Assembly (NCBI RefSeq): GCF_014960965.1
Contig: NZ_CP063169.1
Location: forward strand, 3,319,581 to 3,383,580
DNA: 64,000 nt
From: Ruania alkalisoli
Lineage (GTDB): Bacteria; Actinomycetota; Actinomycetes; Actinomycetales; Beutenbergiaceae
Direction of reading: 5' to 3'
The notes below the pieces were generated by a model. The model was not told where the DNA came from. It did no database searches and worked only from the letters and a program-made list of their open reading frames with translations. The position numbers and the translations under genes were made by a program. Of this stretch, positions 1 through 64,000 are shown one piece after another. Each line of letters opens with the position of its first letter. Within the stretch, counting starts at the first letter, position 1.

Positions 1-592
1 TCCAGACGAGGCGACCTTCCTTGAGGAAGAAGAAGAGGCAGAAGATCGCGATCAGAGCACCGGCCACGACGTGCCCGACCGAGGTGCCCACCGAGAGCGC
101 ACCGCTGAAGATCTGCTGAGCGTTCGCCTCGAGCTGGCCCTGGATCTGTGCGATGTAGCTGTCCAGTTCCTCGGTGGACAGCTGCAACGGACCGGTGTTC
201 AGCCATCCCAAGAACTCCTGGATCCCCTCCCAGGCAGTGTCCGCGAGGTCCCGGATGCCGGAAGCGATCGAGGCACCCGCCAGAGTCAGCAGGCCACCGA
301 GCACGAGGATCGTCGCCAGGAGGGTGCCGACCGTCGCAAGCGTGCGCGGGATCCCGCGTCGATCGAGCCAGTTGACCAGAGGCGAGAGCAGTGAGGAGAC
401 GAGGACGGCCACCAGCACCGGGACGACGACCGTCTTGATCTGCGCCAGGGCGATGACAGCCACCGCGATCGCGAGAACGATGATGACGAATCGCCAGGAC
501 CACGCCGCAGCTGCCCGGATTGGGCGAGTCACGGGGGACGTCGGGTCAGCGTCCGGATGGGCCTGGGGCTGAGGCTCGTGAGTGTGCGACAT
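1..592 (-). CDS. AI-2E family transporter, 3' end outside the window
   Basis: This is the N-terminal ~197 residues of a polytopic membrane protein; the gene runs off the left edge. A cytoplasmic Pro/His-rich leader (MSHTHEPQPQ) is followed by two closely spaced hydrophobic segments (about residues 30-75), a short basic loop containing NWLDRRGIPR, another membrane pair, a soluble helical stretch and the start of a further membrane segment. This is the layout of the AI-2E/PerM/YdiK family. Members export small molecules or work as Na+/H+ antiporters, and the substrate cannot be read from sequence. The ATG at 592 has GAGGAGG about 14 nt upstream, slightly long spacing. It lies on the same strand as the pyruvyl transferase-like gene, 116 bp away, and shows no functional link to it. 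Confidence 0.8.
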   Translation of the reverse strand, partial: MSHTHEPQPQAHPDADPTSPVTRPIRAAAAWSWRFVIIVLAIAVAVIALAQIKTVVVPVLVAVLVSSLLSPLVNWLDRRGIPRTLATVGTLLATILVLGGLLTLAGASIASGIRDLADTAWEGIQEFLGWLNTGPLQLSTEELDSYIAQIQGQLEANAQQIFSGALSVGTSVGHVVAGALIAIFCLFFFLKEGRLVW

Positions 593-708
593 GTGCGCTG
601 CTATCCCCTCCTCGGCGATGCCGTCAGGGTACCTCGCGCACTACGGGTCGCACGGGCAACCCGCGTGCCGATCCGGCACTCTCGCCATGGCGCTCCCCTG
701 GCGGGGGG

Positions 709-2022
709 TCAGACGCGCCCAAGGGCGGTCGGGACGGGCCGCTCGACCACCCCCGGCCGGCCCGCCGCCGAGACAGCTCGATGAGCCATCTGCACCAGGC
801 GGGATTGCGCCTGTTCGCGCATCCGGGCAGTCAGCTCCCGAGCCGGCCGGCCACCGTCGGCGACCAGTTCAGCCAGCCCGTCGGCGAGACGTTCGGCGGC
901 GTCGTGGGCTTCGATCTCCACCACCCGTTCAGGCGCGCCGAGATCGCCGAACATCACGCCCTTGATCGTCTCCGTGGGCTGACGCAGGTACAACGAGGGG
1001 GTGCCAACCGCAGTCGCCAGGATCGGCGAGTGGCAGTCCATCGAGAGCACTGCGGCGGCCTGCCGGTACACGGCGGTCGCCGTCGGGAGGTCCCAGTACT
1101 CGGCCAGCACCCGCACCCGTGGCGCCACGTCACTGGGAAGGATCCGCGGGAAGTGTTCCGCGGCGAGCTGCACCGCATAGCTCATCTCGGGTCCGATGAG
1201 CACGTCCTGCCCGGTGCGGCGCACCCAGGAGGTGATCGCCGAGGCCAGTACGGCCATGTCCTGCTCGTCATGTGCAGCATTGACGGCGACCTTATAGTGA
1301 TCCAGCTGCTCGGGCACGCGATTGTAGATGCGGTGGTAGGGCGCATACCGCGAGCGCGGTACCGCGACGAGGAATCCGGGGCGCACGTCGAGCTCGGCGA
1401 TCAGCGCCGCCGCTGCACCATCGTCCGACAGGTCGTAGGCGAACGTCGCGTCGGGCCCCCACTCCAGGCATGGTGCGCCCGTGCCCTGACCGGCAAGGTA
1501 GTCACGACTGAGGGAATCGCGGCAGTACAGGAACGCCGCACCGGCGAACAGTTCACGGTCCCGCTCGTACATGTAGTCGCCGGGCAGCGCCTCGATCTGC
1601 GCACGCGCCTGCGCCAAGGTGCTCGGGGTGAGCAGGCCGAACGGGTCATAGGTGATGCCGAAGACTCCGTAGGGGCGCCCGGTGCGCTGCCACCGGTACA
1701 TGTCCCGGCCCGCCACTAATCCGCTGCCGGAGCCGTGCACGAGCAGATCTGCCTCCTCCCACGCCCGGGCGAGCTCAGGCGTACTGGCCACGTCGTGCTC
1801 ATCGAACCGTCCCTCGACGATCTCCAACCAGGGCTGACGCTCGGCGAACATCGCACGTTCACGATCGTTCAGGCGCATCGCCCACAGCGTGATCCTCGCC
1901 TCCGGGTCAGCCTCGTGCAGCACCGCCGCCGCCCCTGGCGAGTGCGCAACGTCACCGATGTTCACGGTCGCCCAGGATGAACGCAGCAGGATTCGGCGGG
2001 CAGGGGCAGCGGTGGTGGTCAC
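709..2022 (-). CDS. Polysaccharide pyruvyl transferase family protein
   Basis: The 437-residue protein begins with ILLRSSWATVNIGDVAHSPG, the N-terminal NIGD-type motif of the polysaccharide pyruvyl transferase family (PF04230; CsaB, WcaK, PssM relatives). Family members usually move a ketal pyruvate from PEP to a sugar, but several subfamilies have unknown activity. There is no signal peptide, so it acts in the cytosol. I chose the GTG at 2022, with GGAG about 12 nt upstream, because the frame stays open to 2142 but that would run into the preceding gene. It lies 37 bp downstream of the Tat-exported protein gene on the same strand and is probably co-transcribed from the operator at 4369-4386. 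A sugar-decorating enzyme is unexpected in a catabolic regulon. It may mark a product, build cell-surface glycan, or have a different activity. Confidence 0.75.
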   Translation of the reverse strand: MTTTAAPARRILLRSSWATVNIGDVAHSPGAAAVLHEADPEARITLWAMRLNDRERAMFAERQPWLEIVEGRFDEHDVASTPELARAWEEADLLVHGSGSGLVAGRDMYRWQRTGRPYGVFGITYDPFGLLTPSTLAQARAQIEALPGDYMYERDRELFAGAAFLYCRDSLSRDYLAGQGTGAPCLEWGPDATFAYDLSDDGAAAALIAELDVRPGFLVAVPRSRYAPYHRIYNRVPEQLDHYKVAVNAAHDEQDMAVLASAITSWVRRTGQDVLIGPEMSYAVQLAAEHFPRILPSDVAPRVRVLAEYWDLPTATAVYRQAAAVLSMDCHSPILATAVGTPSLYLRQPTETIKGVMFGDLGAPERVVEIEAHDAAERLADGLAELVADGGRPARELTARMREQAQSRLVQMAHRAVSAAGRPGVVERPVPTALGRV

Positions 2023-2059
2023 GGAAGGTTCTCCAGGATTCGGGTCGTTGGGGCGGACG

Positions 2060-4324
2060 TCAGGACGAGGTGGGCACGTGCGTGGTCGAGACGCGCACGC
2101 CCCTGCTGCTGTGCAGCCGGGCGAGTACGACAGCTCCGGCATCTGGATCTTCGGTACGCACCCGACGGCGCACGCTCTCGCCCGGGGCGAGTAGCTGGTG
2201 CTGCGTGCCGCCAGGACCGGCGATGCGCAGATCCACGGCAGTCGGCTCGAGGTTCACGGCGTGCACGTCCACGTACCGCCCGCTCGGATCGTCGACGACG
2301 GTGCCGGTCGTGGCCACAGCAACGTCACCGGAGACGGTCGTCATGTCGACGGTGGTCAGCTCCAGCGTGATCGTGCCGGGATGATCGATCCAGCACCGGG
2401 TGACGTTGTGGGTGCCCGCGGGGAAGTACCACTTCGAGGTCGACTCCAACCGCACCGGCAACGACGTTCCCCAGGAGAACAGGAAGCGGTGCGTGCCGCG
2501 GGTCACCGCCATCCAGGTGGCGGTGGTGGAGATCGTGGCCTGACCAGCACTCCAGTGAGTGCCGTCGGAGAGCTCGACCTCATCCTCGGCCAACAGCAGC
2601 AACGGAATGCGTTCTTGAGCAGCACTGCTCGCGGTCACGCTCCGCTCGATGCCGTTCTGGTGGTGGACGACGTCGGTACTGACCATGCCGTCGGCGCTGA
2701 CGGACCGTGCGGTGAAGGTGCCCGTGACGGCGGACAGGTCGCCTGCCGTCAGCGGTGCGCCGCTGGCATCAGGGCCGGCATAGTAGGTGACGGTGGAGTC
2801 CGTCAGAGCGCTGTCCAGATCCGCCCCCTGAGGCCCTGCTCCCGGGATGACGGTGGTCCACCAGGAGTCGAAGTATCCGTTCAAGGAGCAGACGATCGTT
2901 CCTGCCTCAGGATGCCAATAGAGGCCGGTGCCGGTCCGTGCACGCCCCTCGATCTCGCCTTCGACAGCAGCCGTGTAGTAGCCGGGACGGCGCACAAAGA
3001 GCAGGTCCTGGTCGAGCGTGCCTGCCCGATGCTCGGTGAAGGTGCTCTCGGCGAGTGGGCGCATGGCGGCGATCTGGGCGAGCCGGGACGTGCCGGAGAC
3101 GTTCTCCGGCGCCTCGGGGACGTGCATCCACAGCCGTGGCGACGTCTTTCCCTTGGCGAGCGGGGCCACCGGATCGGGGTTGGATGCCCACTGGGTGCGC
3201 TTCTGATGCTTCTTACCCGAACTGACGTGCAGGGCCGCGAGCATGGGCACCTCCGGCACGAACACGCGCGAGAGTGCGGATCGATCATCGGCGTCCTCTG
3301 GAGTGTCGTCCCGTGAGACCCCGAAATTACGGGCAGAAGCGGCGGAGAGGGTAGCGAACGCAGTGGTACCGGGCTCTCGGAGGAGGACGTACTGGGCGAA
3401 GTCCATCCAGTCCTCGACCATCTGTACCAGCGTCGGGTTGCCGGTGATGAGGTACAGATCAGCGAGGTCAGGCAGCATCACGGTGGCGTTGTAGGCCAGG
3501 TCGAAGCCGACCGGATCATGGAAGTACCCGGCGGGCGCTCGGCCTTCGTCGGCGAGTAGCTCGATCCGGTCGTCCAGGTCAGCGGCGATAGCAGTGTCAC
3601 CGAGAACCGCAGCCGTGTGCCCCACTCCTGCCAGGGCCGCCGCGATCTGGTTGGTGTACCGGATCGGCAGTTGCCAGTGGAAGGTCGTGGTGTCGAGCAG
3701 GTAGGCGCACGCGGCGCGCAGCGCAGACTCGATCTCGGGCAACCGCGCGGTCAGCACGCCTTCGCGATCGAGGTCAGCATAGGCACTGGCCAGAGCCACG
3801 GCACCGAACCCGGTGGCCGCCAGGCTGTTGGCCTGGTAGTCGACCGGGAAGGCGCCGTTCGCCCCCTGCAGACCGAGGTAGTAGCCGATCGCGGCATCCA
3901 AGCGTCCGGCCAGATTCGCATCGAGGTAGTACGGGTTCCAGGAGCGGTCGTTGGTCAGGAACCAGGCCAGGGTCGCGACATGCTCCATGATGCGGGAGTT
4001 GTTCTCGACATTCGGCGTGCGCCACCAGCCGTCTTCCATCCACCCGTACGTGGCCGGATCGTCGTCGACCACACTGTTCGCAAGCGGCGCGAGGATCATC
4101 AGATAGCCGGCGAAGACCTGCTCCTCGGGCGCAAAGAGTGAGCGGTCCGGCAGGCCCGCGGGAAGGGGCGCCACCAGTGGCAGCACCGTTCCCGCCGAGG
4201 TGGCATGAGCAGGGCCGGCCGCGATCGGTCCGGAGAGGATCGCCGTTGCGCTGAGCGCACCCACCCCGAGCATGGTCCGGCGGGTCAGGGGCGGCAGCGT
4301 GTGGTGCGGGCTCGTCTCAGTCAT
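2060..4324 (-). CDS. Tat-exported large protein of unknown family, probable polysaccharide-active enzyme
   Basis: The 754-residue protein starts at ATG 4324 (AAGGAG about 12 nt upstream). It has a clear Tat signal: TRRTMLGVGAL, a hydrophobic stretch, then a probable AHA cleavage site near residue 40. The first ~380 mature residues are alpha-helical with repeated aromatic motifs (GWMEDGWWRTPNVENNSR, FHWQLPIRYTNQ), as in an (alpha/alpha) toroid. The rest looks beta-rich (RRPGYYTAAV, GLYWHPEAG), ending in a small sandwich. Heparinase II/III-like and PL8-type lyases share this toroid plus beta-sandwich plan, but I recognise no catalytic signature of either, so the family is unassigned. It sits 144 bp from the divergently placed end of lacI and has the regulon operator 45 bp upstream. 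Extracellular depolymerase or debranching enzyme is an inference. Confidence 0.6.
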   Translation of the reverse strand: MTETSPHHTLPPLTRRTMLGVGALSATAILSGPIAAGPAHATSAGTVLPLVAPLPAGLPDRSLFAPEEQVFAGYLMILAPLANSVVDDDPATYGWMEDGWWRTPNVENNSRIMEHVATLAWFLTNDRSWNPYYLDANLAGRLDAAIGYYLGLQGANGAFPVDYQANSLAATGFGAVALASAYADLDREGVLTARLPEIESALRAACAYLLDTTTFHWQLPIRYTNQIAAALAGVGHTAAVLGDTAIAADLDDRIELLADEGRAPAGYFHDPVGFDLAYNATVMLPDLADLYLITGNPTLVQMVEDWMDFAQYVLLREPGTTAFATLSAASARNFGVSRDDTPEDADDRSALSRVFVPEVPMLAALHVSSGKKHQKRTQWASNPDPVAPLAKGKTSPRLWMHVPEAPENVSGTSRLAQIAAMRPLAESTFTEHRAGTLDQDLLFVRRPGYYTAAVEGEIEGRARTGTGLYWHPEAGTIVCSLNGYFDSWWTTVIPGAGPQGADLDSALTDSTVTYYAGPDASGAPLTAGDLSAVTGTFTARSVSADGMVSTDVVHHQNGIERSVTASSAAQERIPLLLLAEDEVELSDGTHWSAGQATISTTATWMAVTRGTHRFLFSWGTSLPVRLESTSKWYFPAGTHNVTRCWIDHPGTITLELTTVDMTTVSGDVAVATTGTVVDDPSGRYVDVHAVNLEPTAVDLRIAGPGGTQHQLLAPGESVRRRVRTEDPDAGAVVLARLHSSRGVRVSTTHVPTSS

Positions 4325-4368
4325 CGTGCAGTGCTCCTTCTGTGCGTAGGTGCGTCTTTGCTCCTGTG

Positions 4369-4386
4369 AGATGGAACGTTGCATCA
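4369..4386. promoter_or_regulatory. Putative LacI operator, copy 1
   Basis: AGATGGAACGTTGCATCA matches the perfect palindrome at 14413-14430 at 14 of 18 positions, with the right half intact except one base. It lies 45 bp upstream of the start of the Tat-exported protein gene. Confidence 0.6.
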
Positions 4387-4468
4387 TGTGACGGCAGCCT
4401 GTCAAGCGGCAGGTGACCGGCAGGGGCGCCGCAGCGCGCATCAGAGCGCGCGCGTCAAGGTGCGAACG

Positions 4469-5476
4469 TCAGGGCGACGCGGCGGTCGATCCACGCACAA
4501 TCACGCGGGGCGCCGGGTCATCGACCACCTCGTCCACCCGCGCGCCGCCATCGATCATCGCGGCCAGGGCGGACTGCCCGGCATAACCGAGCTCGTAGAA
4601 GGGCATCTTCAGCGTGGTCAGCGCCGGCCGGGTGAAGTCAGCCGCCTCGATATCGTGGTAGCCGATCACGGACAGCTCTTCGGGCACGCGGATGCCCGCA
4701 TCGGCAGCGGCGCCGAGCACACCGGTGGCGGTCGTGGAGTTGGACACGAGCATGGCCGTCGGGCGCTGCGCACCCCCGAGGAGCGACAGCGCCGCTTCGT
4801 AGCCATCCTTCGGCGCGAAACCGACAGGACAGATCCACTCCTCGCGCACATCGTGGCCGGCGTTGGCCAGCGCCTCCCGGAACCCGACACGGCGCTCGTC
4901 GTCGGCGAAGTAGCCGGTGGTGCCGCCGACGAAGGCGATCCGTTCGTGACCCAGGCCAATCAGATAGTCCGTCGCCACACGAGCACCTCGACGGTGGTTG
5001 AGCTGCACGCCGCCGCGGTCCGCGGCAGTCGTCCCGTGGTCGAGCTGGACCACCGAGTACTGGCGCTTCGCGCTCTTCATGTCCACCTCGAACGTGTGCG
5101 GAGATCGGAGCAGCAGTCCGTCCACCCGCCCCTCCCCGACGAGCTTTCGCAGCAGGTTCGACTCAGGCAGGATCCGATTCGCCTCGGTCAGGATGAGCAC
5201 ATACCCAGTCGCCTCGGCGGCGTCCTGAATACCGCGGAGCATCTCGGCGTACACCGGGATCCCGAGCTGTGGAATCACACCCGCGACCAGACCGGACTTG
5301 GCCAACCGCAATGACCGTGCCGCATGATTGGGCACGTACTGCATCTCGTCCACGATCCGCAGCACCCGCTCACGGACGGCGGTGCTGGTGCGCACATGTT
5401 TGCTGCCGTTCAGCACCGCAGAGACCACCGAGACGGAGACACCGGCCCGCTCGGCCACATCGCGCAAGGTGGTCAT
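4469..5476 (-). CDS. LacI family transcriptional regulator of locus 1
   Basis: The 335-residue protein starts MTTLRDVAERAGVSVSVVSA, the classical LacI N-terminal helix-turn-helix, followed by the hinge helix motif (HAARSLRLAKSG). The periplasmic-binding-protein-like effector domain runs to the end and includes GATDY-type and SVIGYHD segments. It should bind DNA as a dimer and release it on binding a sugar. The ATG at 5476 fits the family's length; an in-frame GTG lies 15 nt earlier in the sequence upstream. Neither has a convincing ribosome-binding site, so the start may be leaderless. It is divergent from the permease operon. Its predicted targets are the three matching palindromes at 4369, 5648 and 14413. 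A weak half-site (GATGCA, 5530-5535) lies in its own upstream region. Confidence 0.9.
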   Translation of the reverse strand: MTTLRDVAERAGVSVSVVSAVLNGSKHVRTSTAVRERVLRIVDEMQYVPNHAARSLRLAKSGLVAGVIPQLGIPVYAEMLRGIQDAAEATGYVLILTEANRILPESNLLRKLVGEGRVDGLLLRSPHTFEVDMKSAKRQYSVVQLDHGTTAADRGGVQLNHRRGARVATDYLIGLGHERIAFVGGTTGYFADDERRVGFREALANAGHDVREEWICPVGFAPKDGYEAALSLLGGAQRPTAMLVSNSTTATGVLGAAADAGIRVPEELSVIGYHDIEAADFTRPALTTLKMPFYELGYAGQSALAAMIDGGARVDEVVDDPAPRVIVRGSTAASP

Positions 5477-5647
5477 GAGAGGGGATGCTAACACCCGGCC
5501 GGTTTCGTCATCTCCGCAGGTGAGGGCACGATGCAACCTTCAATCTCGCGACGACGCGAGCGACATTCAACCACCGGTCCAGGCGACCCGAGGGTCGGTC
5601 GGCCTTGACGAGCGCACCATTGCGGACTAACGTCCCGGAACAGCAAT

Positions 5648-5665
5648 AGATGCATCGTTACATCA
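5648..5665. promoter_or_regulatory. Putative LacI operator, copy 2
   Basis: AGATGCATCGTTACATCA matches the perfect palindrome at 14413-14430 at 15 of 18 positions. It is 58 bp upstream of the first permease gene, in the divergent region between that gene and lacI. Confidence 0.65.
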
Positions 5666-5723
5666 GACGGATCTTCCGCCCACGATCAGGTACGGCCCAA
5701 GGAAGGGTCGAAAGGAGCGCGGC

Positions 5724-6761
5724 ATGGCAGTAACCACCGGAGGTCGAGGTGCACGCTCGCCCCGGCCCGAGGTGAGCGGATCGCCCGACGACGCACCGCC
5801 GTCAGGAGGCGCGACGAACACGAGCCGCTCCCCCGCACCGAACCGGAAGACGAACTGGTGGGCACGGCTCAAACGGGACAAGTTCCTGCTCCTGCTCGCC
5901 GTTCCCGGAGTCTTCCTGGTGCTGCTGTTCCAGTACGTCCCGCTGATCGGCAACATCATCGCGTTCAAGGACTACCAGCCCTACCTGAGCATCTGGGAAT
6001 CGCCGTGGGTGGGCCTGGAGAACTTCGACATCATCTTCACTGGCGACCCGGCATTCATCAACGCCCTGATCAACACGCTGGTGATCTCCTTCGTGCAGAT
6101 CGTGCTGGTCTTCCCCATCCCGATCGCGCTCGCACTGCTCCTCAACTCGCTGCTGAGCGAGAAGATCAAGCGGACCGTGCAATCCATCCTGTACCTGCCG
6201 CACTTCATGTCCTGGGTGATCGTGGTCGCGATCTTCCAGCACATGCTGGGCGATGCCGGGCTCTACAACACCTGGGCCCGCGAGCACAACATCTTCGAGA
6301 TCAACCTCATCGGCGAACCGGAGCTCTTCATCACGCTCATCACGTCACAGGTGATCTGGAAGGACGCCGGCTGGGGAACGATCATCTTCCTCGCGGCGAT
6401 CTCCCGGGTGAGTATCGAGCTCTACGAGGCTGTGGCCATCGACGGCGGCGGTCGGATGCGACAGCTGTGGCACGTCACCCTCCCGGCGATCCGCGGCGTG
6501 ATCATCCTGCTGCTCATCCTCAAGCTCGGCGACGTGCTCACGGTCGGCTTCGAGCAGATCTACCTGCAACAGGCGCCTGTGGGTCGTGAAGCCTCAGAAG
6601 TGCTCGACACCTACGTCTACAACTACGGCGTCATCGGCGGGAACTGGGGCGCCTCGGCCGCCGTCGGGCTGGTCAAGGGTCTCGTGGGCGCACTGCTCGT
6701 GCTCGGCGCGAACAAGATCGCGCACCTGTTCGGTGAAAGAGGGGTGTACTCCAAGTGGTGA
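5724..6761 (+). CDS. Sugar ABC transporter permease, LplB/YteP type
   Basis: The 345-residue inner-membrane permease has six predicted membrane segments after a ~50-residue Pro/Ser-rich cytoplasmic leader. The phrase LFQYVPLIGNIIAFKDYQPY is typical of the LplB/YteP/AraP branch of the MalF-like family. The EAA loop contacting the ATPase is ELYEAVAIDGGGRMRQLWHV. These permeases import oligosaccharides, often uronate-containing products of lyases. The start ATG has AAAGGAG 7 nt upstream. It overlaps the next permease gene, with which it forms a heterodimer. Its binding protein is probably the Tat-lipoprotein at 12615-14264, the matching LplA/YtcQ type. No ATPase gene is nearby. Confidence 0.92.
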   Translation: MAVTTGGRGARSPRPEVSGSPDDAPPSGGATNTSRSPAPNRKTNWWARLKRDKFLLLLAVPGVFLVLLFQYVPLIGNIIAFKDYQPYLSIWESPWVGLENFDIIFTGDPAFINALINTLVISFVQIVLVFPIPIALALLLNSLLSEKIKRTVQSILYLPHFMSWVIVVAIFQHMLGDAGLYNTWAREHNIFEINLIGEPELFITLITSQVIWKDAGWGTIIFLAAISRVSIELYEAVAIDGGGRMRQLWHVTLPAIRGVIILLLILKLGDVLTVGFEQIYLQQAPVGREASEVLDTYVYNYGVIGGNWGASAAVGLVKGLVGALLVLGANKIAHLFGERGVYSKW

Positions 6762-7693
6762 CCGACGCAACAACGAAACGCCCCTCTCGTGGGCCGAGTG
6801 ACCGTGCGGGACAGCTGCGGCTGATCAACGGCGCGAAACCACCGAACCCCCTGGTGCGCGGGTTCAAGGGCGTCATTCTGCTCGCCTGCTGCGCCCTGGT
6901 GGTCGTACCGTTCTGGTCGGTGATCGCCACCTCCCTGGCCGATCCGTCGCAGGTGCTGGCCGAAGGTGGCTACGTGATGTGGCCCAAGGAGCCGACGCTC
7001 GCCGCCTACGAGGCAATCTTCCGCGGCGGTGTGGTCACGCGAGCCACCTTGGTCTCGATCTTCGTGACCCTGGTGGGATCAGGCCTGTCCGTGACCGTCG
7101 TGGCGCTACTGGCGTACTCGCTCTCCCGGCCTGGAACCTTCGGCAGCAGCAAGATCCTGCTGCTGGTGCTGTTCACCATGCTCTTCAACGCCGGCATGAT
7201 CCCGAACTACCTGCTCATCAAGGAACTCGGGCTGATCGACTCCTACTGGGCGCTGATCCTGCCCACGCTCACGAACGCGTTCCAGATCATCCTGATGCGC
7301 GGCTTCTTCCTCGAGGTACCGGGCGAGATCATCGACGCCGCTCGCATCGACGGTGCCGGTGAGCTGCGGATCCTCACCACCATCATGCTGCCGCTGTCGA
7401 AGGCTGTCGTCGCGGTGATCGCGCTGTTCAACGCGGTGACGTACTGGAACGCGTTCTTCAACGCGGTGCTCTACATCAATTCGACGGAGAAATGGCCGCT
7501 GCAGCTGGTACTGAGAACCTACGTCGTGGACGGCACTGCCGTTCAGGCCGACGTCTCCGGCGAGATGGTGCCGCCGCAGCTCTCGCTCCAGATGGCGATC
7601 CTCGTGGTCTCGCTGGTACCGATCTGCCTCGTCTACCCCTTCCTGCAGAAGCACTTCGCCCAGGGCGTGGTGATCGGTGCCGTCAAGGGCTGA
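6755..7693 (+). CDS. Sugar ABC transporter permease, YtcP/LplC type
   Basis: The 312-residue MalG-like permease has six predicted membrane segments. The EAA loop is EIIDAARIDGAGELRILTTI, and the C-terminus ends QKHFAQGVVIGAVKG, as usual for YtcP/LplC proteins. Translation starts at the GTG at 6755 or at the adjacent GTG at 6758; both overlap the stop of the upstream permease, so the two are translationally coupled. With the LplB-type partner it forms the membrane channel for import of the glycan fragments handled by this locus. A short GC-rich hairpin follows the stop codon immediately. Confidence 0.92.
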   Translation: MVTDATTKRPSRGPSDRAGQLRLINGAKPPNPLVRGFKGVILLACCALVVVPFWSVIATSLADPSQVLAEGGYVMWPKEPTLAAYEAIFRGGVVTRATLVSIFVTLVGSGLSVTVVALLAYSLSRPGTFGSSKILLLVLFTMLFNAGMIPNYLLIKELGLIDSYWALILPTLTNAFQIILMRGFFLEVPGEIIDAARIDGAGELRILTTIMLPLSKAVVAVIALFNAVTYWNAFFNAVLYINSTEKWPLQLVLRTYVVDGTAVQADVSGEMVPPQLSLQMAILVVSLVPICLVYPFLQKHFAQGVVIGAVKG

Positions 7694-7708
7694 GGCCCGG
7701 CGCGGGCC
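7694..7708 (+). terminator. Short GC hairpin after the permease operon
   Basis: GGCCCG-gcg-CGGGCC starts at the base after the permease stop codon. It has a 6-bp stem and no U tract, so a termination role is only likely. Confidence 0.35.
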
Positions 7709-7743
7709 CTCACACCGCCCCGCCTCCCGAGGCTCCTCCCTGT

Positions 7744-7815
7744 CGAATCCCCTTTCCGCCGTCGAATCCCCTCTCCACCCTCCGGTGAGTGGTTCCGTGG
7801 CGGGAAGGGGATTCG
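7744..7815. repeat. Palindromic repeat element, copy A
   Basis: The left arm CGAATCCCCTTTCCGCC (7744-7760) and right arm GGCGGGAAGGGGATTCG (7799-7815) are inverted repeats matching at 16 of 17 positions. A second partial left arm (CGAATCCCC) begins at 7763. The element lies between the permease operon and the AbiEi-like gene. It shares its core with copies B and C. Confidence 0.8.
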
Positions 7816-7847
7816 GCGTGTCCGCACCGCCGTCCACAGGGCTCACC

Positions 7848-8873
7848 ATGATGCACCCACGTCCACAACCCGAGCGCGCACGCCAGTGGGAGCAGCGCCA
7901 TCAGTGCTCTGCTCAAGCGATGACACACGCCTGGAACCTCGGCAAGGACCTCATCACCTACGCTGCCGCCGCAGAGCTCGGGTTGGAGAAGCCGCTGCTG
8001 CGCGCACACCGGGACGGGCGAGTGGAGCGGGTGTCGCGAGGCGTCTACGTCCCACGCAGCGCCACGGCCCGGGGTTCGGCCGGCCAGCAGCGCGCCGCCG
8101 ACTACCTCCGGCTCGTGCTGGCCGCCGCGCGACGGCTGCACTCGCCCGTGTTCACGAGCTGGTCTGCGGTCGCGCTGCTCGGGCTACCGATCGTGGGGCG
8201 CTGGCCGCAGGACATCTACGTGCTGTCACGGACCGCGCACGGCAAGCGGCGGCGTGGTCTGGTGAGCGTAGCCCGACGATCCGACGCCCCTGTGACGACG
8301 ACGTGTGGCCTCGAGCTCACTGACGTAGAGTTCACGCTGATCCAGCTCGCCCGCCACGCTCCGCTCGTGAGCGCACTCGTGGCGGCGAACGCCGCATGCC
8401 TGACCCGCCAGGGCGACGACGGCCTGACCACACCGGCCCGACTATGGGCCGAGCACGAGCGGCTCCTCCCCTACCGCAGCCACCGCCGCGTGCAGGCGGT
8501 GCTCGACCGAGTCCGGGACAACGCGGAGTCCCCGCTGGAGACGCTCAGCGACCTCACCATCGACGAGCTGGGCTTCGCGGCCCCACGCCACCAGGTCCGC
8601 TTCAGCGTGTCGACCGGCTCGGCGTATCTGGACTTCTACTGGGAGGAAGCCGGTATCGGTGGCGAGGCCGACGGTGACACGAAGTACCTGATGCCGGGCT
8701 CCGATGCCGGGGCCACGGTGCTCGAGGAGAAGCACCGCGAGGACGAGCTGCGAGCGCAGCTGCATGGTCTGGTGCGGTGGAACTGGCGGGAGGCATGGCT
8801 ACGGACCCCGCTGGAGGCGAAACTCGAGCGAGCGGGAGTTCCCCGCCCGCGCCTGCCTCGCCAACTCCGGTAG
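7848..8873 (+). CDS. AbiEi/DUF559-like protein, putative DNA-binding nuclease
   Basis: The 341-residue protein looks like the widespread actinobacterial family annotated as AbiEi antitoxin-domain or DUF559-like. The N-terminal ~60 residues (LGKDLITYAAAAELGLEKPLLRAHRDGRV, given here as fragments LGKDLITYAA and LLRAHRDGRV, then SRGVYVPRS) form the winged-helix part typical of AbiEi. The C-terminal third carries LDFYWEEAGIGGEADGD then TKYL, a pattern compatible with a PD-(D/E)XK/VSR-fold nuclease core. I see no AbiEii-like toxin next to it, so a toxin-antitoxin pair is not supported. The start is uncertain: ATG 7848 is chosen, with 7851 and 7920 as alternatives and no strong ribosome-binding site. 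It interrupts the sugar locus and is bracketed by repeat copies A and B, which suggests separate acquisition. Confidence 0.65.
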   Translation: MMHPRPQPERARQWEQRHQCSAQAMTHAWNLGKDLITYAAAAELGLEKPLLRAHRDGRVERVSRGVYVPRSATARGSAGQQRAADYLRLVLAAARRLHSPVFTSWSAVALLGLPIVGRWPQDIYVLSRTAHGKRRRGLVSVARRSDAPVTTTCGLELTDVEFTLIQLARHAPLVSALVAANAACLTRQGDDGLTTPARLWAEHERLLPYRSHRRVQAVLDRVRDNAESPLETLSDLTIDELGFAAPRHQVRFSVSTGSAYLDFYWEEAGIGGEADGDTKYLMPGSDAGATVLEEKHREDELRAQLHGLVRWNWREAWLRTPLEAKLERAGVPRPRLPRQLR

Positions 8874-8901
8874 CGCCCGTGACAACAGCACTGAGCGCGC
8901 G

Positions 8902-8971
8902 GAATCCCCTTCCCGCCATCGAACCACGCTGCGGAGGGCGGCAACCTGGTTCGATGGCGGAAAGGGGATTC
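8902..8971. repeat. Palindromic repeat element, copy B
   Basis: The 25-bp arms at 8902-8926 and 8947-8971 are inverted repeats matching at 24 of 25 positions, with a 20-nt loop. The core arm is GAATCCCCTTYCCGCCATCG. It lies 28 bp after the AbiEi-like stop and between convergent genes, so it could also act as a two-way terminator. Confidence 0.85.
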
Positions 8972-9026
8972 GGTGGCAGGGAGCGGCCGGGAAGAGGGCC
9001 GGCGAGAGGGAAAGGTGCGGGGGCGA

Positions 9027-12000
9027 TCAGACCTGCTGGACGACCAGCTCGGGGCGCTCGACCTCTTCCTCCTCCGGCATCGACTCCTTGCTCCGCAGGC
9101 TTACGCGCAGCCCATCACCGATCGCCGGGTCCTGCCGGACGACCACCGCGAACGCACTCGTGCCGGCGGTCAGCGCATCATTGACCGCCGCGGTCACGTC
9201 CACCTCGATCCATCCGTAGGACGAGGTCACCGTCGCGGTCCCGAGCAGCGATCCGAGAGCCGGTCTACTTGCCCAGGTCACGGTCGCTTCGTCCCAGGTG
9301 GCCGGGATCTCGTGCATATCGAGGTCGATCTGGCTGCCGCCCGGGTCATCGACCTTGCCGTAGATCCGCACCGTGGCTGACGCCGCGGCGGCGGTGACGT
9401 CTGTGAGCGGGAAGCGGAGCATGGCCTCCCGCACATCATCGGCAGCGGTCGAGGCCATCACGATCATCGAGGCGATGCCACCGTAGTTCGCGGAGCTGTA
9501 AGCCCCGCCACGGACGGTCGTGTCCCCGTCGGTTTCCGCTACCACGGGTGGGTTCGGATCGAGCACGGTGACGGCGTCCCTCGCCCACACCTGCCAGCGA
9601 TCTGTCGTACGCACCACCGCCGCGACGAACGCCGTTCCAGGAGCCACAGGCGTCACCTGCCCGTTGGCGTCCACGGTCAGCACTGCGGTGTCGGTGCTGT
9701 GATAAGTCACGGTGGCTCCGGAGAGGTCGGCCGCAGCGCCGTCCGTCATCCTGCCCGAGACCGACACCTGCGCCGACCCGGTCAGCTCGATCTCGGCGAG
9801 GTCCGCCGTCACTTCGACCGCCGCCAGCCGTGTGGTGATCGCAGTGGAATCCGGCCAGGCACCGCTCGACGTGAGCACTCGCGCCTCGGTCACGCTCATC
9901 CAGTCGTTGGAGCTGTTCCCGAACCCGACGATGCGCACGTAGCGCGCGGTGGTCGGCGTGAAGGTGTGGTCTTCCAGTGCCAGCGTGGTGCCCGAGCTCT
10001 GCGCGGCGAGCACGTTCGTCCAGGTCTGCGCGTCCGAAGAGACCTCCACCTCGAAGGTGAAGACCCGCTCGTCCCCGCGCGACCAGGCGATCGAGACGCC
10101 GTCCACGCTCTGGTCCGAGCCCAGGTCGAGTCGCAGCCACTGCCCGTCGCCCTTCGCAGACCAGAACGTCGCGTCCCAGCCGTCGATGGCGAACTCGGCA
10201 GGGTTGGTGCCGATGATGCTCCCGAGCACGGGAACCTGGGGCGGGTGCGCGAGCCGCACGTGATAGCGGGTGGTCGCCGAGCCGGGGCGCGAGGCTTCCA
10301 CCACGGCCGTTCCGGGCAGCGCCGAGGCAGACGTGAGGCTCACCTGGGTGTGACCGGTAGCCCCGGTGGCGCTCACCTGCGGGACTGTGGTGACGCCGTC
10401 GGGAATCTCCACCTCGTAGGTGTACACCTCGGGATCGAAGCCTCCGACGCTGACGCCGTCCACGGTGAGCGTGGCCAGCGCCGCCGGCGGGTCGGGCTCG
10501 ACCGCCCACTGCGAGATGGGGGTGACGACTGGAGCGGCCGGAGCACTCTCCCAGTCGCGCAACGGGGTGAGCAGCACCGCCAGAGTGCCGGAGGTGGCGG
10601 CGTCGACCTCCACGCCGAGCTTGATGGTGCCGAGGTTGCGGTCCTGGTTCCACGGATCGGGCGAGTCCCACGCGGGCCGGGCGTCCATCACCCAGAACCG
10701 GGCACCGGAGGAAGGGCTCAGGATGCGCGCCTCCACCCGCCCTTGGCCGAGGTGGCTGAGCACGGCGCTCTGCCCGTCCGGCGCCACGTCCACCCTGGCT
10801 CGCGTGTGCAGGTACCACCAGGCTTCGGTGGCACTGCTCGCGGTGTACTCATCCTGCACGAGCACCTGACGGCGGCCGCTCAGCAGCCGGATACCGCGCA
10901 GCCAGGACGTCACGCCCCGGTCCGTCGCGGCGGCGGAGAGGTCGGCCACCAGGAGTGCTTCCGTGGGCGCCGCCTCCACGCGGGTCACGCTGCCCGTGGC
11001 GGAAACCACCTGCTCCTCCGCCGGCCCGGAACCGAACACCACCGTGTTCTGGCCCTCCGTACGCTTGCGGTAGTAGTTCCAGCGGGCGCCACCGGGGCCG
11101 TCCTCCCAGTACCTGCCGACGTCATAGGCCTCCGCGCCCAGCTCGAGCGCCCACCGCCGCCCGAGCGCATCGAGCACGAAGGCGCCCATGTCCAGGTCAC
11201 GGTGCCCGGCGTCCGGGGTGCCGCCCTTGACGGCGGTGAACACGGCTGCCGGATCCTGCCAGGCACTGCGCGTGGTCGCCACGAGCCCGCCGAAGTCCCG
11301 CTCGCGAGCCAGACCGAGCGTCGTCGGGGACTGCGCGGCACCGGGCTGGTACCAGAGCAGGTGGTAGGCGCTGAGGTTCTCCCGCGCCCCCTCCTCTCCC
11401 CACCAGGCGAAGACATCCTCGGAGTAGCGCTCGGCGAGCCAGTGCATGGCGTGTGGGGAGCGCGCGTCGTCCACGGCGTCGTAGAAGTTGAACCCAAGAC
11501 CAGTTGGCCCGGTGAGATAGAGCGGGAAGTAGCCGGTCTCCGACAGCCCGGGTGAACTGGACAGACCTTCGTCGCTACCGACGGCGGTCACCAGACCGGC
11601 CAAGTACGGTGTCAGGCTGCGGATGGCGTACTCCCAGTACATGACACCCTCGAGGTAGCCGCCGTCGGCGTCGATGGCGGCCAGTCCGTTCGGGAGGGAC
11701 GCAAGGGTCTCCTCCAGTAGCGCTTGGCACTGCGGGACCACCTCGTCGCCGATGGCCAGGCAGGCCATGCCGATGCCCGAGTTGCAGACCAAGTTCCAGT
11801 TGGAGAGGGACTCGTGCCAGGCACCCGGCGTGGCGTACTGGGTCTCGGCCTCGTCGAACCCGAGCGTGACCATCGCCGTACGCAGCATCGTACGCTGGGG
11901 GGCGGTGTAGTAGTCGTAGCCCCAGTCGTACCCGATGGCGAAGGCGTGCAGCAGCTCGGCCGTGGCTAGAAAGTTGCCGGGTTCCCAGCCGGGGAATCCC

Positions 12001-12449
12001 GCGGCGGCTTCGAGCTCTTCCCACATCCGCTGCGCGTAGGAGGCATCCTCGTCGATGAGGAAGAGAAGGCCGAGGGTGCGGACCCGGTCGAGTACCGTCC
12101 GGGCCACGGGCAGCAGGGAACGGCCGTCTTGCTGCTCGTGGACACTCACCGCCTCGGTGCAGATCTGGTCCGCATCGGCGCGTAGGCGGCTGCACCAGTC
12201 CTGGGCGATGGGGTCAGTCGTGACCAGACTCTGCAGCGGGGCGATATCTGCCTGGTGGAGCAGCAGACGGGGGTGGGCCGGGTGCAGATCCCCGGTCAAG
12301 GAGATGCTGCCGACGGTGCGTGGCGCCGGGCCCGGCCGCGGGCCGCCAGCAGCCTGTGCGGCGGCGGCGACTGCCTGACCGAAGGCGGCGACCGCGGAGG
12401 CTCCCGCGATGAAGCCGCGGCGGCCGATGGTAAGCGTGTCGTGTGTCAT
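9027..12449 (-). CDS. Tat-exported modular heparinase II/III-like polysaccharide lyase
   Basis: The 1140-residue protein is predicted to cleave uronate-containing polysaccharide outside the cell. A Tat signal (GRRGFIAGASAVAAFG) precedes an alpha/alpha toroid (about 50-370) with YDWGYDYYTAPQR and SNWNLVCNSG. A beta-sandwich with the heparinase II/III-like phrase DAGHRDLDMGAFVLDALG follows. A cadherin-like segment leads to a CBM32/F5-8C-like module (about 737-867: AIDGWDATFWSAKGDGQWL), a bacterial Ig-like module (868-965) and a DNRLRE/CBM96-like module (966-1140: ATWDEATVTWASRP). The Tyr/His/Asn candidates for catalysis are in the toroid, but I cannot assign a PL family. ATG 12449 has AGAGG upstream. 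It follows the binding-protein gene on the same strand, separated by a hairpin and repeat copy C. Confidence 0.82.
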   Translation of the reverse strand: MTHDTLTIGRRGFIAGASAVAAFGQAVAAAAQAAGGPRPGPAPRTVGSISLTGDLHPAHPRLLLHQADIAPLQSLVTTDPIAQDWCSRLRADADQICTEAVSVHEQQDGRSLLPVARTVLDRVRTLGLLFLIDEDASYAQRMWEELEAAAGFPGWEPGNFLATAELLHAFAIGYDWGYDYYTAPQRTMLRTAMVTLGFDEAETQYATPGAWHESLSNWNLVCNSGIGMACLAIGDEVVPQCQALLEETLASLPNGLAAIDADGGYLEGVMYWEYAIRSLTPYLAGLVTAVGSDEGLSSSPGLSETGYFPLYLTGPTGLGFNFYDAVDDARSPHAMHWLAERYSEDVFAWWGEEGARENLSAYHLLWYQPGAAQSPTTLGLARERDFGGLVATTRSAWQDPAAVFTAVKGGTPDAGHRDLDMGAFVLDALGRRWALELGAEAYDVGRYWEDGPGGARWNYYRKRTEGQNTVVFGSGPAEEQVVSATGSVTRVEAAPTEALLVADLSAAATDRGVTSWLRGIRLLSGRRQVLVQDEYTASSATEAWWYLHTRARVDVAPDGQSAVLSHLGQGRVEARILSPSSGARFWVMDARPAWDSPDPWNQDRNLGTIKLGVEVDAATSGTLAVLLTPLRDWESAPAAPVVTPISQWAVEPDPPAALATLTVDGVSVGGFDPEVYTYEVEIPDGVTTVPQVSATGATGHTQVSLTSASALPGTAVVEASRPGSATTRYHVRLAHPPQVPVLGSIIGTNPAEFAIDGWDATFWSAKGDGQWLRLDLGSDQSVDGVSIAWSRGDERVFTFEVEVSSDAQTWTNVLAAQSSGTTLALEDHTFTPTTARYVRIVGFGNSSNDWMSVTEARVLTSSGAWPDSTAITTRLAAVEVTADLAEIELTGSAQVSVSGRMTDGAAADLSGATVTYHSTDTAVLTVDANGQVTPVAPGTAFVAAVVRTTDRWQVWARDAVTVLDPNPPVVAETDGDTTVRGGAYSSANYGGIASMIVMASTAADDVREAMLRFPLTDVTAAAASATVRIYGKVDDPGGSQIDLDMHEIPATWDEATVTWASRPALGSLLGTATVTSSYGWIEVDVTAAVNDALTAGTSAFAVVVRQDPAIGDGLRVSLRSKESMPEEEEVERPELVVQQV

Positions 12450-12477
12450 GTCAGACCTCTCTGTCTGGGAGCACGCG

Positions 12478-12552
12478 CATCGAATCCCCTTTCTCCGCCG
12501 AACCGCGGTGGGGAGGGGCGCGGGGGATTCGGCGGCGAAAGGGGATTCGATG
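12478..12552. repeat. Palindromic repeat element, copy C
   Basis: The outer arms CATCGAATCCCCTTTC (12478-12493) and 12537-12552 pair perfectly over 16 bp. The inner arms CCGCCGAA (12495-12502) and TTCGGCGG (12528-12535) pair perfectly over 8 bp, with a single bulged base on each side between them. It ends 28 bp upstream of the heparinase-like start codon, so it would sit in that gene's leader RNA. Confidence 0.85.
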
Positions 12553-12560
12553 GTTCGGTC

Positions 12561-12594
12561 GGCGCCGGGTGGGAGTGCTCCCCCACCCGGCGCC
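12561..12594 (-). terminator. Strong hairpin after the binding-protein gene
   Basis: GGCGCCGGGTGGG (12561-12573) pairs perfectly with 12582-12594 around an 8-nt loop. It lies 20 nt past the binding-protein stop codon. It probably stops most transcripts, so the downstream lyase gene would be expressed at a lower level or from read-through. Confidence 0.6.
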
Positions 12595-12614
12595 TCGGGC
12601 CTACACCAGCCGAC

Positions 12615-14264
12615 TCAGCCGTTCGCCTCGGCGAAGGCAGCCTCGTACTCGGCGCGGATGTCGTCGCCGCCTGCCTCACGCCAGGAGGCCACCTCGGCAT
12701 CCCACTCATCCAGCGAGCGACGCCCGGCGATGACGTCGATCTGGAAATCGCGCAACGCACCGTTGATGGTCTTCCCATCCGTCGCGTCCAGGTTGGAGAA
12801 CAGCCCCACGGTCGGATCGGGGATGACATTCGGGATGACCGTGGACTGGTAGTCGTGCTGGGACCGGGTGGCGGCCTCGTTGCCAGGTGCGTACACGACG
12901 CCGTCGGAGTCGGCGAGGTACTTCACCGGCAGCACCGTCTCCACACTGCCCTGGTCGGTGAGGATCGGGTCGCTACCGTCCAGTTCGTGGTGCACCCCGC
13001 CCTCACCGAAGTGACGGAACAGGTACTCCGCGGTTCCGAACGGGGTGGCCAGGTAATCGGCGATCGCGAGCAGCTCCTCGATCCGACCGGCGTCGGCCTG
13101 CTTGAACGAGAGCATCCCAGTGGTGACCGAACCGGCAGTGTGACCGCCGGGACCGCCGTCGTAGCCTGGCATCGCCAGACCCATCGGCTCGTAGCCCGGC
13201 ACGTCGGCACCCCAGTCGTAGAACTTGTTCCAGCCCGCGGCACCGGCGCGGTTCAGGCTGATGGTGCCGGCCGTGAACCAGTCGTTGCGCTGGTTGTTGT
13301 TGGCGCTGAGGGAGTCCGGGTGGAAGACGCCCGCCTCCCACATCTCGGTGACGTCGGCGAGGACCTGCTTGTACTCCTCGGTCTCCATCACGTGAGTGAA
13401 AGAGCCGCCGTCCTCCATCCAGGTGGCGGGCAGGTGGAGCATCTCCTTGACCGCCTGCAGACCGGCGCCGGGGTCAGCCATCGCCCACCGGTTCTCGCTG
13501 GCGTTGGACAACTCGCCGACGAGCTCGCGGAACTCGTCGTAGTCGGCCGGCTGCTCCGGCAGGCTCATGTCCTGCAGGATGTCGCGACGTGCGAAGAGCA
13601 CGGTGCCCACCAGTGGCCGGGCGATCGGGATACCGAACAGCCGGCCCCCGAAGACGCACGCCTTCCAGCTGACCGTGGGCAGTGCGGCGAGGCCGCTGTA
13701 CCGCTCCACGGCCGAGCCGCCGAGGTACTCGCTCAGGTCCTGGAACTGTGCGGCGAGCAAGTCAGGCAGATTCGGCTGCGGGGTGCGCACGACCGTCATG
13801 TCCGGGACGTCACCACCGGCGATAGTGGTGGCGAACTTGTTCGGGTAATCCCCACCGGGTGAGTAGGTGAGGTCGAGCTCGACTCCGAGCCTCTCGTTCA
13901 GGGTCTGCCAGTAGGCGTTCTGCCCGAGGCCCGGCGCGGCCGCGTCCCAGGTGAAGGTGAGCGCCGAGACTGTCCCACCCTTTCCGGGCGCCTCGCTGTG
14001 CACCTGGACCGGGTCGGCCGGGTAGCTCAGGAACCCCGCCTGTACGCCTGCCTCGGATCCGGGCAGGTCGGGCTCGACGAAGGAGCTCGCGACGAAATTC
14101 GGGATGACGTCGCTCGGAGCGCTCCCGGCCGACGGATCGGGCGCACCGGTTTCCTCGCCGGAGGACGAACCTCCGCATGCTGCCAGCGTTCCGGTGGTGC
14201 CGAGAAGTGCGGCACCACCGAAACCTTGAAGAATCCGACGCCTACTGATCGCGGTTCCACTCAT
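12615..14264 (-). CDS. Tat-exported lipoprotein, LplA/YtcQ-type sugar-binding protein
   Basis: The 549-residue extracellular solute-binding protein has SRRRILQGFG (Tat motif) and a lipobox LAAC with the lipidated Cys at residue 30. The length (over 500 residues) and features such as DILQDMSLPEQPADYDEF and GYEPMGLAMPGYDGG fit the LplA/YtcQ class that partners with LplB/YtcP permeases. It should capture the oligosaccharides released by the exported lyases of the locus. ATG 14264 has GGAGG 8 nt upstream; the longer frame reaching 14453 is rejected because it would cross the operator. The transporter permeases are 7 kb away on the other strand but carry the same operator. Confidence 0.9.
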   Translation of the reverse strand: MSGTAISRRRILQGFGGAALLGTTGTLAACGGSSSGEETGAPDPSAGSAPSDVIPNFVASSFVEPDLPGSEAGVQAGFLSYPADPVQVHSEAPGKGGTVSALTFTWDAAAPGLGQNAYWQTLNERLGVELDLTYSPGGDYPNKFATTIAGGDVPDMTVVRTPQPNLPDLLAAQFQDLSEYLGGSAVERYSGLAALPTVSWKACVFGGRLFGIPIARPLVGTVLFARRDILQDMSLPEQPADYDEFRELVGELSNASENRWAMADPGAGLQAVKEMLHLPATWMEDGGSFTHVMETEEYKQVLADVTEMWEAGVFHPDSLSANNNQRNDWFTAGTISLNRAGAAGWNKFYDWGADVPGYEPMGLAMPGYDGGPGGHTAGSVTTGMLSFKQADAGRIEELLAIADYLATPFGTAEYLFRHFGEGGVHHELDGSDPILTDQGSVETVLPVKYLADSDGVVYAPGNEAATRSQHDYQSTVIPNVIPDPTVGLFSNLDATDGKTINGALRDFQIDVIAGRRSLDEWDAEVASWREAGGDDIRAEYEAAFAEANG

Positions 14265-14412
14265 GACCAACCTCCAGCTCTGTGGCTTCGCTGCGCTCTG
14301 GTGCACGGTCGCGGACGGGGGTTCCGCTCTCGTGCGGGTAAGGGATGGGTTGTGCTGCCGAGCGGCGGGCGATGCGACCAGCCACACAGTGCCACATCGA
14401 ACCGTCACTCTG

Positions 14413-14430
14413 TGATGCATCGATGCATCA
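14413..14430. promoter_or_regulatory. Putative LacI operator, copy 3 (perfect 18-bp palindrome)
   Basis: TGATGCATCGATGCATCA is a perfect palindrome. It lies 149 bp upstream of the binding-protein gene and 69 bp upstream of the divergent acyltransferase-fusion gene, so it can control both. It defines the consensus for copies 1 and 2. Confidence 0.75.
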
Positions 14431-14498
14431 ACGTGTAGCGTGACTCTAGCCACAGCGACAAGACATCGTCAAGGCCGACTCGAGGAGCCACCCACCCG

Positions 14499-16157
14499 AT
14501 GAGTGACCACACCACCGGACTGATCGACGCTGAACCCGATTTCAACACCTGGGCGTTCTGGTCCACGGCGAGTGCGGAGCAGCAGCAGGCGCAACGTGCA
14601 CGCCTGCACGCCCTCGCCGACGGCGGAGCTCACCTCGGCGAGAACTGCGTGGTCTCCGAGTGGGCCGCCTGCTATGCCGACTCGCTCACGCTCGGTGATC
14701 GCTCGTACCTGGCGGCCTTCAGCTACGTGACCGGAGATATCGAGATCGGGGCCAACTCGACCGTCAACGCCTACGCCGTCGTCCGCGGGACGATCCGGAT
14801 CGGTGACGGCGTGCGGATCGGCGCCCACACGGCACTGCTGGGCTTCGACCACACCTTCGCCCCCGAGCGCCCCGTGCACGAGCAGCCGGTAACGAGCGCG
14901 GGCATCACCATCGGCAACGACGTCTATATCGGCTCCCACGTCAGCGTCGTCGACGGCGTCACGATCGGAGCGCACAGCGTCATCGGCGCTGGATCCGTCG
15001 TCACCAAGGACGTCCCGGAGTGGTCGATCGTCGTCGGCAACCCGGCCCGGCGCATCCGTGACCGCCGTGACAGCCGTGACAGCGACGGTTGGTCCAGCCC
15101 ATCGAGAGCCCTCGCCCAGCTCGCCGAGCGGGCCCGCGAGGAAGCGTCAGCACTTCTCGCCCGCTGCTGGGACGAGACCACCAGGACCTTCTCGGACACC
15201 CCGGGGGCCGATCCCACAGTCCGGGCGCTGTGTGACGCCGTCGAACTGGCCGACCTTCTTGGCCTCGGTGTTCCCGAGCAGCTCGAGCGGGAGGAGATCG
15301 TCGAGACGCTGACACGCTCCCAGGATCCGGCCACTGGCCTGATCCCGCAGCTGCGCAGCACGATCGCGCAAGCCGCGATGGAACCGACCGCGGCAGATCT
15401 GGGCGGCGGACCGATCCGGTACCACCTGCTGTGCGCCGGATACGCGCTCGACCTGCTCGGAGCGCGGTTCACCCATCCGATCCGCGTGGTGGATGAGCTG
15501 CGCGGGGACGCGATGATCGCCGCGGTCGAGCAGCAGCCATGGTCCGAGCGCGCCTGGGGCGCAGGCGACTGGGTCGACTCGGTCGGCACCGCCCTGCTGT
15601 GGAACCGCGACTGGTTCGGCCGTACCGGACCGCTGGAGACACTGATCGGCTGGCTGCACCTGAACGTCGACCGGCACTCGGGCATGTGGGGCTCACCGCG
15701 ACCCAGCGACGGGCTGCGGCAACCGGTGAACGGCTTCTACCGCCTCACCCGCGGCACATTCGCACAGTTCGGTCTGCCACTGCCACAGCCGGAGCGCGCG
15801 ATCGACACCGTCCTCGCCCATGCCCGGGACGACCGCCGGTTCGCACCCGCTCGCGCCACTGCGTGCGACGTCCTCGATATCGCCCACCCGCTGTGGCTCG
15901 CCGGCCACCAGACGAACCACCGTCGCAGTGAGGTTCGCGCCTGGGCGGCCGCGCAGGTACCGCGACTGGCCGAGGCGTGGCACCCTGGCGCTGGGTTCGG
16001 CTTCGCACAACGCGCCGATGCGCGCGGCGATGCCACCCCGAGCCTGCAGGGCACCGAGATGTGGCTCGCGATCGCCTGGTACCTGGCCGATCTGCTCGGC
16101 GAGTCCGGAGCCCTGCGCTACGAGCCGCGCGGGGTGCACCGACCCTGGGCGCGCTGA
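14499..16157 (+). CDS. Hexapeptide-repeat acyltransferase fused to a helical (toroid-like) domain
   Basis: The 552-residue protein has two parts. Residues about 40-190 form a left-handed beta-helix acyltransferase (IEIGANSTVNAYAVVRGTIR and the C-terminal VIGAGSVVTKDVPEWSIVVG with a His before the helix turn: GFDHTF). Residues about 205-552 are helical with aromatic motifs (GGGPIRYHLLCAGYALDLLG, WGAGDWVDSVGTALLW, HSGMWGSPRPSDG), resembling an incomplete alpha/alpha toroid of unknown class. There is no signal peptide. GAGGAG lies 12 nt upstream of ATG 14499. It is divergent from the sugar-binding protein and shares its operator. It may add or remove acyl groups on imported sugars, but the direction and substrate are unknown. 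The single frame is uninterrupted, so the fusion is real in this sequence. Confidence 0.75.
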   Translation: MSDHTTGLIDAEPDFNTWAFWSTASAEQQQAQRARLHALADGGAHLGENCVVSEWAACYADSLTLGDRSYLAAFSYVTGDIEIGANSTVNAYAVVRGTIRIGDGVRIGAHTALLGFDHTFAPERPVHEQPVTSAGITIGNDVYIGSHVSVVDGVTIGAHSVIGAGSVVTKDVPEWSIVVGNPARRIRDRRDSRDSDGWSSPSRALAQLAERAREEASALLARCWDETTRTFSDTPGADPTVRALCDAVELADLLGLGVPEQLEREEIVETLTRSQDPATGLIPQLRSTIAQAAMEPTAADLGGGPIRYHLLCAGYALDLLGARFTHPIRVVDELRGDAMIAAVEQQPWSERAWGAGDWVDSVGTALLWNRDWFGRTGPLETLIGWLHLNVDRHSGMWGSPRPSDGLRQPVNGFYRLTRGTFAQFGLPLPQPERAIDTVLAHARDDRRFAPARATACDVLDIAHPLWLAGHQTNHRRSEVRAWAAAQVPRLAEAWHPGAGFGFAQRADARGDATPSLQGTEMWLAIAWYLADLLGESGALRYEPRGVHRPWAR

Positions 16158-16167
16158 CCACAGTAGT

Positions 16168-16191
16168 CCCGGGCGCGCGAGGGCGCCCGGG
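16168..16191. terminator. Bidirectional hairpin between convergent genes
   Basis: CCCGGGCGC (16168-16176) pairs perfectly with GCGCCCGGG (16183-16191) over a 6-nt loop. It lies between two convergent genes. Confidence 0.5.
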
Positions 16192-16225
16192 CCAGGCTGG
16201 GGAAACAGGAGTCCAGCGGCACCGC

Positions 16226-17380
16226 TCAGGGGAGCTGCAGGGCCGGCACCGTGCCGGTGCGAGCCTGGGCGTACCACTGCGCGAACACCTCACCATCGGG
16301 TGTCAGATCCGCCCGGGCCGTAGCAGCCGGTACCGCGACCACCGACCGCTCGGTGCCTGAGGGGCTGGCCTGCACGGCGCGCAGATCCTCCACCATGGCC
16401 GCCAGCTCCCAGCCGATCGGCTTGACCGCGCCATCGGCGTCGAACAGGCCAAGGGAGTACTCCAGCTCGGGGAAGTCCGGCATCGCGCGCGTGACGTCGT
16501 GGCTGCACCACCAGGTCACCGCTTCCAGGCCAGGAGCCCCGGCGGCCAGTTCCAGTGTCCGCCGCAGGAAGTCGGGCGCATAGCGGGAGGGCACATGCGA
16601 GATCGGGGCGCCCACTTCCTGCAGCCAGACGGGTCTGCCGGGGCCCGAGTGCGCCGCAGCCAGCTCAAGCAGGTAGCGCGCGAAGTACGGCAGTGCCTGC
16701 TCCACCTCGTTCTCGTAGCGGTCCCAGTTCTTACCGAACACCCACGAGTGCACCGTGGTCATCGCCCCGTGGCGCACGGCGTGCGCGGGCCCGAAGGGGT
16801 GGGAGTCGACGAACCACAGGTCGTCGTCGAAGCTGTGCGAGTGCCGCCCGTGCGGCCATGCGACCTCCGCCGCCCCGATCAGCTCGGCCAGCCAGCCGTG
16901 CACCTGGTCCGAACGCACCACGTGCCGATCCGGGTGGCGCGGAGCGGCGAACTGGGAGAACTCATTGCCCAGCCCGATCCCACGAGCACCGGGAAGATCC
17001 TTGACGGCGCCTGCGAGCGCCGTCACCAGCGCCACCTGGCCGGAGCGCACGTCGGGATCGGTGAACAGGTTCCGGCGGTGCCAGCTCGTCACCCAGGCCG
17101 GTAGATAGTCGAAGCTGGACAGGTGCCCGTTCAGGGCGTCCACCCACACGTCCAGTCCGCGCTCGCCCGCCGCACTCACGACGGCGGCCACGTCGGCGAG
17201 CGCCTCAGCCCTGATGACAGCACGGTCCGGCTGCAGGATGGGCCAGACGGGGAAGATGCGTACGTGATCCAGGCCCAGCCCCGCGATCGCGTCCAGGTCG
17301 CGACGCACCTCGTCGAGGTCCACGGAGTACCAGGAGTGGAACCACCCGCGCCGTGGCGTGTAGTTGACGCCGACCTTCAT
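16226..17380 (-). CDS. GH5-like TIM-barrel glycoside hydrolase
   Basis: The 384-residue protein has no signal peptide and begins directly with MKVGVNYTPRRGWFHSW, as in cytosolic GH5/GH-A clan enzymes. The two catalytic glutamates can be picked out: E140 in GIGLGNEFSQF (acid/base, with the preceding Asn of clan GH-A) and E255 in VWLQEVGAP (nucleophile). The HSFDDDLWFVDSHPFG segment follows strand 5. The clan retains anomeric configuration, and beta-mannosidase or beta-mannanase activity would fit the alpha-mannosidases beside it, but specificity is not readable. The gene overlaps the end of the GH38 gene by 4 bp and is translationally coupled to it. The alternative is GH113 or another clan A family. 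Confidence 0.78.
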   Translation of the reverse strand: MKVGVNYTPRRGWFHSWYSVDLDEVRRDLDAIAGLGLDHVRIFPVWPILQPDRAVIRAEALADVAAVVSAAGERGLDVWVDALNGHLSSFDYLPAWVTSWHRRNLFTDPDVRSGQVALVTALAGAVKDLPGARGIGLGNEFSQFAAPRHPDRHVVRSDQVHGWLAELIGAAEVAWPHGRHSHSFDDDLWFVDSHPFGPAHAVRHGAMTTVHSWVFGKNWDRYENEVEQALPYFARYLLELAAAHSGPGRPVWLQEVGAPISHVPSRYAPDFLRRTLELAAGAPGLEAVTWWCSHDVTRAMPDFPELEYSLGLFDADGAVKPIGWELAAMVEDLRAVQASPSGTERSVVAVPAATARADLTPDGEVFAQWYAQARTGTVPALQLP

Positions 17381-20300
17381 CGGACCACCTCCAGCCGGAT
17401 CGTGGCCACCTGGAACGGGCGCAGCCGCACCGCAATCGGCCCGTGGGCCCCGGCGCCGCCGGCCAGCACGCTCGGTTGCACTGTGGTCTCCTCCGTGAGC
17501 GGTCGTTCGTGCAGGTCTGTCTCCACCACACCCATCGTGGCGAACGACGGCGTCAGGTGCACCTGAGTACGCCGGCCGTACGGCTCGTAGAGGCGCACCA
17601 CCACATCCCCGCTGCCGTCCTCGGCGAGCTTCACGGCCTCGACCACCGCGCCCTCGCTCACCGTGAACAGCGGCTCGAACTCCCCACCGGGCACTCTGCG
17701 CAGCGGCAGGTTGGCCGCGTAGCCTGCGGCCACAGTGGCTGGGATGTCCGCTCCCGGCAGCAGCCGGAACGCGAAGTGGTGGCTGCCGTGGTCGGTGCGC
17801 GGGTCCGGGTAGGCCGGTCCGCGCAGCAGGCTGGCGCGCACCAGGTGGTAGGTGCCGCCGCCGGGGCGGGAGTGCCTGGTGAGGTCATAGCCGTAGGTGG
17901 CCTCGTTCGCCAGACCGACGCCGTACCCGGGCTCACCCACGTGCAGCCACCGGTGCGCGTAGACCTCGAACCGGTAGAAGTCCCAACTGGTGTTGGTGTG
18001 GGTGGGTCGACTCAGGTGCCCCATCTGCACTTCGAAGCGGGCGTGGTCGGTGTGCACGTCTACCGGCCAAGCCACCTTGAGGAACTTGTCCTTGGCTGCC
18101 CAGTCCACATCCACGCCGAGGTGCAGACCCGGCTCCCCGGCGCGCAGGCTGAGCGTCTGCACGATCGGGCGGCCCTCGAAGCGGCGGTGCACCGTGACGG
18201 TCGCGGAGCCCGCGTCGGTCGAGGCCTCGATCCGTTCCACCTCGGTGAGGTCGACCACCGTGTTCCGGTAGAACGGATCCACATCCCAGGCGTCCCACAT
18301 ATTCGGGAAGTCCTGGTGCACCTGGAGCAGGTTGCCCCGCTCCCCCGGCGGGATCACCTCGCGGCCGCACGTGCTGTCCACGAGGGACGTGATCAGGCCG
18401 TCGGAGTCGATACGCACCCGTAGGTGCGCGTCCTCGAGAACGTAGGCTCCGCCGTCGGCATACACCCGGACATCTCCGGAGGCCGGCGGCACCACGGCAG
18501 CCCCGAGGGCCGGCACACCTCCCCGGGCGTACGGCCCGGCGTTGACCGTGACCTCACCGGACTGCTCCGCGGCGAGAGCGGCGAGGCTGCGCTCGATCAC
18601 CTCGGTGAGCCGCTCGGCGGCGGCGGCGAGATCAGTGAGCACGTCCTGGTACACCCAGGAGATCGAGGTGCCGGGCAGGATGTCGTGGAACTGGCCGAGC
18701 AAGGTCGTGCGCCAGCACTCCTCGAACAGGGCGCGGGGGTAGTCGAGCAGCCCGCGGACCGCGGCCGTGGTGGCCCACAGCTCGGCTTCGCGGAGCAGAT
18801 GCTCGGCCTCGCGGTTGGCCCGCTTGATCCGCGCCTGCGTCGTGTAGGTGGCGCGGTGCAGCTCCAGGTACAGCTCACCAGACCACACCGGCGGATCCGC
18901 GTATTCGGCCTCGGCCTGGGTGAAGAACTCCCGCGGACTGCCGAGGCGCACCTGCGGGGAGCCGTCCAGGTCGGCTGCACGGGTGGCCTGGGCGAGCATC
19001 TCCCGGGTGGGACCGCCCCCACCGTCGCCATATCCGAATGGCACCAGCGAGGTGCGGGCGGCACCCTTGTCGCGGAAGTTCGCCGCAGCGTGGTGCAGCT
19101 CCTTGGCGGACAGGTCCGACCCGTAGGTGTCGGCGGGCGGGAAGTGGGTGAACACCCGGCTGCCGTCGATGCCCTCCCACCAGAAGGTGTGGTGCGGGAA
19201 GTCGTCCACCTGGTTCCAGGAGATCTTCTGGGTGAGGAACCACCGTGCCCCGGCGAGCCGGGCCAGCTGCGGGAGCGCGCCCGAGTAGCCGAAGCTGTCC
19301 GGCAGCCACACCTCCTCGCACCGGTGGCCGAAGACGCGCTCGAAGAAGGCACCGCCGAGCACGAATTGACGTGCCATGGCCTCACCACCGGGCAGGTTGG
19401 CGTCGGCCTCCACCCACATGCCCCCCACCGGCACGATGCGCCCTTCGGCCACCGCACGCTGCACCCGGGTAAACAGCTCGGGTTGGTCCTCTTCGAGCCA
19501 AGCGGCGTGCTGGGCGGCAGGGAAGGCGAACACGACGTCGTGCCCGTCGGCCTGCAGGCGCAGCACGTTCGCGATGGTGCGCGCCACCTTGCGGCGGGTC
19601 TCGCGCAGCGGCCACAACCAGGCGGAGTCGATGTGCGCATGCCCGACGGCCACTAATTGGTGCGCGCTCGGCGCCGCCGGTGCGGCGAGTGCTCCGGCGA
19701 TCCGGTTCCGGGCTTCCTGAGCCGTGCCGGGTATATCCGTCAGGTCGAGGGCGTCCAGGGCGCGGTCCAGGCTGACCCGCAGTTCGGCGCGGCGGCCGGA
19801 GTCAGCCGGCAGCTCCTGAGTGAGCCCTTCCAGTGCGGTCAGGTCCGCCACCAGTTCGCGCACCTGCGGGTGGACGCGGACGATCTCGGCGCGCGTGAGC
19901 CGGTAGAGGGGGGCGTGGTCCATGGTGTGCCGGTCCCCCCGCTCAGTCGGTACGAACGGTGGCACGTCGAGCAGGATCGGGTTGGCTGCCGCCTCCACGA
20001 TCACCTCGAACCGGCCGTCGGGGCCGAGCTCCACCGGGATCCAGCTGTTCCGCGGATGGAGCCCCTTGATCACCGTGCCGTCTGGGCGGTACACGGTGCC
20101 TTCGGACTGAAAGCCGGGCGAGTGGTCCTGCCAGCCGAGTTCGACGACGGCTTCCAGCAGCCCGCCGCGTGCTTCCGGTGGCACCACGGCGCTGAGGTGG
20201 AACCAGGTCGTGCCCCAGGCCGGCCCCCATGCCTCACCGACGGCGACCGGCCGGTAATCGAGGTCGCCTGCGGCGGTGAATCCGATCGGCTCCCCCTGAC

Positions 20301-20448
20301 CCGGCACGCCGGCGGCAGGTCCGTCAGCCGCGGTCACCTGCGCGGCCCGCACCTCCAGGGCGACCACCGGCTCCGTCTGCGCAGGCGCCACTCGTTCGGC
20401 GAGGTGCCTGCGCACCCGTCCCGCGTCTATGCCCTCGTGCCGGTGCAT
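17377..20448 (-). CDS. GH38 alpha-mannosidase
   Basis: The 1023-residue enzyme hydrolyses terminal alpha-mannosides. The Zn-binding motif is in AVGHAHIDSAWLWPLRETR and the nucleophile Asp in EVWLPDSFGYSGALPQLARL (quoted in part: VWLPDSFGYSG). The three-helix bundle and C-terminal beta-domains continue to the end. There is no signal peptide, so it acts on imported oligosaccharides. The ATG at 20448 is preferred to 20454 because AGGAGG sits 6 nt upstream of it. It heads the two-gene GH38-GH5 operon, and its promoter region contains the operator at 20503-20518, shared with the divergent lacI. Confidence 0.93.
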   Translation of the reverse strand: MHRHEGIDAGRVRRHLAERVAPAQTEPVVALEVRAAQVTAADGPAAGVPGQGEPIGFTAAGDLDYRPVAVGEAWGPAWGTTWFHLSAVVPPEARGGLLEAVVELGWQDHSPGFQSEGTVYRPDGTVIKGLHPRNSWIPVELGPDGRFEVIVEAAANPILLDVPPFVPTERGDRHTMDHAPLYRLTRAEIVRVHPQVRELVADLTALEGLTQELPADSGRRAELRVSLDRALDALDLTDIPGTAQEARNRIAGALAAPAAPSAHQLVAVGHAHIDSAWLWPLRETRRKVARTIANVLRLQADGHDVVFAFPAAQHAAWLEEDQPELFTRVQRAVAEGRIVPVGGMWVEADANLPGGEAMARQFVLGGAFFERVFGHRCEEVWLPDSFGYSGALPQLARLAGARWFLTQKISWNQVDDFPHHTFWWEGIDGSRVFTHFPPADTYGSDLSAKELHHAAANFRDKGAARTSLVPFGYGDGGGGPTREMLAQATRAADLDGSPQVRLGSPREFFTQAEAEYADPPVWSGELYLELHRATYTTQARIKRANREAEHLLREAELWATTAAVRGLLDYPRALFEECWRTTLLGQFHDILPGTSISWVYQDVLTDLAAAAERLTEVIERSLAALAAEQSGEVTVNAGPYARGGVPALGAAVVPPASGDVRVYADGGAYVLEDAHLRVRIDSDGLITSLVDSTCGREVIPPGERGNLLQVHQDFPNMWDAWDVDPFYRNTVVDLTEVERIEASTDAGSATVTVHRRFEGRPIVQTLSLRAGEPGLHLGVDVDWAAKDKFLKVAWPVDVHTDHARFEVQMGHLSRPTHTNTSWDFYRFEVYAHRWLHVGEPGYGVGLANEATYGYDLTRHSRPGGGTYHLVRASLLRGPAYPDPRTDHGSHHFAFRLLPGADIPATVAAGYAANLPLRRVPGGEFEPLFTVSEGAVVEAVKLAEDGSGDVVVRLYEPYGRRTQVHLTPSFATMGVVETDLHERPLTEETTVQPSVLAGGAGAHGPIAVRLRPFQVATIRLEVVR

Positions 20449-20502
20449 CGGCATCCTCCTGCTTCCTTGTACGTCACATCCTAGATTTCCGTGGACCACT
20501 GT

Positions 20503-20518
20503 ACTAAAGCGGTTCAGT
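20503..20518. promoter_or_regulatory. Putative LacI-2 operator, divergent promoter
   Basis: ACTAAAGCGGTTCAGT is an imperfect palindrome (12 of 16 positions symmetric, counted as 6 of 8 per half). Its reverse complement matches the site at 28062-28077 at 14 of 16 positions. It lies between GH38 and lacI-2. Confidence 0.65.
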
Positions 20519-20557
20519 CACTTGCTCCGCCGCCGCGGTCACGACACACTGACGCCC

Positions 20558-21580
20558 GTGAAGCGCCCCACGATCCGCGACATCGCCCACGCTGCCGGTG
20601 TCTCACCGGGTGCTGTCTCGTTCGCGTTGAACGACCAGCCCGGGGTCTCTGAGGCGACCCGCGCGCGGGTGCGGAAGGTCGCCGACGAGATCGGCTGGCA
20701 GCCCAGCGCCGCCGCCCGCGCACTGTCGAACAACCGGGCCCAGGCGGTCGGCCTGGTGATCACCCGACCTACCGACACGATCTCGAACGAGGGCTTCTAC
20801 CTGCGCTTCATCGCCGGGGTGGAGCACGTGCTCACCCGGCAGCACCAGTCGTTGCTGCTCCAGATGGTGCAGACCGAGGAGGAGGAGCGGCTCGCTCACG
20901 CGCGCTGGTGGTCCGGCAAACACGTGGACGGGGTGATCCTGACCGACCCGCGGGAGCAGGACGATCGCCCGGCCGCCCTGGCCCACCTCGGGCTGCCGTG
21001 CACCGTGGTAGGAGTCTCCACAGCGTGCTCCGGGCTCGCAGGCGTCGGGTCGGTGGTCACCGACGACGCGAAGGCGATGCGGCGAGTGGTGGAGCACCTG
21101 CACGAGACCGGCCGGCACCGGGTGGCGCATGTGGCAGGACTCAGCGGTCTGGTACACGTGGAGACCAGGCGCCGAGCGTTCCGGGACGTGGCTGCCGAAG
21201 AAGGACTTGACGTCGTGGCCTCGTGGACCACTGACTTCACCGAGGACGCCGGGCGCCATGCCACCGCTGAGGTGCTGCGCGACGCGGGAGAGGAGCACGT
21301 GGACGCGATCGTCTTCGACAACGAGCTGCTCGCCCTGGGCGGACTGGTCGCAGTCCACGACGCCGGCCTGCGCGTGCCCGAAGACGTCGCCCTGGTCTCA
21401 TTCGAGGATTCCCCCGTGTGCCGGGTGGTCTCTCCCCCGCTGACCGCGTTGTACCGGGACCCGGCCGATCTGGGCCGGATGGCGGCCGAGGCGCTGCTGG
21501 CCACCATCGAGACCGGTGTCGCCCAGCACCTGACCGCACCGGCACCGTCCATCGTGCCGCGCGGGTCCACCTCCGGCTGA
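20558..21580 (+). CDS. LacI family transcriptional regulator of the mannoside locus
   Basis: The 340-residue repressor begins VKRPTIRDIAHAAGVSPGAV, a standard LacI helix-turn-helix, followed by the hinge and an effector-binding domain ending in SFEDSPVCRVVSPPLTALY. The GTG at 20558 gives the normal family length; the frame is open further upstream but that would include the operator. No clear ribosome-binding site is visible. It should repress GH38-GH5, itself and the binding-protein operon through the two matching palindromes. Its stop codon is separated from the convergent GH92 stop by a single base. Confidence 0.9.
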   Translation: MKRPTIRDIAHAAGVSPGAVSFALNDQPGVSEATRARVRKVADEIGWQPSAAARALSNNRAQAVGLVITRPTDTISNEGFYLRFIAGVEHVLTRQHQSLLLQMVQTEEEERLAHARWWSGKHVDGVILTDPREQDDRPAALAHLGLPCTVVGVSTACSGLAGVGSVVTDDAKAMRRVVEHLHETGRHRVAHVAGLSGLVHVETRRRAFRDVAAEEGLDVVASWTTDFTEDAGRHATAEVLRDAGEEHVDAIVFDNELLALGGLVAVHDAGLRVPEDVALVSFEDSPVCRVVSPPLTALYRDPADLGRMAAEALLATIETGVAQHLTAPAPSIVPRGSTSG

Positions 21581-21581
21581 C

Positions 21582-24500
21582 TCACCGCCGCCGCATCTCG
21601 CCGAACACCTCGACCTGCCGCACGTGGGCATCGTCGAGGGCGCGCAGCCGCAGGGCCCGCAGCCGGGGCGCCGGCAGCAGCCCGGGCACCGTCTGGTTCG
21701 ACCACGCCGGGTGCAAGTCCAGCGGTGCCACCGACCGCCACCGCTCGCCGGTACGGATCTCGACGGCGAAGCGCGCCGGGGCGTCCAACGTCACCGTCAG
21801 ATGGTCCGCATCGACCAGACCAGGCCAGGTGAGCGTGAGCGCCACCCCCGCTGGCCAATGGACGACGCCACTGCCGTCGTCATCGACGAGCGCCGCCATC
21901 GTGGCCGGCCGGACGGTCGCGCGCGGCGTGGCATCGACCAGCCAGCCGGCCTCGGGCACGTCCACGGCCGCACCGGCGGGACGAGATGCCGCACCCCAGG
22001 ACGTCGGGGCTGTGCTCAGCTCGACCTCCACGAGGCAGTCACCCCGTAAGGTCTCGACGGCGATGCTCACCCGCTCCCACACCTGGCCGTTCACGCGGAC
22101 GGAGGCGATGTAGCGCGCCTCCCGCAGAGTCGTCCCGTCCGGCCGGGTGGTGCGTACCTGAAGGACGGTGCCGTCCGCGCGCGTCCAGCGCATCTGTTCC
22201 AGCAGAGGGGCGGTCAGCACGAGCTCGCCGCTGCCCGGGTGCAGCGGGTAGAGCCCGAGAGCGGTGAACAGCCACCAGGCAGACATCTCCCCGTTGTCCT
22301 CGTCGCCCGGGTAGCCCTGCCCGATCTCAGCCCCGGTGAAGAGCCGTTCCAGCGCGTCGCGGGTGAGCTCCTGGGTGCGCCACGGGCGGCCTGCGTGCAG
22401 CTCCATGAAGGGGATGTGGTGCGCCGGCTGGTTCGACAGGGCGCACATCCCGGTGCGCAACGATCGCGCCTCGGTCATCTCGTGGATCACGCCGGGGTAG
22501 GTACCGCACCAGGCCTCAGCGGCAGTCTCCGGCTCCGCGTGCAGCCGGTCCAGGTGCGCGGCCAGCCCTCCTCCGTGCCGTTGGTACAGCGCCGCCATTC
22601 CGGGGCCGTCGTGCACGGTCGAGACGCTCATCCCCCACGCGTTCGTCTCGGCGAAGTCACCACCCCAGCGGGCCGGGTCGAAGTCCCCGACGGCGGAGCT
22701 CGGCCTGTCCTGGACGTCGCGCCCTCGGAAGAAGCAGGTGCCCGGGTCGAACAGTCCCCGGACGGCCAGGGCACGGTGGCCGAGGTAGCGGGCGTCGGCT
22801 CGCCATTGCGCGGCGCGCTCGGGGTACCCGAGGGCATCGGCGCGTCGGGCGAGGTCATCCGCCCAGCGGGACATGGCGTCGTCGCACAGGGCACTCTCCA
22901 CAGACCAGCTGAACCCCTCCGGGACATCGTCGGTGACCCAGCCGCGGAAGCGGGAGCGAGCCAGGTCACGGCGCCCGACGGCGGGCTCGTCGGCCGGCAC
23001 TGTGGCGTCACGCAGGGCGCTGTCGTAGGCGGTCACCTCGTCCCAGCCGGGGATGCGATAGGTGGCGGCATCGGCGAAGACCACGTCGGAGGAGGTGCCC
23101 ACCATGCAGTCGGCGTAGCCGGGGGCAGCCCAGCGGGCCATCCAGCCGCCGTCACGGAACTGCGCGAGGATCCCCTCGAGCAGCCCGGCGGCATGGTCGG
23201 GAGTGAGCAAGGCGTAGGCGGGCCAGCAGGTGCGGTACGTGTCCCAGTACCCGTTGTTGACGTAGAGCGGTCCGTCGACGGCGGGAACCTGGTCGACCTG
23301 GCCGGGCACGGTGCCGTCGGTGCGGCCATAGAGGTCGGCGTGCACCCACCGGACGTGATCGATGGTGCCGGCGTTCTCATGGGCGAGGCTGGGCCACAGG
23401 TACAGCCGAGCCAGCGCCGTCCGCGCGGTGCGGGTCTGTGCGTCGGTGGCCCCCAGCAGTTCCAGGCGTTCCAGCAGGGTGTGCCACTGCTCGCCGGTGC
23501 GGCGGCTGAGCTCGGCGAACGAGTGCGGGCGGTTCTCCTGCTCCAGGGTGCGCAGCGCCTGTTCGTGGGAGAGATAGGAGAAGGCGAACCGGAGCTCGAG
23601 CACGTCCGTCGGCGCGACCATCAGCACGTCACCGGTGGCGCCCGACGCCCGCACCACCACGGCGCCAACGGTCTCGACCACCACGTGCCCGACCACGGGG
23701 CGGCGCTCAGGCTCACCCACGCGCACGGACCGCACGCGCACCCGGACGCGGCCGCCGTCCAGGTGCTCGACGCACATCTGCCCGTCCGGGGCGCGCAGGG
23801 CAAGGGCCGGAACGCCCGTGACGAGGACCGCTCCGGTGCGTTCGGTCGCGGTCAGCTGCACCGAGCCATCACCGGGGCCATCGCCGGCGCCGCCACCGGG
23901 CAACGGATGGCGGTAGCGATGCGGCCGGTCTGCCTCGGCGTCGTGGTCCAGCGGCACCGGGATGTACCCGCCGTCCACATCACACGGCAGCACCTGCAGC
24001 CAGGCCGGGCCACCCAGCCACGGGCTGGGCCGGGTGGTCACCGCGACTCCCACCAGGTTGGTGCTGTGCCAGCGGTAGTGCCAGCTGGCGTCATCGGCGT
24101 CAGTGATCGGCCCCAGGTGGATCATGCCGTGCGGGGCCGCGACCACAGGCGCCGTGTTCCCGCGGGAGTGGGCGAACCCGGAGTGCGAGCCACGGATGGT
24201 GGACACCTGGTCCAGCACGTCCTCCGGCAGCCGTTCGGCCCTGACCTGACGGGCCTGCACCCACCCGGTCACGCCGCCGCCGTGCACGCTGATGTGCCGC
24301 GCCCCCGCCGGTGCAGTGAGCAGGTTCCACTGCTCGGCCAGCAGGGCGCCAGGGCTGCTGCCGTCCACCGGGTTCCCGGCCTCGTCGGCCAGCCATGACT
24401 GGCCGTCCGGGCCGTGCGAGCGGACCTCCACGGTGACGTCGGACTCGTCCCCGACAGGATTGGTGCGGGCCGGGTAGATGGCTACCTGGAGCACCTGTCC

Positions 24501-24689
24501 AGAGTTGCCCACCTGCCCGGCCGCACCGGTCACGGCCAGGCGAGGGACGCCGTCGTGGGCCTGTGCAGGCGGGCCGTACCGGGCGACGGGCAGATCCGTC
24601 CACAGCCCAGCGTGCGGGCGGGAGCTGGGCGGAGCCGGCGGTCCGGAATCGGGCACGAGGGTCAGTGGCGTGGGCACACGGTCGATCAT
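21582..24689 (-). CDS. GH92 family alpha-mannosidase
   Basis: The 1035-residue protein has GH92 hallmarks: the N-terminal beta-sandwich, then NGYWDTYRTCWPAYALLTPD, and near the C-terminus GYPGDEDNGEMSAWWLFTAL followed by GLYPLHPGSGE. GH92 enzymes are Ca2+-dependent, inverting exo-alpha-mannosidases, mostly alpha-1,2. There is no signal peptide, so trimming happens in the cytosol after import. ATG 24689 overlaps the stop of the upstream permease by 4 bp (ATGA), which decides the start against an upstream extension to 24884. It is the last gene of the binding-protein/permease operon. Together with GH38 and the GH5-like enzyme it points to high-mannose glycans or mannan. Confidence 0.9.
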   Translation of the reverse strand: MIDRVPTPLTLVPDSGPPAPPSSRPHAGLWTDLPVARYGPPAQAHDGVPRLAVTGAAGQVGNSGQVLQVAIYPARTNPVGDESDVTVEVRSHGPDGQSWLADEAGNPVDGSSPGALLAEQWNLLTAPAGARHISVHGGGVTGWVQARQVRAERLPEDVLDQVSTIRGSHSGFAHSRGNTAPVVAAPHGMIHLGPITDADDASWHYRWHSTNLVGVAVTTRPSPWLGGPAWLQVLPCDVDGGYIPVPLDHDAEADRPHRYRHPLPGGGAGDGPGDGSVQLTATERTGAVLVTGVPALALRAPDGQMCVEHLDGGRVRVRVRSVRVGEPERRPVVGHVVVETVGAVVVRASGATGDVLMVAPTDVLELRFAFSYLSHEQALRTLEQENRPHSFAELSRRTGEQWHTLLERLELLGATDAQTRTARTALARLYLWPSLAHENAGTIDHVRWVHADLYGRTDGTVPGQVDQVPAVDGPLYVNNGYWDTYRTCWPAYALLTPDHAAGLLEGILAQFRDGGWMARWAAPGYADCMVGTSSDVVFADAATYRIPGWDEVTAYDSALRDATVPADEPAVGRRDLARSRFRGWVTDDVPEGFSWSVESALCDDAMSRWADDLARRADALGYPERAAQWRADARYLGHRALAVRGLFDPGTCFFRGRDVQDRPSSAVGDFDPARWGGDFAETNAWGMSVSTVHDGPGMAALYQRHGGGLAAHLDRLHAEPETAAEAWCGTYPGVIHEMTEARSLRTGMCALSNQPAHHIPFMELHAGRPWRTQELTRDALERLFTGAEIGQGYPGDEDNGEMSAWWLFTALGLYPLHPGSGELVLTAPLLEQMRWTRADGTVLQVRTTRPDGTTLREARYIASVRVNGQVWERVSIAVETLRGDCLVEVELSTAPTSWGAASRPAGAAVDVPEAGWLVDATPRATVRPATMAALVDDDGSGVVHWPAGVALTLTWPGLVDADHLTVTLDAPARFAVEIRTGERWRSVAPLDLHPAWSNQTVPGLLPAPRLRALRLRALDDAHVRQVEVFGEMRRR

Positions 24690-25603
24690 CCCTTCACGGC
24701 CCCGCTGTCCACACCCCGGAAGAAGTGCCGCTGCATGACAGCGAAGAGGATGATGATCGGCACCAGGGCAATGATCGTTCCGGCAGCGATCTCCCGCGGG
24801 TTCGCACCGAGCGCGGAGTTCAGGTACGCCATCCCGACCGTCAGTGTGTACTTGGCCGGATCGGAGAGCACGATCAACGGCCACAGGTAGTCGTCCCAGG
24901 CGCCGATGAACGCGAACACACCGACCACCGAGGCCATCCCGCGTACGTTCGGCCAGACCACATGCCGGATCCGTTGCACGGTGCTGGCGCCATCCAGGAT
25001 CGCCGCGTCCAGCACGCTGGTCGGGATGGCGCGACAGGCGGTCATCATCAGCAGCACGTTGACTGCCCCGATGGCCCCAGGGATGTACACGCCAGCGAGC
25101 GAGTTCGCCAGCCCCATCCCGTTCACGAGGAGGAACTGGCTGGTGAGAGTGACCTCACCCGGCAGGAGCAGGGTGGACAGGAACAGCCCGAGGACGATCT
25201 TGCGACCGCGGAAACGCAGGCACCCGAGCACGTATCCGGCCACCGTGGCGAGCACCACGTTGGAGACCACGGTCGCGATCGCCACCATCGCCGAGTGCAT
25301 CGCGTAGCTGTACACGGGCACGAGGTTGTTCACGGTCTCGTAGGCGGCGAGTGTGGGATCGTCCGGGATGAACGATGGCGGAAATGCGGAGATGTCCTCG
25401 TTCACGCTCTTCAGCGAGGTCGACAACTGCCACAGGAATGGCCCCACGGACAGCAGCACCAGCGCCAGGAGCAGGACGTACCGGCCGATGAGACCGGCCA
25501 AGGTGGGCCGGGTCATATCGAAGGCCTCCCGGCGGCGCCACGGCCTGCGCTGCGCGCGCTGGATCGCCTCCAGCGAGAGACGTTTGTCGGTCACCTCACT
25601 CAT
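24686..25603 (-). CDS. Sugar ABC transporter permease (MalG-like)
   Basis: The 305-residue permease has six predicted membrane segments, an EAA loop with SVLDAAILDGASTVQRIRHV, and the usual C-terminal end RHFFRGVDSGAVKG. It is the second membrane subunit of the mannoside importer. ATG 25603 overlaps the stop of the upstream permease by 4 bp, and its own stop overlaps the GH92 start, so all three are translationally coupled. Confidence 0.92.
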   Translation of the reverse strand: MSEVTDKRLSLEAIQRAQRRPWRRREAFDMTRPTLAGLIGRYVLLLALVLLSVGPFLWQLSTSLKSVNEDISAFPPSFIPDDPTLAAYETVNNLVPVYSYAMHSAMVAIATVVSNVVLATVAGYVLGCLRFRGRKIVLGLFLSTLLLPGEVTLTSQFLLVNGMGLANSLAGVYIPGAIGAVNVLLMMTACRAIPTSVLDAAILDGASTVQRIRHVVWPNVRGMASVVGVFAFIGAWDDYLWPLIVLSDPAKYTLTVGMAYLNSALGANPREIAAGTIIALVPIIILFAVMQRHFFRGVDSGAVKG

Positions 25604-26484
25604 CGGGCGCCCTCCTTGTTCCGGTTGTTCATCCAGGCGATCGTCAGCAGCGGGATCAGGGTCAGGAAGAACAGCACCACACTGATCGCGGAGGCGTAGC
25701 CGGTCTGCCCGTTCAGGCCGGACCCGACCTGGCGAACCAGCATCACGATGGTGATGCTCTCCCCACCGGGCCCGCCGGTCCCGCCGGTCAGGATGTCCAT
25801 CTCGGAGAAGATGCGCATCGCCGCCACCGCGATGAGCGCGCTCACCAGCATCATCGCTCCACGGACACCCGGGATCGTGACGTGCAGGAACCGCTTCCAC
25901 GTACTGGCCCCATCCAGCGCGGCCGCTTCGTGGAGCTCCGGGCTAACCGAGGTCAGGGCGGCCAGATAGACCACCATGTAGTAGCCGAGCCCCTTCCACA
26001 CGGTCAGCAGGATGGCGCAGAAGACCACCAGCCACCTGTCCACCAGAAAGGGCACCGAGTCCTGGATCAGGCCGACGAACTTCATCGCCTCGTTCACGAT
26101 GCCCCGGGAGCTGAACATCCAGGTCCAGATCAGCGCGACCACCACCACCGAGGCAATGACCGGGAAGTACGCCACCGTGCGGAAGAAGGAGATCCCGGGC
26201 ACCCTCTTCTCGACCAGCAACGCCACACCGAGCGGGATGAACGTGAGCAGCGGCACGGAGACGATCACGTACACGAACGTCGTGGCGATCGCATTCCAGA
26301 ACAGCCGGTCGTCAAAGAGACGAACGTAGTTCTCCAGCCCGATGAACGCACCGCCGCTGAGCGGACGGGAGTCGGTGAAGCTCAGCACGATGGTGTTCAG
26401 GAACGGAAAGATCGAGAACACCAGCACCCAGATCACGGCGGGGCCGATCAGCAACCAGGGGGTATACCAACGCTCTGAACGCAT
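25600..26484 (-). CDS. Sugar ABC transporter permease (MalF-like)
   Basis: The 294-residue permease has six predicted membrane segments and the EAA loop ELHEAAALDGASTWKRFLHV. It pairs with the MalG-like permease downstream. AAAGGAG lies 6 nt before ATG 26484. The gap of 187 bp to the binding-protein gene holds a 10-bp hairpin. Confidence 0.92.
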   Translation of the reverse strand: MRSERWYTPWLLIGPAVIWVLVFSIFPFLNTIVLSFTDSRPLSGGAFIGLENYVRLFDDRLFWNAIATTFVYVIVSVPLLTFIPLGVALLVEKRVPGISFFRTVAYFPVIASVVVVALIWTWMFSSRGIVNEAMKFVGLIQDSVPFLVDRWLVVFCAILLTVWKGLGYYMVVYLAALTSVSPELHEAAALDGASTWKRFLHVTIPGVRGAMMLVSALIAVAAMRIFSEMDILTGGTGGPGGESITIVMLVRQVGSGLNGQTGYASAISVVLFFLTLIPLLTIAWMNNRNKEGAR

Positions 26485-26589
26485 GCAGAGCTCCTTTCGT
26501 GGACGCGGGGGTGACGCTGCAAGATCGTCAGGGCCGCTCGCCGGCCGACTCCCGGACGTGCCCGTAGGTCAGCGGGCGACGGGTCACCG

Positions 26590-26619
26590 GGCCGGCAGCG
26601 CCTCGGCGTGCTGCCGGCC
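26590..26619 (-). terminator. Hairpin between binding-protein and permease genes
   Basis: GGCCGGCAGC (26590-26599) pairs perfectly with GCTGCCGGCC (26610-26619) around a 10-nt loop. Such partial terminators often keep binding-protein expression above that of the permeases. Confidence 0.5.
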
Positions 26620-26671
26620 TCACCTCTCGGCGATCGGATGCCGGCACGGGACCGGCCATTGGGCACCCTGA

Positions 26672-27952
26672 TCAGCCCATGGTGGTGGTGGCGTTCTCCA
26701 CTGCGCGGTCAAGTGCCTCCTCAGGCGTGATGTCGCCGCGAAGTGCCAGCGAGATCTGCTGCTGCGCGAAGGTGTTCATCGCGTCGGTCCACTCCACCGG
26801 CTGCAGCTGCTGCGCATCCGGCAGCGCCGTGGCGGCGATGTCCACCGCATCTGCCACGAGCGGGTCCTCGATCACCCCGGTGAAGGACTCGGGGTTCTCA
26901 TTCGCTTCGAGCGTGCCGGGAAGGAAGCCCTGAGCGAGCTTGACGAATTCCACCTGGTTCTCGTTGTTGGTCACGTACTGCGCGAACGCGAGCGCCAACT
27001 CGGGGTTCTCCGAGCCGGAGGCCACGGAGATGCCCTGCACGAACAGCGGCGCGGTACCGATCCGAGGGGACGTCTCGGTGATCTCCACCAGGCTGGGCGC
27101 GTTGTTCTGAAGCTCGGTGGCAAAGCTCGCGGTTCCGGTGGTCCACGCCACCTGACCCTGCTGATAGAGCGTGGCGTTGCCGGCGTAGTCGTTCGACAAC
27201 GTCTCGGCCGGCATGGCACCCGCCTGGTAGAGGTCTGCGTACTGCTGGATGATCTGGGCCGCCTCCGGGGTGTTGAAGACCCACTCGCCGTCCTGCAGGA
27301 TCTGCACCCCCTCGGCCGCGAGCTCGCCGATACCGGGCGTCGTCGAGAAGAGTGGTAAGGCGCCGTTCTCGCTCATCGTCAGCGCCGCGTCGACCATCTC
27401 CTCGAAGGTTGTGGGCACCTCGTCCACACCTCCCGCGGCCATCTCCTCGGTGTTCCACCAGTTCAGGTCAGTGCCCAGGTACCACGGGTAGCCATACGCC
27501 CCCTGCGCACCGTCGAAGCGGTAGGCGTCGACGCCACCTGTGGTGTACACCCCGAGCGTCTCGGCGTCGGCCGCTTCGAGGTCCACCAGCGCACCCACCT
27601 CATTGAGCTGGTAGGCGAAGTTCGGAGGGATGTTCACCACGTCCGGAAGCTCTCCCGTCTGCACCTGCTGGAGCAGCTTCTCCTCGTACCCCTCGCCGGG
27701 CTGATCCATCCAATTGATGGTCGTGCCTGGGTGCTCGGCCTCGAAGGCAGCCACCAGGCCCTCGAAGTACGGGGTGAACTTCTCGTTGCGAAGGGACCAG
27801 GTCTGGAAGTCGATCGATCCGGAGAGCTCTCCGGAGGTATCGATCGACTCCGAGTCCGCACCACCCCCGTCCTGCGGGCTCATTCCACACGCGGCGAGCA
27901 TGGCCACCAGGGCGGCCGCGCCGAAGCCGACGACGCCGTTGCGCTTCTTCAT
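26672..27952 (-). CDS. Sugar-binding lipoprotein of the mannoside ABC importer
   Basis: The 426-residue family 1 extracellular solute-binding protein has a Sec signal with lipobox LAAC and the lipidated Cys at residue 22. It is followed by an acidic Ser/Gly linker and the two-lobed sugar-binding fold (FQTWSLRNEKF, DQPGEGYEEKLL). It delivers oligosaccharide to the two downstream permeases. ATG 27952 has AAGGAGA 7 nt upstream, which excludes the longer frame reaching 28057. It heads the binding-protein, permease, permease, GH92 operon. The LacI-2 operator lies 110 bp upstream of the start. Confidence 0.92.
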   Translation of the reverse strand: MKKRNGVVGFGAAALVAMLAACGMSPQDGGGADSESIDTSGELSGSIDFQTWSLRNEKFTPYFEGLVAAFEAEHPGTTINWMDQPGEGYEEKLLQQVQTGELPDVVNIPPNFAYQLNEVGALVDLEAADAETLGVYTTGGVDAYRFDGAQGAYGYPWYLGTDLNWWNTEEMAAGGVDEVPTTFEEMVDAALTMSENGALPLFSTTPGIGELAAEGVQILQDGEWVFNTPEAAQIIQQYADLYQAGAMPAETLSNDYAGNATLYQQGQVAWTTGTASFATELQNNAPSLVEITETSPRIGTAPLFVQGISVASGSENPELALAFAQYVTNNENQVEFVKLAQGFLPGTLEANENPESFTGVIEDPLVADAVDIAATALPDAQQLQPVEWTDAMNTFAQQQISLALRGDITPEEALDRAVENATTTMG

Positions 27953-28061
27953 CACATCTCTCCTTCGAGCATGTGACCCGGACCTGCGGTGGCCGGGTCG
28001 GTGTGTGCCGGGAACGAAGGTGGACGAGGACCATGGGCTCCGTCGCCACTCCAGCACTCGA

Positions 28062-28077
28062 ACTATACCGCTTTAGT
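28062..28077. promoter_or_regulatory. Putative LacI-2 operator before the importer operon
   Basis: ACTATACCGCTTTAGT matches the reverse complement of the site at 20503-20518 at 14 of 16 positions. It is located 110 bp upstream of the binding-protein start. Confidence 0.65.
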
Positions 28078-28149
28078 TGCAGTGCGCCAACACCGGTTGC
28101 GGAATCGCGAGCAGCTGCTGACGGGCCCGATCACCCGGCCAGGCACACG

Positions 28150-28181
28150 AGAACCCCGGCGCCACAAGGCGCCGGGGTTCT
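28150..28181 (-). terminator. Strong terminator hairpin of the FKBP gene
   Basis: AGAACCCCGGCGCC (28150-28163) pairs perfectly with 28168-28181 over the tetraloop ACAA. It lies 28 nt past the FKBP stop codon. Confidence 0.75.
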
Positions 28182-28208
28182 GGCGTTCGTTCGTCTGGAG
28201 GTGGCGGC

Positions 28209-28610
28209 TCAGGAGGCGCCGAGAATGTCCACCACGAAGACCAGGGTGTCGTCGCCGCCGATACCCGCCTGCGGCACACCGTTCGGCCCGTATCCCTCGT
28301 GCGGCGGGATGGAGACCAGCACACGCGAGCCGATCGGCTGGCCGACCAGACTGTTGTCCCACCCGGCGATCACGGTACCGACGCCGATCGGGAACTGGAT
28401 CGAGGAGCCGCGGTCGTAGGAGTTGTCGAACATCGACCCGCCCCAGACCTGGCCGTAGTAGTTGACGTCGATGGTCTGGCCGGCCTCGACGAGCGGCCCC
28501 TCCCCGGCGCTGAGGACCTCCACGGCGAGCTCGGCGGGGGCCGGATTGTCGGGGAACGTCAGCACCGGCTTGTCGCCGAAGGTACCGGTGGCGGTGGGCA
28601 GTGCAGTCAT
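28209..28610 (-). CDS. FKBP-type peptidyl-prolyl cis-trans isomerase
   Basis: The 133-residue protein is a single FKBP domain with the family motifs VDVNYYGQVWGGSMFDNSYD (here starting DVNYYGQ), FPIGVGTVIAGWDNSLVGQ and IPPHEGYGPNG, ending in a strand with LVFVVDILG. It has no signal peptide, so it acts in the cytosol in protein folding. I prefer ATG 28610 because an in-frame ATG at 28643 has no better ribosome-binding site. Both starts keep the domain complete. Confidence 0.88.
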   Translation of the reverse strand: MTALPTATGTFGDKPVLTFPDNPAPAELAVEVLSAGEGPLVEAGQTIDVNYYGQVWGGSMFDNSYDRGSSIQFPIGVGTVIAGWDNSLVGQPIGSRVLVSIPPHEGYGPNGVPQAGIGGDDTLVFVVDILGAS

Positions 28611-28646
28611 GGGTTCATCCAATCGGTGAGGGGAGTCGGACATGGC

Positions 28647-28701
28647 GAACGGCACGTCGTGCGGGTCCTCAACAACTCAGGAACCGCTCAACGTGCCGTT
28701 C
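28647..28701 (-). terminator. Inverted repeat downstream of the Bax-inhibitor-like gene
   Basis: GAACGGCACGT (28647-28657) pairs perfectly with ACGTGCCGTTC (28691-28701) over a 33-nt loop. It sits 19 nt past the stop codon; the loop is long, so the role is uncertain. Confidence 0.35.
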
Positions 28702-28719
28702 AGCCACAGCAGGTGTGAA

Positions 28720-29598
28720 TCAGTCACCGCCACGCAGGATGGCGATCAGGCGGAGGAACTCGATGTAGAGCCAGATCAGCGTGACGGTGATGCCGAAGGC
28801 GGCCGACCAGGCGAACTTGCGGGGGGCGCCGTTGCGGATGCCCTTGGCGATCATGTCGAAGTCCATGATGAGGCTCATCGCCGCGAGCACCACAGCAACG
28901 AGCCCGATCACGGCACCGATCGGGATGCCGAAGATCTCCATGCTCCGCACGCCGAACGCGCCGCCCACATTCGTGAAGAGCATCAGGCCGATGTTGACGA
29001 GGGAGAAGATGCCGTAGCTGATCAGCCCGATCATCAGGAAACGGGTGAACTTCGGTGTCACCCGCACCTTGCCGGACTTGTAGAGCGCCAGCGTGACAGC
29101 AAACGTGATGAACGTGGCGAGTACTGCCTGGACCACGATTCCCGGCCACATCGTCTCGAAGAACCCCGAGATGAGACCGAGGAAGACACCCTCGAGCACG
29201 CCGTAGGCAATGATCAACGCAGGGCTCGGCTCCTTCTTGAAGGAGTTGACCAGCCCCAGGATCAAGCCGCCGACCGCTCCGACGATCATGGCCGGCAGTT
29301 GGAGCGAAGCCGGGACGAGGAACCAGGACGCTGCCGCGACGGCTACGACGACCGCGAGAAGACCACCGGTCTTCATGATCACGTCGTCGTAGGTCAGCCG
29401 GCCAGTCTGCGCAGGTCCGGCATCCGGCCCGTAGTAGGACTGCTCGACTCCGGCGAACTGCTGGTCATAACTGGGGCTGGTGGCCGTGGTGGCATACCCG
29501 CTGGACTGAGCGCCCTGTGGGACGCCGCCGTACGGGTTCACCGCCCCGGGCTTGCTCTTGCCGAACAGCGAGCTGTTCGACAGGTACGGGTTGCTCAT
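28720..29598 (-). CDS. Bax inhibitor-1/YccA family membrane protein
   Basis: The 292-residue protein begins with a ~75-residue Asn/Ser/Tyr-rich cytoplasmic leader (MSNPYLSNSSLFG) and continues as seven closely spaced membrane helices. The last part holds FDMIAKGIRNGAPRKFAWS and the C-terminal WLYIEFLRL. This matches the BI-1/YccA (YetJ-like) family, whose members act as pH-sensitive Ca2+ leak channels in the characterised case. AGGAGG lies 4 nt before ATG 29598. It is divergent from the ABC transporter genes with a 356-bp intergenic region. Confidence 0.9.
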   Translation of the reverse strand: MSNPYLSNSSLFGKSKPGAVNPYGGVPQGAQSSGYATTATSPSYDQQFAGVEQSYYGPDAGPAQTGRLTYDDVIMKTGGLLAVVVAVAAASWFLVPASLQLPAMIVGAVGGLILGLVNSFKKEPSPALIIAYGVLEGVFLGLISGFFETMWPGIVVQAVLATFITFAVTLALYKSGKVRVTPKFTRFLMIGLISYGIFSLVNIGLMLFTNVGGAFGVRSMEIFGIPIGAVIGLVAVVLAAMSLIMDFDMIAKGIRNGAPRKFAWSAAFGITVTLIWLYIEFLRLIAILRGGD

Positions 29599-29954
29599 CT
29601 CGCCTCCTGGTTGTGGGCGCTGGACGTCAGGCCGCACGCGCGGCCTTGCCTCGTCTCATCCTACGCAGAATCCACGCCGTCTTGACGGCGCGATCACACG
29701 CAGGACTCACGGTGGGCTCTCGATCTGTTCAACGCAGGCCCAGCGCCCGGTGTTCCCGGCCGCAGCGACCCACCCGCCACCGTCAGGGTCCTCCCTGACC
29801 AGCAACCATCCGCGGGCTCCACCAGAAGGATGAGGTCTCCACCTGCCGGACGAACTCCCGCGCCGCGAAGATCAACCCTGGGCGGGTGCCGCGGCGGTAG
29901 TACCGCGCAATACGGTGGCATCGTTACCCACACGAGAGCGAGGCAGAGCCCATC
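29599..29954. other. 356-bp intergenic region between divergent genes
   Basis: No gene is supported here. It must hold the promoters for the Bax-inhibitor-like gene and the ABC exporter operon. The only structure I see is a 7-bp hairpin GTCAGGG-TCCT-CCCTGAC at 29782-29799 and an imperfect repeat ACCG...CGGT near 29900. Confidence 0.5.
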
Positions 29955-30932
29955 ATGATCGAGGCACGAGGCCTGACCAAGAGGTACGGCGCCAAGACCG
30001 CCGTCGATGACATCTCGTTCACTGTCGAGCCCGGCCAGGTCACCGGATTCCTCGGACCGAACGGCGCGGGAAAGTCCACCACGATGCGGATGATCGTGGG
30101 CCTGGACCGACCGACCGACGGCGAGGTCACGGTGAACGGCAAGCACTACGCCGAGCACAAGGCACCACTGCGCGAGGTCGGCGCCCTGCTCGAGGCCAAG
30201 GCGGTGCACACCGGTCGCAGCGCCACCAACCACCTGCGCGCCCTGGCCGCCACCCACGGAATCGGCCGCAAACGCGTGGACGAGGTCATCGAGATGACCG
30301 GGCTGGCCGCCGTGGCACGCAAGCGTGCCGGGGGCTTCTCCCTGGGCATGGGCCAGCGGCTCGGCATCGCCTCGGCCATGCTCGGCGACCCTCGCACCCT
30401 GATCCTGGACGAACCGGTCAACGGCCTGGACCCGGACGGTGTGCGCTGGGTGCGCACGATGGTCCGCTATCTCGCCGACGAAGGCCGCACCGTCTTCCTC
30501 TCCTCACACCTGATGAGCGAGATGGCCATCACAGCCGACCGGCTCATCGTGATCGGTCGCGGGAAGATCGTCGCCACCGGCGACGTGCAGGACGTGATCG
30601 ACTCCGCCACCAAGTCGACGGTGCGGGTGCGCACCCCGCAGGCCACCGACCTCGCCGCACGGCTCCAGTCCGATGGCGTCACCGTCACCAGTGTGGAGCC
30701 GTCCCTGCTGGACGTGGACGGCCTCACCGCACCCCAGGTCGGCGAGGCTGCCCTGGCGGGCGGAATCGTGCTGCACGAGCTCACGCCGCAGCGCGCTTCG
30801 CTTGAGGACGCGTTCATGACGCTGACGGCCGGCGATGTGGAGTACCACTCCCAGGCCGTCCCTGAGCACAGCGAAGGACCAGCGGCCGGCCAGCAGCCCG
30901 ACGCCAGCACCCTCGAAGGAGCGAACCGATGA
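29955..30932 (+). CDS. ABC transporter ATP-binding protein (ABC-2 exporter type)
   Basis: The 325-residue ATPase has Walker A GPNGAGKST (34-42), the signature FSLGMGQRLGIA and Walker B LILDEPVNGLD. The C-terminal extension (about 225-325) matches the regulatory tail of CcmA/NatA-like exporter ATPases. It overlaps the permease gene by 4 bp. With the permease it forms an exporter whose expression is probably tied to the histidine kinase and response regulator just downstream. Peptide or drug efflux is typical of such sets, but the substrate is not known. Confidence 0.92.
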   Translation: MIEARGLTKRYGAKTAVDDISFTVEPGQVTGFLGPNGAGKSTTMRMIVGLDRPTDGEVTVNGKHYAEHKAPLREVGALLEAKAVHTGRSATNHLRALAATHGIGRKRVDEVIEMTGLAAVARKRAGGFSLGMGQRLGIASAMLGDPRTLILDEPVNGLDPDGVRWVRTMVRYLADEGRTVFLSSHLMSEMAITADRLIVIGRGKIVATGDVQDVIDSATKSTVRVRTPQATDLAARLQSDGVTVTSVEPSLLDVDGLTAPQVGEAALAGGIVLHELTPQRASLEDAFMTLTAGDVEYHSQAVPEHSEGPAAGQQPDASTLEGANR

Positions 30933-31795
30933 CCACCGTCGCCCCCGCCCAGTCCCGGCGGGCTCAGCAGACCGGGCCACTGGCCCACGCCCACGTGTCC
31001 TTCCCGCGCGTGCTGCGCTCGGAGTGGATCAAGTTCACGACCCTGCGTTCCACCCCGTGGACCATCGGGGTCACGATCGCCGTGATGGTCCTGATCAGCC
31101 TGGCGATGGCCTGGGGAATGAGCCAGACGGCGGAGATGGCCGCATCCGGCGACCTGCCCCCGGAGGCGCAGGAAGGGATGACCGACCCGACCGCCGGAGC
31201 GTTCGCCGCCAGCTTCGGATATGCCTTCGGTCAGATCGTGGTGGTCGTGCTCGGGGTGCTGCTGATCAGTGGCGAGTACGCCACCGGTCAGATCAAGTCC
31301 TCGATCGCCGCCGTCCCGTCCAGGTGGCCGGTTCTTGCCGCCAAGGGAGTCCTGGCTGCAGCCGTCGCCTTCGTGACGGGCGTGATCGGTGTCGCGGTCG
31401 CCTATGTGGTGACGCTGCCGATGCTGGACCAGCACGACATGGCCGCCGATCTCGGGAACAGCGAGCACCTACGCGTCCTGCTCGGCGCACCGCTGTATCT
31501 GATGGCGATCGCCCTGCTGTCACTGGGGATCGCTGCCATGCTCCGGCACTCGGCTGCCGCGATCTCAGCGGTGCTTGGGGTCATTCTCGTACTGCCCATC
31601 TTGACGCAGTTCATCACTCTCGACTGGCTGCAGGACATGGCACCCTACTTCCCCTCGACCGCCGGTGAGCGGATCATGGGGACCGATACCGGCCAGGAGG
31701 TGCTGACCCCCTGGGAGGGTCTCGGCGTCCTGGGCGTTTACGTCGCCGTGGTCTGGATCGCGGCGATCGTGCTCCTGCGTCGGAGGGACGCCTGA
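30929..31795 (+). CDS. ABC-2 type exporter permease
   Basis: The 288-residue protein has six predicted membrane segments after LRSEWIKFTTLRSTPWTIGV, the typical N-terminal start of ABC-2 permeases in actinobacteria. A large extracellular loop lies between the first two segments, and LLISGEYATGQIKSS follows the third. It partners the upstream ATPase, with an ATGA overlap of 4 bp. The operon ends in a strong hairpin. Confidence 0.9.
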   Translation: MTTVAPAQSRRAQQTGPLAHAHVSFPRVLRSEWIKFTTLRSTPWTIGVTIAVMVLISLAMAWGMSQTAEMAASGDLPPEAQEGMTDPTAGAFAASFGYAFGQIVVVVLGVLLISGEYATGQIKSSIAAVPSRWPVLAAKGVLAAAVAFVTGVIGVAVAYVVTLPMLDQHDMAADLGNSEHLRVLLGAPLYLMAIALLSLGIAAMLRHSAAAISAVLGVILVLPILTQFITLDWLQDMAPYFPSTAGERIMGTDTGQEVLTPWEGLGVLGVYVAVVWIAAIVLLRRRDA

Positions 31796-31811
31796 GCACT
31801 GCTGGAGGGCC

Positions 31812-31841
31812 GACGCCGGCGGGTCACCACCCGCCGGCGTC
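31812..31841 (+). terminator. Terminator hairpin after the exporter permease
   Basis: GACGCCGGCGGGT (31812-31824) pairs perfectly with 31829-31841 over the tetraloop CACC, 16 nt past the stop codon and just before the histidine kinase gene. Confidence 0.7.
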
Positions 31842-31845
31842 TGGC

Positions 31846-33171
31846 ATGTCCGGACAACCGCATCCGGGCTCAGCCGGTGCGCCGGTGATCCTCGACGATC
31901 ACATCAGGCGCGGACCCATCCGCCGCTTCTTCGTGGCCCATCCGATCGCGATGGATGTGCTGCTGGTCGTGATCTTCCTGGTGCCGCACGTGGTGCTGCG
32001 GGCCGTGATCGACCCCCGTCCAGCCCCGTACGTGACGCTGCTGGCAGCCGCAGCCGCGCTCTTCTGGCGCCGCCACCGGCCACGCACGGTCCTGCTGACG
32101 CTCTGCGCACTGATCGCCATTCATGTGCTCGTCGCCGGGGACACCGGTGGCATCGAGCTCGCTCTCGCCTTCTCGCTGTACACGGTCGTCACTACCTACG
32201 GTTCTCGCGCAGGATGGCTCGGCCTCGCCGTCGCCACCGTCGTCTCCTCCGTCGCGGTCCTGCTGTGGGGTGACCAGAGCTCGGCCGCGGAGTTCACTGT
32301 CGACGGCGAACCGGCCTTGCTGGACCGTGCCGCCTATGTGGCCGGGAATGTCGTCGGCATCCTCGCCACGTTGCTGGTCGCTCTCGCCATCGGGGTCAGC
32401 GTCCGCAGTCGCCGCGAGCAGTTGCAGCGGCTCGTCGACCATGCCAACCAGTTCCGCCTGGAACGCGATCAACGCGAGCAGATCGCCACTGCCAACGAAC
32501 GCGCCCGCATCGCCAGGGAGATGCACGACGTGGTGGCACACAGCCTCTCGGTGATGGTCGCCCTGGCCGACGGTGCCCGGGCAAGCGTGGTCAAGGCTCC
32601 CGAACGCAGCGCAGACGCCCTCACCGAGCTCTCCCGGACCGGCCGGTCCGCACTCGGTGATATGCGCCGCATCCTGGGTGTGCTCCGGGAAGAGGACGCA
32701 CGGGCGACGATGGAGCCCCAACCGGATGCACCGGCACTGGAGGATCTGGTGGCGCAGTTCCGCGCCGCGGGCCTCGAGGTCGCCTTCAGCCACAGCGGCC
32801 CCGCCATCCCCGACGACGCCGCCCTGCAGCTGACCGTCTACCGGATCGTGCAGGAGGGTCTGACGAACGTGCTCCGCTACGCCCCCCGTGCACGCAGGAT
32901 CACCGTCATCGTGGCTCGGCGACCGCACGAGGTCACGGTCACCGTTCACAACAGCCGTTCGGACGCGCCGGCCGAACGGCGCCCGGGCAGCGGGCAAGGA
33001 CTGATCGGGATGCGCGAACGTGCCGCCACCTACGGCGGTACCGTCAAGGCAGGACCGGATGACGCCGGGGGCTGGCGAACCCACGCCACCCTGGTGCTGG
33101 AAGGTGCTCTCGCAGCCGAGCCTGACATCGGGACGACTTCCGGACCGGACGAGAAGGAGAGACACGGGTGA
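31846..33171 (+). CDS. NarL-type sensor histidine kinase
   Basis: The 441-residue protein has four or five predicted membrane segments in its first ~185 residues, with no large extracellular sensor loop. A coiled segment leads to the HisKA_3 dimerisation domain with the phosphorylated His227 in REMHDVVAHSLSV. The HATPase domain has the N box QEGLTNVLRYAP and the G boxes GSGQGLIGMRERA. It should sense a membrane signal and phosphorylate the response regulator whose gene overlaps by 4 bp. The ATG at 31846 is close to the terminator hairpin and has no ribosome-binding site; a GTG at 31885 is an alternative start. Confidence 0.92.
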   Translation: MSGQPHPGSAGAPVILDDHIRRGPIRRFFVAHPIAMDVLLVVIFLVPHVVLRAVIDPRPAPYVTLLAAAAALFWRRHRPRTVLLTLCALIAIHVLVAGDTGGIELALAFSLYTVVTTYGSRAGWLGLAVATVVSSVAVLLWGDQSSAAEFTVDGEPALLDRAAYVAGNVVGILATLLVALAIGVSVRSRREQLQRLVDHANQFRLERDQREQIATANERARIAREMHDVVAHSLSVMVALADGARASVVKAPERSADALTELSRTGRSALGDMRRILGVLREEDARATMEPQPDAPALEDLVAQFRAAGLEVAFSHSGPAIPDDAALQLTVYRIVQEGLTNVLRYAPRARRITVIVARRPHEVTVTVHNSRSDAPAERRPGSGQGLIGMRERAATYGGTVKAGPDDAGGWRTHATLVLEGALAAEPDIGTTSGPDEKERHG

Positions 33172-33842
33172 TCTCGGTACTACTGGTGGACGACCAGTCA
33201 CTGCTGCGGATGGGATTCTCGATGGTGCTGGACGCCGAGGAGGACCTGACGGTGGTGGGCGAGGCGGCCGACGGTGCCGTGGGAGCACGCATGGCGCGTG
33301 AGCTCAAACCCGATGTGGTGCTGATGGACGTGCGGATGCCGGGCACCAACGGCATCGATGCCACCAAGCAGATCGTCGCTGAACGCCCGGACACCAGGGT
33401 GATCATCCTCACCACCTTCGATCTCGACGAGTACGCCTTCGCCGGCCTGCGTGCCGGTGCGAGCGGCTTCCTTCTCAAGGACACCGATCCCGACGAACTC
33501 GTGGCCGCGATCCGCACCGTCTATGCCGGCGATGCCGTCGTCTCCCCCAGGATCACGCGGCGGATGCTGGAGATGTTCGCTCCTTCGCTGCCCACCGAAC
33601 AGGCTCCTCCGGCCGCCGCCGACGCGATCGCAGACCGGACCTGCGGGCTCACCGAGCGCGAGCACGAGGTGCTCCTAGCCATTGCCGAAGGGCTCTCCAA
33701 CAGCGAGATCGCCACGCGGCTGTACGTCTCCGAGGCGACAGTGAAGACTCATGTGGGTAAAGTGCTTGCGAAACTCGGGTTGCGGGACCGTGTGCAGGCT
33801 GTCGTCTACGCCTATGAGAACGGTCTGATCCGCCCCGCATGA
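33168..33842 (+). CDS. NarL/LuxR family response regulator
   Basis: The 224-residue protein has a receiver domain with acidic pocket D8/D9 and the phosphorylation site D54 (VVLMDVRMPG), a Thr in TTFDLDE and Lys in FLLKDTD. The C-terminal LuxR helix-turn-helix is LTEREHEVLLAIAEGLSNSE. It is phosphorylated by the kinase encoded just upstream. A GTG start overlaps the kinase stop by 4 bp. The probable target is the exporter operon 29955-31795. Confidence 0.94.
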   Translation: MISVLLVDDQSLLRMGFSMVLDAEEDLTVVGEAADGAVGARMARELKPDVVLMDVRMPGTNGIDATKQIVAERPDTRVIILTTFDLDEYAFAGLRAGASGFLLKDTDPDELVAAIRTVYAGDAVVSPRITRRMLEMFAPSLPTEQAPPAAADAIADRTCGLTEREHEVLLAIAEGLSNSEIATRLYVSEATVKTHVGKVLAKLGLRDRVQAVVYAYENGLIRPA

Positions 33843-34417
33843 AACAGCGCGTGCAGGAAAGGGCATTGATGGGTGAGCAGGTCCGCCAGGGACCGGTCGG
33901 CGTCCGTGAGGCAGGTCCGGAGGATGCCGAGTTCCTCGTTGACATGCTTCTCGCCGCCATTAACTGGACCGGAGAGGATCGCTACACACGTAAGCAGATC
34001 CTCAAGGACAAGTCGACGTCTCTCTATGTAGCTGGGTGGCAGCGGGAGGGTGACCTCGGCGTGATCGCCGTGGACCTCGCCGGACCCAACGGGTTGCAGA
34101 TTCCGATCGGGGCCGCCTGGGTGCGCCGCTTCCCGGCTCGCAACCCCGGGTTCGGCTTCATCTCCGAGGATGTGCCGGAACTGTCGATGGCGGTGATCAG
34201 CCACCACCGCGGGCGCGGGATCGGTTCCGGTCTGCTGCGTGCGCTCGCCACTCGACTTCAGGCGGCCGGGATCACCCGGATCAGCCTCAGCGTCGAGCAC
34301 GGCAACCCGGCCAAGAGCCTGTATGAGCGGCTCGGGTTCACCACGCACTCCGAGCAGGAGACCGCCACGACCATGGTTGCGGATGTCGCGACGCTGGCTC
34401 AGTCGGTCCGCTCGTAG
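33839..34417 (+). CDS. GNAT family N-acetyltransferase
   Basis: The 192-residue protein transfers an acetyl group from acetyl-CoA to an unidentified amine. The pyrophosphate-binding loop is SHHRGRGIGSGLLRAL and the C-terminal Tyr-containing helix is NPAKSLYERLGFTTH. The frame starts with an ATG overlapping the response regulator stop by 4 bp, but ATG 33869 has GGAAAGG 5 nt upstream and may be the real start, giving 182 residues. The gene end overlaps the convergent lipoprotein gene by 19 bp. Confidence 0.88.
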   Translation: MKQRVQERALMGEQVRQGPVGVREAGPEDAEFLVDMLLAAINWTGEDRYTRKQILKDKSTSLYVAGWQREGDLGVIAVDLAGPNGLQIPIGAAWVRRFPARNPGFGFISEDVPELSMAVISHHRGRGIGSGLLRALATRLQAAGITRISLSVEHGNPAKSLYERLGFTTHSEQETATTMVADVATLAQSVRS

Positions 34418-35265
34418 ACCACCTCACGCTCGTCCACGCTGACCGCGAACCTCCCCACCACCTGGTGAGTCCCTGCCACGGCATAGACCGTGTGCGGCGC
34501 CTGTGCCTCGCCGCCGGTATCCTCAGCGGGCGGCGGTGGGATGATCTCCACGATCTCGATCCGGGCGGCGTCCTCCACCACCGAGCGCAGCACCTCCAAC
34601 TCGGTGCGGTCGGTGTTCTGGGCGTCGGATAGCTCGGCGATCGCGGCCCAGTTGCCACGGTCGAGCAGTTGCAGGAACCGCCGGGCCGCACCGGTCGCAG
34701 AGTTCAGGCCCGTCCCCGAATCCACGACGGGACGACCACGCTCGTCCTGGGCGGGAACAAGCAGCGTCAGCTCCCCGCCGTCCCAAGCGGCCAGATACGC
34801 GATCGTGGTGACCCTGCTCGGTTCCCCGGCTCGGTTGACCTCCAGGTCCACCTGCAGGCGCGCCACCGGATCGCCCCGATAGGCACCCACCACCTCCGCG
34901 GTCAACACCTCGACGTTCACCTGCCGGGCCCCACCGCTCGCAGACCAGGCGTGCGCAAGTGCCGCAGCCACGGCGGTGGGTTGATCGCCCAGCTCAAGTG
35001 CGTCGGCGAGCTCGCTGGCGGCAATCGCCGGCCCCGCTCCCGCCGAGACGATGTCCGTCGCTGCTGCCTCGGTCCCGAATGCCCGCGCCACCTCGGTCAG
35101 CAACGCCTGCACGTCCGCGCTGACCGTGCCTGTACCCGGCGCGGGTTCCGGCGCAGGGTCAAGGACGTGAACCGGGGCAGGGGCGCAGGCAGCGGCGAGG
35201 CCGAGCGACGCCGTCAGGCTCATCGCGGCACCGAGGCGCCGCCAGGACGGGGTGGATCGTGGCAT
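34399..35265 (-). CDS. Putative lipoprotein of unknown function
   Basis: The 288-residue protein begins with a positively charged N-terminus, a hydrophobic stretch and GLAAAC, which looks like a lipobox with Cys27 although Ala rather than Leu stands at -3. The rest (DIVSAGAGPAIAASELADALEL; VTTIAYLAAWDGGELTLLVP; FLQLLDRGNWAAIAELSD) is a mixed alpha/beta fold that I do not recognise. ATG 35265 has TTGGAG 9 nt upstream. It is divergent from the kinase gene. Its 3' end overlaps the acetyltransferase gene. Confidence 0.6.
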   Translation of the reverse strand: MPRSTPSWRRLGAAMSLTASLGLAAACAPAPVHVLDPAPEPAPGTGTVSADVQALLTEVARAFGTEAAATDIVSAGAGPAIAASELADALELGDQPTAVAAALAHAWSASGGARQVNVEVLTAEVVGAYRGDPVARLQVDLEVNRAGEPSRVTTIAYLAAWDGGELTLLVPAQDERGRPVVDSGTGLNSATGAARRFLQLLDRGNWAAIAELSDAQNTDRTELEVLRSVVEDAARIEIVEIIPPPPAEDTGGEAQAPHTVYAVAGTHQVVGRFAVSVDEREVVYERTD

Positions 35266-35372
35266 CGAAGTGCTCCAAGTCTCGCGGTGGTCAGCACCAA
35301 CGTATCCAACGCCCGCCCTGCGTAGGATCGCTACCGCAAGAGTGCACGACCACGAGCCGGGAAGGAAGGGCC

Positions 35373-37157
35373 ATGACCGACCTCGACGCCCCGACCATCC
35401 CGGGTTTCCAGCTGCTCCGCCCACTCGGGCACGGCGGGTTCTCCGATGTCTACCTGTACCAGCAGCAGATGCCGCGGCGGGACGTCGCGATCAAGGTGCT
35501 GCGCACCGATTCCCTGACTCGGGACGCACGCGCCAGATTCGCGGCCGAGGCCCACCTGATGGCGCGACTGTCCGGGCACACCGGGATCGCTGACGTGCTC
35601 GCCGCCGATGTGGACGCCGACGGTGAGCCCTACCTGGTGATGGAGTACTGCCCCGGTGGCAGCCTGGGTGAGGTCTACCGCACACAGTCGATGAATGTGC
35701 CGGAGGTGCTGCGGCTCGGGGTACGGCTGGCGTGCGCCCTGGAGTCGGCGCATCAGCAGGGCATCGTGCACCGGGATGTGAAGCCGGCCAATATCCTGCT
35801 CACCGAGTACGGGATGGCCGTGCTCGCCGACTTCGGCATCTCCACGATCGACGACGCCTTCCCCGAGGCCCGCACGACCCGGCTCGAGCTGGACATGCAC
35901 GACCACACCAGCTCCGCCGTCGGGATGAGCTTGCCGTGGGCGGCACCGGAGGCGCTCGCCTCACCTCCGGTCTCGGATGCCCGCTCCGACCAGTACGGGC
36001 TGACGGCGACGCTGTACTCGCTCCTGGAGGGACGTTCCCCGCACGAGATCCCGGACGGCCCGAACGGGTCGGCGCATCTGACCGGCCGGATCCGCAGCGG
36101 ATTTGTCGCCGCCATGGCACGTACTGATGTGCCGCCGTCGCTGGAGGACGTCCTGCGCACCGGGATGGCCCACGCCCCCTCGGACCGGTTCGACTCGTGC
36201 CTGGACCTCGCACTGGCGCTGCAAGAGGTCCAGCGCGAACTCGGCGCGGGCGTCACGGCGCTCGAGGTCCCCCGCGGCGTCGGACAGGACCTGCTCCGCC
36301 TCGCCGCGGCCGATCCGGCACCCACGCAGATTCCCGACGGCGTCCCCTCCCCCGCCGCGCCCGTCACCGAGACTGAGGGCGCCCCGGGCACACGACTGCC
36401 GGTCGCCGCACCTGGTGAGTCCACCTGGCTGCCAGGGGAGGATGCTGCCGCCGCGGGCACACCGGGCAGCGCAGCACGAGACAACCCAGCACAGGGCATC
36501 TCAGCACCGGGTGAAGGCGAGGAACTCCGGGAGGAGGCACCGCCGTCGGGGGCCCTCTCCTCCGGCCGCTGGCGGGCCGGACCGGCGACCCTGACGCCGA
36601 TGGTGCCCACCGACCTGCCCACCGATGACAGCCCGGCGGCTCGTACGGCGGGCCGAGTGGCGCTCATCGCTGGGGTGGCCTTCGTGGTGCTGGCCCTGGT
36701 CGCGGGCGCCAGCATCCTCGTGGACTGGTTCTCCGTCCCGCACTTCAGCGGCCGCACGGTGGACAATCTTGAGGTGAGGCTCACCTCGGCGGGCGCCTAT
36801 GACGTGACCGTGCCGGAGGGGTTGGCCCCGCCCGATGAGGTGCAGTCCCGGGTCGTGGCCGCGGTCCCTGGCCCGGCCCTGGATGAGGGTGACACGGTGC
36901 TGCTCTCCCTCGATGCCGAGGTGTGGGCCCAGGGCGGCACGGTCGTGCTCAACCCCCACGAGGGCGAGGCGACCGGGACGCTGATCGAGGTCGAGGCCGG
37001 TGCGCTGCGGGATGGGCTGGATCTGGCCGAACCGGTCACGCCAGGGCTGGTGGTGCTGGCCGCAGCCCCAGAGGCGTACTTCGTGAACGTCGCCCCGGAG
37101 CTGGGGATCGCAGCGAGCGAGTCCACGCTGGTCCTGGTCCATGTCATCGAGGAGTGA
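35373..37157 (+). CDS. Membrane Ser/Thr protein kinase with a PASTA-like external domain
   Basis: The 594-residue protein has a complete Hanks-type kinase domain: G-loop GHGGFSDV (19-26), Lys41 in VAIKVL, Glu59, HRDVKPAN (catalytic Asp135), DFG at 153-155 and WAAPEAL. A ~190-residue Pro/Glu-rich linker follows. One membrane helix (VALIAGVAFVVLALVAG) leads to an external segment, VPHFSGRTVDNLEVRLTSAG then VVAAVPGPALDEGDTVLLSL, that reads like one PASTA domain followed by a second less clear unit. It probably senses the cell wall. AAGGAAGG precedes ATG 35373; the longer frame from 35259 lacks a site. It stands alone as an operon. Confidence 0.9.
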   Translation: MTDLDAPTIPGFQLLRPLGHGGFSDVYLYQQQMPRRDVAIKVLRTDSLTRDARARFAAEAHLMARLSGHTGIADVLAADVDADGEPYLVMEYCPGGSLGEVYRTQSMNVPEVLRLGVRLACALESAHQQGIVHRDVKPANILLTEYGMAVLADFGISTIDDAFPEARTTRLELDMHDHTSSAVGMSLPWAAPEALASPPVSDARSDQYGLTATLYSLLEGRSPHEIPDGPNGSAHLTGRIRSGFVAAMARTDVPPSLEDVLRTGMAHAPSDRFDSCLDLALALQEVQRELGAGVTALEVPRGVGQDLLRLAAADPAPTQIPDGVPSPAAPVTETEGAPGTRLPVAAPGESTWLPGEDAAAAGTPGSAARDNPAQGISAPGEGEELREEAPPSGALSSGRWRAGPATLTPMVPTDLPTDDSPAARTAGRVALIAGVAFVVLALVAGASILVDWFSVPHFSGRTVDNLEVRLTSAGAYDVTVPEGLAPPDEVQSRVVAAVPGPALDEGDTVLLSLDAEVWAQGGTVVLNPHEGEATGTLIEVEAGALRDGLDLAEPVTPGLVVLAAAPEAYFVNVAPELGIAASESTLVLVHVIEE

Positions 37158-37177
37158 GCGCTCCATCGACAGGTTCG

Positions 37178-37251
37178 TGCCCCCACAGGGACTCGAACCC
37201 TGACTGGACCGATTTTAAGTCGGCTGCCTCTGCCGATTGGGCTATGGGGGC
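37178..37251 (-). tRNA. tRNA with UAA anticodon, Leu-like but short variable arm
   Basis: The 74-nt gene folds with a 7-bp acceptor (GCCCCCA/TGGGGGC), discriminator A73, T arm CAGGG-TTCGAGT-CCCTG and an anticodon stem GCCGA/TCGGT carrying loop CTTAAAA, giving anticodon UAA (Leu, UUA/UUG). The D arm, GCCC-AATCGGCAGA-GGC, has the 3-bp stem and Leu-type spacing. The variable loop is only five bases (CCAGT), so the class II long arm expected of tRNA-Leu is missing. No CCA is encoded. It lies between the kinase and ndh genes. Confidence 0.8.
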
Positions 37252-37282
37252 GGCCGTTCGATCTTACGGGCCGACCGTCGCG

Positions 37283-38686
37283 CTACTTGCGTGCCCCGGC
37301 GCTGGCCTTCTGAGCGCCTGGCTTCTTGCTCGTGGCGGCCGTGATGAACGCCTCCCTCGGGCTCTGCAGCGATCCGAGGGCCACCATCTCGCGGTTGAAC
37401 AGCAGCGCGGTGGTCCAGTCGAGGAGGATGCGCGCCTTGCGGTTGAAGCTCGGCATCGCCCACATGTGGTAGGTCCGGTGCATGAACCACGCGATCGGAC
37501 CGCGCAGCTTGATGCCCTGGATCTGCGCGACGCCCTTGTAGAGCCCGAGCGAGGCGACCGTGCCGACGTTCCGGTGCGAGTACTCCTCGACCGGTTCGCC
37601 GCCGAGGAAGCGCACGATGTTGTCGCCGAGGTGGCGAGCCTGGCGCACGGCGTGCTGCGCGGTCGGGGCGCAGTACACGCCCTCCTCGCTCGTGGAGATG
37701 TCCGGGACGGCGGCGCAGTCGCCGGCCACCCAGGCGCCGTCGATGATCTCCCCGTCCTCGTCGGCCACCTGCAGCGTGGGCAGGGCGCGCACGCGCCCCA
37801 TCTGGTCCAGCGGCAGGTCGGTCTCGGCGAGCACCGGGTTGGCCTTCACACCGGCCGTCCACACGAGCGTGTCGGAGTAGAACTCCTCACCGTCGGAGCA
37901 GACGATCTTGCCGTCCTCCGCGGAGCTGAGGAAGGTGTTCAGCTTGATCTCGATGCCACGAGCGCGCAGCTGCTCAAGTGCGTAGCCGCCAAGCTCGTCA
38001 CCGAGTTCGGGCAGGATGCGGTGGGCTCCTTCGATGAGGACGAACCGCAGGTCCTCCTGGCGGATCGAGTCGAAGTCCTTACAGGCGTGCCTGGCCATGT
38101 CCTCGACTTCGGCGATGGCCTCGATACCGGCGAATCCGCCGCCGACGAAGGTGAAGGTGAGCATCCGCCGCCGCAGCTCGAGGTCCCAGGTGGATGCCGC
38201 CACATCCATCTTGTTGAGAACCTGGTTGCGCAGGGCGATGGCCTCTTCGATCTGCTTGAAGCCGATGCCGTTCTCGGCCAGGCCCGGAATGGGCAGCACG
38301 CGTGCCACGGCCCCCAGCGCCACCACCACGTGGTCGTAGGAGACCTGGTAGGGGTCGCCCTCGATCGGGGCGATGCTGGCCTTGCGCGTGGCGTGGTCCA
38401 GACCGGTTACGCGACCGGAGATGACGGTGCAGCCACGCAGCAGACGCCGGTGCGGGGCCACCACGTGGCGCGGCTCGATCGAGCCAGCCGCTGCCTCGGG
38501 CAGGAACGGCTGGTAGGTCATGTACGAGCGCGGGTCCACCACGACGATCGCGACCTCACGGCGCCCCATGCGCTTGCGGATCTGCAGCGCGGTATAGAGA
38601 CCGACGTACCCGCCACCCAGGATGAGGATGCGCGGGACCTTCCGGGCCTTGGAGACAGCGTGCGTGGTGGCGGCCAATTCGCTCAT
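37283..38686 (-). CDS. ndh: Type II NADH dehydrogenase
   Basis: The 467-residue flavoprotein moves electrons from NADH to quinone without pumping protons. The FAD-binding motif GGGYVG is at residues 24-29 and the NADH-binding motif VGGGFAGIE follows near residue 178. The C-terminal region (RGPIAWFMHRTYHMWAMP) is the membrane-associated part. The gene stands alone on the minus strand after the tRNA gene. Specificity for NADH against NADPH is assumed from the family. Confidence 0.92.
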   Translation of the reverse strand: MSELAATTHAVSKARKVPRILILGGGYVGLYTALQIRKRMGRREVAIVVVDPRSYMTYQPFLPEAAAGSIEPRHVVAPHRRLLRGCTVISGRVTGLDHATRKASIAPIEGDPYQVSYDHVVVALGAVARVLPIPGLAENGIGFKQIEEAIALRNQVLNKMDVAASTWDLELRRRMLTFTFVGGGFAGIEAIAEVEDMARHACKDFDSIRQEDLRFVLIEGAHRILPELGDELGGYALEQLRARGIEIKLNTFLSSAEDGKIVCSDGEEFYSDTLVWTAGVKANPVLAETDLPLDQMGRVRALPTLQVADEDGEIIDGAWVAGDCAAVPDISTSEEGVYCAPTAQHAVRQARHLGDNIVRFLGGEPVEEYSHRNVGTVASLGLYKGVAQIQGIKLRGPIAWFMHRTYHMWAMPSFNRKARILLDWTTALLFNREMVALGSLQSPREAFITAATSKKPGAQKASAGARK

Positions 38687-38798
38687 CCCTTCAGTCTAGG
38701 ACCGCAGGCGCGTGCGGACGTTGTGTGCTTGCACACCACCGCCTTCGCCGGCGCACCATCGCCGGCACCCTCGATGCGCCCGATGTGCCCTCGGACAG

Positions 38799-39635
38799 CT
38801 ACGCCGTTCCGGGGCGGCATCGCAGCAACACCTCGTCGAGCATGGCCTCGGTCAGCCGCCCGGTGAAGGTGTTCTGCTGGGACACGTGATAGCTGCCGAT
38901 GACGGCGACCCCTCGCCCGCCCGGGCTCCTCACCAGTGCCTCGGCGCCGTGCCCGAAACGAGGCAGCGGCCGCGGCACGTGCCAGCCGAGCCGGCGCAGG
39001 GAGGCGAAGGATGCCTGCCACCCGATAGCACCAAGAGTGAGAATCGCCGTCAGGTGGGGTGAGAGTAGTTCCACCTCGCGGTCCAGCCACGGGGCGCATG
39101 CACGCTTCTCCTGAGGCGTGGGGGCATTGTCAGGGGGTGCGCACCGGACGGCGGCCGCGATACGCGCACCGGTGAGCCGCAGACCGTCAGCCGCATCGAG
39201 GCTCTCCGGCTGGCTGGCGAAGCCGGCACGGTGGAGAGCTGCGAAGATCCAGTCCCCCGAGCGGTCCCCGGTGAACACCCGGCCGGTGCGGTTGGCTCCA
39301 TGGGCTGCGGGCGCGAGGCCGACGATCAGCAGCTGGGCACGCTCATCGCCGAACCCCGGGGCCGGCCGGCCCCAGTAGGGCTCATTCTCGAATGCCCGAC
39401 GGCGCGTGGTCGCCACCTGCTCACGCCACGACACCAGCCGTGGGCAGGCACGGCAGACACTGGACCGGGCATCGAGCATAGGCAGGTCGCGCGCGGAGGC
39501 GGCCAGGCGGGCGACATCCTCAGGAGTGCGGGCGCGGGTGGTGCGTGGACGAGCAGGGTCGCCGGGCCAGCCAGTGCCGGGCGGGACCGGGGAGTCGAAG
39601 CGGTCTCCGGTGCGTGGGTGCGGCCGTGAGGTCAT
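38799..39635 (-). CDS. Uracil-DNA glycosylase, family 5 (UdgB) type
   Basis: The 278-residue protein excises damaged bases from DNA. The active-site motif GLAPAAHGANRTGRVFTGD fits the family 5 pattern, with Ala-rich loop in place of the usual Asp/His motif. Cysteines at 61 and 64 (CRAC) with CAPPDN and KRACAPW form a likely iron-sulfur cluster site. The C-terminal motif is VIGSYHVSQQNTFTGRL. It is followed by the deacylase gene on the same strand. Confidence 0.88.
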   Translation of the reverse strand: MTSRPHPRTGDRFDSPVPPGTGWPGDPARPRTTRARTPEDVARLAASARDLPMLDARSSVCRACPRLVSWREQVATTRRRAFENEPYWGRPAPGFGDERAQLLIVGLAPAAHGANRTGRVFTGDRSGDWIFAALHRAGFASQPESLDAADGLRLTGARIAAAVRCAPPDNAPTPQEKRACAPWLDREVELLSPHLTAILTLGAIGWQASFASLRRLGWHVPRPLPRFGHGAEALVRSPGGRGVAVIGSYHVSQQNTFTGRLTEAMLDEVLLRCRPGTA

Positions 39636-39672
39636 GGTCAGTGAGTCGTCGGCGCCGGTTCAGGGGCATGGC

Positions 39673-40140
39673 TCATACATCCGTCACGTCCGCGATGGTG
39701 GCCTGCAGGTGAGCGATGAGTGCCCCGCCGTCGAGCGTGACCCCGACTCCGTGGGCCCCGCCGCCGATGGAGACCCGCCCGGTGATGCGTTCGTCGGCGA
39801 TGACCGGCCACGCACGGGTCGCCCCGAACGGGGTGATCGTGCCGCGTTCGTACCCGGTGACCTCCTTGGCGGTGGCCGCATCCGGCATGGACAGGCGGTT
39901 CACGCCCAGCAGTGTGCGCAACTTCGGCCAGGAGATGGAGCGGCTGCCGGGAACCAGCACGAACAGGTAATCGCCCTCACCTCGACGCACAACCATCGTC
40001 TTGATGAGCCGGTCTGGTTCCAGCCCGCGTGCGGCGGCGGCCTCCTCGAGCGAGCCGACCGGCCCGTGGCGCGTGACCTCGTGGGCGATCCCGGAGCTTG
40101 CGAGGGCCTCGAGCGCGGGAGTGGAGGGAGTGTCGACCAT
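39673..40140 (-). CDS. YbaK/EbsC family aminoacyl-tRNA deacylase-like protein
   Basis: The 155-residue protein matches the YbaK/ProX editing domain family, which removes mischarged amino acids such as Cys or Ala from tRNA. Supporting fragments are DRLIKTMVVRRGEGDYLFVL, WPKLRTLLGVNRLSM and the Gly-rich FGATRAWPVIADERI then SIGGGAHG. It is read in the same direction as the glycosylase gene downstream. A G-quadruplex-like motif lies 62-80 bp upstream of its start. Confidence 0.88.
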   Translation of the reverse strand: MVDTPSTPALEALASSGIAHEVTRHGPVGSLEEAAAARGLEPDRLIKTMVVRRGEGDYLFVLVPGSRSISWPKLRTLLGVNRLSMPDAATAKEVTGYERGTITPFGATRAWPVIADERITGRVSIGGGAHGVGVTLDGGALIAHLQATIADVTDV

Positions 40141-40201
40141 GACCCGATCATCTCACTCCTGACCTGCACGAACGCTGACTTGCTCGGCCTTCGCGGGTGG
40201 T

Positions 40202-40220
40202 GGGTGAGGGTGAGGGTGGG
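40202..40220 (+). other. G-quadruplex-type motif
   Basis: GGGTGAGGGTGAGGGTGGG has four G3 runs with loops of 3, 3 and 1. It lies on the strand opposite to the deacylase gene, 62-80 bp upstream of the start, and just after the end of the GntR gene. Confidence 0.5.
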
Positions 40221-40242
40221 TGGAGCGGGGGGTGAGCGCGGG

Positions 40243-40614
40243 TCAGGGCTCCGGCCGGGCGAGCGCGCGATCGATCGCTGCCCGCACCGCGGCCGAGTCG
40301 GCACCGAGCTCCCGGGCACGCTGAACGAGTTCCTCGGCCAGTGTGAGCACTGCTGGCGGCACCTGTGGGGCCACGGCCCCCTCGGCTACCCGGGTCCCGC
40401 CGCCTCTCCGGGAGACCAGCCACCCCGCGTCCTCCAGCTCCCGGTAGGCGCGGGCGACCGTCCCGGCAGCGACCCCGAGATCGGCGGCGAGCTGGCGGAT
40501 CGGAGGCAGCCGGGCTCCTGCGGGAAGCCCACCGGCGTGCACCAGGGCGAGCAGCTGGCGGCGGAGCTGTTCGTACGGAGGTGTGGGGTCGCCGTCATCG
40601 ATGCGTACTTGCAC
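40243..40614 (-). CDS. GntR family regulator, YtrA type
   Basis: The 123-residue protein has the winged helix-turn-helix of the YtrA subfamily (PTPPYEQLRRQLLALV; LPPIRQLAADLGVAAGTVAR; YRELEDAGWLVSRRGGGT) and only a short C-terminal helix for dimerisation. It starts 3 nt after the stop of the membrane protein gene, and the two are one operon. It probably represses that operon and the divergent VOC gene through the long inverted repeat at 41497-41562. Confidence 0.9.
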   Translation of the reverse strand: MQVRIDDGDPTPPYEQLRRQLLALVHAGGLPAGARLPPIRQLAADLGVAAGTVARAYRELEDAGWLVSRRGGGTRVAEGAVAPQVPPAVLTLAEELVQRARELGADSAAVRAAIDRALARPEP

Positions 40615-40617
40615 GAC

Positions 40618-41484
40618 TCACGCCTCCCGCGAGGTGCGGGCCGGTCGCGGGGAGAACGCAGTCACGGCCAGGGCCGTGGCACTCACCGCCGCGAGCACCA
40701 GGGAGGCGAGGGTTGTGGCCATCGCTACCCGCACGGATGCCGGTGTATCGGGCGCGAACGCCGGCGAGAGCAGGCTGAACATCACCAGTCCTGCCGCCGT
40801 GGCCCCGACTGCCAGCGCGACCACGAGAAGTGTGGCGGCCACCGCGCTGGTGCGTGTGGCGTCATCGGCCGCTTGGTCGGGCGCGTCGAGCTGCCCGCGT
40901 GGGCGGGAGACGACGAGCCGGACATTGACCGCCACCAGCACGAGCAGCACCACGAACGCCACGGCCAACGGTCCGGTGTAGAAGGCCCCAGCCCAGGGTG
41001 ACCTGGTTCCGTGGCAGTTCGGCCCGCAGGTGTAGCTCAGGGAGCGACCGTCCGGATCGGCCGCGAGCGTCGTGATCACCGCCGCAGCCACCAGCAGCAC
41101 GATGCCGAGACCCAGCAGCACCGCACCACGCCGGGGGAGATAACGCCGCAGACTGCGCACCTCCAACGCGGCTCCCCCGTCCCGCAAGGCCGAACGCGTC
41201 ACCATCTCCGCAGCGATCCCGCCGATCACCCACACGATCGCGGCCACGAACGGGGTGAGCGCGAGACCCTGGCCGTGCGCCCCCAGGGCCGAGACGTCCA
41301 TGACCACCCGCACCGCCAGGACAACGGCGACGACCCGTGCGAGCGTGATCACCTGCCGGACCCGACGGACACCGTCGTGACCCGAACGCGGTGCCGGCCC
41401 TCGGGTGAGCGCCACGAGCACCACCACGATCGCCACAGCGGCGATGAGTACGAGCGCGAGGAAGACCCAGACGATCCCGGTCAT
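40618..41484 (-). CDS. Membrane protein of unknown function next to GntR
   Basis: The 288-residue protein has about eight hydrophobic segments and no known signature. Its largest soluble stretch is LRDGGAALEVRSLRRYLPRR in the middle, and one periplasmic loop holds two Cys in TCGPNCHGTR. The frame opens earlier, but AAGGAGGG precedes ATG 41484. YtrA-type regulators often control membrane or efflux proteins, so an export or stress role is an inference. Confidence 0.75.
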   Translation of the reverse strand: MTGIVWVFLALVLIAAVAIVVVLVALTRGPAPRSGHDGVRRVRQVITLARVVAVVLAVRVVMDVSALGAHGQGLALTPFVAAIVWVIGGIAAEMVTRSALRDGGAALEVRSLRRYLPRRGAVLLGLGIVLLVAAAVITTLAADPDGRSLSYTCGPNCHGTRSPWAGAFYTGPLAVAFVVLLVLVAVNVRLVVSRPRGQLDAPDQAADDATRTSAVAATLLVVALAVGATAAGLVMFSLLSPAFAPDTPASVRVAMATTLASLVLAAVSATALAVTAFSPRPARTSREA

Positions 41485-41496
41485 CACACCCTCCTT

Positions 41497-41562
41497 CTTG
41501 TATCGTCTACTTGACACAAAGATGCACCAGCCCGACAGTTTGTGTCAAATACTCGATACAAG
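41497..41562. promoter_or_regulatory. Long inverted-repeat operator region between divergent genes
   Basis: CTTGTATCG-N5-TTGACACAAA (41497-41520) occurs inverted at 41539-41562 (TTTGTGTCAA...CGATACAAG), with an 18-nt spacer. The outer 9 and inner 10 bases match exactly; only the 5-bp core differs. Both flanking genes face away from it. It fits a pair of GntR (YtrA-type) operators, each overlapping a promoter. Confidence 0.75.
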
Positions 41563-41571
41563 AGGAGTCCG

Positions 41572-41961
41572 ATGACTCGCGGCACCCTGCACCACCTGGA
41601 GATCTGGCTACCGAGTGAGGAAGCAACGCGCAGCTGGACGTGGCTGCTGACCGAGCTCGGCTACACCTGTACCTCCCGCTGGCCCGAAGGATCGTCCTGG
41701 TCGCTCGGACCCACCTACCTGGTGCTCGAGCACGGGCCGGACGTCACCGGAGATCGCGCGCTGCGCCGTCAGCCGGGAATGAACCACCTCGCCTTCGACG
41801 GCGGAACCCGGGCTCAGGTGGACGCCCTCACCGTGGCGGCGGGGCACCACGGGTGGACCCTGATGTTCGCCGACCGGCATCCGTGGGCAGGAGGAGACGA
41901 TCACTACGCCGCCTACCTCGAGGACGGGCACGGATTCGAGGTCGAGATCGTCGCACCCTGA
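41572..41961 (+). CDS. VOC family protein (glyoxalase/bleomycin resistance type)
   Basis: The 129-residue protein has a single vicinal-oxygen-chelate fold: LHHLEIW near the start, NHLAFDGG in the middle and HGFEVEIVAP at the end, placing the usual metal ligands. It might bind or modify a toxic compound. The ATG at 41572 is preceded by AGAGGAG, 5 nt away. It is divergent from the GntR/membrane-protein operon and shares the inverted-repeat operator. Confidence 0.88.
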   Translation: MTRGTLHHLEIWLPSEEATRSWTWLLTELGYTCTSRWPEGSSWSLGPTYLVLEHGPDVTGDRALRRQPGMNHLAFDGGTRAQVDALTVAAGHHGWTLMFADRHPWAGGDDHYAAYLEDGHGFEVEIVAP

Positions 41962-41974
41962 CGCCACGCCGTCG

Positions 41975-42000
41975 GAGCACGGCGAAACGCCGGTGTGCTC
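41975..42000 (+). terminator. Imperfect hairpin after the VOC gene
   Basis: GAGCAC-GGCG pairs with CGCC-(GGT)-GTGCTC around an AAA loop; a three-base bulge interrupts one side. Weak terminator candidate. Confidence 0.4.
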
Positions 42001-42056
42001 ACCACCAGTGTCAGCACCCTGTGGTTGGCTGAAGGTGCACGGAAGGTGAGGCGCAG

Positions 42057-42803
42057 ATGACCACGTGGCTGGACGGACCACTGCTCGGGTTCGACACCGA
42101 GACCACCGGCGTCAACCCGTTCCGCGACCGGATCGTCAGCGCGGCCCTGATCGGCCGTGGTCCCCGCGGCAGTGCCCAGCGGGTCTGGCTGCTGAACCCT
42201 GGCGTCCCCATCCCGGAGGAAGCCGCCGCCATCCACCAGATCACGACGGCGCACGCCACCGAGCACGGAATGGCACCTCGCGAAGCGCTCGCCCAGATCT
42301 CCGCCGAGCTGCTGGCCGCCTTCCGCCGCGGCACACCGGTGGTGGCCTACAACGCCGCCTTCGACCTGACGATTCTCGAACGTGAGCTGGAGCGCCACGG
42401 GCTCCCCACACTCGGCGAAGAGCTCGGCGGCCCGCTCGCCCCGGTGCTCGACCCCCTGCTGCTCGATCGGGGGCTGGCCGCCGACCGGAATGGCCGGCGC
42501 ACCCTGCTGGACCTGTGCGGATACTACGGCGTGCAGGAGAACGGGCGCCTGCACACGGCGGACGTGGATGTCGCCGCCACGTTGGACATTCTCGCCGCGC
42601 AGGTCCGCGACCATCCCGAGCTGACCCGCCAGTCTCCGGCCACCCTCCACCACTGGCAGGCACACCAGCACAGCCGGTGGGCCCGTGCCGAGGTGGAGCG
42701 CCGCCGGCGCTCCAGCCGCGCCGCGCCCGCTCCTGGCTGGCCCTTGCACACCAGTGACCCCACTGCGCCGGGCGCCCGCGGCCCGGGAGCGCGTTCCGCC
42801 TGA
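42057..42803 (+). CDS. DEDDh-type 3'-5' exonuclease (DnaQ/RNase T fold)
   Basis: The 248-residue protein carries the exonuclease motifs: FDTETTG (Asp13 and Glu15), the middle Asp in VAYNAAFDLTIL and the final HTADVDVAATLDIL. It is a single-domain family member, so it may act in repair or RNA processing rather than in polymerase proofreading. The last ~50 residues are Arg/Pro-rich. It ends 90 bp before the ABC exporter gene with no sign of co-transcription. Confidence 0.9.
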   Translation: MTTWLDGPLLGFDTETTGVNPFRDRIVSAALIGRGPRGSAQRVWLLNPGVPIPEEAAAIHQITTAHATEHGMAPREALAQISAELLAAFRRGTPVVAYNAAFDLTILERELERHGLPTLGEELGGPLAPVLDPLLLDRGLAADRNGRRTLLDLCGYYGVQENGRLHTADVDVAATLDILAAQVRDHPELTRQSPATLHHWQAHQHSRWARAEVERRRRSSRAAPAPGWPLHTSDPTAPGARGPGARSA

Positions 42804-42893
42804 GACGGCACGGATGCTGGACCGGGAGGAATCTCCCGCGCCGGCGCGCGTTGCACCTGGTGGTTCCCTGCCCGCACCAGCTCGAGGAGATCC

Positions 42894-44702
42894 ATGTCCG
42901 CGCTCGCGCGCATCCTGCGGTTCACGCGTTCCCTGACGCCTTACTACGTGGGCATCATGCTCGCGGCGATGGTGGTAACCGGCGCAGGACTGGCCATTCC
43001 CTTCATCACCGGGCGGGCCACCGACGTGATCGTCGATGCCATCGAGCAGTCCGGCGCCGGGAACGATGTTCTCGCGGCGACGATCCGCACCGTACTGCTG
43101 CTGGCCCTCGCACTGCTGCTCGCCGAACTGGTCGACACCGTGATGAGTAACGTCGGCGGCTACTGGGGTGACGTGATGAGCGCCCGGATGCGCACGATCC
43201 TGTCCACCCGCTACTTCGAGAAGCTGCTCTCGCTGCCCCAGCGCTACTTCGACAACGAGCTCACGGGAACGATCGTGGCGCGGCTGAACCGGTCGATCGC
43301 CGAGATCACCAACTTCATGAAGTCGCTGGCGAACATGTTCGTCACGCTGATCATGACGACGATCGCCGTGCTGATCATCAGCGCCTGGCACTACTGGCCG
43401 CTCGCCGCGCTGCTGCTGATCGCCTACCCGCTGTACCTGTGGCTGACGGCCCTCACCTCAACCCGCTGGCAGCACCTGGAGGGACGCAAGAACGAGCACG
43501 TCGACGTCGCCTCCGGCCGGTTCGCCGAGGTGGTCGGGCAGATCCGCGTGGTGAAGTCCTTCGGCCGCGAGCGCAGCGAGCAGGATCAGTTCGCCCAGCA
43601 CTTCGACACCACCGTCGAGCTCACCGGGGAGCAGTCGCGCCACTGGCACCGGATGGACGTGATCCGCCGCGCCGCCCTGAACCTGATCTTCTTCGGGCTC
43701 TACGCGATCATCTTCGTGCGCACCGTGCAGGGCCACTTCTCTCCCGGCGAGATGGTGATGCTGGTGCAGCTGATGGCGATGGCCCGCCAGCCGGTGACGA
43801 GCCTGAGCTATGTGGTGGACACCGCCCAGCGGGCGATCGCGGGGTCACGGTCCTACTTCGAGGTGATGAGCCTGGAGCCCTCGCAGATCGAACCCACCGG
43901 CAGTCATCCGCACCAGCCGGCGACGTCGGACCCGGATGGTCCGGTCGTCCGGTTCCGCGACGTCCGTTTCGGCTACGACAACGACGCCGACGTGCTCGAC
44001 GGCATCACCTTCGAGATCGCCCGGGGTGAGCGCGTGGCGCTAGTAGGCGAATCCGGTGGCGGCAAAAGCACCCTGATCAATCTGCTGATGGGCCTGTACG
44101 CCATGCGGGACGGCCAGATCGAGGTCGTCGGCGCCGGGTCCGACCTGGAGTCGCTGCGGACGAACATCGGCGTCGTCTTCCAGGACGCATCACTGTTCTC
44201 CGGCACGATCGCCGAGAACATCGCCTACGGCCGGCCGGAGGCGACGCGGGCGGAGATCGAGGCAGTGGCCCGTCGCGCCGCCGTCGAGGAGTTCGTCCGC
44301 AAGCTCCCCCGCGGGTACGACACGATGATCGGCGAGCGCGGGATGAAACTCTCCGGCGGTCAGAAGCAGCGCATCGCGGTGGCCCGGGCCATGCTCAAGG
44401 ACGCCCCGATCCTGGTGCTCGACGAGGCGACCTCCGCACTGGACACCAAGTCCGAGCGTCTCGTCCAAGCCGGGCTGGAGAACCTGATGGCCGATCGGAC
44501 CTCGCTGATCATCGCCCACCGGCTCTCCACGATCTCCGAGGTCGACCGGATCATCACGCTGCGGGACGGACGCATCGACGAGATCGGCCCACCCGCGCAG
44601 CTCGCCGCCTCCGGAGGCATCTACGCCGAGCTGCTGGCACTGCAGAACGCCTCGACCGCGTCCGCCCGGAAGCGGATGAAGAGCTACGACGTGGTCGGCT
44701 AG
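42894..44702 (+). CDS. ABC exporter half-transporter (membrane plus ATPase)
   Basis: The 602-residue protein has an N-terminal membrane domain with six segments (TPYYVGIMLAAMVVTGAGLA and beyond, SLANMFVTLIMTTIAVLII) and a C-terminal ATPase domain: Walker A GESGGGKST, signature LSGGQKQRIAVARAM and Walker B ILVLDEATSALD. It should act as a homodimer and export a lipid, peptide or drug. It is the MsbA/MdlB-like form. It is convergent with guaB. Confidence 0.92.
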   Translation: MSALARILRFTRSLTPYYVGIMLAAMVVTGAGLAIPFITGRATDVIVDAIEQSGAGNDVLAATIRTVLLLALALLLAELVDTVMSNVGGYWGDVMSARMRTILSTRYFEKLLSLPQRYFDNELTGTIVARLNRSIAEITNFMKSLANMFVTLIMTTIAVLIISAWHYWPLAALLLIAYPLYLWLTALTSTRWQHLEGRKNEHVDVASGRFAEVVGQIRVVKSFGRERSEQDQFAQHFDTTVELTGEQSRHWHRMDVIRRAALNLIFFGLYAIIFVRTVQGHFSPGEMVMLVQLMAMARQPVTSLSYVVDTAQRAIAGSRSYFEVMSLEPSQIEPTGSHPHQPATSDPDGPVVRFRDVRFGYDNDADVLDGITFEIARGERVALVGESGGGKSTLINLLMGLYAMRDGQIEVVGAGSDLESLRTNIGVVFQDASLFSGTIAENIAYGRPEATRAEIEAVARRAAVEEFVRKLPRGYDTMIGERGMKLSGGQKQRIAVARAMLKDAPILVLDEATSALDTKSERLVQAGLENLMADRTSLIIAHRLSTISEVDRIITLRDGRIDEIGPPAQLAASGGIYAELLALQNASTASARKRMKSYDVVG

Positions 44703-44765
44703 TCACACTGCCGCAGGTATGTCAGACGCGCGGGCACCGCACGGTGCGCCTGCGTGGGATCACGC

Positions 44766-46331
<1,566 letters not shown>

Positions 46332-46344
46332 TCACCTCCATCGA

Positions 46345-47274
46345 TCAACCGAGCGCTCCCGCCGGGCGGACCGCGGCAGGGTCGGCGAGCAGGCTCGCGA
46401 TCTCGTGCACCGCACCAGCAAGGGTCCTGGCACGGGGCAGGTCCGCATACTCCGATGCGACGCCCGTGAGTGAGATCACGAACGCGATTCGATCCGAGGC
46501 CCGCATCGCGTCGACCACGGCCGCGCCGTCGTGCGGCTGACCGAGCAGGACGGCGATCTGGATATGGGGCGCTGCGGCTACCGCGGCGGAATCAGCCGCC
46601 CGCTTACGTCGGGCCGGGCGCAGCACCCGTGCACCGATCCGATGACCGGCCAGTTCCGCAGCGAGTACGTGCGCATCGAGGTGGTGGTCGAGATCGGCGT
46701 GGATCATCACGGGCGCCTCGGCACCGGGGTCGGGTGCGATTGCGCGCAGCGCCGCCAGCAGAGCAGCACCGAGCGCCGAGACCGGATCCCGGCCGGGCTG
46801 ATCACCGTGGTCGCGGGCCTCCAGCAGGTCCAGGGCCGGGCGCACCAGGTTCTGCCAGGTGCTCAGCCCGTCGCTCTGGCGAACGGCGCGGTGGACCATC
46901 CGGTGCAGCCGGCGCTCATCCGCCTCGACTGCGGCGGCCGCCATCGAGAGCGGGTCGAGGATGTCGTCCGGGTGATCGGACGCATGGTCAGCGACAGTCT
47001 CGTCAGCGGCGTCCAGCCCGCGCGCAACCCGTGCCGCATCGGCCGGGGCGACGCCTTCGCGGGTCAGGCGACGCATCGTCTCCAGCCGCGTGACGTCGTC
47101 GGAGTTGTACCGGCGATGCCGACCCGCGGTGCGCGTCGAGGGGCCCAGGCCGTAGCGCCGATCCCAGGTGCGCAACGTGGATGCCGCCACACCCAGACGC
47201 CCTGCGACGGCAGCGACGGTCAGGCGCACCCGGGCGCGCTCGCCCTCGTCAGGTCCGGACCGTGCTGCGGGCAC
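46345..47274 (-). CDS. MerR family regulator with a degenerate B12-binding-like domain
   Basis: The 309-residue protein starts at GTG 47274, with GAGAGGAGA 7 nt upstream. The helix-turn-helix (VAAVAGRLGVAASTLRTWDRRYG, in part VAGRLGVAASTLRTWDRRYG) is a complete MerR domain. The C-terminal half resembles the cobalamin-binding fold of CarH/LitR regulators, but the region expected to hold the DXHXXG cobalt ligand reads HADLDHHLDAHVLAAEL and the W...EH motif is not recognisable. Cofactor binding is therefore doubtful. It lies between guaB and the whiB-type gene; the 253-bp divergent region holds CTTGAACAA repeats. Confidence 0.85.
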   Translation of the reverse strand: MPAARSGPDEGERARVRLTVAAVAGRLGVAASTLRTWDRRYGLGPSTRTAGRHRRYNSDDVTRLETMRRLTREGVAPADAARVARGLDAADETVADHASDHPDDILDPLSMAAAAVEADERRLHRMVHRAVRQSDGLSTWQNLVRPALDLLEARDHGDQPGRDPVSALGAALLAALRAIAPDPGAEAPVMIHADLDHHLDAHVLAAELAGHRIGARVLRPARRKRAADSAAVAAAPHIQIAVLLGQPHDGAAVVDAMRASDRIAFVISLTGVASEYADLPRARTLAGAVHEIASLLADPAAVRPAGALG

Positions 47275-47378
47275 GCCCGTCTCCTCTCGTCCCACTCGTC
47301 GCCAACCGCCATCGAGCCTACGGCGCGGCCCGGTATCGAACAACTTGAGACCGTCCAACGCACCGATCTCGCATCGAT

Positions 47379-47401
47379 CTTGAACAAGTCTCTTGAACAA
47401 C
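47379..47401. promoter_or_regulatory. CTTGAACAA direct repeats in the merR-whiB divergent region
   Basis: CTTGAACAAG (a palindrome, 47379-47388) is followed at 47392-47401 by CTTGAACAAC, 13 bp apart. A related CGAACAACTTGAG lies at 47337-47349. They may be MerR binding sites that regulate its own gene and the whiB-type gene. Confidence 0.4.
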
Positions 47402-47527
47402 TTCTGCATCACTTGTAGGTTGGCGGTACGCCGCACCGAGGCCCGAGGGGATGGGCCTCAGCGGCAGGAAGGTCCGGTGCCGCATCGTCCGATACGGCAC
47501 CTCAGGGCGAAACGGAAGGGTGAGACC

Positions 47528-47818
47528 ATGGCGGAACTCTCGAGGCTTCCGGGGCCGATCATGGACGTGTGGGAGTGGCAGTACCAAGGCGCCTGCCGCG
47601 AGACCGGGGACGAGCAGTTCTTCCACCCCGACGGCGAGCGCGGCGCCTCGCGGCGACGACGCGACGCGAACGCCAAGGCCGTGTGTGCTCGATGCCCGGT
47701 CATCGAGCAGTGCCGCGAGCACGCACTCCGCGTACGGGAGCCCTACGGAGTGTGGGGCGGACTGTCGGAGGACGAACGGGCCGCGATTCTCGCCCGGCAG
47801 ACTCCGGCGGCGAGCTGA
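47528..47818 (+). CDS. WhiB family regulator, WhiD/WhiB3 type
   Basis: The 96-residue iron-sulfur protein has the four cluster-binding Cys: one in QGACRE, two in AVCARCPV and one in IEQCREHAL, with the signature GVWGGLSEDER. The start SRLPGPIMDVWEWQ and FFHPDGERG point to the WhiD (Streptomyces)/WhiB3 (mycobacteria) subgroup, which works in sporulation, redox and virulence control. The ATG at 47528 is preceded by GGAAGGG. It sits between merR and groES, near guaB, as in the Streptomyces whiD region. Confidence 0.92.
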   Translation: MAELSRLPGPIMDVWEWQYQGACRETGDEQFFHPDGERGASRRRRDANAKAVCARCPVIEQCREHALRVREPYGVWGGLSEDERAAILARQTPAAS

Positions 47819-47857
47819 GCACAGCGCCACCACCCAGACACGACCACGTGGGTACAA

Positions 47858-47891
47858 CGAAGGCCCCGATCCATCCGGACCGGGGCCTTCG
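47858..47891. terminator. Bidirectional terminator between whiB and groES
   Basis: CGAAGGCCCCG (47858-47868) pairs perfectly with CGGGGCCTTCG (47881-47891) over a 12-nt loop. It lies between the convergent whiB-type and groES stop codons. Confidence 0.75.
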
Positions 47892-47915
47892 CTACGTCGT
47901 CAGGTCGTCAGTGAA

Positions 47916-48212
47916 TCACTTCGACACGACGGCGAGCACGTCGCGCGCCGAGAGGATCAGGTACTCCTCGCCGGCGTACTTGACCTCGGTGCCGCCGTAC
48001 TTGCTGTAGATGACAACGTCGCCCACGGCCACGTCGAGCGGGACGCGGTTGCCGTTGTCGTCGACGCGACCCGGGCCGATGGCCAGGACCTCGCCCTCCT
48101 GCGGCTTCTCCTTGGCGGTGTCCGGGATAACCAACCCGGACGCAGTGGTCTGCTCGGCCTCGAGCGTCTTGACGACGATCCGGTCCTCGAGCGGCTTGAT
48201 GGAGACCGACAC
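47916..48212 (-). CDS. groES: GroES co-chaperonin
   Basis: The 98-residue protein caps GroEL. It starts [13 protein letters not shown], contains the mobile-loop/roof motif [19 protein letters not shown] and ends [16 protein letters not shown] 48212 has GGGGAGG 6 nt upstream; the longer frame reaching 48347 lacks homology. There is no groEL gene next to it: the next gene, on the other strand, is the whiB-type gene. The CIRCE at 48367-48393 lies 155 bp upstream of the start. Confidence 0.96.
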
Positions 48213-48366
48213 TGCGGACCTCCCCTTCGCATGAGTGGTGAACAATGACAAGGGTCTCCCCCGGCCTCGGTGCCGTCCGCCGTCGCGGGGGTCGGGCATG
48301 CACCACAGCACGTGGGTGACGCCTCCTCCCGAGGGAAGAGGCCTCAAGGAACAATCTAGGCACCGA

Positions 48367-48389
48367 TTAGCACTCGGTCAAGGCGAGTG

Positions 48390-48393
<4 letters not shown>
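48367..48393. promoter_or_regulatory. CIRCE operator (HrcA site) of groES
   Basis: TTAGCACTC-N9-GAGTGCTAA is a perfect 9-bp inverted repeat and the exact CIRCE consensus. HrcA repressor binds it in heat-shock control. Its end overlaps the last bases of the tetR gene (48390-48393). Confidence 0.97.
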
Positions 48394-52358
<3,965 letters not shown>

Positions 52359-52367
52359 CCTCGGCCC

Positions 52368-52399
52368 TCACCCCCGGCGAGCACCCTCACCGGGGGTGA
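52368..52399 (+). terminator. Terminator hairpin of the GH2 gene
   Basis: TCACCCCCGG (52368-52377) pairs perfectly with CCGGGGGTGA (52390-52399) over a 12-nt loop, beginning 10 nt after the GH2 stop codon. It overlaps the first unit of the tandem repeat. Confidence 0.55.
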
Positions 52400-52520
52400 A
52401 CTTGACGTCGGTTATGGCCCGATCTTCGACGTCACCCTCACCGGGGGTGAACCTGACGTCGGTAACGGCCCGATCTTCGACGCCACCCTCACCGGGGGTG
52501 AACTTGGCGTCGGTGGTCGG
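52382..52520. repeat. Tandem repeat, 51-bp period, about 2.7 copies
   Basis: Units start at 52382, 52433 and 52484. The core CACCCTCACCGGGGGTGAA is identical in all three, followed by CYTGACGTCGGT with few changes; the third unit is cut short. Each unit contains the small palindrome TCACC-GGG-GGTGA. It lies downstream of the GH2 stop, and the reading frame through it is not coding. Confidence 0.85.
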
Positions 52521-52556
52521 GTGCCGGGGCTGGAGTCTGGCGCCCCTCCCCAGAAA

Positions 52557-52601
52557 TCCCTCGTCGATCTGGTCGCCGTCAGCGACCAGATCGACGAGGG
52601 A
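52557..52601. terminator. Long perfect hairpin between convergent genes
   Basis: A 20-bp perfect inverted repeat (52557-52576 with 52582-52601; core TCGTCGATCTGGTCGC) has the loop CGTCA. It separates the convergent GH2 and CE7 genes and should stop transcription from both sides. Confidence 0.75.
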
Positions 52602-52619
52602 CTTCGTGTTCGGAGGCGC

Positions 52620-53591
52620 TCAGAAGCGCTCGCGCAACCACTCCACCTGGCGGTGCCACTGCCAGAACGCGCCGCCTTCGTGACCGTTGAAGCCGTAGAC
52701 CTCGATCTCCTTGTCCGCAGCGGGCACGGCATTGAACGCCGCAAAGACCGTGGAGGGCAGGACCACCTCGTCCATGAGCGCCACCGAGAACAGCACGGGC
52801 ACCTGGATCCGGCGGGCGAGGATCGCGCCGTCGAGGTAGGACAGGGTGGTCAGCACCGCATCCACCTCGTCCCGGTGGACCGAGAGATACCGGGTGATCT
52901 CGGTGAACGGCGGCTGCGGGGTCTGCGTGATCGCCCGCGGGAAGTCGCACAGGAACGGCACATCGGGCATCACCGCCCGCACCTGAGGCGAGAGTGCTCC
53001 GGCCGCGATCGCGATCCCGCCCCCTTGGCTGCCGCCCGTCACGGCGATCCGCTCCCGGTCCACGAACGGCATCTCGGCCACGTGGTCGACGAGACGCACG
53101 GCGTCGGTGTACACGCGGCGGTAGTAGTGCTCGGCTGCCGAGGTGATGCCACGGGTCATGTAACCCGGCGTGGCCGGGCCGGATCCGTGCGGGTCGGGGG
53201 TGTCGCCACCGGTGCCCCAGCCGCTGCCCTGGCCACGGGTATCCATCAGCACGTGGACATATCCAGCCGCCGCCCAGGCGAGCTTCTCCCCGGCCAGGCC
53301 ACGACCACCGCCATAGCCGACGTACTCCACGACGGCGGGGCGCGGGCCCTCGCCCTTGGGCCGGGTGATCCACGCGCGGACGGGGTCGCCGGCGAACCCG
53401 GGAAAGGTGAGGTCCTCGACGATCAGCTCTTGGATCGGGCCGCTCACCTGCTCCAGCTGCGCGGACGAACCAGCGGCACGCGCCTCGGCCAGCGTACGTG
53501 ACCAGAAGTCGTCGAGATCCGGCGGTTCGGGCAGATCCGGTGCGTACTGACGCAGATCGTTCAGGGGCATATCGGTGCGACTGAGAGCCAT
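52620..53591 (-). CDS. CE7 acetyl xylan esterase/cephalosporin-C deacetylase
   Basis: The 323-residue alpha/beta hydrolase removes acetyl groups from sugars. CE7 markers are visible: RGQ at 119-121, the nucleophile Ser188 in GGSQGG, Asp274 in ALMDEVV and His304 in NGHEGGAF. There is no signal peptide, so it acts on imported acetylated oligosaccharides. The ATG at 53591 has AAGGATG 7 nt upstream. It is convergent with GH2 and divergent from the binding-protein operon. Confidence 0.93.
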   Translation of the reverse strand: MALSRTDMPLNDLRQYAPDLPEPPDLDDFWSRTLAEARAAGSSAQLEQVSGPIQELIVEDLTFPGFAGDPVRAWITRPKGEGPRPAVVEYVGYGGGRGLAGEKLAWAAAGYVHVLMDTRGQGSGWGTGGDTPDPHGSGPATPGYMTRGITSAAEHYYRRVYTDAVRLVDHVAEMPFVDRERIAVTGGSQGGGIAIAAGALSPQVRAVMPDVPFLCDFPRAITQTPQPPFTEITRYLSVHRDEVDAVLTTLSYLDGAILARRIQVPVLFSVALMDEVVLPSTVFAAFNAVPAADKEIEVYGFNGHEGGAFWQWHRQVEWLRERF

Positions 53592-53697
53592 GGCTTCATC
53601 CTTCCATCGCCGCGAGGGCGTTCACGCCGCGCCGGGAACCAGGCCAACCATCCACCCGGACTATTCATCGGATGTCTGCGGCTGAATCGTCTTGACT

Positions 53698-53720
53698 TTT
53701 TGTTCCTGCATGACACAAAA
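53698..53720. promoter_or_regulatory. Candidate operator upstream of the binding-protein gene
   Basis: TTTTGT-N11-ACAAAA is a 6-bp inverted repeat in the CE7/importer divergent region; TTGACT at 53692-53697 next to it may be a -35 element. It is a possible site for the ROK regulator at the end of the operon. Confidence 0.35.
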
Positions 53721-53824
53721 TGACGGCGCCGAGCGTAGCACTGCCCATCGCAGTCACCTCGGAGACCCGGGTGCCGACAAGGAGGCCGCCGGGAGACCGA
53801 CAGAGCTGTCCGGAAGGGAACCCC

Positions 53825-55138
53825 ATGAGTGCACATCACCGTCCAGCACGGCGAGGAATACGAACCGCGGCAACGATGCTCGCAGGCGCCGTCGCCGTCG
53901 CCGGGATCGCCGCCTGTTCACCCGAAGAAGGGGCTGGCACCAGCGGCGAACCGGTCGAGATCGAGTTCTGGGGCTGGGTTCCCGGGCTCGAGGACCTCGT
54001 CGCCCAGTGGAACGAGGAGAACCCGGACGTCCAGGTCGCCTTTCATCGGATGACTGGTGACGACGGACAGAAGGTCGAAGCTGCCGTCGACGCGGGCGCC
54101 GGCCCCGATCTGGTCCAGCTGAGCACCCACAACCTGCCTGACTATGTCATCGCCGAGCGGGTGCAGGACATCACCGACTACGTCGCCGACGACGAGAGCA
54201 ACTACACACCCGCCTCCTGGGCGTCGGTTAGTTTCGACGGACGCGTCTTCGGCGTCCCGCAGGGCATCGGCCCCGCCGCGACCATGTACCGCCACGACAT
54301 CTTCGCCGAGCACGGCATCGAGTTCCCCACCACCTGGACCGAGTACCTGGACGCAGCCCGCGCCCTGCAGGAGGCGGACGAGGATCTCTACATCGCCAAC
54401 CTCTCCCCGAGCGAGATGGGCCAGTGGCTCCAGGAGATCCAGCAGGCCGAGGGCAGCTGGTACGGCATCGCCGACGACGCCTGGACGGTCGGGGTCGACG
54501 ACGAGGGCAGCCAACTGGTCGCCGAGCGGTGGCAGACCCTGCTCGACGAGGGCCTGGTGACCACTGAACCCATGTGGACACCCGAGTACTGGTCCCTGGT
54601 CAACAACGGTTCGATCGCCTCGATCACCTACGCCGCCTGGTTCCCCAGCATCCTGGCCGAGAACGCCTCCGGGCTGGCTGGGCAGTGGTCGATCGCCCCG
54701 ATGCCCACGAACGAGGGGTCCACCAACGGCGGCGACTCCGGTGGCGCGGCCGTCGTGGTCCTCGCGAACGCCGAGCAGCCGGCCGCGGCGGCCGAGTTCG
54801 CCAGCTGGCTCAACGGCTCGGACGACACCCAGGAGGCACTGATCACCGTCGGTGGACTGTTCCCGTCCACTCAGAACGGCCTGGCCTCCCCCGCGCTGCT
54901 GCAGGAGAACGAGTTCTACGGCGGGCAGGTCATCAACGAGGTCTTCATCGAAGCCGCCGAGAACACACCCGCCACCTGGGTCGAGGGCCCGAACTTCGGG
55001 TTCATCCAGACCACGATCCTGGACGAGTTCGCCCGGGTGGTCAACGGTGATCAGACCTTCGCCGAGGCGCTCGACGTCACTCAGGAAGCCGCTGTCGCAG
55101 ACCTGGAGAACCGCGGGCTCGAGGTCGCCGCTCCATGA
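53825..55138 (+). CDS. Sugar-binding lipoprotein of the third ABC importer
   Basis: The 437-residue family 1 solute-binding protein has a Sec signal with a lipobox ending IAAC and the lipidated Cys31. Later fragments WGWVPGLEDLVAQWNEENP and GWDS-like SMWTPEYWSLVNNGSIASI belong to the usual two-lobed fold. The GGAAGGG before ATG 53825 sets the start against the longer frame. It heads the operon with two permeases, GH95 and ROK. It should bring in fucose- or galactose-containing oligosaccharides. Confidence 0.9.
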   Translation: MSAHHRPARRGIRTAATMLAGAVAVAGIAACSPEEGAGTSGEPVEIEFWGWVPGLEDLVAQWNEENPDVQVAFHRMTGDDGQKVEAAVDAGAGPDLVQLSTHNLPDYVIAERVQDITDYVADDESNYTPASWASVSFDGRVFGVPQGIGPAATMYRHDIFAEHGIEFPTTWTEYLDAARALQEADEDLYIANLSPSEMGQWLQEIQQAEGSWYGIADDAWTVGVDDEGSQLVAERWQTLLDEGLVTTEPMWTPEYWSLVNNGSIASITYAAWFPSILAENASGLAGQWSIAPMPTNEGSTNGGDSGGAAVVVLANAEQPAAAAEFASWLNGSDDTQEALITVGGLFPSTQNGLASPALLQENEFYGGQVINEVFIEAAENTPATWVEGPNFGFIQTTILDEFARVVNGDQTFAEALDVTQEAAVADLENRGLEVAAP

Positions 55139-56073
55139 GCACCAGCACCGCCACGGGCTCACGGCGCCGTCGTCACGGCGCCGTGAGCCCCTGGGCTCCC
55201 TACCTGTTCGTGGCACCGTTCGTGGTGCTCTTCCTACTCTTCCTGGTCGCCCCCATCGTCGTCGCGTTCGTCAACAGCCTCTTCTCCCGGCAGTCCAGCG
55301 GGCTCGGTTTCGGCGGCTCCAGCATCGAGTTCGTCGGCCTCGCCAACTTCGTGCGCGCCTTCGCCGACCGGGACTTCCTCGTCGGCTTCCCCCGCGTGCT
55401 CCTCTACGGAGCCGTGCAGGTGCCGGTGATGATGACCATCGCCGCGTTCTTCGCGCTGCTCTTCGACACCGCGCTGGTGAAGGCACGCCGGTTCTTCCAG
55501 TTCACCGTCTTCCTGCCCTATGCGGTACCCAGTGTGATCGCCGCCCTGTTGTGGGGATTTCTCTACCAGCCCTCGGTCAGCCCGGTGCTGCAGTTCTTCG
55601 AGTCGATCGGCATCACCCTCAGTCCGCTCGCCTCCACCGTGGTGCTGTGGTCGATCGCGAACGTAGCCCTGTGGTCGCTGGTCGGGATCAACATGATCAT
55701 CCTGTTCTCGGCGCTGCAGTCGGTGCCGCGGGAGATGTACGAGGCCGCACGGATCGACGGTGCCGGGGAGGTACGCACGGCACTGCAGATCAAGTTGCCG
55801 ATGATCGCGCCCGCGGTCCTGCTGACCACCCTGTCCTCGATCATCGGCACCCTGCAGCTGTTCAACGAACCGCAGGTGCTGCAGACCATCACCTCCAACA
55901 TCCCCAGCGACTACACGCCGAACATGGCGATCTACGCCACGTCCACCCTCGGCAAGGACCCGCACCTGGCGTCGGCGATGGCCGTCATCCTCGGACTGGC
56001 CACCCTCGTCGTCTCGTTGCTGGTGCTCGCCGCGAACAAGCGCACGACGAATCGAGCCGGCCATGGCCTCTGA
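55135..56073 (+). CDS. Sugar ABC transporter permease (MalF-like)
   Basis: The 312-residue permease has six predicted membrane segments and the EAA loop EMYEAARIDGAGEVRTALQI. An ATG overlaps the binding-protein stop by 4 bp. It pairs with the MalG-like permease, whose gene overlaps its end by 11 bp. Confidence 0.92.
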   Translation: MSTSTATGSRRRRHGAVSPWAPYLFVAPFVVLFLLFLVAPIVVAFVNSLFSRQSSGLGFGGSSIEFVGLANFVRAFADRDFLVGFPRVLLYGAVQVPVMMTIAAFFALLFDTALVKARRFFQFTVFLPYAVPSVIAALLWGFLYQPSVSPVLQFFESIGITLSPLASTVVLWSIANVALWSLVGINMIILFSALQSVPREMYEAARIDGAGEVRTALQIKLPMIAPAVLLTTLSSIIGTLQLFNEPQVLQTITSNIPSDYTPNMAIYATSTLGKDPHLASAMAVILGLATLVVSLLVLAANKRTTNRAGHGL

Positions 56074-56989
56074 CGTTGCCCTTCCCCCCGTCCGCGACTC
56101 CGCACCGGTGCCCGACGGGCGCCGCCGCACCACCTTCGTCAGCGGCGAGCGCGTCTCCCGCACCTGGATGGTCATCGCTACCGCGGTGATGGCCCTGGCC
56201 TCGATCTACTTCCTCGTACCGGTGGTCTGGCTCGTGATCGCGGCGACCAAGTCGACCGGAGACCTCTTCTCCACGCCCGGGTTCGCCTTCGCCGATTTCA
56301 ACCTGCTGGAGAACCTGCGCGCACTGAGCACCTACCAGGGCGGGATCTTCTGGCGGTGGGGTCTGAACTCGATCATCTACTCCGTCCTCGGATCCGCGCT
56401 GACCACGCTGGTCTGCGCGATCACGGGGTATGCCCTGGCCGTGTATCGCTTCCGCGGTCGCACCGCACTGATCTCGGTGGTCCTGGCCAGCCTGCTCGTG
56501 CCAGGAACCGTGATCGCACAGCCCACCTACGTGCTGCTGGTCACGCTCGGCCTGGACAACTCCTACGCCGGCCTGCTGCTGCCGGCACTCGTCTACCCCT
56601 TCGGAGTGCTGCTGTGCTTCATCTTCGCCCAGTCTTCCGTCCCGCTGGAGCTCGTGGAAGCTGCCCGGCTCGACGGCGCAGGTGAGTTGCGCATCTTCGT
56701 CGCCATCGGTCTGCGCCTGTTGGCATCCGGCCTGGTGACCGTGCTGCTGTTCGCCTTCCTCGGTAGCTGGAACAGCTACATCCTCCCGCTACTGGTGCTC
56801 ACCGACGCTGAGTTGATGCCCCTGACGGTCGGGCTCACCGGCTGGAATCAGGCCTCGATCACCATTCCCGGACTGCAGATCCTGACGGTCGTGGGCTCAC
56901 TCGTCTCGATCATCCCGATCGCGATCGTCTTCCTCTCCCTGCAACGGTTCTGGAAGGCCGGGCTGACCGCCGGCAGCGTGCGAGGCTGA
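56063..56989 (+). CDS. Sugar ABC transporter permease (MalG-like)
   Basis: The 308-residue permease has six membrane segments, the EAA loop ELVEAARLDGAGELRIFVAI and the C-terminal end RFWKAGLTAGSVRG. The start overlaps the preceding gene by 11 bp, so the two are translationally coupled. GH95 follows 5 bp after its stop. Confidence 0.92.
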   Translation: MASDVALPPVRDSAPVPDGRRRTTFVSGERVSRTWMVIATAVMALASIYFLVPVVWLVIAATKSTGDLFSTPGFAFADFNLLENLRALSTYQGGIFWRWGLNSIIYSVLGSALTTLVCAITGYALAVYRFRGRTALISVVLASLLVPGTVIAQPTYVLLVTLGLDNSYAGLLLPALVYPFGVLLCFIFAQSSVPLELVEAARLDGAGELRIFVAIGLRLLASGLVTVLLFAFLGSWNSYILPLLVLTDAELMPLTVGLTGWNQASITIPGLQILTVVGSLVSIIPIAIVFLSLQRFWKAGLTAGSVRG

Positions 56990-56994
56990 CGCCC

Positions 56995-59310
56995 ATGACG
57001 ATGTCCATGACCACGCTTCGCTATCGCACACCCGCCTCCCGCTGGCTGGAATGTCTACCGCTGGGCAACGGCACCCTCGGTGCCATGCTCGACGGCGCAC
57101 CCTCCGTCACCCGGATCCGGCTGAACGACGAGACCGCATGGTCCGGATCACCGGAGAGCGAGCACGCCGGGGGTGTCCTCGACGCCGCGAGCGCCGCCAC
57201 CTGCCTCCGGCAGGCGAGGGACGCCGTCGCGGCCGGGGACCCCATGGCAGCCGCTCAGGCGCTCATGCCCACCCAGGTGCGTTACTCCCAGGCCTTTCTG
57301 CCGTTCGCGACGGCGGAGCTCACCCGGGAGGTCCCGGTCACCGGATACGAACGCGAGCTCGACCTACGCACCGCCACGCACCGCACGAGCGGGGCAGGCA
57401 CGGTCGTCGAGAGGACCTTTGTCTCGGCACCGCACGGGGTGCTGGTGCACCGGATCGACGGCACCGCGCTCACCGGCGTGGAACTGCACACCCCGCACCA
57501 GGTGCTGGCGAGCAGCACATCCGCGGACGAGGCCGAACTCCTGCTACGACTGCCGGCCGACGTCGCCCCCGGGCATGAACCCGATGCGACGCCGGTGACG
57601 TGGGCGCAGGGTCCGGGCCAGTCCCTGGAGGGTGCCGTCGTGGCGGGGATACGCCGCGAGGGCGGTGCCACGGTGCTGGTGCTCGCCACCGAGACCACCT
57701 ACGCAGGTCTGGGAAGGGCACCGCACGGATCGGCACAGGATGCTGCAGCCGTTGCCCGGCGACGGGTCGAGGACGCGCTCCGCCTCGGCTGGGACGCCCT
57801 GGCGGAAGCGCATGCACGCGACTACGAGCCGCGGTTCACCCGGTCCCGGATCGAGCTCGGGACGCCCGAGCAGCACGCCGCCGTGGCCGACCTCAGCCCC
57901 GATGAACGCGTACGCAGGGCCCAGCATGCTGACGCTCCCCTCGCCGCCGACCCGGGCCTACTGTCGTTGCTGTTCGATTTGGGACGCTACCTGCTGCTCT
58001 CCTCCTCCCGGCCCGGCTCGCTGCCGCCGACGCTGCAGGGCATCTGGAACGAGGAGATGCAGCCACCCTGGAGCTCGAACTACACCCTGAACATCAACGC
58101 CGAGATGAACATGTGGGCGGCCCACACCACCCGACTGCCCGAGTGCGCAGAACCCCTCCACGACTTCGTCGCGGCGCTCGCCCAGGCGGGTGAGCCGACC
58201 GCCGAGCGGCTGTACGGCAGCCGTGGCTGGGTGGCCCATCACAACTCCGACGCCTGGCTGCTGACCTCCCCCGTCGGAGGCGGGCATGGGGACGTGCGCT
58301 GGTCGGCCTGGCCGATGGCCGCACCGTGGCTCGTACGGCACGTGCTGGACGCCGTCGAATTCGGCGCGATCGACGAGACGGCCCTGCGCCGGATGTGGCC
58401 GGCGGTGCGCGGTGCCGTCGCGTTCACGCTCGACCACGTCCGTCAGGAGGGCGGCCGCTGGACCAGCGCTCCGGCATCCTCCCCGGAGAATGCCTACTGG
58501 ACAGCAGACGGCGAGGAAGCAGCGCTCGATGTGACGAGTGCGATGGACCTGAGCCTGGCCTACGAGGCCTGTCGTACCGCCGTCCGGGTGGCCGAGCTGC
58601 TCGACGTGGACGATGAGGTGGTGGCCGAGGCGCGCGAGCGCCTGACCACCTTGCCGGCCGAACCCGAGGTGGCCACCGACGGGACGCTGGTGGAGTGGGC
58701 GAGCGAGCGTGCCGCCACCGACCCCCACCACCGGCACGTGAGCCATCTGGTCAGTCTCTACCCCGGGCACGGATGCTGGTCGGAGCGGGCACGCGAAGCA
58801 GCGGCCCGGACGCTGGCGGAACGAGGGGATGAGTCCTCGGGCTGGTCGCTGGTATGGAAGGGCCTGCTCTGGGCACGGCTGGGCCGTGGAGAACGGGTCG
58901 AGTCGCACCTGCAGCTCCTGGTGCGTGATGCAGAGGGCCTCTCGGGCCCGTTCGCCGGCGGGCTGTACCCGAACCTGTTCGCCGCCCACCCGCCGTTCCA
59001 GATCGATGCGAACCTGGGGCTCCCGGCGCTGCTCGCCGAGGCGGTGCTGCAGAGCCACGACGGCCTGCACTTGCTGCCTGCGCTGCCGCCGTCACTGCAG
59101 GAGGGACGCGCCGAGGGTCTACTGGCCCGACCGGGCGTCATCGTCGACCTCGCCTGGTCGGGGGGAGCACTGGTCAGCGCGCGGCTCCGGTCGGGCGCCG
59201 GGGCGGTCCCCGTGCGGGTTCAGTGGGCGGGCCATCACCTGGACCGGGTCGTGACGAGCGAGCCACTCGAGCTCGTAGCCGCCGACTTCACGAGGCCCGG
59301 GCGAGCCTAG
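56995..59310 (+). CDS. GH95 alpha-L-fucosidase/alpha-L-galactosidase
   Basis: The 771-residue cytosolic enzyme has the GH95 pattern: N-terminal LPLGNGTLGAMLDGAPS and RLNDETAWSGSP, then PPWSSNYTLNINAEMNMW in the helical barrel with the conserved Asn residues, and ANLGLPALLAEAVLQS near the end. The family inverts configuration and removes alpha-1,2-linked L-fucose or L-galactose. It is 5 bp from the permease stop and 3 bp from the ROK gene. The start is the ATG at 56995; other ATGs follow at once. Confidence 0.93.
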   Translation: MTMSMTTLRYRTPASRWLECLPLGNGTLGAMLDGAPSVTRIRLNDETAWSGSPESEHAGGVLDAASAATCLRQARDAVAAGDPMAAAQALMPTQVRYSQAFLPFATAELTREVPVTGYERELDLRTATHRTSGAGTVVERTFVSAPHGVLVHRIDGTALTGVELHTPHQVLASSTSADEAELLLRLPADVAPGHEPDATPVTWAQGPGQSLEGAVVAGIRREGGATVLVLATETTYAGLGRAPHGSAQDAAAVARRRVEDALRLGWDALAEAHARDYEPRFTRSRIELGTPEQHAAVADLSPDERVRRAQHADAPLAADPGLLSLLFDLGRYLLLSSSRPGSLPPTLQGIWNEEMQPPWSSNYTLNINAEMNMWAAHTTRLPECAEPLHDFVAALAQAGEPTAERLYGSRGWVAHHNSDAWLLTSPVGGGHGDVRWSAWPMAAPWLVRHVLDAVEFGAIDETALRRMWPAVRGAVAFTLDHVRQEGGRWTSAPASSPENAYWTADGEEAALDVTSAMDLSLAYEACRTAVRVAELLDVDDEVVAEARERLTTLPAEPEVATDGTLVEWASERAATDPHHRHVSHLVSLYPGHGCWSERAREAAARTLAERGDESSGWSLVWKGLLWARLGRGERVESHLQLLVRDAEGLSGPFAGGLYPNLFAAHPPFQIDANLGLPALLAEAVLQSHDGLHLLPALPPSLQEGRAEGLLARPGVIVDLAWSGGALVSARLRSGAGAVPVRVQWAGHHLDRVVTSEPLELVAADFTRPGRA

Positions 59311-59313
59311 GCT

Positions 59314-60462
59314 GTGGCCGTGCACACTATGACACCGTCGTCGCGCTGGCCGGCGGTCCCGGACACCGAGCGCCGAGTCCTGCTGGAGCTGCTCGTCCAT
59401 GGCGCACTGCCCCGGGTGCGGATTGCCGAACGCCTCAGCCTCTCGCGCACCAGCCTGTCTCGGATCGCCCGCGGACTCATCGAGGCCGGCCTGATCGCAG
59501 AAGGCGAATCGGTCCCCTTGGGCGGCCGGGGCAGACCTGCCGAGTCCTTGCACCTACGCCACGACGCAGCGCACTTCGCCGGAGTCAAGCTGACCGCCGA
59601 GACGATGTACCTGGAGGTGACGGATCTGCGTGCCCAACCTGTTGCCGAGGTCGCAGTCCCGTTGCGTTCGCGTGAGGTCCCTGACGTGGTGACCCTCATT
59701 GCCGACTCAATCCGGCAGACCGGGGTGAGTGACGTCGTCGGCATCGGGATCGCCGTGGCCGGCGACGTCCGCTCAACCGCCGAGGGCACAGTGCTCCGGC
59801 ATTCCAACTTCCTGGGGTGGGATGCCGTGCCGCTCAGCGGGTTGGTGAGCGAGGCGACAGGGATGCCTGCGACAGTCGTCAACGACGTGCACGCCCTGGC
59901 CGGAGCCCACCACTGGTTCGGCACTGACGGCAGCCACCGATCGATGGTCGTCTTTGGCGTCGGCGCCGGGATCGGTTCCGGTGTGGTGATCGATGGCATG
60001 CTGCATCCCGGGGCGCACGGCCGCGCCGGGCGGGTGGGGCACACGCGCATCGGTGGCCAGGGGCGCCGCTGCGAGAACGGTCACCTCGACTGTGTGCACA
60101 GCTTCGTGACGATCCCGGCCACCGAGCACAACGCGGGCGTCGGGCGGGGGGAGTACGCCCTCGCCCTCGAACGCGCACGAGCCGGCGAGGAGACGGCGGT
60201 GCGCGCCTTCCAGGATGCCGCGCGTGCGCTCGGGGCCGTCGTGGCCGACGCCGTCAACGCCTTCGACCCGGAGGCTGTCGCGGTGATGGGCGAGGGAGTG
60301 GACATGCTCGACCTGGCTCCCGGGCACGTGCACCAGGCGATGGCGGAGTTCCTCGAGCAGGGCGATGTCGAGGACGTCCTCGTGCAGCGCCCACTCTTCA
60401 CATTCGGCCTGTACGCCCGCGGTGCGGCGGTAGCGGCGATGCGGGAGCTGCTCAGCAGCTAG
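59314..60462 (+). CDS. ROK family transcriptional regulator
   Basis: The 382-residue protein has an N-terminal winged helix-turn-helix (LPRVRIAERLSLSRTSLSRIAR) and a C-terminal ROK domain with the Zn site CENGHLDC. The remaining Asp in VVNDVHALAG is at the position of the kinase catalytic loop. Absence or presence of kinase activity cannot be settled. It probably represses the import operon it ends. The frame starts with GTG at 59314; ATG at 59329 is an alternative. Confidence 0.9.
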   Translation: MAVHTMTPSSRWPAVPDTERRVLLELLVHGALPRVRIAERLSLSRTSLSRIARGLIEAGLIAEGESVPLGGRGRPAESLHLRHDAAHFAGVKLTAETMYLEVTDLRAQPVAEVAVPLRSREVPDVVTLIADSIRQTGVSDVVGIGIAVAGDVRSTAEGTVLRHSNFLGWDAVPLSGLVSEATGMPATVVNDVHALAGAHHWFGTDGSHRSMVVFGVGAGIGSGVVIDGMLHPGAHGRAGRVGHTRIGGQGRRCENGHLDCVHSFVTIPATEHNAGVGRGEYALALERARAGEETAVRAFQDAARALGAVVADAVNAFDPEAVAVMGEGVDMLDLAPGHVHQAMAEFLEQGDVEDVLVQRPLFTFGLYARGAAVAAMRELLSS

Positions 60463-60493
60463 GACCCGCGTGCGGTGTTCCGCACTCCTGGCC

Positions 60494-61864
60494 TCACACC
60501 CCCAGCGCCGTCTTGAACTGGGCGCGGGTCCGTCCGATGGTCTCCAGCAACGCCATCTCGTCCTGCCGGGCACGGATCCCTGTGTGCCCGGTGTACAGAT
60601 CTTGACGGGCGTAGGCCAGATCGACCGCCGCCTTCTGGAACGACTTCATCGCGGCCGCCGCCTGCGGCCCACCCCGGGCAGCCCATGCCTTGGCGTTGCG
60701 TCGCCCCTGCATCGACGTCAGCATCGCGACCTCCTGTGGCACCAGCCATCCGGAGGGCACGTAGTCGCTCAACCGCTCAGCCAGCAGCTGGGTCTCCTTC
60801 TTGCGCAACCAGACCAGGATGATCGCCCAGATCACCAGCGGCAGCCAGTTGAGGAAGACCAACATGGCCGCGAGCCCGCCCAGGCCACCGGCGAATGACG
60901 CGGCACCGTTCCAGGCACCGTGCAGCAACACCGCGCCCAGGTAGCCGATCGGCATCATCCACAGCCAGGCCAGCTTGCTCTTGTGGCGGGAGGCGAGACC
61001 GAGTGCGACTCCGATGCACGCGGTGTAGATCAGGTGCCCGAACGGGGAGGCGAGACCACGCAGGATGAAGGTGAACGCCATCTGGTCACCGGCACTGCTC
61101 AGGTACTGGATGTTCTCGACGAAAGCGAAGGCTGCGGCGATCACCGAGGCATAGACGATCCCGTCGACCGGGCCGTTGAAGTGACGGCGCCGGATGAGGA
61201 AGATCAACAGCACGCCGAGCCCCTTCCAGAACTCCTCCACGACCGGAGCCCCGAAGACCGCCGGCAACGCCTCGGGAGGCATCGACGGCGCCAGGCTGCT
61301 GCCGAGAGCGGTCCCGAAGGGTTCGTTCATGAGGCTCGACAACCACACGGCCACACCGCCTCCCCACACGAAGGCTGCTGCGAGCAAGAGACGCGGCTCG
61401 GGTTCCCACCGATCCACCCAGAGCACCGCAAACCCGACGATGGCCAGCGGGATGAGCGAGAAGAACGTGGCGACCACACTGTTGCCGACGCCGAAGAGGA
61501 GCGCCGTCACCGCGACGAAAGACAGGACACCCAGGGTGCCCAGGGCCAGCAGCAGGATCTCGAAGACCACCCGGCGGCGGGGGTGCCGACGAGCGGGCGC
61601 AGCGACCCACCCGTGCTGCGCCGACGGGGCGTACTGCTCCGATGGCGGCGCCACCGAGACAGGGGCAGGCGCCTGCGCATAGCGCAGGTGGCTGCCGTAG
61701 GCCGACCGTTGCTGCGGGTGAGCGGGCCCGCCATAGGAGGCTTGATAGGGCTGGTGCGGTGCACCCTGGGGCGCCTGCTGCACCGGGTAGCCCTGCGGCG
61801 GCTGCTGGCCGTGTCCGTCTGGCTCTCGCGCAGGAGGCGGTTGGTTCGGGTGTTGATAGCTCAC
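60494..61864 (-). CDS. PrsW-like intramembrane metalloprotease
   Basis: The 456-residue protein has a Pro/Gln-rich N-terminal ~90 residues, then eight or so membrane helices. The family motifs are visible: Glu210-Glu211 in VVEEFWKG, Glu250 in AFAFVENIQY and His315 in LLHGAWN. PrsW proteases cut anti-sigma factors or similar membrane targets. The C-terminal ~120 residues (GWLVPQEVAMLTS onwards) are soluble and helical. It is convergent with the ROK gene and divergent from the methyltransferase gene, with no nearby anti-sigma factor. Confidence 0.88.
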   Translation of the reverse strand: MSYQHPNQPPPAREPDGHGQQPPQGYPVQQAPQGAPHQPYQASYGGPAHPQQRSAYGSHLRYAQAPAPVSVAPPSEQYAPSAQHGWVAAPARRHPRRRVVFEILLLALGTLGVLSFVAVTALLFGVGNSVVATFFSLIPLAIVGFAVLWVDRWEPEPRLLLAAAFVWGGGVAVWLSSLMNEPFGTALGSSLAPSMPPEALPAVFGAPVVEEFWKGLGVLLIFLIRRRHFNGPVDGIVYASVIAAAFAFVENIQYLSSAGDQMAFTFILRGLASPFGHLIYTACIGVALGLASRHKSKLAWLWMMPIGYLGAVLLHGAWNGAASFAGGLGGLAAMLVFLNWLPLVIWAIILVWLRKKETQLLAERLSDYVPSGWLVPQEVAMLTSMQGRRNAKAWAARGGPQAAAAMKSFQKAAVDLAYARQDLYTGHTGIRARQDEMALLETIGRTRAQFKTALGV

Positions 61865-61945
61865 AGCCGAACGCTAGTGGGTTCGACTGTGGTGGGCGAA
61901 CATCCGAGTGGGTTGATCTGCCCATCCACGTGGCAGGATCGGGGA

Positions 61946-63151
61946 GTGGATCGCCGGACTCTCTCTCAGTTGCTCTCCCCCGAGGGGTGGGCGCTGCTTG
62001 CCCAACTCCCGCCCTACGACGAGGAGCAGGCGCTGCGGCTGTCCGAAGGGCTGCGGGCTCGGGGGCTCGATCCCGACCTCGTCGCCGGTGCTCTCACGCA
62101 GAGCCGCCTCCGCAACCGCGCACGAAGCAAATTCGGCGAGTTCGCCGGCGAGATGCTCTTCACCGAGAGCGGGCTCGAACAGGCCACGCGATTGGCAGTC
62201 GCCGCCCGGCACGCACGCCGCTATGCCGACGCCGGGGTCCAGCACGTCGCCGACCTGGGATGCGGGCTAGGCGGCGACGCGATGGCGATGGCCGCACTCG
62301 GACTTCGGGTGCTGGCCGTCGAACTCGACGAGGAGACCGCCACTCTCGCGACAGTGAACCTGCGCGCGTTCGAGCACGCGCAGGTGCGCCTCGCCGATGC
62401 GACCGAGGTGGATCTGGCCGCCGACGGTATCGACGCAGTCTTCGCCGACCCAGCCCGCCGCACCCGGTCCGGGGCTCGCGTCTTCGACCCCCGTGCGTAC
62501 TCCCCCGATCTCGACACTCTGCTCGGGCTGCGTCACCAGGTGCCGAATCTCGGGCTCAAGGTCGGCCCCGGAATCCCGTACACGGCTCTCCCGTCCCAGA
62601 CTCACGCCCAGTGGATCAGCGTGGACGGCAACGTCGTCGAGGCAGGGCTGTGGTTCGGGGACCTGGCGACCGAGGGTGCAGGACGGAGTGCGCTGCTACT
62701 CTCCGGCGAGAGCGCCCACGTCATCTCGGCACCCGGCGACGCCGACGCACGGCCCGTGCAGGCGCCCGCGGCCGATCTGGGCGCCTACCTGTACGAGCCC
62801 GACGGTGCCGTCATCCGGGCCGGCCTGGTGGCCCAGCTCGCAGAGCGGATCGAGGGACACCTGCTGGACGAGTCCATCGCCTACGTGAGTACCGCGAGCG
62901 CGCACGAGACGCCCTTCGCCGTCGGGTATCGGGTCCTTGACTCCTTCGACTTCGGCCTCAAACGGCTGCGGGCGTACCTGCGCACGCGGGAGGTCGGGCG
63001 AGTCACGATCAAGAAGCGAGGCACCGCCGTCGTGCCCGACCAGCTACGCCAGCAACTGGGGTTGCGGGGGCCGAACGAGGCCACGATCGTGCTCACCCGG
63101 CTGCGCGGCAAGCAGAGCGTGATCGTGGTCGAACCGCTGACGCGGGGCTGA
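61946..63151 (+). CDS. Class I SAM-dependent methyltransferase with THUMP-like domain
   Basis: The 401-residue protein has the SAM-binding motif VADLGCGLGGDAMAMAALG, the acidic ribose contact VLAVELDEETA and the catalytic-loop-like FADPARRTRSG. The C-terminal part (RTREVGRVTIKKRGTAVVP; RGKQSVIVVEPL) matches the THUMP-like domain. An RNA methyltransferase is expected, but the target is not known. The GTG at 61946, near GGATCGGGGA, is chosen; the frame remains open for more than 1 kb upstream by chance. Confidence 0.85.
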   Translation: MDRRTLSQLLSPEGWALLAQLPPYDEEQALRLSEGLRARGLDPDLVAGALTQSRLRNRARSKFGEFAGEMLFTESGLEQATRLAVAARHARRYADAGVQHVADLGCGLGGDAMAMAALGLRVLAVELDEETATLATVNLRAFEHAQVRLADATEVDLAADGIDAVFADPARRTRSGARVFDPRAYSPDLDTLLGLRHQVPNLGLKVGPGIPYTALPSQTHAQWISVDGNVVEAGLWFGDLATEGAGRSALLLSGESAHVISAPGDADARPVQAPAADLGAYLYEPDGAVIRAGLVAQLAERIEGHLLDESIAYVSTASAHETPFAVGYRVLDSFDFGLKRLRAYLRTREVGRVTIKKRGTAVVPDQLRQQLGLRGPNEATIVLTRLRGKQSVIVVEPLTRG

Positions 63152-63189
63152 GCGGCACATGCGACGGGCGTGGGTGGAAGGATGACCAC

Positions 63190-64000
63190 GTGACGATTGA
63201 GTTCTCGCCCTCGGCGCGTTCCACTCTCGGGATCGAGTGGGAGCTGGCGCTCGTGGACACCGATACCGGCGATCTTCGCCAGGTGGCCCAGACGGTCCTC
63301 GATGCCGTCGCGCCTGCGGACGGTTCCCAGCACCCGACCATCCGGCAGGAACTCCTGCTGAACACGGTGGAGATCGTCTCCGGGGTGTGCCGGTCGGTGC
63401 CGGAGGCCATGGCAGATCTGGAGCGCTCCACGGCGCTCGTACGGGAGGTCACGGACCCGTTGCGGGTGGAGTTGATGTGCGCGGGCACGCACCCCTTCGG
63501 CCACTGGGGCAACCAGCGCGTGACCGACAAGGAGCGCTACGCCACCCTGATCGACCGGACCCAGTGGTGGGGGCGGCAGATGCTGATCTACGGCGTACAC
63601 GTGCACGTCGGGATCGAGCGCCGGGACAAAGTGCTGCCGATCCTGGGCGCGCTGCTGACGTACTACCCGCACCTGCTCTCACTCTCGGCGTCGTCACCGT
63701 TCTGGGACGGGCGTGACACCGGCTACGCCTCCAACCGTGCGCTCCTCTTCCAGCAGCTCCCGACGGCGGGGCTTCCGTTCACGTCGATCGCCACGTGGGC
63801 GGACCTGGAACGGTATGTCGACGACATGCTGCTCACCGGGGTGATCGACGAGTTCGATGAAGTGCGGTGGGACCTGCGGCCCTCACCGAAGTTCGGAACG
63901 TTGGAGATGCGGATCTGCGACGGAATCTCCAACGGACTCGAGCTCGCGGCAGTCGCGGCCATGACGCACTGCCTGGTGGAGAAGTTCTCCCGGATGATCG
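63190..64000 (+). CDS. Glutamate-cysteine ligase family 2 (YbdK/EgtA-like), 3' end missing
   Basis: The window has the first 270 residues. The start VTIEFSPSARSTLGIEWELALVD holds the family's N-terminal GIEWELALVD; QELLLNTVEIVSGVC and GVHVHVGIE follow. Family members join glutamate and cysteine, the first step of glutathione-like thiols or ergothioneine, but YbdK-type proteins often have weak activity. GTG 63190 has AAGGA 9 nt upstream. Confidence 0.88.
   Translation, partial: MTIEFSPSARSTLGIEWELALVDTDTGDLRQVAQTVLDAVAPADGSQHPTIRQELLLNTVEIVSGVCRSVPEAMADLERSTALVREVTDPLRVELMCAGTHPFGHWGNQRVTDKERYATLIDRTQWWGRQMLIYGVHVHVGIERRDKVLPILGALLTYYPHLLSLSASSPFWDGRDTGYASNRALLFQQLPTAGLPFTSIATWADLERYVDDMLLTGVIDEFDEVRWDLRPSPKFGTLEMRICDGISNGLELAAVAAMTHCLVEKFSRMI

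Follow-up and report, generated by a model that had tools for sequence, protein, structure and literature searches.

The window analyzed here is a 64,000-nucleotide stretch of the Ruania alkalisoli genome, and part of it carries a cluster of genes divided between the two strands. An ABC importer is encoded by two overlapping plus-strand genes for permease A (5724–6761; Pfam BPD_transp_1, 1.1e-12) and permease B (6755–7693; BPD_transp_1, 4.8e-08), and by a minus-strand gene for the solute-binding lipoprotein (12615–14264; SBP_bac_8, 1.3e-11), which has a Met start. Also on the minus strand are the genes for a PL35-like polysaccharide lyase, recognized with phmmer and Pfam, that carries F5/8C (CBM32-like) and CBM96 domains (9027–12449), a predicted LacI-family repressor (4469–5476), a Tat-exported protein with a predicted model of an (alpha/alpha) toroid plus a beta-sandwich (2060–4324), and a polysaccharide pyruvyl transferase family (PF04230) protein (709–2022; Pfam 4.2e-10; GTG start at 2022). 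A hexapeptide-repeat acyltransferase (Pfam Hexapep, 2.4e-18) fused to an (alpha/alpha) toroid domain is encoded on the plus strand at 14499–16157.

Three palindromes, reported previously in a note made from the sequence, were found again as described. The sequence TGATGCATCGATGCATCA at 14413–14430 (operator 1), in the promoter region from which the binding-protein and acyltransferase genes diverge, is a perfect 18-bp palindrome with 9/9 self-complementary positions; AGATGCATCGTTACATCA at 5648–5665 (operator 2), ahead of the first permease gene, matches it at 15 of 18 positions, and AGATGGAACGTTGCATCA at 4369–4386 (operator 3), between the lacI stop and the Tat start, at 14 of 18. Relative to the symmetric consensus WGATGCAWCGWTGCATCW, operators 1, 2, and 3 have 0, 1, and 1 mismatches, respectively. 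They are the only sites in the window within three mismatches of this consensus, against a mean of 0.08 and a maximum of 1 in 100 shuffles, a comparison that is partly circular because WGATGCAWCGWTGCATCW was composed after these sites were seen; the perfect palindrome TGATGCATCGATGCATCA alone, at up to three mismatches, gave two sites in the window versus 0.03 expected. The distance from the edge of the site to the start codon is 45 bp for the Tat gene, 59 bp for the permeases, 69 bp for the acyltransferase, and 149 bp for the binding protein. A promoter-like element directed toward the binding-protein gene, TTGACG-18-TAGAGT (14443–14472, minus strand; a consensus match only, with one found versus a shuffle mean of 0.0), has operator 1 immediately downstream of its −10 hexamer. 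The element TTGACG-17-TAACGT (5605–5633, plus strand), beyond which operator 2 starts after 15 bp, was read by eye and scores too low for the promoter scan, in which 4300–5760 yielded no promoter.

All three strong operators are even palindromes with a central CG. The earlier note overlooked a degenerate site before lacI (5529–5546), 53 bp upstream of the gene, which lies in a conserved island and has a central CC, four mismatches, and 5/9 self-complementary positions. Its counterpart in G015, one of the two closest relatives, has two mismatches, and autoregulation of lacI through this candidate site is possible. Operators 1 and 3 are identical in G015 and in the other closest relative, G019, and operator 2 is unchanged in G015 and differs by one base in G019. 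The conservation in G019 is uninformative, since the whole region is nearly identical, and site conservation in R. rhizosphaerae, a close relative of the window genome, was dropped as evidence because the intergenic stretches are 93–96% identical throughout.

According to the earlier note, a motif that was frequent and detached from promoters would refute the regulon; the genome scan showed otherwise. In the complete 4.45 Mb genome, only five sites lie within two mismatches of WGATGCAWCGWTGCATCW, three of them in the promoters of the cluster, and the four sites within one mismatch consist of the three in the cluster and one at C1:926460. At up to three mismatches, there are 14 sites versus three for the reversed pattern, and nine of the 14 are scattered three-mismatch matches, as would be expected if the palindromes were chance matches or a dispersed repeat with no regulatory meaning. 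This explanation is nevertheless hardly credible, given the rarity of the motif, its promoter position, and its linkage to particular genes across the family. Within the genus, sites with up to two mismatches occur in three of eight genomes, which are the three that carry this LacI cluster, whereas the reversed pattern gave none in any of the eight; in G015, all four sites are inside the cluster, one of them upstream of lacI. Chance was rejected on the basis of the window shuffles, this co-occurrence with the LacI cluster, and the family-wide gene linkage.

The product of lacI scored above the cut-offs for PF00356, PF13377, and PF00532 (Pfam LacI, 5.6e-14; Peripla_BP_3, 1.3e-35), indicating a helix-turn-helix and a sugar-binding domain. 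Its recognition helix, VSVSVVSAVLNG, has Ala where LacI has Arg22, a state found in only one of the 59 LacI-family proteins of the genome. Among the relatives of this LacI with a readable helix, 16 of 19 have Ala at this position, and a site with up to three mismatches was found within 1.5 kb of nine of the 16 Ala-type relatives versus none of the three Arg-type relatives; no site stands within this distance of two A22 LacI genes in G012. The gene was previously described as the only local lacI, but a second LacI-family gene is present at 20429–21580. It was rejected as the regulator, with its differing helix (VSPGAVSFALN) and no such site beside it in the window.

Because the genome has 59 LacI-family genes, another member could bind the sites. 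The C1:926460 site, which is kept in G019 and may mark a further member of the regulon, precedes a ThuA-like/Gfo-Idh gene pair that has two other LacI genes flanking it, and the motif may thus not belong to the local LacI alone. The palindromes could be operators of a different LacI-family regulator (e.g., one encoded at C1:929204 or 921933) while the local LacI acts elsewhere, but we regard this as improbable: among the eight genus genomes, TGATG sites are confined to those that have this LacI, the gene row of other genera that contains an orthologous lacI carries the sites, and the two other LacI proteins have an unlike recognition helix (KTVSN).

In four genomes of genus g7, three of which are Occultella, the genes lie on one strand in the order Tat, PF04230, permease A, permease B, binding protein, and lacI, and in L142 the gaps between the matched stretches of this row are 40–195 bp. 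The row has TGATGCAACCTTGCATCC plus a second copy upstream of its first gene. G014 and G001 have operators of the form TGACG...CGTCA, which stand beside a LacI-PF04230-permease row; in each of these genomes, the same motif also precedes a Tat gene that is unlinked or transcribed separately. Of 66 sites in the 24 genomes of the family, 39 lie next to Tat, PF04230, or LacI-subfamily genes (within 500 bp of the gene, with 150 bp inside it allowed), versus about 0.07 expected by length, although the genomes are related and 23 of these 66, counted by hand, had been seen before the family pattern was composed. The adjoining sites make up 4 of 9 with no mismatch, 19 of 23 with one, and 16 of 34 with two; the reversed-pattern control gave seven sites in total. 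Three of the remaining 27 sites are operator 1 with its two counterparts; two others precede PL35-like lyase genes in Occultella. Family-wide, an upstream site was found for no more than 15 of the 35 Tat-family, 7 of the 20 PF04230, and 5 of the 31 LacI-subfamily genes. G020 has a Tat protein and a PF04230 protein with 70% and 75% identity, respectively, and has neither this LacI nor any site, and the second PF04230 gene of the window genome has no site nearby. Many of the siteless Tat, PF04230, and LacI-subfamily genes sit within operons or are distant paralogues.

The proposal that one LacI regulon spans four transcription units is thus well supported by the genome scan, the phylogenetic profile, the Occultella row, and the operator drift in two genera, but the links to the lyase and the acyltransferase are weaker. 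The binding-protein and lyase genes, which had been treated as one unit, are separated by 165 bp containing a REP-like palindrome, and the lyase gene is absent from this place in both G015 and G019 (with three matches elsewhere in the genome of G015 and none in G019). On the other hand, lyase homologues adjoin the importer in G014 and G001 and follow the motif in Occultella. For the acyltransferase unit, operator 1 lies at the same 69 bp in the divergent arrangement of all three Ruania clusters, whereas its homologues outside these three genomes had no such site nearby in 17 of 17 other loci scanned. Its membership is weakly supported, through this one shared divergent promoter. These observations leave room for a narrower regulon of the binding protein, permeases, Tat protein, and PF04230 protein, with the acyltransferase and lyase as bystanders, which we consider plausible but somewhat less likely than not. 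The toroid domain of the acyltransferase was modeled with a mean pLDDT of 89.0, but its structure search yielded no more than weak similarity to toroids (prenyltransferase beta subunits, E = 2.3e-4; MmpH 7qsj, E = 0.023), so no function was given to it.

The PL35-like lyase matched 8khv (2.5e-61, residues 53–649), 8khw (7.4e-55), and the PL35 chondroitinase 9o3q (8.8e-53) in phmmer searches, and is a candidate for lyase activity on glucuronate glycans. The report on GAGases II and VII (PMC12088678) gives Asn192, Tyr246, and His401 (GAGase II numbering) as PL35 catalytic residues. With a chain-to-paper residue offset of 22, derived in this analysis, the candidate catalytic N217, Y271, and H416 of the window lyase align with them, and its catalytic part matches those enzymes in sequence. 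It differs from them in having Ser at Asn191 and Asp at His403, and extra F5/8C and CBM96 domains.

The Tat-exported protein had no Pfam or NCBIfam match. Its model (mean pLDDT 86.9) was most similar in Foldseek to hyaluronate lyase 1lxk (E = 2.2e-12, TM 0.48, 9% identity), and the two-domain toroid and beta-sandwich architecture is shared with the PL8, PL15, and PL17 lyases, which were its best matches, although among the matches listed the TM scores were only 0.34–0.51 and identities about 8–13%. Invariant N, H, and Y residues are present in the family, and by its predicted fold the protein is probably a polysaccharide lyase.

No signal peptide was seen in the PF04230 protein. It scored 40.4 bits against a Pfam cut-off of 25.3, but fell far below the CsaB equivalog cut-off (22.2 versus 213.1). 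According to the work on CsaB and WcaK (PMC10435577), the PEP-site residues of CsaB are Arg148, Arg306, His308, and Lys328. The positions of Arg148, His308, and Lys328 appear to be kept in the window protein, whereas that of Arg306 is Asp or Glu in 13 of 13 aligned members of its clade; the protein aligns weakly with WcaK (hhalign probability 31.9%). The earlier description of sugar-modifying enzymes is therefore not supported, given the lyase-like predicted fold of the Tat protein and a pyruvyl transferase that appears to lack one PEP-site arginine. The genetic setting also differs from that of CsaB and WcaK: the window protein is encoded with an importer and lyases, and not among genes for capsule or wall synthesis. 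Predicted co-regulation with lyases and an oligosaccharide importer, together with the apparent change at the Arg306 position, allows the speculative reading, which we hold only tentatively, that the Ruaniaceae PF04230 clade was recruited to breakdown and acts in the cytoplasm on an imported uronate or pyruvylated oligosaccharide, the Tat protein founding a new lyase family. Such a protein might, for example, remove or move a group, and would not serve to decorate a surface polymer. No paper on PF04230 proteins in the utilization of polysaccharides turned up in the literature searched.

Taken together, the rare, promoter-positioned sites are linked to one LacI subfamily and to the same gene families across genomes, and we have high confidence in a local LacI-family regulon comprising the LacI at 4469–5476, its palindromes, uptake genes, and lyase-like proteins, with repression lifted by an inducer. 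Very probably, one sugar-responsive repressor controls this cluster for the breakdown and import of an acidic polysaccharide. We infer that the local LacI binds the sites, that it represses rather than activates, that an inducer exists, and that the substrate is a uronic-acid polysaccharide. LacI would bind the 18-bp CG-centered palindromes, each placed shortly after a core promoter, and block transcription of three sets of genes: the one for the binding protein, followed by the lyase; the pair for the permeases; and those for the Tat and PF04230 proteins. It would act more weakly at its own promoter. Outside the cell, the PL35-like lyase together with the lyase-like Tat protein would release an oligosaccharide, which the binding protein would capture and the two permeases import; the oligosaccharide or a product derived from it would then bind LacI and lift the repression.

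The regulon is of an ordinary bacterial type, with an unusual and uncharacterized enzyme set. In the survey of LacI-family regulons by Ravcheev et al. (2014, PMC4052901), sites lie mostly 30–140 bp upstream of the start, and the even CG-centered palindrome, the promoter position, and the sugar import and degradation targets are as seen here. Regulator genes are among the targets there, with which autoregulation of lacI, a possibility here, would agree, whereas the targets here include a PF04230 protein and an uncharacterized Tat family with a lyase fold. The operator letters had no match in the literature searched, and the regulon was not described in the titles and abstract openings of the Ruania and Occultella papers among the matches listed. 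One operator thus ties acidic-polysaccharide uptake to two protein families that are uncharacterized, namely the Tat family, whose predicted fold is lyase-like, and a variant clade of PF04230, which suggests testable functions for both. The paired TGATG and TGACG operators and their regulators also form a small natural series for studying changes in LacI DNA specificity. The two-mismatch site at 510466 was weighed as a further member of the regulon; beside it there is no match to the importer of the cluster, and the gene at this site is presumably enolase-superfamily-like.

The earlier note had proposed one LacI regulon of four transcription units sharing an 18-bp palindrome, and its three palindromic sites, at 14413–14430, 5648–5665, and 4369–4386 (operators 1–3), were recovered at exactly the same positions and with the same sequences, with 0, 1, and 1 mismatches to the symmetric consensus WGATGCAWCGWTGCATCW. 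No further sites with ≤3 mismatches occurred in the 64 kb (0.08 expected), a rarity that is partly circular because the consensus was derived from the three sites themselves. The window corresponds to C1:3319581–3383580 of the complete genome (4,448,695 bases), in which the consensus had 14 sites at ≤3 mismatches, 5 at ≤2, and 4 at ≤1, and the pattern read backwards had 3 at ≤3. Three of the four best sites (≤1 mismatch) were located in the cluster. A strong site outside it, which counts against the regulon, was found at C1:926460 (L059:9461; TGATGTATCGTTGCATCA) between two other LacI genes, upstream of genes read from the sequence as ThuA-like and Gfo/Idh-like; its counterpart in G019 has one base changed.

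Within the genus, the TGATG pattern at ≤2 mismatches had sites in three of eight genomes, namely those carrying the LacI cluster (the window genome, 5; its closest relatives G015 and G019, 4 each), and the backwards control had none in any of the eight. All four G015 sites and three of the four G019 sites lay in the cluster, the remaining one being the counterpart of C1:926460. The wider TGAYG pattern added one site in G018 and two in G021. Against the regulon, G020 has the Tat and PF04230 genes without such a LacI or site.

The sites lie 45, 59, 69, and 149 bp upstream of the starts of the Tat (2060–4324), permease (5724–6761), acyltransferase, and binding-protein (12615–14264) genes, respectively. 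Operator 1 directly follows a promoter-like TTGACG-18-TAGAGT, found by the promoter scan and reading towards the binding-protein gene, and operator 2 follows TTGACG-17-TAACGT, read by eye and not reported by the scan; both operators thus occupy positions expected of repressor-binding sites. A weak candidate site (5529–5546, 4 mismatches) lies 53 bp upstream of lacI, and G015 has a 2-mismatch version of it there.

The lacI product (4469–5476) has Ala (VSVSVVSA) where E. coli LacI has Arg22, the only one to do so among the 59 LacI-family proteins of the genome. It is not the only local LacI, as had been stated, since a second gene lies at 20429–21580; the helix of the latter differs, so the choice of lacI as the regulator was probably right. 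The second gene adjoins a large gene (17377–20499) read from the sequence as alpha-mannosidase-like, suggesting that another sugar locus borders the cluster. The helix was readable at 19 of 20 related LacI loci, and 16 of the 19 had Ala; a site lay within 1.5 kb of nine of these 16. For the Ala-type genes of four Occultella genomes and G021, the site was farther away, at the head of the row, and the two of G012 had none within the 1.5 kb scanned, nor did any of the three Arg-type genes. Taken from sequence, the cluster very probably represents a local LacI regulon like those covered by the survey PMC4052901.

In genus g7 (four genomes, three of them Occultella glacieicola, O. aeris, and O. gossypii), Tat, PF04230, permease A, permease B, binding-protein, and lacI genes follow one another on the same strand, preceded by the operator TGATGCAACCTTGCATCC and a second copy, GATGGCAACGTTGCATCA; the units split in the Ruania window thus form a single row. 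Pseudactinotalea terrae (G014) and G001 have lacI, PF04230, both permeases, the binding protein, and the lyase in one row. Their operators read TGACG...CGTCA, and one also occurs upstream of a Tat gene located elsewhere, indicating from sequence that regulator and operator changed together at separate promoters.

Across the family, 16 of the 24 genomes contained matches to TGAYGYAWCGWTRCRTCA at ≤2 mismatches, 66 sites in all, against 7 for the backwards control. Of the 66 sites, 39 were beside a Tat-family, PF04230-clade, or LacI-subfamily gene (35, 20, and 31 genes counted; approximately 0.07 expected by length): 4 of 9 sites at 0 mismatches, 19 of 23 at 1, and 16 of 34 at 2. A count made by hand showed that 23 of all 66 sites were already known before the pattern was drawn up. 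The remaining 43 included 23 beside such genes, though several of these represent one locus in related Occultella genomes. Operator 1 and its two counterparts accounted for three further sites, two others were upstream of PL35-like lyase genes in Occultella, and 22 were left unexplained. Conversely, an upstream site was found for only 15 of 35 Tat, 7 of 20 PF04230, and 5 of 31 LacI-subfamily genes.

The cargo genes of this predicted regulon are moderately interesting. The Tat protein, 93% identical to its Ruania rhizosphaerae counterpart, had no match in family searches, and its predicted model (mean pLDDT 86.9) resembles lyases of families PL8, PL15, and PL17, with 1lxk as the best match (E 2.2e-12, TM 0.48), so it is probably a lyase. 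By a weak WcaK alignment, the PF04230 protein (709–2022) appears to retain three of the four residues of the CsaB PEP site, whereas all 13 homologues aligned carry Asp or Glu at the position of the fourth, CsaB Arg306. A second PF04230 gene of the window genome (C1:1058416–1059645, L223) has no such operator, which counts against the regulon. It is of the same clade and lies beside other permeases. The acyltransferase (14499–16157) is fused to a predicted toroid domain, to which no role was assigned. Across the order, 38 of 297 genomes have the fusion or its second domain, mostly outside the regulon.

The lyase (9027–12449) has a sequence match to glycosaminoglycan lyases of family PL35 (8khv, E 2.5e-61) and retains, as N217, Y271, and H416, the Asn, Tyr, and His described for them in PMC12088678. 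It is lost or absent at the locus in both G015 and G019 (L015 and L139), a further point against the regulon. A REP-like palindrome (GAATCCCCTTTC...GAAAGGGGATTC) is present in three copies (7744–7816, 8902–8973, and 12475–12553), which flank the lyase and an AbiEi-antitoxin-like gene (7677–8873) inserted between the permeases (B, 6755–7693) and the lyase. The breakpoints of the missing lyase in G019 are at REP-like copies, and approximately 130 bp matching the lyase 3′ end are left beside the binding-protein gene in G015. The AbiEi-antitoxin-like gene occupies the same place in both relatives.
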